Shown: piece by piece, positions 1 to 33,810 of the stretch
How the letters are laid out: each line of letters begins with the position of its first letter
Position numbering within the stretch: position 1 is the stretch's first letter
Virus record (IMG/VR): IMGVR_UViG_3300020214_002421
Span: 1 to 33,810 of that record
From: a virus
Length of the DNA stretch: 33,810 nt
Direction: 5' to 3' (one strand)
Position numbers and translations under genes: made by a program
The notes under the pieces: generated by a model
Databases searched by the model: none
The model's input: only the letters and a program-made list of their open reading frames with translations
Told to the model about the DNA's origin: nothing

Positions 1-1810
1 TATTTGCATTTCCTAGGGCTGTAGTAATCAGTGCGTAGCATTCAGAGTCAGAGCTATCATAATTTTGAGCTATAAAGCCACGCTTATTTGTTGTAGGTGA
101 AGTAATATCTCCGCTTGCAGTTGTACTTTTAGATGCAGCGGCTGCTAGAAAATCTGACGCGATGGCTTGACCACCCACGTAAGCAGTTCCACCTACGTTG
201 TATTCTACAATGCTTGATGGATCTGCCGATGTCCAGGTACCACCAGTGATTGCAGTATGACTATCAAATCGTCTTAATTCGTAGTATATTGGACCATCTG
301 TACAGAGAATAGATAACATTAGAGGTCTAACAATCCCTCTAACTAGATCTCCATTCATGGAATTTTTAAGTCTAATAGCTACGATAGGTAAAGTACTGCC
401 ACCATTTTGAAGTGTTCTTCCGGTTAGGGATGAGTTAGTGTTGAAGGTTAGGCCAGTTTCTACGTAACCTCCCTCACTTATTACAGTTGCGCAGATCTGC
501 TTTAATGTAGCTGTTCCTATTGCGGCGCCAGTATTTCGGATTTCGCACCTTACAGGTAGGCTAGGCTGAGACCAGTATACGTTGCTATCGTAGTTGCTGT
601 GATAAAATTCATGAGCTATAATCCAGTTGCCGTCATGTACAAAGCCTACTCTTACTCTACCTACACCAAGCCATTGAAAGTCCATCATTAAAAGTTGAAC
701 TTTAGCGATATCTAAATCCCAGGAACCTAATCGGCCATAATTAGGAGCTTCAGATCCATCACGCAGTAGGCCTGCACCTACAATAGAGGTATCGCAGGTG
801 TCTTGATTCCAATTTGATTGTGTTACAACCACATCTATAGGAGAGCCTGATGTATAGCTTCTCATAACAAAAGCAAGCGTTCCGTCTCCTGATTGTTGAA
901 GAAAGATGCCGTTGCGATCGTCAAAGTATCCAATACGCTTGATAGTATTTTCACGGGATGGACCGAATTGAAAACTCTCTTTAATAAGTTGGCTTTTTCC
1001 TGGAAGATAGTGATGATACATTTTGCTTTGATGTATTACAGAGTCGGTAGGACCAGGTCCTACTGATAGGGTGTAGGAACTAGTTAGAATGTCTGTTAGC
1101 CCTAGACCGCTGCCGGTGGTCTTAGTTATCATACCAGGATCTTCACCACTGACGTGATAGTAGTCGCCTAGCGTTGTAGGATTAGAAACGCGTGTTCTTC
1201 CAAAAGCATCTACATTCCCGCTTGGAGCTATTGCGTTAACAGTACCGGTAACTGTTCCTGATACCAGCCACGGGGAAGTACCTTGGTTTGTGGTTATTTC
1301 GTTAGCTACACTAACATTAAGAGTTCCGTTGGTGGAGGATATCTTATTCCCGTATCCATCACTAAGGTTACTGGTGGTTCTTAGTGTTTGAGTTCCAGTA
1401 GCTCCAGTATTAAAATCTGCTTGTCCAGTAGTATTTCCTAGCTGTGCAGCGGTTCTAAGAGTGCTGTTTCCTACTGAACCATAGTTTGTATCTACAGTAT
1501 TTGGAAAGTTGCTAGAGGAGATAGGGCCAGAGATGGTAACTTCTTCAATCGTGATACCAGAAACATTTGCATCAACAAAAATTCTATTTGTAGGAGAGGT
1601 TCCTTGTGTATCGATAGTGGCTCTACCAGCAAGAACGTGTTCTCGAAGATGTTTACTATCTAGTATTTGATTACGAGTGCAGACCAGTTCAAGATCTACA
1701 GTTTCTCCGGAATCAATATAGAAAATAGGACAATTCGGTATGTCCGCAATTGCTATTTGTACTGGATTACCACTTAAATTTGTAGTGTTTGTAACAAGAT
1801 AAACGCCCAT
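1..1810 (-). CDS. Virion fibre/baseplate-type protein, C-terminus cut by window edge
   Basis: The frame is open from ATG at 1810 to the left edge (603 codons), so the start is present and the end is missing. Residues 1-90 read like a small beta-rich head. Residues 110-200 are Thr/Ser/Asn/Gly-rich. From about residue 201 comes the motif DAFGRTRVSNP, then PGKSQLI, KRIGYFDDRNGIF and WLGVGRVRVGFVHDG. I know this motif set from uncharacterised virion proteins of large environmental and marine phages, where FGR.RVS followed by a RIGYFD block is typical. The role is probably adhesion or baseplate/fibre structure, inferred from family context only. No clear SD precedes the start; an in-frame TAG 36 nt upstream (1846-1844) limits any extension. 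The 117-residue gene lies just upstream. Confidence 0.75.
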   Translation of the reverse strand, partial: MGVYLVTNTTNLSGNPVQIAIADIPNCPIFYIDSGETVDLELVCTRNQILDSKHLREHVLAGRATIDTQGTSPTNRIFVDANVSGITIEEVTISGPISSSNFPNTVDTNYGSVGNSTLRTAAQLGNTTGQADFNTGATGTQTLRTTSNLSDGYGNKISSTNGTLNVSVANEITTNQGTSPWLVSGTVTGTVNAIAPSGNVDAFGRTRVSNPTTLGDYYHVSGEDPGMITKTTGSGLGLTDILTSSYTLSVGPGPTDSVIHQSKMYHHYLPGKSQLIKESFQFGPSRENTIKRIGYFDDRNGIFLQQSGDGTLAFVMRSYTSGSPIDVVVTQSNWNQDTCDTSIVGAGLLRDGSEAPNYGRLGSWDLDIAKVQLLMMDFQWLGVGRVRVGFVHDGNWIIAHEFYHSNYDSNVYWSQPSLPVRCEIRNTGAAIGTATLKQICATVISEGGYVETGLTFNTNSSLTGRTLQNGGSTLPIVAIRLKNSMNGDLVRGIVRPLMLSILCTDGPIYYELRRFDSHTAITGGTWTSADPSSIVEYNVGGTAYVGGQAIASDFLAAAASKSTTASGDITSPTTNKRGFIAQNYDSSDSECYALITTALGNAN

Positions 1811-1869
1811 ATGAGTTGCTATGAAATCAATAGAGCGTCTAAGCTAGAGTACTTATGAGTGTTGGATAT

Positions 1870-2223
1870 TTATACTTTATTATGCGCTTTGTAAAGTTCT
1901 TCAGCAAAAGCTCTTTTGTGTATGTTTTCATCAGTGAGCCATGCCGTAAGACTCTGCTTACCTACAATCATTTGTACTACCTCAAAGATTACTTCGTAGA
2001 TACTTTTACCGTCCAGAAAGATTGTATTGTTTTGAATTGAAATGCATTCTTTATTGTTTGCATTTTTTATAACTAGCGCCTCCCTAGTAGCGTCAAATTC
2101 GATTAGGTAGTCGCCTACTGGGACTGAGGTGAAGTAGTTAGTGTAATTACCTGATTGAACTTGGTAGGTGCCGCTAGTTGTGGTTGTAGCTCCGTAATAA
2201 TTGGGAGGAAAAAAGCCAGACAT
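1870..2223 (-). CDS. Small hypothetical protein, 117 aa
   Basis: ATG at 2223 has a clear SD (GGAG, 6 nt spacing). I do not recognise the family. The N-terminal 40 residues are rich in Thr, Ser, Tyr and Gly, like a virion surface or linker segment. The middle is beta-prone (YLIEFDATREALVIKN), and the last 45 residues look helical and charged. No membrane segment or signal peptide is visible. The gene sits between a homing-endonuclease gene and the left fibre gene. It may therefore be a small fibre-associated or chaperone-like protein, but nothing in the sequence proves this. Confidence 0.7.
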   Translation of the reverse strand: MSGFFPPNYYGATTTTSGTYQVQSGNYTNYFTSVPVGDYLIEFDATREALVIKNANNKECISIQNNTIFLDGKSIYEVIFEVVQMIVGKQSLTAWLTDENIHKRAFAEELYKAHNKV

Positions 2224-2284
2224 TGTGTGCTCCTATAGATTGGTACTAAGTTTAATTTGTAAGGCAAAGACAATTTTGTGAGGA

Positions 2285-3829
2285 TTAATTAATTTTTTCA
2301 AAAACATATTTTAATTTTCCACAATCCCAAACACGCTCTAGTCCATCTAAAGCAGCGTGCTCGCGCTCAGTCATTGAAGGTGGAGTATTAACTACTCGTT
2401 TTTGTCTAGATTGTTTAGAAAAAATTTGTCCTGTTGTAATTTTAAAGTAAAAATAATCGGGGCCATGTTTTGTATGCATTTTCCAACCAGCCTTTTCATA
2501 TCCGTTCCCATTACTAAGTCTAAAGTCGGCCCATGATAGGATAGGACTTTTTAAGTTTAAAAAAGCAAGCTTTGATATCTTTCCTAGAGCTCCTCTTATG
2601 GTAATATCATTTTTAGTACAGAATCTAGTAAGAACCCATTCAGTGGAGTTTCTATGATGACGACCAAAAGTGGCTGTCGATACTAGGCTATTGTTGTGAT
2701 AAATGTTAGCTACGTATTGGGTAGAATTACTATGCCCTTGTATATGAACTTCATCAAGTAGTTTGTGTGCTAGTTTTAATTCTTGCGAACTAGAAGACCA
2801 TATAACGTTGCAGTCGCGTATATTAAGCTTAATGCTGTTAAGATTTAGAGCGGAAGATAGAAATGAAAGGATTTGTTGTCTTTTATTGTGCCATTCGTGT
2901 TCAAAAATATGAATAATTCTAATTCCTAGAGTTTGAAAAAATTCAGTTTTATCAATATGATAAGAGCGAGACTTACAAGATTCAGAATGCCAGAATAGGC
3001 CGTTATATTCAATTCCTAACTTAAGTTCAGGAACATAAATATCTATTTCGTAGTTTTGAACTCTATATTTATGAGTGTTTGGATAAAACTGCCTTACCCA
3101 ATCTAAGATCTCTTGCTCGGCCTTAGATGTAAAAAGCTTTTCAGGATTATCCTCGCACCATTGCTTTAGTCTTAACCTATTCTCAGGAAGTTTTTGAGCA
3201 TTGTCAACTCCATACCTATCTTGCATGGATTGCTTACTTTTTATTCTTATTGAGGAATTTTGAAAAGGGTAATCGCAACCAAAGATTGCTTGATTTTTAC
3301 TCTTGATAAGAGCAGTTCCTTCTTGACTAGCGAGAAAGTTAGTGGCTCCATATTTTTGGATATTAGTACTTTTTCTTTTTAAGACAGCGTTAGCAGTAGT
3401 TCGCTTAACAGCTTGCGAAATATTGTTGCGTATAGATTCTATTTCGCTTAATTTAGTGGTGCCATACTTTTCAACCATAGTTTGCTGTCTCTTAGAGACA
3501 ATGTTGCGACCGTCTTTAGACATTTTTTCACGAAGACGTTCTGCGCGGATTTTTTTAAAATTTTGATCTTCATTTTGACGAGCGCGTTGGCCTCCAGCTC
3601 TTTTAAAACTGGTCCTACAAGTACCAGGATGTGTTAAGCCCTTACCGTCAAGGATACGTTTTTTAGAAAGCTTATGAGCCTCACCGCAAACAACACATTT
3701 AAAATAAACCTCAATAGAGCTGTGTCTTCCTAGAAGGTCGGGGTTTACCTGAAGCTCTTGCAGGCTTTGCTCTTTAAGAATTAAATTTAACCTATCTGCT
3801 TCCGATTGATGTGGTAAAAAGTAAGACAT
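2285..3829 (-). CDS. Homing endonuclease-like protein, Vsr/EDxHD-type nuclease (copy 1)
   Basis: 514 aa, with SD GGAG 9 nt before ATG. A Cys pair at 45/48 (CVVC) with a third Cys near 71 suggests an N-terminal zinc-binding region. Residues 115-225 hold three repeats of the form KYG...(10-20)...K, probably DNA-contacting helical repeats. The nuclease core runs from about 238 to 315: D263, E274 within LGIEYNGLFWHSE, H281, H291/K294 and HIFEHEW at 308-313. This pattern matches the Vsr-like EDxHD homing nucleases (I-Bth0305I group). The C-terminal 180 residues form a conserved domain with a GNAT-like NGYEKAGW motif, often attached to such phage nucleases. It is a free-standing gene just downstream of the major capsid terminator, and it is a paralogue of the 7542-9059 gene. 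The probable role is its own spread at a nearby target site, not virion structure. Confidence 0.85.
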   Translation of the reverse strand: MSYFLPHQSEADRLNLILKEQSLQELQVNPDLLGRHSSIEVYFKCVVCGEAHKLSKKRILDGKGLTHPGTCRTSFKRAGGQRARQNEDQNFKKIRAERLREKMSKDGRNIVSKRQQTMVEKYGTTKLSEIESIRNNISQAVKRTTANAVLKRKSTNIQKYGATNFLASQEGTALIKSKNQAIFGCDYPFQNSSIRIKSKQSMQDRYGVDNAQKLPENRLRLKQWCEDNPEKLFTSKAEQEILDWVRQFYPNTHKYRVQNYEIDIYVPELKLGIEYNGLFWHSESCKSRSYHIDKTEFFQTLGIRIIHIFEHEWHNKRQQILSFLSSALNLNSIKLNIRDCNVIWSSSSQELKLAHKLLDEVHIQGHSNSTQYVANIYHNNSLVSTATFGRHHRNSTEWVLTRFCTKNDITIRGALGKISKLAFLNLKSPILSWADFRLSNGNGYEKAGWKMHTKHGPDYFYFKITTGQIFSKQSRQKRVVNTPPSMTEREHAALDGLERVWDCGKLKYVFEKIN

Positions 3830-3877
3830 ACCTATTATCTCCTATTTAGGATAGATATGTTTGAGTACGTCTAGGTC

Positions 3878-3908
3878 AAAAAAAAAAACGGAGCCGAAGC
3901 TCCGTTTT
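3878..3908 (-). terminator. Rho-independent terminator after the major capsid gene
   Basis: On the minus strand the sequence is a perfect 6-bp GC-rich stem (cggagc/gctccg) closed by a UUCG-type tetraloop. Flanking A/T runs extend the pairing, and a run of about eleven T follows. It lies 24 bp beyond the major capsid stop codon. The flanking A and T runs would also allow termination in the other direction, but no plus-strand gene is present. Confidence 0.92.
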
Positions 3909-3931
3909 CCTTTGTTTGTAGAAACTTATTT

Positions 3932-4960
3932 TTAGGTACCAGTTTTAGATGCTGAAGCGACGCCACGGGTGTTAACAACGCTAACTCCCACAATTTCGTT
4001 GACGACCCAACCGAGTTTTAGCTGTTTTGGTTCATCAGCTGGAAGAACTTCGATGTCTTGACGAACGGGGAAAACACCTACAAATTCTGGCTCAGCTAGA
4101 CCGTAAACGGTGCCTTCTGGAACGATTTTAGAGACAACAATGTCTGCGCCCCAGATGTGACCGTAAAGGCCAGTTTGAAGAACTTCGCGGGTGGTTACTG
4201 GATCGAAGCCACCATATTGGTTGTTGCTACTGCTACCACCGGCGCGGTATGACCAGCCGAGGATATCAGTAAACTGGGTGATGTTCATGAAGTATTTGGT
4301 TGTTACCAAATCATGACGATCAATTTCTTTTTTAATATTGAGAAGGTCAACCATCTCAAGTGTTGTGCTGTTAGCGAACTGACGGCGGGTGTTTTCACCA
4401 CCTGATGCTTGTGAAGCGTAATCCAAAGCGCCAAAGATGTTTGCATCTTCTTGAGCTTGGATTTCTTGACGAGCTTTTTGTTGAGCACGATCAATAACGT
4501 TGAAACGACGACGTTTTACTTCAGCAATGCGAACTGTTGGGTTTGAAACGATTTCAAACTCTGGAACAAGAACGCGGTCGCCTTGGACGCGTGATTCAGG
4601 AGCTGAACCATGGGATGAAACGATAACGGCGCTGACGTCGATATCTTTTTCGTAAAGTGGTAGAGCGCCTTGTGGTAGTGGATCTACTACAAGAGCTTTA
4701 CGACCAACACCCATGTAATCAAGGTTACGACGGATTGGGTTAGCCATTGATTGACCTAGGGCAATTTTACCTTCGGTTGTTTCAAGAGCGCGTTTGAGCA
4801 TAGCTTCGGATGCTTCGTCACTGTAAGTGCGAACAGAGCCTGTACCAGCATTTGCTGGTTGATTATTTGAAATAGCGTTAGCAAGCCTAACAAGCTGTGA
4901 AAGAGCTTCTGCTTTATCGTAGGCATTAAGCTGGCCATTGCGGTCGAACATGGTATTCAT
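3932..4960 (-). CDS. Major capsid protein (HK97-fold type)
   Basis: 342 aa. An AGGAG lies 12 nt before ATG (4960); a second in-frame ATG at 4951 is possible but less likely. The residue pattern around 72-105 (IRRNLDYMGVGRKALVVDPLP, then ALPLYEKD) and the C-terminal half, with a long helical segment (RAQQKARQEIQAQEDANIFGAL) followed by beta-rich sequence, fit phage major capsid proteins of the HK97 fold. The length is typical. The first 70 residues are helical and charged and could be a delta-type scaffold segment removed by the prohead protease; this is inference. The decoration-type gene lies 29 nt upstream and a strong terminator follows, the usual layout for a highly expressed capsid pair. 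Confidence 0.85.
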   Translation of the reverse strand: MNTMFDRNGQLNAYDKAEALSQLVRLANAISNNQPANAGTGSVRTYSDEASEAMLKRALETTEGKIALGQSMANPIRRNLDYMGVGRKALVVDPLPQGALPLYEKDIDVSAVIVSSHGSAPESRVQGDRVLVPEFEIVSNPTVRIAEVKRRRFNVIDRAQQKARQEIQAQEDANIFGALDYASQASGGENTRRQFANSTTLEMVDLLNIKKEIDRHDLVTTKYFMNITQFTDILGWSYRAGGSSSNNQYGGFDPVTTREVLQTGLYGHIWGADIVVSKIVPEGTVYGLAEPEFVGVFPVRQDIEVLPADEPKQLKLGWVVNEIVGVSVVNTRGVASASKTGT

Positions 4961-4989
4961 AATTTATTTAACTCCTTTAACTATTCTTA

Positions 4990-5514
4990 TTAAGCTTGGT
5001 AAACTAGTGCGTAACCGGCTGCTGGAAGAGCAACTGGAGAAACGCGAGAAGCTAGAAGATCTGCTGGATTGCTAACGCGACCCATAAAGGAAACGCGGGA
5101 GCCAACACCTGTATTAGCGTCTGTGAGCTTGCCTGCATTAGCACCTGAAGCAACTACATCTAAAGCAGAAGCAGCCTGTGCACCCGAACCAATTGCGTGG
5201 GTGTCGGTTAGGTAGTAGCCGCTAGCTTGCCATACAGTAACTTTGCCAGAAGCAAGGTGTGTTGCTGGACCCATAGCAGTAGTACCATATGAACCAACAA
5301 GGGTTCCAGGACCGGAAAGTTGTTCGTCAAGAAGACCGTGCATAGCACTTGTGCAGTCGCTAGTACTAGCAGCCTTAACAACTGCTGTATAGCCATCATC
5401 GCTATCAGCAGCAATTTGAACAACTAGGCCACCTTCGCCGCCAGCAAAGCTTGGATCGGCTGGGAAAACGCCAGTAGCTGCTCTCTCAGTTGTATAAACG
5501 GGAAACAAAGCCAT
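4990..5514 (-). CDS. Probable capsid decoration/stabilisation protein
   Basis: 174 aa. A strong SD (GGAGG, 8 nt spacing) precedes ATG at 5514. The protein is rich in Ala, Gly, Ser and Val, has only one Cys and no charged coiled coil, and reads as beta-rich: VVQIAADSDDGYTAVVKAAS, then KVTVWQASGYYLTD, then VSPVALPAAGYALVYQA at the C-terminus. Small beta proteins encoded directly before the major capsid gene are commonly capsid decoration or head-stabilising proteins. The call rests on position and composition, not on a recognised motif. Confidence 0.6.
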   Translation of the reverse strand: MALFPVYTTERAATGVFPADPSFAGGEGGLVVQIAADSDDGYTAVVKAASTSDCTSAMHGLLDEQLSGPGTLVGSYGTTAMGPATHLASGKVTVWQASGYYLTDTHAIGSGAQAASALDVVASGANAGKLTDANTGVGSRVSFMGRVSNPADLLASRVSPVALPAAGYALVYQA

Positions 5515-5559
5515 TTTATTGTACCTCCATTAGGATTATAAATCTATCTATCGTATTGC

Positions 5560-5590
5560 AACTATGGCTATAATTGCACACGCTATAGTT
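5560..5590. repeat. Imperfect inverted repeat in the gap before the decoration gene
   Basis: The arms aactatggc and gctatagtt pair at 8 of 9 positions around a 13-nt loop. It lies in the 121-bp gap between the superoxide dismutase gene and the decoration/capsid pair. It could be an operator, a processing hairpin or chance; no T-run follows it. Confidence 0.3.
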
Positions 5591-5635
5591 CAGTACTTAG
5601 GAATTTATCAATACTTTTAAAAAAACCGGTAAAAT

Positions 5636-6733
5636 TTATTTGGGCTCGCTTTGTAGTCTTTGATTTAAAAGGTCAAAATCTAGATTTTCTAAAAATTTAT
5701 CTACATATGCTTCTCTGTCTGTCTTGTAGTCAAATGCAAAAGCGTGCTCCCAAACATCCAAAACCATAATTGGTACTTGACCAACTATGTGTCCTATGTG
5801 GTGCTCGGTGATCAGAGCGTTTTCTAATCCGTAAATAGGATCGTAAAAAGTAACTACCCATCCATTTCCTGCTGCTAGTGCTGTAGACTTAACATCTTCT
5901 AGATATTCTGCTACACTACCCCACTTGTTTTCTACTAGCTCTTTTAGTTTATCTGCAGGATCTTTATTTTCTTTAGTGGCAAGATGTTCAAAGTATAGCT
6001 CATGAAGTAGTGCTCCGTTGTAGGGAACTGCTAGTCTTCTTTTATATTCGCTATACTTGCCATAGCTGTATCCATTATCTTCTTTATTTATCTCTGATAA
6101 CTCTTTTTGGATTCGATTTAAGGCTTTTACATAACCTTCGTATAGCTTTATGTGAGACTCTATGAGTTCGCTGCTTAAATCGCAGTTGTTGGTGTTTTTA
6201 AGATTAGAAAAGTCTTGGATTGCTTTAAAGGTGGATGCTGCAAGAAGTTTTATGCTTGTAGTTTTATCAGCAAACTTAATAAGTCTACTGAGAGATAAGA
6301 TTGCTGATTTATTTGAATATCTCTTCTTAAGATGTTCAGCAAGAGTTGGTGCAACTGCATTTGCTTCTTGCTCCCAGGGAGCCTCTCCCCATACAGTATC
6401 GAGTGGCCAATACTCTTTATTCCACTCAATCATTGGACCATCATCTGTTTCTACTGCGATATTCTTCAATTTACCTTTACTAAACTGTAGAGCATGGACA
6501 AATTCATGAGCAAGATGGTCCCACTTTTTATCACCTTTATATTTAAAAATATCAAACTTGATCGTAATAATATTGCCGTCCATAGAGCAGTTGGCGAGAG
6601 TATTGTCTTCCTTACCAATGCTCGATAGATTGAACTGTATAGCTTGAGAAATTTTAAATCTCTCTTTGAGATACTGTACAGCATCAAAGAGATCTCTTAT
6701 TTCTTGTTCGGATGGGGGAGAACTTTTAGACAA
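5636..6733 (-). CDS. Fusion of HExxH metallopeptidase-like domain and Fe/Mn superoxide dismutase-like domain
   Basis: 365 aa. The start is TTG at 6733 with SD AAGGA 8 nt upstream, one base after the stop of the preceding small gene; no nearby ATG fits. The N-terminal half has a zincin motif (H76-E77-F-V-H80) and a downstream acidic cluster EQEA (121-124) that could give the third zinc ligand. The C-terminal half, from about 185, resembles Fe/Mn superoxide dismutase. The four expected metal ligands can be placed at H194 (ESH followed by a YVKALN helix), H244 (LLHELYFEHL), D326 and H330 (LDVWEHAFAFDY). The DYKTDREAYV...N tail follows the usual pattern. Standard enzymes are about 190-210 aa without the protease-like half. 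The known family reaction is dismutation of superoxide to peroxide and oxygen. Its place next to capsid genes suggests a virion or late role, by inference. The identity of the zincin half is less sure than that of the dismutase half. Confidence 0.8.
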   Translation of the reverse strand: MSKSSPPSEQEIRDLFDAVQYLKERFKISQAIQFNLSSIGKEDNTLANCSMDGNIITIKFDIFKYKGDKKWDHLAHEFVHALQFSKGKLKNIAVETDDGPMIEWNKEYWPLDTVWGEAPWEQEANAVAPTLAEHLKKRYSNKSAILSLSRLIKFADKTTSIKLLAASTFKAIQDFSNLKNTNNCDLSSELIESHIKLYEGYVKALNRIQKELSEINKEDNGYSYGKYSEYKRRLAVPYNGALLHELYFEHLATKENKDPADKLKELVENKWGSVAEYLEDVKSTALAAGNGWVVTFYDPIYGLENALITEHHIGHIVGQVPIMVLDVWEHAFAFDYKTDREAYVDKFLENLDFDLLNQRLQSEPK

Positions 6734-6734
6734 T

Positions 6735-6935
6735 TCACCAATCCTTTTTTACCATACTTTGTGTACGGATTTTAAACTCTTGAGATTTAGTGGGGTTAGA
6801 TTGAAGCTTAGTACGCTCCTTACGTCTTTCATTCTCAGTAACAGTAGTAGCCTCAATAGGATGAGAGAGTACAATTGCTTGATACTTTTCAGCCTCTGTA
6901 GGTTTAGATTTTTGTGTGCTCATATTCAGGCTCAT
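6735..6935 (-). CDS. Small charged hypothetical protein, about 66 aa
   Basis: The frame starts at ATG 6935, right after the LysM stop codon; a second in-frame ATG at 6923 is equally possible. Neither has a strong SD, so translation is probably coupled to the LysM gene. The product is short, hydrophilic and rich in Lys, Glu, Thr and Arg (for example TENERRKERTKLQS), with no Cys and no membrane segment. It ends in TGA at 6737-6735, and the dismutase fusion begins one base later. I do not recognise it. The tight packing between two genes supports its being real. Confidence 0.55.
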   Translation of the reverse strand: MSLNMSTQKSKPTEAEKYQAIVLSHPIEATTVTENERRKERTKLQSNPTKSQEFKIRTQSMVKKDW

Positions 6936-6936
6936 T

Positions 6937-7515
6937 CTATTTAGTAGATCCAGGTTGGACCCATACTCCACGATATGCATCATATACAGCTGGAGCAGCT
7001 TGTGGAGCAGCTTGTGGAGCAGCTTGTGGAGCAGCTTGTGGAGCAGCTTGTGGAGCAGCTTGTGGAGCAGCTTGTGGAGCAGCTTGTGGAGTAGCTTGTG
7101 GAGCAGCTTGTGGAGCAGCTTGTGGAGCAGCTTGTGGAGCAGCTTGTGGAGCAGCTTGTGGAGCAGCTTGTGGAGCAGCTTGTTGTTGTTGTTGCTGAGT
7201 TAGGACCTTGCTAGGCAATTTAATTACTTGATTTGGAAAAATCAAATTGGGGTTTTTAATATTATTTAATTTTTGTAGATCTTGCCACTTTAAACCATGC
7301 TTTGCAGCAATTCCAGAAAGAGTATCTCCCGGCCTTACAGTATAGCTACTTTCTGAGCTTACTGGAGCAGCTTTTTGTTGTTGTTGGGCTGGAGCTTTCC
7401 CTGGAGCATACGGTACTGCATCTTGTTGAGTTGAAGTTTGAGCCATAATGAGCTTTGCTAAAGTATATTTACCTTGATTGTAAAATTGTTTAGCTATACG
7501 ATATGAAATCTTCAC
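6937..7515 (-). CDS. LysM-domain virion protein with (AAPQ)n tail
   Basis: 192 aa. The start is GTG at 7515 with SD GGAG 6 nt upstream. Residues 5-25 carry the short helical motif [17 protein letters not shown] seen in other proteins here. A single LysM domain spans about 57-100 ([17 protein letters not shown], then [18 protein letters not shown]). LysM domains bind N-acetylglucosamine polymers such as peptidoglycan. A poly-Gln stretch follows, then 16 units of Ala-Ala-Pro-Gln (one Ala-Thr-Pro-Gln), then a short Tyr/Trp-containing end. The Pro/Ala/Gln tail should be an extended, flexible spacer. No catalytic domain is visible, so it is probably a wall-binding or head-surface accessory protein rather than a lysin. 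Confidence 0.8.
6992..7183. repeat. 12-bp minisatellite, 16 units
   Basis: Sixteen uninterrupted copies of ggagcagcttgt (plus-strand reading) span 192 bp. One unit differs by a single base (ggagtagcttgt near 7088). The repeat lies fully inside the LysM gene, and its 12-bp period keeps the reading frame whatever the copy number. The near-perfect identity implies recent expansion or ongoing homogenisation. Confidence 0.97.
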
Positions 7516-7541
7516 TTAATGCTCCTTAGCAGGTCTAATTC

Positions 7542-9059
7542 TCATAAACTATCAAAGAGGTCTCTTACTTCTTCTTCTTCTTGTTGATTGAATACATACT
7601 TAATTTTCCCGCAATCCCAAACTCGCAAGAGTCCGTCCTGTTCGGCATGTTGTGCTTCTGTCATTCCTACTGGTGTTTTAATTTTATTCTTTTGTCTTGA
7701 TTGTTTAGAAATTACCTTAGTACCTTTAAAATAAAAATAGTCTGGGGGTAACTTTTTACTAACTACCCAACCTGCCTTCTCGTATCCATTACCGGTACTT
7801 AGTCGATAGTTAGCCCAAGAAATTATTGGCGTTTTTAGATTTTGAACTGCTAACTTAGTTACTCTGGATAGAATACCTTGAATAGTAAAATTAGTCTTAG
7901 TAGTAAAACGACTCAGAACCCATTCTTGAGAATTTCTATGATGCAGACCAAATGTAGCAGTTGCTACTAGTTCGTCTTTATAATATACATTGGCGGCATA
8001 TCTTGTAGAGTTCGTGTGCCCTTGAATATGAGTTGCATTAAGAAGGTTGTGTGCCTTTTCAATTTCAGATGGTGCCGAGGACCAAATTATGTGGCATTTT
8101 CGAGCACCAATCTTATGTTGATTTTTCTCTAAAGCAGAAAGTAAGAACGATTTTACTTGAGTTTGTTTTTGAAGCCATTCGTGCTCCCAAATGTGTATAA
8201 CTCGAATACCTTGAGACTGAAAGTATTTGGTTTTATTAAGATGGTAAGTTTTACTTTTATTTATCTCAGAATGCCAAAAAAGACCATTGTATTCAATTCC
8301 TAATTTGAGCTCGGGAATGTAAATATCAAGTTCGTGCCCTTGCTGCTTTATTTTAGTGGCTGAAGAATAATATGTCTTAACCCATTCCAGTAGTTCGAGC
8401 TCAGACTTAGACTGTCCATTGTAGCCTGGATTTGACTCACACCATGCTTTTAGTTTATTCCGATTTTCTGGAAGTTGACTATGACTAGCGGCCCCATACC
8501 TTTGAAGGTTACTCTCCTTTGCTTTTTCCTGAAAAACAGGTAGTTTAGCTGGATGTGCTGTCCCGTATAATTTAATATTAGTCTCTAGCACCTTTTGCCT
8601 AATCTCTGGAAGACTAGAAGGATTTTTAGTGCCGTATCTTTCAAGGTTAGTTTTTTCGCGGCGGGCCTTTACCTCAGTCGATTGACATGCGAATTCGGTA
8701 CCATATTTTTCTAAATTGGTTTTTTTAGCTTTCTCTTTAACTTCGGATGCTTGAAATGAGTTGACTATTCCGTTACCGTATTTTTTCTGTAAAGAGTCTA
8801 GTTTCTTAGCTTTAACGTTAGGGTCAAGTGTAGAGCTTTTGACCCCATATTTTTGGAAACACGTCTCTTCTACATATTTAGCTCGCATACAGCCGCATGA
8901 TTTAGAATTACCAAGCTTAATGTCGGTCTTATAGACGAGCTTGGTCGTGTTGTTGCATGCTGTACATTGACATAAAGCCTGTGCCTTTGAGGTCAGCTCA
9001 ATTACTTTCCAGTAATTGAATTGATCTCCTATCTTCATTCTTTTATATGTGCGAGACAA
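7542..9059 (-). CDS. Homing endonuclease-like protein, Vsr/EDxHD-type nuclease (copy 2)
   Basis: 505 aa. TTG at 9059 is the likely start because SD GGAG lies 6 nt before it, while the later in-frame ATG at 9038 has none. The N-terminal zinc-binding segment has paired Cys (CQCTAC, then KSCGC), a form common before phage HNH and related nucleases. Six KYG-type repeats follow to about residue 200. The nuclease core has ELDIYIPELKLGIEYNG, WHSE and HIWEHEW, the same order as the 2285-3829 protein. The C-terminal GNAT-like domain (NGYEKAGW) is shared as well. After the common end KYVF it gains an acidic tail ending VRDLFDSL, which resembles the start of the dismutase fusion protein. It interrupts the row of structural genes between the LysM and the 227-aa protein. 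Confidence 0.85.
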   Translation of the reverse strand: MSRTYKRMKIGDQFNYWKVIELTSKAQALCQCTACNNTTKLVYKTDIKLGNSKSCGCMRAKYVEETCFQKYGVKSSTLDPNVKAKKLDSLQKKYGNGIVNSFQASEVKEKAKKTNLEKYGTEFACQSTEVKARREKTNLERYGTKNPSSLPEIRQKVLETNIKLYGTAHPAKLPVFQEKAKESNLQRYGAASHSQLPENRNKLKAWCESNPGYNGQSKSELELLEWVKTYYSSATKIKQQGHELDIYIPELKLGIEYNGLFWHSEINKSKTYHLNKTKYFQSQGIRVIHIWEHEWLQKQTQVKSFLLSALEKNQHKIGARKCHIIWSSAPSEIEKAHNLLNATHIQGHTNSTRYAANVYYKDELVATATFGLHHRNSQEWVLSRFTTKTNFTIQGILSRVTKLAVQNLKTPIISWANYRLSTGNGYEKAGWVVSKKLPPDYFYFKGTKVISKQSRQKNKIKTPVGMTEAQHAEQDGLLRVWDCGKIKYVFNQQEEEEVRDLFDSL

Positions 9060-9068
9060 AATATACTC

Positions 9069-9752
9069 CTATAGCCACATGAACATAAGTTCATTACTAA
9101 CAGAGGTAGAGGGTTGTAGAGCAATTGCAACCATAGGTGAGCCAGTCTCTTGAGCGGTAAGTTTTCCTTCTACATCTACGAATAGGGGGCTGCCTGGTTG
9201 GTACACAGTTAGAGTGTCGAAGACGTTGGTGGTAAAAATACCGCGATTGAAATGAATTGAGATTTGACCAGAACCATCGGTAGTATCTGCACCAGGAAAG
9301 TCTACAATCTTAAATCGATAGGAAGATATTACCTCAAACCCCATAACTCCTGTTCCAGTATCTTCGTAATTTAGTGGGGTGCCTGCAGGTATTATGAATG
9401 TACCCTTTTTAGGGTTAAGTACAATTCCAATGTTGGCAGTGAAGCTACTCTCAATTATGTTAGTCTCTATAAGAGAGCCCATTACGTCGACTGAGCTAAC
9501 TAAAGTGCCGTTGACATTGGTTGGAGTAGCTGGAACAATCTGGATCTCGTCTATACTAGTTCCAGTAAAAGCTTTGACTTTATTGTCGTCGATAACCCCA
9601 ATAGGGGGAATGGAGGTTCCGTTGGAGACAGTGATGAATAGTTCACCGTTTATTTCGATGAGGCCTGCGATCTGACCAGCTTCAAAGGTTGCTGAAGGGT
9701 CGACTGGTGCTGACCATACTAACGGATTAGCTAGAACTGGGCGTAGTATCAT
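9069..9752 (-). CDS. Probable virion structural (decoration-type) protein
   Basis: 227 aa, ATG at 9752 with AGGA 9 nt upstream. The start overlaps the last 26 bases of the upstream endonuclease gene. The protein is beta-rich with many Thr, Ser, Val and Ile, no Cys, and two blocks of typical virion style: FEAGQIAGLIEINGELF at the N-terminus and a C-terminal segment YQPGSPLFVDVEGKLTAQ ending in FMWL. The pattern of a placed LFV..G.LT followed by a short hydrophobic C-terminus is seen in phage head or decoration proteins that I recall as uncharacterised. Role inferred from this and from its neighbours. Confidence 0.65.
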   Translation of the reverse strand: MILRPVLANPLVWSAPVDPSATFEAGQIAGLIEINGELFITVSNGTSIPPIGVIDDNKVKAFTGTSIDEIQIVPATPTNVNGTLVSSVDVMGSLIETNIIESSFTANIGIVLNPKKGTFIIPAGTPLNYEDTGTGVMGFEVISSYRFKIVDFPGADTTDGSGQISIHFNRGIFTTNVFDTLTVYQPGSPLFVDVEGKLTAQETGSPMVAIALQPSTSVSNELMFMWL

Positions 9753-11346
9753 TACTTAATTCCTTAAGGTACTTAGCTTGACCTGCATCGTAGATCTTGA
9801 ACCATTTCTTTTCAGCTGCATAGTATGCTTCTGATTGTTTGCGTTCATCCATGTTTGCACGACATTGCCTACGATTGAAGGTTCGCTTAAAGTCTGTCCA
9901 TACAAAGCCAGAAGTATCAATATAAGCTAGCTTAAACCCACATTTTATGTATGATTCTCCTGATGCATATCTAAGATCGCAAAAGCTTTCTACGAGAGAG
10001 GGATTATATATTTTTATAACATGATTCAATAATTTAGAGAAACCGCCACGGACGGTTGAGTTCTGTTTACTACAAAATCTCTCGATACTTATTTTATTTT
10101 GAATTTTACGAATCGATATTGCGGCAACTAATTCGGCATCTAGAAATAATCCATAACACGAAGCGCCTAGCTTGTTTCCCATTAGGTGGTTTTCATTAAA
10201 AAATTTAGAGCTCTCTGATTGAGATAGAGTTTTAATTTTACAAGATCTAGCATTAAGCTTAAGTGTAAGACCAAAATAATTGAGAATAGTAGATTTGATT
10301 AGATGTGGTTTAGATTCTAATTCATCAGCTCTGAACTGCATGATTCTTAGGTTGTGTTTTACAAACTCGCTAGCTAAATTAGAGTGGTAGCTTTTATTTA
10401 GATTTCTTCTTCCACCTACCGAGTGGTCGTATAATCCGTCTATGTTGATGTATAGGATTTTGCCATTTTTTTCTAAACGAAAATCAGGTCGATAGCTTAA
10501 ATTAGCCTCTAATGGTTTTTGGTCAAATTTTTGTATGTCACAAAAAACATCCTTAAATAGACTAATGAAGCATGCCTCAGTAGAGTAAATATTGTTCTGG
10601 TAGTTGTCGATATATTCTAGAGTTGCAGAGGGGCCAAAGTTAGCATGTATTTTATGTAAAGTGCTAATTGGTACTTGTTTTTGCTTGGCGGCATCGGTTA
10701 AGCATTGACCTGAAGGAAGAATTGTTTTGCGATTGTTCGCTATAAGAAATTCTTGGAAATGTTCCGACTGAGAGTGATTTTCGGTGCCGTATCTAGAGAG
10801 ATTCGTTTTTTTCATTTTATCTTGACATTCCGGCAATTTTGCATAGTTCTCAACTCCGTACTTTGCTAGATTAGTGCTAAGAGTTTTTTGTTTTTTATGC
10901 TCTGTTTGAGCAATGTTTTCGACTTGATAGCGTTCTTGAATAGTTTTAGTACGTTTTTCATTTGAGAGCTGTTTTTGCTCTGGAGAATGATTCTGTTGAG
11001 ATTGAGATATCTTTGCACGAACCGATGAAGATTGTGAGGGGTGAGGATTATTATACTTTAATAAAGAGGTTTGTGTTCTTTTTTGAGTGATCTCATTAAG
11101 CTTCAGCTTTCTCTCTTCAGATTGAGCATAGTTCGGTGTACCATATTTTTGGATACATGTTTGTTGAGTAGATTGTAACTTTTGACAACCACAGGAGCTA
11201 GAACGACCCAATGCTAGGTTTCTATGAAGAACTTCGCGGTGAGTAGTGTTGCAGCCAGTGCAGAAGCAGAGAGACTTTCTACCTCTTACCTCTACGACTA
11301 GCCAGTATCCAAAAAGTGTACCTGAGGTTATTTTACTTTTAGCCAT
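9727..11346 (-). CDS. Homing endonuclease-like protein, divergent third copy
   Basis: 539 aa, ATG at 11346; no strong SD. N-terminal zinc-binding segment with CFCTGC and SSCGC, then at least five KYG/RYG-type repeats up to about residue 200. A short helix-turn-helix-like stretch (AAKQKQVPISTLHKIH) follows. The nuclease region differs from the other two copies: YRPDFRLEKNGKILYINIDG and LYDH replace the LGIEYNG and WHSE blocks, so the core acid is Asp instead of Glu, and a later HNLRIMQFRADEL takes the place of HIFEHEW. This looks like a PD-(D/E)XK/Vsr-related fold. The C-terminal GNAT-like domain (SGESYIKCGF) is shared with the other two. Its last bases overlap the start of the 227-aa structural gene. 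Confidence 0.8.
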   Translation of the reverse strand: MAKSKITSGTLFGYWLVVEVRGRKSLCFCTGCNTTHREVLHRNLALGRSSSCGCQKLQSTQQTCIQKYGTPNYAQSEERKLKLNEITQKRTQTSLLKYNNPHPSQSSSVRAKISQSQQNHSPEQKQLSNEKRTKTIQERYQVENIAQTEHKKQKTLSTNLAKYGVENYAKLPECQDKMKKTNLSRYGTENHSQSEHFQEFLIANNRKTILPSGQCLTDAAKQKQVPISTLHKIHANFGPSATLEYIDNYQNNIYSTEACFISLFKDVFCDIQKFDQKPLEANLSYRPDFRLEKNGKILYINIDGLYDHSVGGRRNLNKSYHSNLASEFVKHNLRIMQFRADELESKPHLIKSTILNYFGLTLKLNARSCKIKTLSQSESSKFFNENHLMGNKLGASCYGLFLDAELVAAISIRKIQNKISIERFCSKQNSTVRGGFSKLLNHVIKIYNPSLVESFCDLRYASGESYIKCGFKLAYIDTSGFVWTDFKRTFNRRQCRANMDERKQSEAYYAAEKKWFKIYDAGQAKYLKELSNDTTPSSS

Positions 11347-11384
11347 TTTATGGAAATAAAACTATACAGAATAATGTCTGTGTA

Positions 11385-12077
11385 TTAATCTGTGATGGAA
11401 CGAAGTGTGCGATTGATATGAGATCTTGCGTGTTTGATGGTAGCAGTCTTATCAGTTGGTTGTTCTTCTTCTTTAAAGAATTCAACTCTATCTCTTCCTT
11501 TGTTTTTAGCCATGTAGAGAGCTTTATCGGCGTCAGATTCGGTATTGCCTACACCTAAGGAAGCTTTTAAGGGAGTATTATTAAGTTTTTGTTTAAGTTC
11601 TTGATCGTCGCCATTATAAAAATTGCCAATGTTCTGATTGTGAATACTTTCTAGAATTCGTTTAGCAATAATTACACCTACACTGACAGTGGCGTCTTCA
11701 ATATGAACAATAAATTCATCTCCACCATATCTAGAAACACTCGCCTTATCTTTAGAGCGAAGAGCATTTCTAATGCCGTTTGCGGTTGCTAAAATAGCAG
11801 CAGTACCTGCGGCATGACCTAGCGCATCGTTTAATTTCTTTAAGCCATCAGAATCTATAAAAATATAGACTCCTTTGTCTTTTTCCCTACTTTGAAACTC
11901 TTCTTTATGTTCAAAGCCTGTGAGAAAATCTTGACGAATCTTCTCAAGAAGCTGTCTTATGTAGCTAAGATAAGCCTTCTCTCTATCTGTTTTTGCAAAT
12001 CTTAGTTCTTGAGGAAGCTCTGGGATCAGATACTTGTGCTCTTGAGCGCTCTTGCTAAATTTTTGATGTAGCGAAAT
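11385..12077 (-). CDS. GGDEF diguanylate cyclase domain protein without a standard start codon
   Basis: The frame is open from 12092 to TAA at 11387-11385 (235 codons). Numbering from a possible ATT start at 12077 gives 230 aa. The domain is complete: QDFLTGFEHKEEF opens it, FIDSDGLKKLNDALGH holds the metal-binding Asp (D75), RYGGDEF (active-site GGDEF at 118-122) is intact, and the end has the expected SLGVG, then DADKALYMAKNKGRDRV. The usual GD after GH..  is GT here. An RxxD lies upstream of GGDEF but two residues out of the normal inhibitory-site register. The family joins two GTP into cyclic di-GMP. No in-frame ATG, GTG or TTG lies before the domain. The options are ATT with a weak AAAGAG, or a +1 shift from the ferritin-like gene, whose stop (12084-12082) lies inside the open frame. 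Confidence 0.8.
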   Translation of the reverse strand: MSLHQKFSKSAQEHKYLIPELPQELRFAKTDREKAYLSYIRQLLEKIRQDFLTGFEHKEEFQSREKDKGVYIFIDSDGLKKLNDALGHAAGTAAILATANGIRNALRSKDKASVSRYGGDEFIVHIEDATVSVGVIIAKRILESIHNQNIGNFYNGDDQELKQKLNNTPLKASLGVGNTESDADKALYMAKNKGRDRVEFFKEEEQPTDKTATIKHARSHINRTLRSITD

Positions 12078-12081
12078 GTTA

Positions 12082-12597
12082 TCACTCTTTTCTTAAGAGA
12101 AGTTGCAAGTCGTGAGCGTGCTCTACTTCTTTAGCTAACAGATTTTCTATGTCAATTTTTAGCGCTGAAGATGGTCGACTATCCAGTACTTGGAGGATTT
12201 GTTGATATGTCTTAACGGCTTCTTTTTCAAACTTAAGCTGAAGAGCGATGATTTGCTCAATTTCAAGACTTTCAAGGTTCGGAATAGGAAGACGTTTAAC
12301 TGTAGGTCTATGCCCCATACCAACAATATATCTTTGTAAGAGATCTATATGATCTGCTTCGTCTCCTGCGTGATCAGCAAAGTGATCTGCAATAGGATCT
12401 CTTGAAAGCCCCATAAGTAAGGCCTTGTACGCATAGTATAAATCCCACTGTTGGAATTCGGCCATTAAGGCTTCTTGTAAAAGAGGAACTACGTCTTCGT
12501 CTTCTTTCATAACAAGTTCTAGATCTATTTCTTTAGTCTCTGGACCCATTACAAGTTGCGCAGTTTTGATCGCTAATCTAGCTATTTGAAATTTCAT
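12082..12597 (-). CDS. Ferritin-like di-iron protein
   Basis: 171 aa from ATG at 12597, chosen because GGGAG lies just upstream; a TTG 27 nt earlier would put the SD inside the gene. Four-helix bundle with ferritin/bacterioferritin-type iron ligands: E47 in helix A, E80 with H83 (EADH) in helix B, E124 or E126 in helix C, and E157 with H160 (EVEH) in helix D. The typical segment GHRPTVKRLPIP links helices B and C. The family binds and oxidises iron, either storing it or protecting DNA; whether this member forms a cage cannot be seen. It sits directly after the protease/scaffold gene, and its stop overlaps the GGDEF frame, so the two may be expressed as a pair. Confidence 0.85.
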   Translation of the reverse strand: MKFQIARLAIKTAQLVMGPETKEIDLELVMKEDEDVVPLLQEALMAEFQQWDLYYAYKALLMGLSRDPIADHFADHAGDEADHIDLLQRYIVGMGHRPTVKRLPIPNLESLEIEQIIALQLKFEKEAVKTYQQILQVLDSRPSSALKIDIENLLAKEVEHAHDLQLLLRKE

Positions 12598-12616
12598 AAA
12601 TCTCCCTTTAAACAGA

Positions 12617-12642
12617 ATCCCCAAAGGCGAGCCAATGGGGAT
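12617..12642 (-). terminator. Weak hairpin after the protease/scaffold gene
   Basis: Arms atcccca and tggggat pair over 7 bp around a 12-nt loop that itself contains GGC/GCC. Only a broken T-rich stretch follows on the minus strand, so termination would be partial at best. It could instead protect or process the mRNA between the scaffold and ferritin genes. Confidence 0.3.
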
Positions 12643-12672
12643 CTTGTTTGATTTAAAGATATCCCTTAACTC

Positions 12673-14835
12673 TTAGTGCCAAGGAAGTTTAGATAGTTCA
12701 CCAACAAAAGTTTCACGAACAGTAGTTTCGGCGTCTTCTGCTGTACGAACACCTACATTAATTGCACCGGCAGTACGAACTTGTGATTTAGCAGGAGCTG
12801 ATGCTGCAGCTTTTACAGGTTTTGTGTTTTCTACAACTGAAGCAAATGCTGTGAATTGATCGTCGTCAAGGCGCATTAGACGATCAACGTCAGACTCAAC
12901 GGCAGCTTGGCTATTTTCAATTTGACCAAGACTTGCGCGTCTCATTGCAAGAGCAAAAGCTCGCTTCATTCTCATGCCGTAGTTGTGGACAGCAACAGTG
13001 CTTGCTTTTTTGGTTGAGAAGTCTTCGGTTAGCTCTTTGTAGAACTTAGCTACTTCCGCGTCTGGTTTGGTGCCAGTTGCAGACTCGCTTGCGAGTTCTG
13101 CATAGTATTGTTTAGTTTCTTTATCGACTTCGGCGACTTTGGTTGCTGCAGTTGCAGGAGTTTTTGCTGTTTGTGCTGCGGCTTTAGCAGCATCAGTAAC
13201 TTTTTTCTTAGCCGCTTGTGCAGCCTCGTTTGCTGCTTTTTCAACTTCAGCTTCTGCCGAGCGTACTAGACGAGCACGTTGTTGTTGACGCGCTGTAAGT
13301 TCACCACGAGGAGTTGATTGTGCTACTTCAACATCAGCTTCTTGCGCTTCAGTAACAGTTTCAACTTTGCCTTGTGGTTGGCCTGGGAAAGTAGTTGTGT
13401 TTCCACCTTCTGGATGAGCTTCAGCAATCATGTCACCATCAGTAAGATTGTAAAGTTCTGAAGCTAGTTTACGACGAGCTGCGCGGCGAGCCATGATATC
13501 TTTCATAGAGGCTTTTTTCTCTTTTTTATCTTGCTCTTCGTGCCACTCTCTGAGAGCTTTAGGCATGTTTTCGTATTTATCTTCCGAATCTTCATCGTCA
13601 TCTTTAGCTTCTTTATCCATCATCTTGAAAGCATCTTTCATGGCTGCTGCACCAGCAGGGTCCATTTGTTGTGCTTTCTTTTTCATTTCAGGTTTTTTTG
13701 CTTTCTTTTTATCATCTTTTTTATGTTTTTTAGCAGCTTGAATTTCAATAAATTCTTCTGCTTCTTCTAGTAGTTTATCAGCATGAGTTAAAGCATAGCG
13801 AGTTAATCCACGAAGAGCAGCTGCTTGAGCAGGAGTTTTTGGAGCTGCCATTTCAGCGCCTAGCTCACCAAGTTCGCTACCAGCTTCTGCTAGATCGGTT
13901 GCCAGAGCTTCGCCTTCTTCGGAGCCACCTAGATCATCTACAACAGAAACAATTTGAGCAACAGCTTCTTCGATTTGATCAGCAGCTGAGCGAATAGCTT
14001 CGGCAGCTTGCATTTCATCAGCTTCATCTGCGGGAGCTTCTGGAGCAGGAGCAGCCTCTGCTGCTGGAGCGGCTGGTGCTGGGGCACCCATATCAGGAGC
14101 TGGGACAGCTTGAGCTGTAACAGTTCTACTTGCAGCGTCAATTTCTGCAGCAACTTTAGTTAGTCCGTAACTCTTAATAGCCTTGATAAGATTGATTCCA
14201 TATGGTTTAGAAGCAAACCACTCAAAGTTTGTAATTGGTTTTTCAGTGTCTAGACCTTCAGCAACTTTGGTTAGATCAGAACCATAAGCTTGGTCAGCTG
14301 TAACTGAGAGGACTTTTTCATCGCCGGCAAACACATCCCAGCGATATTCGCCAGTGCTTGCAGCTTTTTCTAGACGTGCACGAAGTTTTGCGCGAAGAAG
14401 TTGTTTCTTAACATCTTCATCGGAGCCCATGCCATAACCTGGAGCTAGACCTTCAGAGCCGCTCTCCATACCTTGGCCAACCATGTGTTTGTCTTCTTCC
14501 CAATGTTGGTGATAGTCTTTATCAGACATTTCGAAGACTTTGTCTTCTGGCTCGGCTGTACCTTGCATGTAAGCAAGACGTTCAAGAATTTGTTTGCGCC
14601 ATGCTTTACGTTGTTGTGCACTTGCACGTTGATACATTTTCTTAACATCTTCATCGGAGCCCATGCCATAACCTGGAGCTAGACCTTCAGAGCCGCTCTC
14701 CATACCTTGGCCAACCATGTGTTTGTCTTCTTCCCAATGTTGGTGATAGTCTTTATCAGACATTTCGAAGACTTTGTCTTCTGGCTCGGCTGTACCTTGC
14801 ATGTAAGCCTTTTTGTCCTGCTTCTTCTGGGTCAT
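12673..14835 (-). CDS. Nested scaffold product from internal in-frame start (720 aa)
   Basis: ATG at 14835 (Met 367 of the fusion) is preceded by a perfect GGAGG with 7 nt spacing, stronger than the SD of the full gene. The product keeps the frame and lacks the protease and most of the coiled coil. It contains the tandem 57-residue copies, the acidic and Ala-rich helical parts and the C-terminal end. Phage lambda makes scaffold Nu3 from a start inside its protease gene C; this arrangement has the same logic, giving many scaffold copies per protease. The start is seen in the sequence; use of it is inferred. Confidence 0.7.
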   Translation of the reverse strand: MTQKKQDKKAYMQGTAEPEDKVFEMSDKDYHQHWEEDKHMVGQGMESGSEGLAPGYGMGSDEDVKKMYQRASAQQRKAWRKQILERLAYMQGTAEPEDKVFEMSDKDYHQHWEEDKHMVGQGMESGSEGLAPGYGMGSDEDVKKQLLRAKLRARLEKAASTGEYRWDVFAGDEKVLSVTADQAYGSDLTKVAEGLDTEKPITNFEWFASKPYGINLIKAIKSYGLTKVAAEIDAASRTVTAQAVPAPDMGAPAPAAPAAEAAPAPEAPADEADEMQAAEAIRSAADQIEEAVAQIVSVVDDLGGSEEGEALATDLAEAGSELGELGAEMAAPKTPAQAAALRGLTRYALTHADKLLEEAEEFIEIQAAKKHKKDDKKKAKKPEMKKKAQQMDPAGAAAMKDAFKMMDKEAKDDDEDSEDKYENMPKALREWHEEQDKKEKKASMKDIMARRAARRKLASELYNLTDGDMIAEAHPEGGNTTTFPGQPQGKVETVTEAQEADVEVAQSTPRGELTARQQQRARLVRSAEAEVEKAANEAAQAAKKKVTDAAKAAAQTAKTPATAATKVAEVDKETKQYYAELASESATGTKPDAEVAKFYKELTEDFSTKKASTVAVHNYGMRMKRAFALAMRRASLGQIENSQAAVESDVDRLMRLDDDQFTAFASVVENTKPVKAAASAPAKSQVRTAGAINVGVRTAEDAETTVRETFVGELSKLPWH

Positions 14836-15933
14836 TTGATTGCCTCCAATTTTAACTTTTTGATCTATTTTTTGATCTAACTGTTTAAGTTGCTGTTCTA
14901 ATTTTTGAATTCTATCTGAAAGATCTTTAGCATTATCTGCTGTAGATTCGGTGATATCTGTATCGAGACGGTGTTCGAGGTCTTCTACTTCGCTCTCGAT
15001 TCTATTAATACTGTCTGTAATCAATTGATTTTCTGGTTCTGAAGTCGTTGTTTCGTGATTTTGAGCTTGACGAATTCGATTTAGGGACGCTAAAATGGTT
15101 CTAATCTTAGCTCGAGGATCTGCTCCATTTGTAACCATTGAGATCTCAATAAAATTGAGACCGTTGTTTACTTCGTATACCTTTCGATTGCCGGCGCGAG
15201 CAATTCCCTTACCACTCTTAACGTGTGTACAGTAATCGTTTTCAGTAATTGCCTTATTGCCACACTCCGAGCAAAGACTGTGGGAAACTTGACATCCCAT
15301 CGAGACATCGGTAGAATAACCAGCAGTCACTTGCCTAGCTAGTTCTGGATAAGCAACCTTATCTAAAGCAATAAGAAGATCAACACCTTTAGATTTTGGA
15401 TCGTAAGCGGCGTCAAGAATAATACCACGAATGTTCTCAACTTGACCTGATTTGTGGTCAGTAAAAAGGCCACGGCCAATGAATGTTTGGTAAGCTTGTA
15501 TTTTACGAGAAGGGTTTTGTGGATCTACTGTCTCGGCGAGTAGTTCGCTTTCAGAAAAAGCGTCGCCATTTTGGTTTATAAATGGTTCTACAGTAGAGGC
15601 CTTACACCACATACCGGAAAGAGCTTCACCACGGGTACCTTTAAATAGTTCTACTTCGCAGGTTTTGCATTTGCCATGACCATTGTCATAGGCTATATGA
15701 CCTATTTTAGGATTGAACTCTCGAGAAACTGGATCAATCGCAGCAGCTTCCATAGCGTGGATGCCACGAGCAACAAAGTATAGAAAATCTTCAGAGCGAG
15801 GTGCCACGCGGCGGATCTCGGCGGTTAGAGTTCTGAACCTGTCAGTAATGATCTCTGACTGAAGAGCTCTTTCAGCGGTAAGAATTTTACTTGAATCAAC
15901 ATTAATAGTAGCATTAGCAAACTTCTTTAGCAT
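12673..15933 (-). CDS. Prohead maturation protease fused to scaffold
   Basis: 1086 aa, ATG at 15933 with AAGGGG 5 nt upstream. Residues 1-285 look like a phage head maturation protease: LFTDH with H160, then a segment ending STDVSMGC (S207/S211 candidate nucleophiles), and a closing FIEISMVTNGADPRA. CKTC at 89-92 and CSEC at 221-224 with C235/H237 could bind zinc. Residues 300-365 are a coiled coil. The rest is scaffold-like: acidic, Ala/Glu/Lys-rich and low in complexity, with an exact 57-residue duplication (about 375-510), a folded patch near 515-590, an Ala/Pro hinge and long helical stretches. The last residues (GELSKLPWH) may contact the capsid. A start with a strong SD inside the gene (14835) should also give a 720-aa scaffold-only product. 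The family logic is that protease cuts scaffold and capsid during head maturation. Confidence 0.8.
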   Translation of the reverse strand: MLKKFANATINVDSSKILTAERALQSEIITDRFRTLTAEIRRVAPRSEDFLYFVARGIHAMEAAAIDPVSREFNPKIGHIAYDNGHGKCKTCEVELFKGTRGEALSGMWCKASTVEPFINQNGDAFSESELLAETVDPQNPSRKIQAYQTFIGRGLFTDHKSGQVENIRGIILDAAYDPKSKGVDLLIALDKVAYPELARQVTAGYSTDVSMGCQVSHSLCSECGNKAITENDYCTHVKSGKGIARAGNRKVYEVNNGLNFIEISMVTNGADPRAKIRTILASLNRIRQAQNHETTTSEPENQLITDSINRIESEVEDLEHRLDTDITESTADNAKDLSDRIQKLEQQLKQLDQKIDQKVKIGGNQMTQKKQDKKAYMQGTAEPEDKVFEMSDKDYHQHWEEDKHMVGQGMESGSEGLAPGYGMGSDEDVKKMYQRASAQQRKAWRKQILERLAYMQGTAEPEDKVFEMSDKDYHQHWEEDKHMVGQGMESGSEGLAPGYGMGSDEDVKKQLLRAKLRARLEKAASTGEYRWDVFAGDEKVLSVTADQAYGSDLTKVAEGLDTEKPITNFEWFASKPYGINLIKAIKSYGLTKVAAEIDAASRTVTAQAVPAPDMGAPAPAAPAAEAAPAPEAPADEADEMQAAEAIRSAADQIEEAVAQIVSVVDDLGGSEEGEALATDLAEAGSELGELGAEMAAPKTPAQAAALRGLTRYALTHADKLLEEAEEFIEIQAAKKHKKDDKKKAKKPEMKKKAQQMDPAGAAAMKDAFKMMDKEAKDDDEDSEDKYENMPKALREWHEEQDKKEKKASMKDIMARRAARRKLASELYNLTDGDMIAEAHPEGGNTTTFPGQPQGKVETVTEAQEADVEVAQSTPRGELTARQQQRARLVRSAEAEVEKAANEAAQAAKKKVTDAAKAAAQTAKTPATAATKVAEVDKETKQYYAELASESATGTKPDAEVAKFYKELTEDFSTKKASTVAVHNYGMRMKRAFALAMRRASLGQIENSQAAVESDVDRLMRLDDDQFTAFASVVENTKPVKAAASAPAKSQVRTAGAINVGVRTAEDAETTVRETFVGELSKLPWH
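13608..13677. repeat. 70-bp exact direct repeat, copy A
   Basis: Identical over 70 bp to 24728-24797 and read in the same frame in both genes. It encodes the segment KAQQMDPAGAAAMKDAFKMM plus flanking residues. Here it lies in the scaffold part of the protease fusion. Confidence 0.95.
14404..14574. repeat. 171-bp exact direct repeat, downstream copy
   Basis: Matches 14638-14808 base for base, 234 bp apart start to start, with 63 bp of unique sequence between. Both copies are in the scaffold part and keep the frame (57 codons each, 78-codon period). Confidence 0.96.
14638..14808. repeat. 171-bp exact direct repeat, upstream copy
   Basis: Partner of 14404-14574. It encodes the first 57-residue unit (MQGTAEPEDKVFEMSDKD... 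through ...GMGSDEDVKK), beginning 11 codons after the internal scaffold start. The absence of any silent difference implies a recent duplication or gene conversion. Confidence 0.96.
14833..14847 (-). promoter_or_regulatory. Internal ribosome binding site for the nested scaffold
   Basis: GGAGG (minus strand, 14847-14843), 7 nt, then ATG (14835-14833). It lies in coding sequence for Lys-Ile-Gly-Gly-Asn-Gln-Met. The five-base anti-SD match and ideal spacing are unlikely to be needed for the encoded residues alone. Confidence 0.75.
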
Positions 15934-15942
15934 AAAAACCCC

Positions 15943-16821
15943 TTAGTCAAATTTAAAGCGTAGTTTATCACCAGCTTTATCAAAAATGCTGTGAGCTACG
16001 TCTTTGTATTTTTTATGAGCGTCAAGATACTGTTTTGCGCGATGAGCATGCTCTAGTGCTTTTTGAAAACGCTCTTTAGTTGTTTTATCTGCAAGACGCC
16101 ATTTCATATTGTTGACGCGGTCTTGAAGATCGTCAATCGATACTTCATCGCATTCAGGCTCTTGTGAAGGCTCTTCTAGGTCAGGATCAACAATCTCGAG
16201 ATGTTCTTGAGCATCTACTTCTTGTTCTGGTTCCCATGAATCTTCTGATTCAGAATCCCATTCATCTTGATCCACTAATTCATCGTCCCAGGAGTCCCAT
16301 TCGCCTAGTTGAGCTTGCTTGAGTAAGGATTCTAGGATTTGATCTGCTTCTTTAGCGAGCGTTGGATCTTCTAGATCTAACTTATTGGCAACTTCAACTA
16401 GAGAATCCACAACGCTATGTAGATTTGTAGGAGTATCCTGCGATGATGTAGCAATAACTCGAAGACCTTCAGCAGCTAGTATTTTGTTGTAAAAGAAGCT
16501 AATTAGAGCGGTAGGTGTACTAACTAGGGCTAGTTCTGCTAGGTTTTGAAGTTTCTTTTTAGGAGAAAATTGATCGGAAGTTTCTATAATAGACTGGACA
16601 GCGTCTTTAGCTGTGTTGAACTCTTCTATGGTAGATTTTCTATTTAGACTTTCTACTAAAAGCTGAGTCTCTTTGCGCTTAAGAAGCGCACTCTCAAAAG
16701 GATTGTGAGTGTCAGAGTCTTCTTCTGCTTGTTTTGTTAGGTTAGCTAGTCTAGTAGCAACTTTAGGATTCTTATCGGTAAAGTGCTCTATGAGATTAGT
16801 TAGATTTAGCTTTGTCGTCAT
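15943..16821 (-). CDS. Acidic head-associated hypothetical protein
   Basis: 292 aa. ATG at 16821 is preferred over an upstream TTG (16830) because GGAGAGG lies 9 nt before the ATG and would abut the TTG. The protein is helical. Residues about 140-170 carry VANKLDLEDPTLAKEADQIL, a version of a short motif found in several neighbours. A strongly acidic Asp/Glu/Trp stretch (about 175-225) follows, and then a basic helical C-terminus (AHRAKQYLDAHKKYKD). No catalytic motif is visible. It starts inside the end of the 47-aa gene and stops 9 nt before the protease/scaffold start, so all three are probably translated together. A core or scaffold accessory role is possible. Confidence 0.7.
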   Translation of the reverse strand: MTTKLNLTNLIEHFTDKNPKVATRLANLTKQAEEDSDTHNPFESALLKRKETQLLVESLNRKSTIEEFNTAKDAVQSIIETSDQFSPKKKLQNLAELALVSTPTALISFFYNKILAAEGLRVIATSSQDTPTNLHSVVDSLVEVANKLDLEDPTLAKEADQILESLLKQAQLGEWDSWDDELVDQDEWDSESEDSWEPEQEVDAQEHLEIVDPDLEEPSQEPECDEVSIDDLQDRVNNMKWRLADKTTKERFQKALEHAHRAKQYLDAHKKYKDVAHSIFDKAGDKLRFKFD

Positions 16822-16939
16822 TAGTATCAACCTCTCCTTGTTCTGCCTTTTTAGTTTGTGCTTCTAATGCATTAGAAGCATCTTCAGGGGCAATAACATT
16901 AACTGCATTTAGTGTTGCTTTAACAATTTTTTTTAACAT
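16796..16939 (-). CDS. Small 47-aa protein overlapping the next gene
   Basis: ATG at 16939 with an AGAGG 5 nt upstream, stop TAA at 16798-16796. The N-terminus MLKKIVKATLNAVNVIAP is basic and amphipathic; the remainder is hydrophilic (Lys, Glu, Asp, Asn). Its 3' end overlaps the start of the 292-aa gene by 26 nt in another frame and carries that gene's SD, so translation is probably coupled. MLKK also begins the protease fusion protein. I do not recognise it; the SD and the overlap are the support. Confidence 0.55.
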   Translation of the reverse strand: MLKKIVKATLNAVNVIAPEDASNALEAQTKKAEQGEVDTNDDKAKSN

Positions 16940-16948
16940 AAAAACCTC

Positions 16949-17599
16949 TTATCTTAAATCAATAAGGCTTGAATGAGCTATTTGTTCAGATGTTGATTGG
17001 AGTACATTTGAGAATGTATTCTGCAATGCTCGGGCGCGGCGTACTACTGGATTTAGCTCGGAAAGTCCGCCATCATATTGTCTCTTTAGAGACTCGCACA
17101 AAACTACTAAAGGATCGAAGAAGTTGCCTTTATCTACTTTTAGTTTTAAAGGAGTAGGTCGAAATGCTAAAGAGCGTTCTATTTCGTCTTCTTTTCTTTT
17201 GAGGGTGCCGCTAAAAGTTTGAAGATCGTCGTTATCTACTTCAGTAGGCTTATTTCGTAGCACTGCCTCAAATACTAGTATAAATTGATCGAAGGCGGAA
17301 AGGATTGCTCTTATATTGTCAGTACCAAGATATTCAAATTGAATTAGGTGATCATCATAAAGCTGTTTAAGTTTTTTAAACTTTAAAAATAAAGTTCTTG
17401 CTATTGTATATTTTGCATCGAGTGTGGTGTCGGGAGATGGTAATGTGGGAATAGGTGGTGACGGAGCTGGAACTGGAGAAGGAGGAGCTACTTGAGCGTA
17501 TTTTGATAAAACTCGATCAACAATGTCGGCTTGATGATATAAGCCAAGACGATCTAGTTCATCTGCAATAGATTTGAGTGTATACAAAGAGTTCATCAT
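16949..17599 (-). CDS. Helical hypothetical protein, portal-adjacent
   Basis: 216 aa from ATG at 17599 (a second ATG follows at 17596; a TTG at 17617 is also possible; none has a good SD). The N-terminus MNSLYTLKSIADELDRLGLYHQADIVDRVLSKYAQ is the clearest copy of a motif shared by several head-region proteins here. A Pro-rich linker (about 40-62) follows, then a long helical domain with many Leu, Phe and Lys/Glu, ending IAHSSLIDLR. No catalytic residues are evident. It lies between portal and scaffold-type genes, so a head-completion, core or packaging accessory role is plausible but unproven. Confidence 0.7.
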   Translation of the reverse strand: MMNSLYTLKSIADELDRLGLYHQADIVDRVLSKYAQVAPPSPVPAPSPPIPTLPSPDTTLDAKYTIARTLFLKFKKLKQLYDDHLIQFEYLGTDNIRAILSAFDQFILVFEAVLRNKPTEVDNDDLQTFSGTLKRKEDEIERSLAFRPTPLKLKVDKGNFFDPLVVLCESLKRQYDGGLSELNPVVRRARALQNTFSNVLQSTSEQIAHSSLIDLR

Positions 17600-17638
17600 A
17601 TGAAATAAAATAATCAATACAACTTTTTTGAGGTTTTA

Positions 17639-19351
17639 TTAAGTAGGAGGAGGTGGAGCTTCTGGTCCAGGAGGAGAAGGCGCTCCCATATCTAAGGGAG
17701 GTGGAGCACCGCCGCCCAAATCTAGTGGTGCGCTGGGAGCACCAGCAGCTCCTCCACTACTGTCGGAGGCACCTGAAACATCTTGTGTCTGCTCAATTGA
17801 GTCTATCTCTCGCACATCAAGAATTGGTACCTCTGGGGTTAGAGTTTTAAGCTCATTAATATCCATTCGCTGCATTGCTTGAACTTGTTTTTGCAAAATA
17901 ATCTGGTCGCGGGCCTCAAGAAATTTGCGACGTTGCTCAGTATTATAGTCAGTATCTATGATTTCAAGAAAGGTTTGATCGGAAATTCTACCGGTGCCTG
18001 GTTGACCAGCTTGAGCAAGATGATTACCAAGTGCATTAATATAGGTGTCGGTCTCTTTCAGTTGTAGCTTACCCCATTTAACGCGAGGATAAATTAAAGT
18101 AGGTTCACCATTTTTAGTAACATAAAAATCTTGAATTTTTGCAATGGGTTCTAAAACTTTGCGTTCTATCCATTTTTTAAGTTGAAGCCTAAAACTATCA
18201 TAGCGACCTTTTAGAACCTCTAGACCAACTGAGGCGTTTGCATAGGAGCCGTAATCCTGATCAAAAAGAGAAGAAGGAACCATCATACCGATCATTATAT
18301 TTTTCACAGCAGCTTCTAGATCTGGATTCATGTCTAGGGTTTGGCCAGAGTTGGTTACTTTTTGTACGTCAACCATGCCATGAGTAATGATTTGATACCC
18401 TTGATCTGAAACGCTATCTAGCATTTGCTCTTGCCATTGTCTAATATCGTCGTCTGTTGGTTTCCAGTTTCCGGATGCATCGCCTAACTTGATAAGGGTT
18501 AGTGGATTAATAAAATTATCTGCCTGTACAAATTTGGCTTCTCTAATTTTATCAAAAAGCATGAGGTCTCTATAGCAAGCTGTGATTAATGAAGTACCGC
18601 GGGGATCGTAAGGTGATGAAAGTAGCTTAATATGGCTTATATTAAAGTTTTCGAGAGGGATATCCTCTCCTCGTTGTACATGAAAGATTACTTCGGCTGG
18701 TAGCCCCTCTTTGGCTGCGCGATCTTGAGGTAGGTTAGAAGTGATCATACGCTTCAAGGCTTCATCAGGAACAAGAGTAATAATTGGATCCTTAGATAGA
18801 AGGCCTGGTTTAACGCGAATGAAGTCGGGGTTGTGAACCAGACCGTATTCCCAAACACCTTGCTCTTGATCAAGTTCGAGATAGGGAAATACCTCTCCAA
18901 TTTTCCAAAACTCTAAAGCAATCTCATGTAATAGACTATAAAAATCCATTTTTTCTAGCATATCATCAAAAAATTGCTTGATCCTAATATCGGGGCACTC
19001 TAATTGAAACTTAGATATTGTGTAGGCTGCGTGTAAATTTACTGCACTACGTACAATTGGATTAGTAGCGTAAAAATTTCTATTCCATGCATTTTGTGTT
19101 CTTAAGTCTCGAGGAAAATTTAGATTACTATCTAAATACTGTGGCGAGTAGACTTTGGGTTGTGTTCTGATGACGGATGCGGAAGCGGAGCCCAATGCTG
19201 TTCGGCTGTTTTTACTGCCACCTGGGCGGACATCGGTTGTCTTATTAATTGCTGTTTTTTCTAAGCTTGGAGGAAGAGGTAGACCTGTTCTACGACGTGT
19301 TTGTGTAGATTTATTGGAAACATTATTTGGATTGTCGTTATTGTCGGCCAT
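17639..19351 (-). CDS. Portal protein
   Basis: 570 aa, ATG at 19351. The body from about residue 75 to 480 is portal-like: NPIVRSAVNLHAAYTISKF, then FWKIGEVFPYLELD, then SPYDPRGTSLITACYRDLMLFDKIREAKF, then IGMMVPSSLFDQDYGSYANASVGLEVLKGRYD. These follow the order of the wing, stem and crown parts of phage portals, and the length is normal. The N-terminal 60 residues are polar and probably disordered. The last 60 are Pro/Gly/Ala-rich (PPPLDMG, PPPPT) and are an unusual flexible tail. The portal forms the dodecameric ring at one capsid vertex and docks the terminase, which is encoded three genes upstream. Confidence 0.92.
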   Translation of the reverse strand: MADNNDNPNNVSNKSTQTRRRTGLPLPPSLEKTAINKTTDVRPGGSKNSRTALGSASASVIRTQPKVYSPQYLDSNLNFPRDLRTQNAWNRNFYATNPIVRSAVNLHAAYTISKFQLECPDIRIKQFFDDMLEKMDFYSLLHEIALEFWKIGEVFPYLELDQEQGVWEYGLVHNPDFIRVKPGLLSKDPIITLVPDEALKRMITSNLPQDRAAKEGLPAEVIFHVQRGEDIPLENFNISHIKLLSSPYDPRGTSLITACYRDLMLFDKIREAKFVQADNFINPLTLIKLGDASGNWKPTDDDIRQWQEQMLDSVSDQGYQIITHGMVDVQKVTNSGQTLDMNPDLEAAVKNIMIGMMVPSSLFDQDYGSYANASVGLEVLKGRYDSFRLQLKKWIERKVLEPIAKIQDFYVTKNGEPTLIYPRVKWGKLQLKETDTYINALGNHLAQAGQPGTGRISDQTFLEIIDTDYNTEQRRKFLEARDQIILQKQVQAMQRMDINELKTLTPEVPILDVREIDSIEQTQDVSGASDSSGGAAGAPSAPLDLGGGAPPPLDMGAPSPPGPEAPPPPT

Positions 19352-19424
19352 TTAATGATCTTTCTACTGCTTCCCTACAATGTGAGTTAATATAACTTTA
19401 TTAAACTTAACTCTAAAGTCTATA

Positions 19425-20003
19425 TTATTTATTAAGAAATTTAGCTGCTTCAAGAAGATTATCGAAGTTCTTAGTGTAAGAATCTCCAGTAGCCTTATTT
19501 TGCACTACAAGTGTGACACGTACTGAGTCGTCTTTTTGAGAGATCATCAATTCCTTAAAGAAGTCGGCGTCATCTAAGCGAACTGAGGTCTGAGAATGTT
19601 GTTTAACGAGTTTATTTTCACATGCGGTTAGAGAGTTGGCTGCTTTAACCTTGCCGGACTTGTATAATCTGCTCGCCACTGTGTGAAGTCTAGCTAGGGA
19701 GCTGGCATTAATAATTGTTGGCATTTTATTATAAAATTGTTTTACAGCTTCAATTCTTTCAGATCGCGACTTAGAGTGTAATTCATTAAAGGATGGATCT
19801 GGAGCAGATAGGGTTTGTAGTAAATTGTCGTAACTTTGAGGGCTTAAGTTTGGAGTATTAATATCTTGAGATGACGATGGAAGAGGAGAAGCGCTAGATG
19901 AAGAGTTATTTGTACTCATCCAATCTTTATCTGAAAGATATGTATCAAACGAAGTTAATTCGTTATCAAGTGCTAACCACATATCATCAAAATGCTTGGT
20001 CAT
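19425..20003 (-). CDS. Hypothetical protein before the portal
   Basis: 192 aa, ATG at 20003 with AGGA very close upstream (3 nt). Ser/Asn/Pro-rich from about 30 to 60. Helical in the middle, with SLARLHTVASRLYKSGKVKAANSLTACENKL, a looser copy of the short motif seen in neighbouring proteins. The C-terminus is a beta-alpha segment with VRVTLVVQNKATGDSYTKNFDNLLEAAKFL. No known enzyme motif. It begins five bases after the LysM/HicA-like gene stops and lies before the portal. It may be a portal- or neck-associated protein; this is inference from position. Confidence 0.65.
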   Translation of the reverse strand: MTKHFDDMWLALDNELTSFDTYLSDKDWMSTNNSSSSASPLPSSSQDINTPNLSPQSYDNLLQTLSAPDPSFNELHSKSRSERIEAVKQFYNKMPTIINASSLARLHTVASRLYKSGKVKAANSLTACENKLVKQHSQTSVRLDDADFFKELMISQKDDSVRVTLVVQNKATGDSYTKNFDNLLEAAKFLNK

Positions 20004-20008
20004 AGTTC

Positions 20009-21013
20009 CTATCTCAACTTAAGTTGAAGCCCTGGATAAATAAGATTGGGGCTAGTAAATTTCTTCTGCTTACCTGAACTATCGGTATATGATTTATTCT
20101 TATTTAATTCCCATAACTTTTTCCAGGTGGTGTTGTGCTTTTGAGCTATAGTTGATAACATATCGCCTGGTCTTACAGTATAAGAATTAGATTTACTAGG
20201 TGTAGCGTTAGGTGTTTGGTAACTACTCGATGAGGAATCTGTGGAGGTAGCAGGAGGCGATACTGGAGTCTGGGAAATAGTAGAAGGTAACTCAGTATTA
20301 GGAGTGATTTCTGGAGTTGCCGATGCTTTACTGTCTTCGGTACTATTAGTAATAGGTTGAGTTACTTTCCAGCTAGCTCCAGGAGAGCTTTTATTGTTAC
20401 CTGCATTAGCGGCGGAACCGCCAGTTCCTGATTGTTCAAATTGAAAATTTTTGAAAAGTTTTTGAGTATCTGAATCTATTTCAAAGCTAGTTGTAATTGA
20501 CTCAGGAGTAGGCTCTTCATTAGAAGAGTTATTATTGGCGTCTTGTAAGGTTTTATTTAACTGTGTTGCATCCAGTAGGGCTGTGGGATCTACGCCTTTC
20601 GTTGGAATGTTAGGAATAGTAGTTACTTTAGGTATAATTGGAGTATTGGGGGCAAAGTTCCTCCACCAACTCTGAGCTGTCTTTGTGAAGTTCCCTTCTA
20701 CGGTTGCTAAAGCTTTTAGAACCGACAGCCTAGCCTTTGCTATATTCTGAATTGATCGACGAGGACTAATATTTGAAACTTTTTTAGGAGAAGTGGGTGC
20801 TGGAGGTGGTGCATCTGTTTCTTGTAGAAGCTTCTTCCTATTAAGATCGTCGGCTTCTCTTAGGAGACGAAGAGCGAGAAATTTGTGAAGCTCAACGTGA
20901 CGAGGAATAGGCATAGTATAGGTTCCGTTTCCCCATATTTCATGGGGGCCTTTGTCTCGAACCTTAAACCAACCTAATTTGGATAATTCTCTTAAAAAAT
21001 CACGCTTTTTCAC
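20009..21013 (-). CDS. HicA-like domain joined to LysM domain by a long linker
   Basis: 334 aa. GTG at 21013 with AAGGTG 4 nt upstream. Residues 1-60 resemble the HicA toxin fold (dsRBD-like mRNA interferase): LRELSKLGWFKVRDKGPHEIW, then TYTMPIPRHVELHKFLALRLLREA. H24 in KGPHE may match the catalytic His of the HicA G-S-H motif. Residues 65-275 are Ser/Thr/Pro/Asn-rich and probably disordered. The LysM domain spans about 277-334 (YTVRPGDMLSTIAQKH, then SPNLIYPGLQLKL) and should bind peptidoglycan. No HicB antitoxin is nearby. It lies between the nuclease-type gene and the portal group. The LysM call is firm; the HicA call is by pattern and could be a structural adaptation without RNase activity. 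Confidence 0.75.
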   Translation of the reverse strand: MKKRDFLRELSKLGWFKVRDKGPHEIWGNGTYTMPIPRHVELHKFLALRLLREADDLNRKKLLQETDAPPPAPTSPKKVSNISPRRSIQNIAKARLSVLKALATVEGNFTKTAQSWWRNFAPNTPIIPKVTTIPNIPTKGVDPTALLDATQLNKTLQDANNNSSNEEPTPESITTSFEIDSDTQKLFKNFQFEQSGTGGSAANAGNNKSSPGASWKVTQPITNSTEDSKASATPEITPNTELPSTISQTPVSPPATSTDSSSSSYQTPNATPSKSNSYTVRPGDMLSTIAQKHNTTWKKLWELNKNKSYTDSSGKQKKFTSPNLIYPGLQLKLR

Positions 21014-21056
21014 AAGGCACCTTCAACGTTGACATCTTAATACTAATATTACACAA

Positions 21057-22169
21057 TCAATACTTGATAAAAGAGCCTAATAGCTCGAAGAGTCTTTGAT
21101 CTGAGAGGTCGCATTTATCGTTATTATTGTGAATTTCGATAAATTTAATATCTTTAAGATTGTTATAGAATTGTTGCTTAGCCTTTATTTTATTAGCATA
21201 CATTTCATTAACACCGCTGTTTTCGCGATCGCCGATGGAACCGAAGACTTCGACTATGGCGATAGGTAGCTCGTTGCTAGTTAACACAAAGTCTGGTACA
21301 ACATTTGGAAAATCTTTGGATTGTGTTGGTAACTTATCTCCTAGTTTTGGAATTATGTATGGGATACGATATCTATCTAAAAACTTTTTCACTCGAATTT
21401 CTTCCGTTGAAAGCTTGAGTCTTGTCTTATCTTGATTATAATAAGCAATGTATTCAGGAGCTATTGTGCAAACAAGTTCGGGATAAGACTTAATTGAGCC
21501 ATCCTCAATAAATTTCTTAATTACATCTTTGAAGCTTTCTAGCTTACGATTGAGACCTAGTACGTGCCCGTATAAATCATAGTGATTACTCAAAAAAGGA
21601 AGTGTTAAGGGAAAATCACATTTGTGTAGTAGATCTAAGATAGATCTTATCTCATCTAAAGACCATGTATGCCTTTTTTTATGGCCAAACTTAACATACT
21701 CAAGTGCCTCTTCTAAAGAGTTAATTGGATCAGTTGTGTCTATTGTATTGCTGAGGTCTCGCCTATATCCTACTGAGAGTATTGCTTCAGCAATGGCGTG
21801 ATCTAGAGATTTAAACCACTCGCGGTGCTTAGGTGCTGAAGGTGGACATACTTTTAAAATTGTAAAGCATAATTGAGTTGGAAGCGAGGACTTATTCATA
21901 TTGTGTCCTACAAGATATAACTCTTTTAATCTTGCTAGCACATTTTCACGAGACCACTTAAGTCGCTTGAACGATTGTAGTAATTCATCGTTGCGATACA
22001 TTCTAATTAGTTTTCGTTGAACTTCAGATGGTTTTCTTTGTAGAGTTTTAGCTATAGTTTCCCATAGTTGTTTATGAGATTGATTATGCTCTCTGCCGGT
22101 AATAAACATATCTCGAAGAATTTCTTCTTCTTGTTTTGTCCATCTACGGTAAGCATAGTGATAAATCAT
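21057..22169 (-). CDS. Myb/SANT-like DNA-binding protein with PD-(D/E)XK nuclease domain
   Basis: 370 aa. ATG at 22169 overlaps the terminase stop by one base (TAATG), so translation is coupled. Residues 8-62 form a Myb/SANT-like helix-turn-helix (RRWTKQEEEILRDMF, then WETIAKTLQRKPSEVQRKL). A second WS..EI repeat occurs at about 168. The C-terminal part has a nuclease pattern: E256/E257 helix, VPDFVL with D293, AIVEVFG with E307, and K327/K329. This matches a PD-(D/E)XK core. Such proteins in phages are often homing endonucleases or related DNA-modifying accessory genes. The coupling to the large terminase also allows a packaging role (for example in place of a small terminase subunit), which I consider less likely. 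Confidence 0.7.
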   Translation of the reverse strand: MIYHYAYRRWTKQEEEILRDMFITGREHNQSHKQLWETIAKTLQRKPSEVQRKLIRMYRNDELLQSFKRLKWSRENVLARLKELYLVGHNMNKSSLPTQLCFTILKVCPPSAPKHREWFKSLDHAIAEAILSVGYRRDLSNTIDTTDPINSLEEALEYVKFGHKKRHTWSLDEIRSILDLLHKCDFPLTLPFLSNHYDLYGHVLGLNRKLESFKDVIKKFIEDGSIKSYPELVCTIAPEYIAYYNQDKTRLKLSTEEIRVKKFLDRYRIPYIIPKLGDKLPTQSKDFPNVVPDFVLTSNELPIAIVEVFGSIGDRENSGVNEMYANKIKAKQQFYNNLKDIKFIEIHNNNDKCDLSDQRLFELLGSFIKY

Positions 22170-24037
22170 TATCTTATCCTTCTACGATCACTTCTACTAT
22201 AGTTAATAGAGTTATTTGAGGAGTGACCTGCACTAGGTCTAGTGGGTAGAATTGATGCGGTCGACAGTAAGGATCTTTTACTGCTAGGGGCAGCAGAGGA
22301 GATTTGAGAGTTTGTCATTATAAATCCTTGAGTTTTTACAAACAAAAAAGCAGTATATGCGAATACTAGACTTGCTAGCCCGTCTGTAGGTTTACCTCTT
22401 TTTTTCTCGTAGAATTTTTTGATCATACCATTTGCTTCTTTAAGTACAACGTCTATATTAGACATATGCTCGTAAATCCATCCAATCTCTTCTTCAGCTC
22501 TAGATGAGTTAGGAAAGCAAAACTTACCTTGCCTTAATAAATCAAAAAACTCTTCGTGTACAGAGTGCTTAGCTGCCGTAATTAGATTTAGATCTTTAGT
22601 ATAAGTAAAAGTGCGCTTCATGTTACCTGACCATTGGCAGGGTGTGAATCTGTCGACTCCATGATATTTTTCTAATCGCTGCCATTGTGCTTCGCCAGCA
22701 CCGCGGTCAGCTACTATCTTAAGCACATTAAACTTACGAGCAAGATCATTAACAACCTGTATTTGTTCATCAATGTCTTTCATGGTTAGTCTAATGGCGT
22801 GCTCTAGCTTTAGTTGACCTGTGGGTAGGTGAGATAAAATAGTTATAACTGTATAAGAACCTTGGCCACTGTCTTCATCTCCAGAAACTCGAAGACCCCA
22901 GTCAATTCCCATGAAAGTTTTTTTATCTTTAATGAAGGCAGGTAGATCCCATTCACCCGTAGGGGGGTTTTCAGTTACAAGTTTTTGTATTTGTGCTGCT
23001 GTGAGTACATCTTCCTGAGCAGAATAGAACTTACCTAAGCACTCATTATAGAATTCGCGAGGTGGATCGTTTAGTCGCTTGTGATCTACAACTTCTCGCG
23101 TGATAATTGCGCTTAAATACTGAGGAACATAAAAGCCTACAAAATCATATGGAGCATCTACTGGTAGTGTGGATGCCCATTTACCGTTTTTCATGGCATC
23201 GCTTTTCTTATCCATAATTTTTTGGCAGCCTTGGCCGTGCTGATCTAAGCACTTTATTAAGGTACCTTGAATTAAGTTGGTAAACACCTCTGTTCTAGTT
23301 ATTACTTCGTAGAATAATGGAAAATAATGACCGCAGTGAATACATTTAAAATGATATTCTTGCTTGTTGGATTTATTCCAAATATCTTGAAAGAGGCTTC
23401 CTTCTTCTAGAGGCGTACCAAATACAAGGTGAGGAATTTGTCGACCATGGTCTACATAGCCAAAGTGTGTGTTGGCGGCGGCATCAAGACTTACCTTATA
23501 GGCTGATCTGGTTGTTTCGCCAAACTCATCGTAGATTGGTAGTCCACTAATTGACATACCACGAACCCTACGAGCATCGGTACTAACACCTTCTATATAA
23601 GCAGTATTGGAGTTTTGAAAATCTTTTTGAGCCTGGCTTTGAGTTCCTGCCTTATTGAGGAATTCGCGGGGAAGACGACCGTTGTTGATTGAGTCTTCGA
23701 TCATTTCAATAAAGCGCTTACTGCTGTGACGACGAGCGTGACCAACATCTGGAAAGAAGTGAGCAAATGCTTTGTGTTTTTCTGCGTACATAAAATATAA
23801 CATTAAAGCTGCGGTAGTGGTACTCATACCTACCTGACGACCCTTTAGTACTACTACTGGCTTAGCATTTTGAGAGTAAGGAAGTACATGAGCAGCATAG
23901 CGCATAATGTCGGCGACAAATTCCCGACCATTACCGGTTACTTTCATTGGTTGGCCTTCTAGAATGAGGCATTGTTCAACAAATTGAACTACGTCGAGCG
24001 CATTGAAGAAGTCTTCAAAAAAGTTGATCTTACTCAT
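22169..24037 (-). CDS. terL: Terminase large subunit (GpA-like)
   Basis: 622 aa from ATG at 24037, which has AGGA 5 nt upstream; a TTG 27 nt earlier lacks an SD. ATPase: Walker A LKGRQVGMST (about 64-73), Walker B LPIYDE with the catalytic Glu at 171. A zinc-binding cluster at C232, C235, C263 and C271 is typical of the lambda gpA-type group. Nuclease: GIDWG (D379) and a later DRGAGEAQW (Asp acid), then KKRGKPTDGLASLVFA at the C-terminus of the RNase H-like fold. A Ser/Arg-rich tail of about 60 residues follows. The enzyme cuts and pumps DNA into the prohead through the portal. No clear small subunit is seen nearby. Confidence 0.93.
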   Translation of the reverse strand: MSKINFFEDFFNALDVVQFVEQCLILEGQPMKVTGNGREFVADIMRYAAHVLPYSQNAKPVVVLKGRQVGMSTTTAALMLYFMYAEKHKAFAHFFPDVGHARRHSSKRFIEMIEDSINNGRLPREFLNKAGTQSQAQKDFQNSNTAYIEGVSTDARRVRGMSISGLPIYDEFGETTRSAYKVSLDAAANTHFGYVDHGRQIPHLVFGTPLEEGSLFQDIWNKSNKQEYHFKCIHCGHYFPLFYEVITRTEVFTNLIQGTLIKCLDQHGQGCQKIMDKKSDAMKNGKWASTLPVDAPYDFVGFYVPQYLSAIITREVVDHKRLNDPPREFYNECLGKFYSAQEDVLTAAQIQKLVTENPPTGEWDLPAFIKDKKTFMGIDWGLRVSGDEDSGQGSYTVITILSHLPTGQLKLEHAIRLTMKDIDEQIQVVNDLARKFNVLKIVADRGAGEAQWQRLEKYHGVDRFTPCQWSGNMKRTFTYTKDLNLITAAKHSVHEEFFDLLRQGKFCFPNSSRAEEEIGWIYEHMSNIDVVLKEANGMIKKFYEKKRGKPTDGLASLVFAYTAFLFVKTQGFIMTNSQISSAAPSSKRSLLSTASILPTRPSAGHSSNNSINYSRSDRRRIR

Positions 24038-24060
24038 GGTGGTCCTATAAATTTGTGCAT

Positions 24061-24089
24061 ACAATATCTGTAGGAGAAAATATAATCAA
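24061..24089 (-). promoter_or_regulatory. Candidate promoter for the terminase/portal operon
   Basis: Minus strand: TTGATT, 17 nt, TATTGT, about 24 nt before the terminase start and downstream of the terminator that ends the previous unit. Matches to sigma-70 boxes are moderate. A promoter is expected in this gap because the terminator would otherwise isolate the terminase operon. Confidence 0.35.
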
Positions 24090-24124
24090 TATTAAAGTCT
24101 AATCCGTTAAATTGTGGAGAGTAT

Positions 24125-24165
24125 AATAATAAAAAACCTAGCCTTGAGCTAGGTTTTTTATTATT
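24125..24165. terminator. Strong terminator between the zinc-ribbon frame and terminase
   Basis: A perfect 18-bp inverted repeat (aataataaaaaacctagc and its complement) with a 5-nt loop. The six-T run lies inside the pairing arm, so it can end transcription from either side. It begins 16 nt beyond the stop of the zinc-ribbon frame on the minus strand. Confidence 0.92.
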
Positions 24166-24181
24166 ATGTATGTTAAGTATC

Positions 24182-24319
24182 TTATTTGCTGACTTTTGCT
24201 AGCATTTCACCACAAGTTGGACAGGCCACTGTGACAGGACTTTTTAGAACGTTTTTGATAGGGGCCATTTTACCACAACCGGAGCAAGGATAAGACCTAA
24301 ATTGCTGTGCTACTTTTTT
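24182..24319 (-). CDS. Zinc-ribbon reading frame in +1 of the upstream gene
   Basis: The open frame spans 45 residues and stops at TAA 24184-24182. It has two Cys knuckles, CSGC and CPTC, spaced like a zinc ribbon (PCSGCGKMAPIKN and VACPTCGEML). The first knuckle lies before the only ATG (24268), so an independent start would lose half of the metal site. It is closed upstream by TAA (24322-24320), right at the start of the eight-A run (24321-24314) inside the preceding gene. A slip of +1 there would join it to the 269-aa acidic protein. The terminator directly after it fits the end of the unit. The frame is seen; expression by slippage is inferred. Confidence 0.55.
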   Translation of the reverse strand, partial: KKVAQQFRSYPCSGCGKMAPIKNVLKSPVTVACPTCGEMLAKVSK

Positions 24320-25106
24320 TTAAAGACTTTACTTCTGCTGTAATTACAGCGTCAATTTCATTAGCTTCTTCTGTAGCGCCTTCTAAGTCTAGTTCGTTGG
24401 CGATTTTAACCAACTCTTTTAAGAGTGCTACTGTTTTATGTTCACGTGTTGAAGCTGTGGCGAGTAGATCTTCTAGAGAAAGGTCTTTGTGGTCAGCATC
24501 TTCGTGGTGATCGTGATCTTCGTGGTGATCGTGATCTTCGTGGTGATCGTGGTCGTGATCTTCATCATCGCTATGCATATCTGCAAGAAGATCCTCAAGT
24601 GAGTCGGTAGCAGCGTGATCTCCATGATCTTCATCGCAACCTTCGCCGTGCATTGAACAGCTTGCCATCATAGAAGCGTCGCCTTCTTTATCCATCATCA
24701 TGGAGGCGCCGTCAGAATCTTCTTCACCTTCTTTATCCATCATCTTGAAAGCATCTTTCATGGCTGCTGCACCAGCAGGGTCCATTTGTTGTGCTTTTTT
24801 AGCAAAAGGTTTTACAGTTGAAGCAGCCTTGCCAGTGGGAGCTTTGTGGGCTACTTCAAGCATGGCTTCATGCTTATCTTCTAGACCTTCAACAGTTCCG
24901 TCACCTTGAACAGGAGCTGGCTTTGTGGTATACAAAGCTTTTGAATCTCCGCCGCCAACAATGGAGCCACCACCGGATGCAACACCCATGGTTTGGGTTG
25001 AAGGGCTTAGTGCTTGTGCTTGCTTATTTTGTTTTACATTTTCAAGCTCAGCCATAACTTCACGAGCAAGCTCGCTTTGCATGAAAGAATCCCATACTTT
25101 ACTCAT
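24297..25106 (-). CDS. Acidic, His/Asp-rich head-region protein
   Basis: 269 aa, ATG at 25106 with AAAGGAG 8 nt upstream. Residues 1-30 are helical (SFMQSELAREVMAELENVKQ). A Gly/Pro linker follows, then the segment KKAQQMDPAGAAAMKDAFKMMDKEG, which is shared with the scaffold. Asp/Glu/Met/Cys sequence follows, and then a metal-binding-like His/Asp stretch (repeated HEDHDH, about 185-205). The C-terminus has the motif IANELDLEGATEEANEIDAVI and ends in KKSSTAI. Low complexity and the common segments suggest a scaffold or core protein, possibly with divalent metal binding. The zinc-ribbon frame begins in its last codons. Confidence 0.75.
   Translation of the reverse strand: MSKVWDSFMQSELAREVMAELENVKQNKQAQALSPSTQTMGVASGGGSIVGGGDSKALYTTKPAPVQGDGTVEGLEDKHEAMLEVAHKAPTGKAASTVKPFAKKAQQMDPAGAAAMKDAFKMMDKEGEEDSDGASMMMDKEGDASMMASCSMHGEGCDEDHGDHAATDSLEDLLADMHSDDEDHDHDHHEDHDHHEDHDHHEDADHKDLSLEDLLATASTREHKTVALLKELVKIANELDLEGATEEANEIDAVITAEVKSLKKSSTAI
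24498..24551. repeat. 18-bp tandem repeat, 3 units
   Basis: Three exact copies of atcttcgtggtgatcgtg (plus strand) inside the His/Asp-rich gene. The 18-bp unit keeps the frame and encodes His-Glu-Asp-His-Asp-His style repeats. Confidence 0.93.
24728..24797. repeat. 70-bp exact direct repeat, copy B
   Basis: Identical to 13608-13677, 11.1 kb away, in the same reading frame. A shorter partial copy of its end (DKEG with flanking Met codons) recurs just downstream in the same gene. Confidence 0.95.
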
Positions 25107-25140
25107 TATTGATGCTCCTTTGCAAGGGTAGAATATGTTT

Positions 25141-25169
25141 TATATAGTACAATCAAAAGATTGACTCAA
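25141..25169 (-). promoter_or_regulatory. Candidate promoter before the His/Asp-rich gene
   Basis: Minus strand: TTGAGT, 17 nt, TATATA, placed about 35 nt before the start codon. A small inverted repeat (CAATC-TTTT-GATTG) fills most of the spacer and could be an operator or chance. It lies in the 88-bp gap after the subtilase gene. Confidence 0.4.
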
Positions 25170-25194
25170 TCTAGGTAAAAAATCAATACATCAT

Positions 25195-26832
25195 TTATAA
25201 AAATTTCTTCACTCTAACTCTAGGATATGTAACTCCGGAAGTAGGTCTAATGAAGTAGTTATGTTTAGGAAAAACCTCTCCGTTTATTGGGCGCTCTTGA
25301 CGAAGAGCCAGATATCTGTTGGAGGCACCTTGGATATCGTAGTAATCTCCATAACCTCCAGAAGAGGTAGTGATCTGGCCAGATTTAGCAGTCCCTGAGA
25401 TATATTGTAAGGCTTGTGTAGGCGTCATATTAGGATATATTTCAAGAGCACATGCTAAAATACCACAAACCTGTGGGGAAGCCATACTAGTTCCAGAAAA
25501 TTTATTAATTTTATAACTAGAATTACGTGAATCGGCGATTCCAGTAGTATTAACGCTACTCATAATGCTACTACCTGGAGCAAATATATCAACTCGAGGA
25601 CCGCTGTTGCTGTAGGTTGCTTTTGAATCATTGGCTAATGTACCAATTGCTCCAACACAGATTACGTTTGGCGCTCGGCCTGGAGTTGATCCGCGATGAT
25701 AATAATGATAATAGCTAGAAGTAAATATTCTATTGTTGTAGTCTTGGCCCCCATTTATATCTATTTTCATAGAATCATTAGAAGCTGCGCCCACAAATAT
25801 TATTCCTTCGCTGATTGCGTCTTGCACATCAACTTCAAATGCGGTATAAACGGCGGGGACAAAGAAGTTATCAGTACCGCCAACATTAGTAACATTAATG
25901 CCATAAGTATTTCTTAGTGTATTTGCCGTAAAAGGTCCGTAGTACGTTGTACCTCTCCAAATGATAGCGGAAATAGCAGAAATGGGATTCTGAATACCGT
26001 AACCCCAGCTATGATTTGTTATTGTAGGATTTTTACGACCTGTTGCAGCATTAATAGCTTTATTACGATGAAATTCGCGTATATAATCAATAAGATAGAG
26101 AGTATCAAAACTATTTGGATTTGTTGCGTAAGGATTAATATTGTATATATTAGCCTGCCTAGCCCAACCTTGAGTGTTACCAGCAACTGTGCCTGCTACA
26201 TGGGCACCATGATTATTATCTGCTTCCTGTTCAGGATCACCTCCTCCATCGTAGGGTGTGTAAGTATAGGTAGAGCTAGGATTACTAGGCCAAACATTAT
26301 TATTATGCTGAAACCAGTTGTACTGTACTACTCGAGATCCACCAGTACCATCAGAATTTAAAGCATATTCAGGATGTAGAGGATCAAAATGACCATCTAC
26401 AATCACTACATCCACATTGCGGCCTTCAGCGTTAACAATAATAGATCCGCTTTGATTTATTGTTGCGTCTGAGCCCCAATTTACTCTTTGCGTACCTTCT
26501 ACACATCTTAAAAGTCCCCAGTTGGAATATAGATTGGATAAAAGGGACGATTTGTTCCAGGTTGAGATTTGCTGAAATAATGGTCTGGGATTCAGTCCTA
26601 GTCCTTCTGGTGTTAACTCTACGGCGAGGACTCGAGGATCACTACGTAACTGATCAGCTTCTTGATCAGTAAGGAAATAATGTGTATTTCTACTTATTGG
26701 TCTTCTTTGAGTTAAAATGACTTTGCGATTTGGAATATAAAGATCGCCGCCTGGCGTCTCCATATCATCGTAAAAGCTCTCCAAATCTTCAAAATTATGT
26801 AGAGTAACGATATATTCATTAAGAGTAGTCAT
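25195..26832 (-). CDS. Subtilisin-like serine protease (S8 family)
   Basis: 545 aa. ATG at 26832 follows the fibre stop codon directly (TAA then ATG), with GGAG in the fibre gene's last codons. The catalytic triad is clear: D146 in VVIVDGHFD, H208 in NNHGAHVAGT, S449 in FSGTSMASP; N352 in AASND is the oxyanion residue. Residues 1-80 look like an inhibitor/propeptide domain (YIVTLHNFEDLESF, then RVLAVELTPEG). No signal peptide is seen, so it probably acts in the producing cell or in the particle. Immediate coupling to the giant fibre suggests that it processes the fibre or other tail parts, or digests host surface proteins; this is inference. Confidence 0.93.
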   Translation of the reverse strand: MTTLNEYIVTLHNFEDLESFYDDMETPGGDLYIPNRKVILTQRRPISRNTHYFLTDQEADQLRSDPRVLAVELTPEGLGLNPRPLFQQISTWNKSSLLSNLYSNWGLLRCVEGTQRVNWGSDATINQSGSIIVNAEGRNVDVVIVDGHFDPLHPEYALNSDGTGGSRVVQYNWFQHNNNVWPSNPSSTYTYTPYDGGGDPEQEADNNHGAHVAGTVAGNTQGWARQANIYNINPYATNPNSFDTLYLIDYIREFHRNKAINAATGRKNPTITNHSWGYGIQNPISAISAIIWRGTTYYGPFTANTLRNTYGINVTNVGGTDNFFVPAVYTAFEVDVQDAISEGIIFVGAASNDSMKIDINGGQDYNNRIFTSSYYHYYHRGSTPGRAPNVICVGAIGTLANDSKATYSNSGPRVDIFAPGSSIMSSVNTTGIADSRNSSYKINKFSGTSMASPQVCGILACALEIYPNMTPTQALQYISGTAKSGQITTSSGGYGDYYDIQGASNRYLALRQERPINGEVFPKHNYFIRPTSGVTYPRVRVKKFL

Positions 26833-29800
26833 TTAAGTCTCCAGTTGCAATAGCGTAAGTGTCACAGTTATTGCTTGTGTAGAGCCGCTCTTATTCATAA
26901 CCTTTAAGTAAATATTAGTCGATGGAGTGTTATCGTTATTAAATCCTATAACTGTTGGTGTAATTAGAATAGTCTGGGAACCAGTGGTAATTACTTCAGC
27001 AAGCACACCAGAACCTGGAGCTGGATCTGCTGTTTCAATCCTAGATGCATCGCTTGCTCTAGAGATAGTATCTGTATAGATTACTACCCACGCTGCTGCA
27101 GATGTTTGTACTTTAAGTAAAGAGTAAGATTTAAAACCGGTAATAGTAATATTATCCGATTGACCATTACTAATGGAGGCTGTAGTGGCTGAAGTTGTAG
27201 CTCGAGAACTTAAACCTAAGCCATTTGGCTTATTAATTAAATCTTCATAGTCACCAGAAGTCGCGACACTAGCTAGGCTAGCGGTACTGGCGTAGCCATC
27301 TAGATTAGGTTTATTGCTGAGATCATCATAACTACCTGTTGTTGCTACTGTAGCTAGGCTTGAAGAGAGTGCATAACCATCTAATTGAGGAGGGGTATAG
27401 GTAAATACTCCAAGATTATTGTAAGATAATGAGCCGCCATTGTTTGGAATAGAAGCAGTAGTAGCGCTAAGATCAGTAAATGATAGTCCTGCACCAGAAC
27501 CACTTATTGTGGCAAAAGAGAAGTTGCCAGCACCATTTGTAACAAGAGCTTGACCTGGAGAGCCATCTAAAATTCCTAAATTAAGCAATGAAGAAGGAAT
27601 TGTAGGTTTATTGGCTAGATCGCTGTAACTACCTGTTGTTGCAACTGTAGCTAGACTTGAAGAAAGTGCATAACCATCTAGGCTAGGCTTATTGGCTAGA
27701 TCACTGTAGCTACCTGTTGTTGCAACTGTAGCTAGGCTTGCTGCGAGTGCATATCCATCTAGGCTAGGTTTATTGGCTAGATCACTGTAACTACCTGTTG
27801 TTGCAACTGTAGCTAGGCTTGAAGAGAGAGAAGTTAGGCTAGTAGTAGTTGCGTAACCATCTAGACTAGGCTTATTGGCTAGATCACTGTAGCTACCTGT
27901 TGTTGCAACTGTAGCTAGGCTTGCTGTGAGTGCATATCCATCTAGGCTAGGTTTATTGGCTAGATCACTGTAACTACCTGTTGTTGCAACTGTAGCTAGG
28001 CTTGAAGAGAGAGAAGTTAAGCTAGTAGTAGTTGCATAACCATCTAGTACACTGTTAATTAGCGCTACTTGAGCCAATCCAGTGACGGTGGCATTTGTAA
28101 AGTCAACACTAACAGGAGCTCCTGAAGAGCCAAAAATAAACGCTCCTTGCATGAAGGTTGTTTTAATGCTACCTACACTATTAAAGGTAATGTGTGTCGA
28201 TAAAGTACCTGATCCGTTGTCTGATATGATGTTTGAAGAGTTGCCAATTGGTCCAATGAAGTTGGTTGTACGAAGACTACCGGCGGATCCAGAACCAATT
28301 GTTAGAGTATTTGTGCTAGCTCTGTACGATAGATCTACTTCCGCTCTAAGAAGTTGAGCAGTATCTACATTTTCGACAAAAGTTAGGTAGGTAGTAAGAC
28401 CAGTAGCTCCTGCTATATCTATGCTGGTAGCGGTAGTGCTAGAACTGCTGAGTGCTGTAAAGGAGAAATTTCCATTGCCGTCAGTTGTTAGTATGTCTCC
28501 GGCGTTGCCATCTTGAATTCCTAAGTCAGTAAGAGTGTCAGGAATTTGACTACTGGAAGAGAATACTAAACTATGAACACCATTTTGTCCTGCTTCGCTT
28601 CTAAACCGAAGAGCATTAGAATCTGGATTATAGCTCAATCCTCCAACATCTGGAGGATCGCCGTAAGGATCAAATACTACGCCTGAGCGGAGTTTTAGGA
28701 AGTTACGAGCGGAAACTAGTGTTTCTGTAGTAGTGATCTCTATTTGATTATAAGCAAACCTATTTCCAGCCTCGTCCTTAGCTACGACATTGAAGTAGTA
28801 AGTTGTATCGTTGGTTAATCCGTAGATAATTCTATAAGCCTTGCTAGCATCTGAAGGATCGGTAAATCCTTCACCTTCCGCATCGTGATAGTCTTGTCCG
28901 TTGGGCCATTGTATTAGTTCAGACGTGCCTAGAGCAATAGAGTTATCTATTGCTGGTAGCTCGGAAAGGTTACTAGCGTCTGTCGAGCGGTAGATAGCAT
29001 ATCTTAATGTAGATTGAGCTGAAAAATCGTCAGTGGATTTATTCCATCTTAAGATAAACCCAGAACTTGTTATGCTAAATGCTTCTAAGTCAGCTGGTAG
29101 CGCTGATGGTGCGGTTACGTCTAGAGTTGCTTTAGTTAGTTGGTTGTAGAGGGTTCTATTTCCAGCTGCGTCGCGAACAACAATGTTAAAGCGGTATAAT
29201 GTTGAACTATTTAAGTTTATTACTGTACCAGTACTTGTTCCAGTAAAGGTTCCACCATAAGTACCATAAGCATCAACTTGTTGTAAGGTATTTAGATTTG
29301 GATTAAGTGAATAGTAAGCGTCGTACTGCAAATTGGATTGTGGGGTACCGGCAGTTTTAGGATCTTGAGCTTCAGTCCAGTTGAGTGTAATGCTAGTGCT
29401 TAGTACTGGAGTTGCTAAAAGTGTTTTATTAACTGCTACTGGTGGAGTGATATCTAAAGTAGCTTGAGTTGCTTTAGCATAAACAGCCTTATTACCTGTT
29501 TGGTCAAGTGCAATAACATTAAAATAATATATTGTAGAATCATCAAGGCTGGTTTTTGTAGCGCTTACGCTTGAGCTAGCCAATGAAAGACTCATTTTCA
29601 GATCATACTGTGAGAGTGAACTTCCGTAATATAGGGCTGTACCTTTTACGTAAGAAGACGTAATAAGATGACAATATAAAGAAGAAGGCTGAGCAAGAGT
29701 GCCTATTAGTACGGGAACAATAGCGACTAGGTTATTTGTAAGTAATATTGGAGTTGAGAAGTTAAATATTACTGGTGAACTAGTTGAGCCTCCGCTTACT

Positions 29801-32800
29801 AGAGATGAAATTAGCACTGTATCACTCCAGCCTAGAAACTGCGTAGGATCTGGAAGACCGTTTATGTCTGTTCCAAATACTCTCAATTGAAGTGCTGCAA
29901 GTGGATAAGAATTTGTATAATTAGTATCGTAAAGACATAATATATAGGCAGTAATGCTTTGTAGACTACCTGTTTCTTGCACTTGTTGAGCTACAGCATA
30001 AGCGATACTGGGATGGTTCGGTGGTGGATTAAGAGTAACACCATAGTATCCGGTACCTGGGCCATTTATATCTACAGTAACGAGATCTGAGCCTGATGTG
30101 GTTGCAAAAAGTGTTCCATTGCTTTCTATATCAGATGCAGTGTTAAGATTGGTGTCTGTGGAATAGTAAGCTTTATATGTTAAGTTAGATGATGAGGCTA
30201 GATTGTCTGTAGCTATAGGCCAAGTGATAGTAATACTAGAAGAGGTGATGCTAGAAGTAGTAATAGTAGAGTCAGTAACTACGGGCGGTGTTATATCTGT
30301 AACTTCACCTATTGCACTATAAACTGCTTTATTTCCAATTGGATCTTTTACAACTACGTTGTAGTAGTGGTATCCATCTGGAATATTAATAACATTAATT
30401 GAGTTAATATCTGCAATAAAGTCGTGTGGTAAACCACTTGGAGCAGTAGGAACAGGTGTGCCAGCCTCTACAGCTGAGACGGTGTTAAATACAGGCGAGG
30501 AAGAGTAATACACTTTATATTCTAATTCAGCCTGAGTAAAACAATTATCTGTAGCTTTAGTCCAAGCAAGTGTTAGATTACTACCAACTGCATTTGTGAT
30601 AGTTAAAGTTGAGTTGGATCTAGATGGTGGTGTTACGTCAATTACTTGGCTGTATTGGATATAAGAAGCTTTATTATTCAAAACATCTCTAGCAATAATA
30701 TTAAAATAATATAGGGTTTCTGTAAGACCAGTAATAGTACCTGTAGAGGTGGTGAAAGTGCCCTTGTAGGTACCGTTTGCTAAAATGTCAGGTACGGTTG
30801 CGATGTTGTTATTTAGTGAGCAGTAAGCATCATATGTTATTGGGGAAGAGAGAGTATCAGTAGCATCCGACCAATCAAGTGTTATGCTAGTGCTAGTCAT
30901 TCCAGTGTAGATGATATTACCATCTGAAATATTTGGTATTGTATTATCATACACAAAAGCAAACGAAGTACTTAAATTCGCAAAATCTACAGAGCTTACG
31001 GTTGTTTTTGCCACATTGGCTGGAATTTCAACTAGCACTGCTCCGTTGCTTGTCGGGGAGACTTGGAACGAGTAGGAAGTGCCACTGACTTGACTGAAAG
31101 AACTAGAAACAAGAGACCCATTGGATATATTTAAGCTGTTTGCATTAAATTGTGTTTCTGCATAGCTGCTAGCATCTAAACTAACAAAATTCTTTCGAGG
31201 TGAGCCGTTAAAGAGGTCAAAGCTGCCGCCAATGAAAATTTTATTGTTTATACTATCTATAGATACAGTAGTAGCAGTGCCAGGAACTAGGCTTGGAGCT
31301 GGAGGACCAGAGAAAGAAGGACTACTGAAGCCAGTTCCGATGTTAAAAGATGTATCGATGGCGGCATTGGTAGCATCAATTCTTACTAAACCGTTGATAG
31401 TGGAACCGTTGTAAGAGCTAAAGTAGCCGCCGACGTAAAGTTTTCCGTTGGTAGAGTCTAAGGTTAAAGAGCTGGCGGTGCTATTTGGACCTGCTCCTAC
31501 GTTAAAATTAACATCATATGAGGCATCTGCAGTATCTAAGCAAATTAGTCTGTTGCTTGTGATACTAGGTAGTACGACGGTATAGTTCCATATATTTGTC
31601 TCTTCTGCGGTGGCGTAGAGCTTAGTTCCGTCTGCATTTAGAGTAATTGAAGACCATGGTCTTTGACCAAGAGTGGTCTGTTGTGTCCAGGTGCTTCCTG
31701 CATTGGTAGAAGTATAAATATAGCCATCATAATCAGCGGCAGCTAGCCTGTCCCCATTTGCACTAGAAGATACAGACTCCCAGTGCCTTTGACCAGCGGA
31801 GGTTCTCTGAATCCATGTAACTCCTTGGTTTGTTGAGGTGTATATGTAGTCGTTGTTATCTAAAAGATCTAGAGCGGACGCTACAATGTTATTACCAAAT
31901 GCATCGCTAGCAACCGATCTCCAATGTTTTTGACCTGCAGAGATTCTTTGATTCCATGTTGTTCCTAGATCGCTAGAAACATAAATGTAACCATCAGTAG
32001 AGGATGTTGCTGCTATGAGTTGATTTCCAGCTGCGGTCAAAACCATAGATGCCCAAGGCTTTAAGTTAGATGTTTTTTCTATCCAGGTGGCACCAAAGTT
32101 TGTAGATACGCAAATAGCTCCAATGCTAGAGTCAGCTGCTATTATAGTCGAGCCTACGCTATCTGTTGTTATAGATGTCCATTGTCTTGGGGTTAGTGGA
32201 TTACTATTTATTGCGGTGGATATTTCTGACCACGTGGCTCCAGAGTTTGTAGAAATGTGAATATTACCTGTAGGAACAGCAGCAAGAATATTGCCATCAA
32301 AATTAGAAGTAACACGGTACCAGGACTTTAATCCAGCAGCAGTTCTTTGTATCCATGTAGCTCCTGAATCTGCAGAGGTATAGAGATACGTATCAAGTTC
32401 AAGTCCAGTACCACCAACTGAGGCTAGAAGATTTATTCCATTTGAACTAGCAATAGAGGTCCAGTATCTTGATCCAGATGAGATTAGTTCGGTAGATGTT
32501 TCAGTGATTGTCCCTTTTCCGTAAGTTGTAAAGTTTCCTCCTACATATAGCTTTTGTGTAGAGGGATTTAAAGCTAAAGAATGAACCTGTGCGCTACCAA
32601 AGCCATTCATAGTATCGAATGAAGATACTGGAGTTCCAATATTTGGAGATGCGGTATTTAAGCAAATGAGCTGGTTAAAAATATCTTCATTGTATTTTGT
32701 GAAAGAACCGCCTACATAAAGCTTAGCGTCTACATTATCAAATGCTAACGCTCTAACAGAGTTATTTAGTCCGGTTCCTAACGAGAAAGAGCTATTGGAA

Positions 32801-33810
32801 CCATCGGTTGTATCTATACACGCTAGCTTGGGGGTTGATATTGCTTTATAGGTATTAAATTCACCGCCGACATATAGCTTATTATTGGTAGTATCTAAGG
32901 CTAAAGCAAAAGTTGAGCTATCAAAACCGGATCCTACCACAAAGGAAGTTATGATGCCACCATCAATGGTGCTTATACAGGCGATACGATTGCAAGCGAA
33001 GTTATTGTACGTTGTAAAGGCTCCAGCAACGTATAGTTTTTGAGAATTGGAATCTATAGCTAAAGCGTGTACGTTGCTTGAAAAACCTATACCTGTAGGA
33101 AATGATAGATCTAGTTCGCCGGTAGTTTTTTTAAATCTAGCTATCCGATTGCAATTATGAGTTGTTGTGAAAGAGGTAATAGAGGTAAATCCACCCGCAA
33201 CATAAATATAACTATCATCTTGTGTGGAGCAAGTAACAGCACCATTGAAGGTGTAAGAGCCTACAACCGGACTTGAGAAAGTAGCAGTAAAAGGAACGTT
33301 AGCAAGAGAGGTTCCATACCCATCAGGATGTTGAGATACTACTGACGATGCTAGGGTGACGCCTAGATTGTAGTTAAAACTATAAGTATTGGAAGCAAGA
33401 TTGCTGGTGTTGACTAAGTTTTGACTTGTTGCAGAAGAGATCTGAGCGTTAACTATGCCTAGAGTAGTTGGCGCTACCGTGATAGAATATCTAGATGGAG
33501 TTATTGCGGTAAAGTTTATAATTTTGCCGTTGGTTAGATTTAATAAATTAGTTGATTTTGAATAATTCACCTCAGAGGCGTTTGATGGTAGCAAACAAGC
33601 AACAGTACCGAGAGTAATTTGTTGGTAGGTTAAAAAATCTCCACCTACGTAGAGCTTACCGTTAGTTGAGTCTAGGGCTAGAGATCGAACAGTGCTATTA
33701 AATCCGGTTCCTATGGCAAATGTAGCTGTATCATCGCTAGCATCTATAGTATTAAGTCTAACTAGACGGTTTCTTGTGTTTCCTTGGTAGGTGGCAAATT
33801 GTCCACCTAC
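26833..33810 (-). CDS. Giant tail-fibre/receptor-binding protein, N-terminus cut by window edge
   Basis: At least 2325 aa; the frame stays open to the right edge, so the true start lies outside. From N to C: delta-60-type propeller repeats (YVGG.F.T / R.I..ID), an inserted block of about six Asp-box/BNR repeats (S.D.GATW; roughly 31570-32510), return to delta-60 repeats, and then five FN3-like domains (ITLDWSDATD, LTLAWTKATDN and so on). The third FN3-like domain holds an extra beta-rich insertion of about 150 residues. Next come a PYGDPP linker and the repeat region YSDLANKPSLDGYA, and last a typical phage fibre tip domain ending VTLTLLQLET. Delta-60 and BNR repeats build beta-propellers that often bind sugars. 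It probably binds the host surface as a trimer. The coupled subtilase gene follows. Confidence 0.85.
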   Translation of the reverse strand, partial: VGGQFATYQGNTRNRLVRLNTIDASDDTATFAIGTGFNSTVRSLALDSTNGKLYVGGDFLTYQQITLGTVACLLPSNASEVNYSKSTNLLNLTNGKIINFTAITPSRYSITVAPTTLGIVNAQISSATSQNLVNTSNLASNTYSFNYNLGVTLASSVVSQHPDGYGTSLANVPFTATFSSPVVGSYTFNGAVTCSTQDDSYIYVAGGFTSITSFTTTHNCNRIARFKKTTGELDLSFPTGIGFSSNVHALAIDSNSQKLYVAGAFTTYNNFACNRIACISTIDGGIITSFVVGSGFDSSTFALALDTTNNKLYVGGEFNTYKAISTPKLACIDTTDGSNSSFSLGTGLNNSVRALAFDNVDAKLYVGGSFTKYNEDIFNQLICLNTASPNIGTPVSSFDTMNGFGSAQVHSLALNPSTQKLYVGGNFTTYGKGTITETSTELISSGSRYWTSIASSNGINLLASVGGTGLELDTYLYTSADSGATWIQRTAAGLKSWYRVTSNFDGNILAAVPTGNIHISTNSGATWSEISTAINSNPLTPRQWTSITTDSVGSTIIAADSSIGAICVSTNFGATWIEKTSNLKPWASMVLTAAGNQLIAATSSTDGYIYVSSDLGTTWNQRISAGQKHWRSVASDAFGNNIVASALDLLDNNDYIYTSTNQGVTWIQRTSAGQRHWESVSSSANGDRLAAADYDGYIYTSTNAGSTWTQQTTLGQRPWSSITLNADGTKLYATAEETNIWNYTVVLPSITSNRLICLDTADASYDVNFNVGAGPNSTASSLTLDSTNGKLYVGGYFSSYNGSTINGLVRIDATNAAIDTSFNIGTGFSSPSFSGPPAPSLVPGTATTVSIDSINNKIFIGGSFDLFNGSPRKNFVSLDASSYAETQFNANSLNISNGSLVSSSFSQVSGTSYSFQVSPTSNGAVLVEIPANVAKTTVSSVDFANLSTSFAFVYDNTIPNISDGNIIYTGMTSTSITLDWSDATDTLSSPITYDAYCSLNNNIATVPDILANGTYKGTFTTSTGTITGLTETLYYFNIIARDVLNNKASYIQYSQVIDVTPPSRSNSTLTITNAVGSNLTLAWTKATDNCFTQAELEYKVYYSSSPVFNTVSAVEAGTPVPTAPSGLPHDFIADINSINVINIPDGYHYYNVVVKDPIGNKAVYSAIGEVTDITPPVVTDSTITTSSITSSSITITWPIATDNLASSSNLTYKAYYSTDTNLNTASDIESNGTLFATTSGSDLVTVDINGPGTGYYGVTLNPPPNHPSIAYAVAQQVQETGSLQSITAYILCLYDTNYTNSYPLAALQLRVFGTDINGLPDPTQFLGWSDTVLISSLVSGGSTSSPVIFNFSTPILLTNNLVAIVPVLIGTLAQPSSLYCHLITSSYVKGTALYYGSSLSQYDLKMSLSLASSSVSATKTSLDDSTIYYFNVIALDQTGNKAVYAKATQATLDITPPVAVNKTLLATPVLSTSITLNWTEAQDPKTAGTPQSNLQYDAYYSLNPNLNTLQQVDAYGTYGGTFTGTSTGTVINLNSSTLYRFNIVVRDAAGNRTLYNQLTKATLDVTAPSALPADLEAFSITSSGFILRWNKSTDDFSAQSTLRYAIYRSTDASNLSELPAIDNSIALGTSELIQWPNGQDYHDAEGEGFTDPSDASKAYRIIYGLTNDTTYYFNVVAKDEAGNRFAYNQIEITTTETLVSARNFLKLRSGVVFDPYGDPPDVGGLSYNPDSNALRFRSEAGQNGVHSLVFSSSSQIPDTLTDLGIQDGNAGDILTTDGNGNFSFTALSSSSTTATSIDIAGATGLTTYLTFVENVDTAQLLRAEVDLSYRASTNTLTIGSGSAGSLRTTNFIGPIGNSSNIISDNGSGTLSTHITFNSVGSIKTTFMQGAFIFGSSGAPVSVDFTNATVTGLAQVALINSVLDGYATTTSLTSLSSSLATVATTGSYSDLANKPSLDGYALTASLATVATTGSYSDLANKPSLDGYATTTSLTSLSSSLATVATTGSYSDLANKPSLDGYALAASLATVATTGSYSDLANKPSLDGYALSSSLATVATTGSYSDLANKPTIPSSLLNLGILDGSPGQALVTNGAGNFSFATISGSGAGLSFTDLSATTASIPNNGGSLSYNNLGVFTYTPPQLDGYALSSSLATVATTGSYDDLSNKPNLDGYASTASLASVATSGDYEDLINKPNGLGLSSRATTSATTASISNGQSDNITITGFKSYSLLKVQTSAAAWVVIYTDTISRASDASRIETADPAPGSGVLAEVITTGSQTILITPTVIGFNNDNTPSTNIYLKVMNKSGSTQAITVTLTLLQLET
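27600..28050. repeat. Repeats in the fibre gene coding for YSDLANKP units
   Basis: At least five near-identical DNA copies of a segment coding for ATVATTGSYSDLANKPSLDGYA-like units lie here, with two more diverged copies toward 27235 and 27310. They differ by a few bases and keep the frame. Such units are common in phage fibre shafts. The near-identity means homologous recombination can change the shaft length. Confidence 0.85.

Follow-up and report, generated by a model that had tools for sequence, protein, structure and literature searches.

On the reverse strand of a viral DNA stretch lies an open frame that encodes a GGDEF domain and has no usual start codon ahead of it. Three questions follow: whether the frame is a gene, where its translation would begin, and which cyclic dinucleotide its product would make. 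The window, by which we mean the whole stretch of 33,810 bases analysed here, is an IMG/VR virus record, so the phage origin assumed in the original prediction is right. Terminase, portal, head-protease and major capsid protein families are found in it, and its major capsid protein is 53% identical to that of Bacillus phage G. The window holds head and packaging genes of a large, phage-G-like tailed phage. Sequence comparisons support the view that the GGDEF frame is a genuine, conserved, stand-alone gene in this head module, with intact catalytic residues.

An intact GGDEF domain

11385-12092, reverse strand: open frame of the GGDEF protein, 235 codons from stop to stop (Pfam GGDEF, AlphaFold model, PDB matches)
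11712-11726, reverse strand: GGDEF catalytic motif (Gly-Gly-Asp-Glu-Phe), with Asp, not Glu, in third place
11853-11855, reverse strand: metal-binding Asp of the FIDSDGLKKLND motif (PleD Asp327), from sequence and alignment

The frame is bounded by TAA codons at 12095-12093 and 11387-11385, and it stayed open in none of 2000 mononucleotide shuffles. A frame scan agrees with the original prediction that no ATG, GTG or TTG stands ahead of the GGDEF motif; the sole such codon in the frame is an ATG at codon 193, far 3' of the motif. The domain was also rightly described as complete, with RYGGDEF at 11732-11712 and the metal-binding Asp codon at 11855-11853. It scores 65.2 bits against Pfam GGDEF (PF00990; curated cut-off 23.8, E=7.6e-18) and 75.9 against NCBIfam TIGR00254 (cut-off 37.4), and has a PHROG match too. 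Its Pfam score for mCpol is weak and under the cut-off, and a defence-system profile library gave no match to the protein. All catalytic residues are kept (D62, N70, R103, GGDEF at 105-109, K178 and R182, in the numbering of the alignment with the ortholog described below), and GGDEF, D62 and the phosphate-contacting K178 and R182 are present in the window protein and ortholog alike. In the AlphaFold model, pLDDT exceeds 90 for the greater part of the GGDEF core. Its matches to GGDEF structures in the PDB reach E 6e-11 and include a construct of Geobacter GacA (6d9m) at E 8.6e-10. An RxxD motif (RSKD/RGSD) lies 7 residues before GGDEF in both phage proteins. The canonical allosteric site lies 5 before, so this inhibitory-site motif is shifted by two residues. 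These features are best explained by a protein of ~215-230 amino acids that consists of a helical N-terminal stalk and a GGDEF domain, without a sensor domain.

Conservation in a sister phage

A first peptide scan with the single window protein returned no viral relative. A DNA search with the motif K..ND..GH..GT located an ortholog, L093, on a phage contig of 50,356 bases (IMGVR_UViG_3300049846_003297). The pattern GHAAGTAA occurs in 49 stretches, and GGDEF is encoded only in this one. Identity to the window protein is 59% over 193 amino acids by tblastn and 55% over the alignment; no close bacterial relative was found, only generic GGDEF proteins at 27-29%.

11388-12038, reverse strand: part homologous to the ortholog (L093; L102 positions 11230-11928), 217 amino acids, with residue 1 being the His of HKYLIPELP

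The ortholog starts at a plain ATG preceded by AGAGGA (Shine-Dalgarno pairing -5.8 kcal/mol) and has tail and virion-type genes as neighbours. It retains the GGDEF residues, the loss of which in all relatives would, according to the original prediction, have weakened the case for an enzyme. Differences between the two genes number 75, 57 and 140 at codon positions 1, 2 and 3, and dN is 0.41 with dS saturated, which indicates purifying selection on the GGDEF gene. These data bear on the idea that the gene is decaying or silent, having lost its ATG and making no product, or that its protein is a sponge that binds cyclic nucleotides without synthesis. The frame does have no standard start, CAA where the ortholog has ATG, and weak Shine-Dalgarno pairing, but 235 codons without a stop, the full set of catalytic residues and a strong third-position excess of changes make this idea improbable. 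The gene is accessory, because a GGDEF domain is absent from all 50 virus records related by their capsid or ferritin gene, many of which are fragments. In the 16 relatives examined for the slot between the head protease and the ORF9069 homolog, this slot mostly holds an unrelated acidic helix-rich gene.

Relationship with the ferritin-like gene

12082-12597, reverse strand: separate ferritin-like gene upstream of GGDEF, with an ATG and a strong Shine-Dalgarno sequence (Pfam Ferritin, 50 bits)

The ferritin-like gene ends at TGA 12084-12082, inside the GGDEF frame and one base out, as first described. It had been proposed that a +1 frameshift near AGAAAAGAGTGA would join the two into a ferritin-GGDEF fusion. 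The frames do touch one base apart, and one can imagine a slip from AAA to AAG. Comparison of the gene boundary in relatives, which had been suggested as a check, argues otherwise: the ortholog is free-standing with its own ATG, no ferritin homolog was found in the 40 kb read of the sister contig, and the record of the closest viral ferritin lacks a GGDEF. Homology also stops at the ortholog's start codon, ~15 codons past the proposed junction, so that conservation begins there and not at the ferritin junction. For these three reasons the fusion is not supported, and we consider it highly improbable. The two domains lie in different frames in the window and their homologs occur separately, and they were not found as one chain. 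A rare frameshift product would be compatible with the sequence.

The ferritin relative just mentioned (L002, 8001-8431; 59% identical) is the only other viral one found. Its match is split over two frames, with the switch near 8342-8354, which raises the possibility of a broken gene or an assembly error.

Candidate start codons

12083-12085, reverse strand: GTG overlapping the ferritin stop (GTGA), in the third frame, with TGA after 19 codons; Shine-Dalgarno -1.4 kcal/mol
12075-12077, reverse strand: candidate ATT start, 4 nt past the ferritin stop; weak Shine-Dalgarno, -2.4 kcal/mol
12056-12062, reverse strand: A AAT TTA heptamer in the GTG frame, where a -1 slip would enter the GGDEF frame
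12042-12044, reverse strand: CAA codon aligned with the ortholog's ATG, four codons ahead of the first conserved Tyr
12027-12029, reverse strand: possible CTG start, five codons past the ortholog's ATG position; weak Shine-Dalgarno, -2.1 kcal/mol

Translation of the GGDEF protein may begin at ATT 12077, at CTG 12029, or at GTG 12085 followed by a -1 slip or a one-base indel, all of which fit the sequence. The rare ATT start of the original prediction is thus possible, with an in-frame ATT 4 nt after the ferritin stop; the GTG that overlaps this stop had been missed. At other starts in the phage, 12 of 14 tested pair with the Shine-Dalgarno complement at -3.9 to -10.6 kcal/mol. Upstream of CAA 12044-12042 no homology to the sister contig is evident, and promoter-like sites that could serve the GGDEF gene alone are not above chance level.

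If ribosomes started at the GTG, they would reach the GGDEF frame by a -1 slip at 12062-12056 or through a one-base difference in the A-run at 12064-12060, arising from assembly or mutation, and the protein would gain a leader peptide before its stalk. Phage genes often join through a GTGA overlap, and a -1 slip at the heptamer would carry ribosomes from the GTG frame precisely into that of GGDEF. Such a heptamer is, however, not rare in an AT-rich stretch, and RNA downstream of it folds like shuffled sequence (z -0.59). The ortholog has a simple ATG, and the GTG has the weakest Shine-Dalgarno pairing of the three candidates. We therefore regard this route as possible but doubtful; it concerns the start only and is compatible with either reading of the enzyme discussed below. 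Given the short distance from the ferritin stop, and since the reading frame need not change, we lean towards reinitiation at ATT or CTG after the ferritin-like gene. Since the sister phage gene has a normal start, the missing start codon is probably a local quirk of modest interest.

The base-selectivity site

11802-11804, reverse strand: Thr codon at the base-selectivity site (PleD Asp344, GacA Ser347/348), within GHAAGT, from alignment and literature

Ordinary diguanylate cyclases contact guanine at its Watson-Crick face through an Asp at this site (PleD Asp344; GHxxGD). Thr stands there in both phage proteins, that of the window and its ortholog, which are 55-59% identical. According to the account in PMC9140294, enzymes of the Hypr subclass have Ser or Thr at this position, use both ATP and GTP, and make 3',3'-cGAMP; they represent 0.17% of GGDEF domains there. 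According to PMC6456294, natural Ser/Thr enzymes carry GGDE[F/Y] exclusively and never GGEEF, a pairing explained by the inactivity of Ser combined with GGEEF. Both phage proteins combine Thr with GGDEF. As far as PMC6456294 and PMC9140294 describe them, detailed Hypr assays concern Ser enzymes, with Thr named as a Hypr variant. Our own counts give 5 Thr sites in 198 Desulfobacterota genomes, all five with GGDEF; Asp was counted 124 times in a subset of 20 of these genomes, which places Thr at roughly 0.4% by extrapolation.

A second position also differs. The NRR that usually follows the DxLTG motif is HKE in both phage proteins, with both Arg replaced, so the Arg that stacks across the dimer is absent whichever Arg is meant. 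One NRR Arg stacks on the base across the dimer; it is replaced in cGAMP-rich Hypr enzymes, although this is not obligatory, and enzymes that keep it make more c-di-GMP. A Lys at the stacking position has no tested precedent.

With the guanine-selecting Asp replaced by Thr and the motif being GGDEF, the enzyme is likely to accept ATP as well as GTP. The original prediction that this enzyme makes c-di-GMP fares well as regards catalysis, for which the residues are intact, but the product is doubtful because the residue that reads guanine is Thr. A mixture of cGAMP with c-di-GMP (or c-di-AMP) is a better prediction for the same reason. An ordinary diguanylate cyclase, in which Thr tolerates GTP and the c-di-GMP produced changes host motility or biofilm formation, is nevertheless to be weighed. 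PMC6456294 describes an Asp-to-Ser mutant with GGDEF (GSU3350) that is active solely as a diguanylate cyclase; the phage proteins keep the sugar-face Asn, and their stacking-site Lys may favour guanine as Arg does. Natural Ser/Thr enzymes of the class nonetheless use ATP and GTP in the accounts of PMC9140294 and PMC6456294, canonical phage GGDEF proteins keep Asp, and Thr has been retained in both phage proteins despite differences at 45% of their residues. We therefore judge an ordinary diguanylate cyclase to be unlikely. The specificity residue makes it plausible that the gene encodes a phage-borne Hypr GGDEF enzyme.

Asp is kept in all six named phage GGDEF proteins compared (phage G gp350, Yuavirus AN14, MP1412, Churro, Bordetella CN2 and Pseudomonas Y11). 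A GGDEF domain within a 2239-amino-acid phage protein (L087) has Thr (GHxxGT) with SGDEF. The literature searched holds no report of a phage Hypr GGDEF or of a phage GGDEF with a cGAMP-type residue. A 2017 study of polyvalent phage proteins with GGDEF domains suggested that phages may make signal nucleotides (PMC5512222).

Separately, a stand-alone viral GGDEF protein of 149 amino acids (L169, 209-670 in reverse-strand coordinates) has Ser (GHNAGS) with GGDEF and is a candidate for another viral Hypr enzyme.

Proposed function and significance

The reading that we favour, and to which we give even odds on the basis of sequence and structure prediction, is that a phage-G-like phage carries a stand-alone Hypr-type cyclase gene, translated by reinitiation at ATT or CTG and expressed late, whose product makes cGAMP together with c-di-GMP and/or c-di-AMP. 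Having terminated at the ferritin stop, ribosomes would start again shortly afterwards, at ATT 12077 or CTG 12029. The gene's position suggests that the protein would be made late, with the head proteins. The enzyme might be carried in the particle, as first suggested; no packaging signal was found on it, although one giant phage protein (L087) has a GGDEF domain that shares its signature. Lacking a sensor, the cyclase would be active wherever it is dimerised, and it would take ATP and GTP to form 3',3'-cGAMP with c-di-GMP and/or c-di-AMP. A rise of cGAMP and c-di-GMP in the infected cell could then reprogramme or confuse the cyclic-dinucleotide signalling of the host; host physiology might be redirected, or pathways that read similar nucleotides might be disturbed.

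cGAMP is a rare housekeeping signal of bacteria and one alarm molecule of bacterial anti-phage immunity. Phages are known to clear such signals by means of sponges and phosphodiesterases. We suggest tentatively, and with somewhat less than even confidence, that some large tailed phages have their own Hypr-type cyclase and use 3',3'-cGAMP as a deliberate signal that hijacks a host cGAMP pathway or jams cyclic-dinucleotide immunity. If this is true, phages write, and do not only erase, cyclic-dinucleotide messengers. If cGAMP is made, a single residue of one small protein would allow a direct test of whether phages actively send cyclic-dinucleotide signals.

Other genes of the window and the sister phage

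Several further features of the two phages deserve mention in their own right. A protein encoded at 5636-6748 (reverse strand) carries an Fe/Mn superoxide dismutase domain at its C-terminus (Pfam, 73 bits), and its N-terminal half contains an HExxH-like motif (HLAHEFVHALQF). Together with the ferritin, this makes two redox/iron-type proteins encoded close to the capsid gene; no match to it was found in the major capsid protein relatives that were searched. A helical-hairpin motif of ~32 residues (e.g. LLKELVKIANELDLEGATEEANEIDAVITAEVK) recurs in the otherwise unrelated proteins of 24297-25139, 16949-17635 and 15943-16863 (reverse strand), with similar stretches in relatives L008 and L011 used as search seeds. 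This motif may serve as a common tag for assembly or packaging, and it is absent from both GGDEF proteins. Three large free-standing endonuclease-like genes (DUF7487; 2285-3829, 7542-9068 and 9727-11346, reverse strand) are scattered in the head module. Two of them also have similarity to the MTES_1575 nuclease, one of the three lies directly after the GGDEF gene, and similar genes occur in the sister phage (G051). The head-protease protein (12673-15933, reverse strand) has an internal duplication, with AYMQGTAEPEDKVFEMSDKDYHQHWEEDKHMVGQGMESGSEGLAPGYGMGSDEDVKK present twice, and has KKAQQMDPAGAAAMKDAFKMMDKE in common with the open frame at 24297-25106. A LysM protein at 6937-7200 (reverse strand) has a C-terminal part formed by a long QAAP tandem repeat, which also produces long open stretches in other frames.

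On the sister contig, Pfam identifies a PRPP synthetase and a cytidylyltransferase-NUDIX protein (L102, 15997-16950 and 18580-19623), and the product of 19921-21297 in the joined L102/L103 resembles nicotinamide phosphoribosyltransferase by eye. This set is possibly an NAD-rebuilding pathway of the kind used against NAD-depleting defence.

Comparison with known systems

The window protein has its GGDEF fold in common with characterised Hypr enzymes (Geobacter GacA/GSU1658 and Gmet_1914; Bdellovibrio Bd0367). Like them, it has Ser/Thr in place of PleD Asp344, the motif GGDEF, and a replaced Arg pair near DxLTG. It differs from them in being phage-encoded, in having no Rec or other sensor domain, in having Thr rather than Ser, in the Lys-Glu at the two usual Arg places, and in an RxxD displaced by two residues. 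GGDEF domains of polyvalent proteins (PMC5512222) and of L087 are phage-borne too, and L087 shares the GHxxGT signature; these, however, are domains of giant multidomain proteins, whereas the window GGDEF is a small separate gene in the head module. Stand-alone GGDEF genes also occur in other tailed phages, namely the Yuavirus/Vojvodinavirus group (MP1412, AN14, Churro and CN2) and phage G (gp350), but these have Asp at the selectivity site and other gene neighbourhoods, and the Yuavirus group has SGDEF/AGDEF. The mCpol enzyme OptS of the Panoptes defence system (PMC12657218) has a related palm-domain cyclase fold. In OptS the GGDEF motif is nearly absent, and it is a host defence enzyme that makes 2',3'-c-di-AMP and related products.
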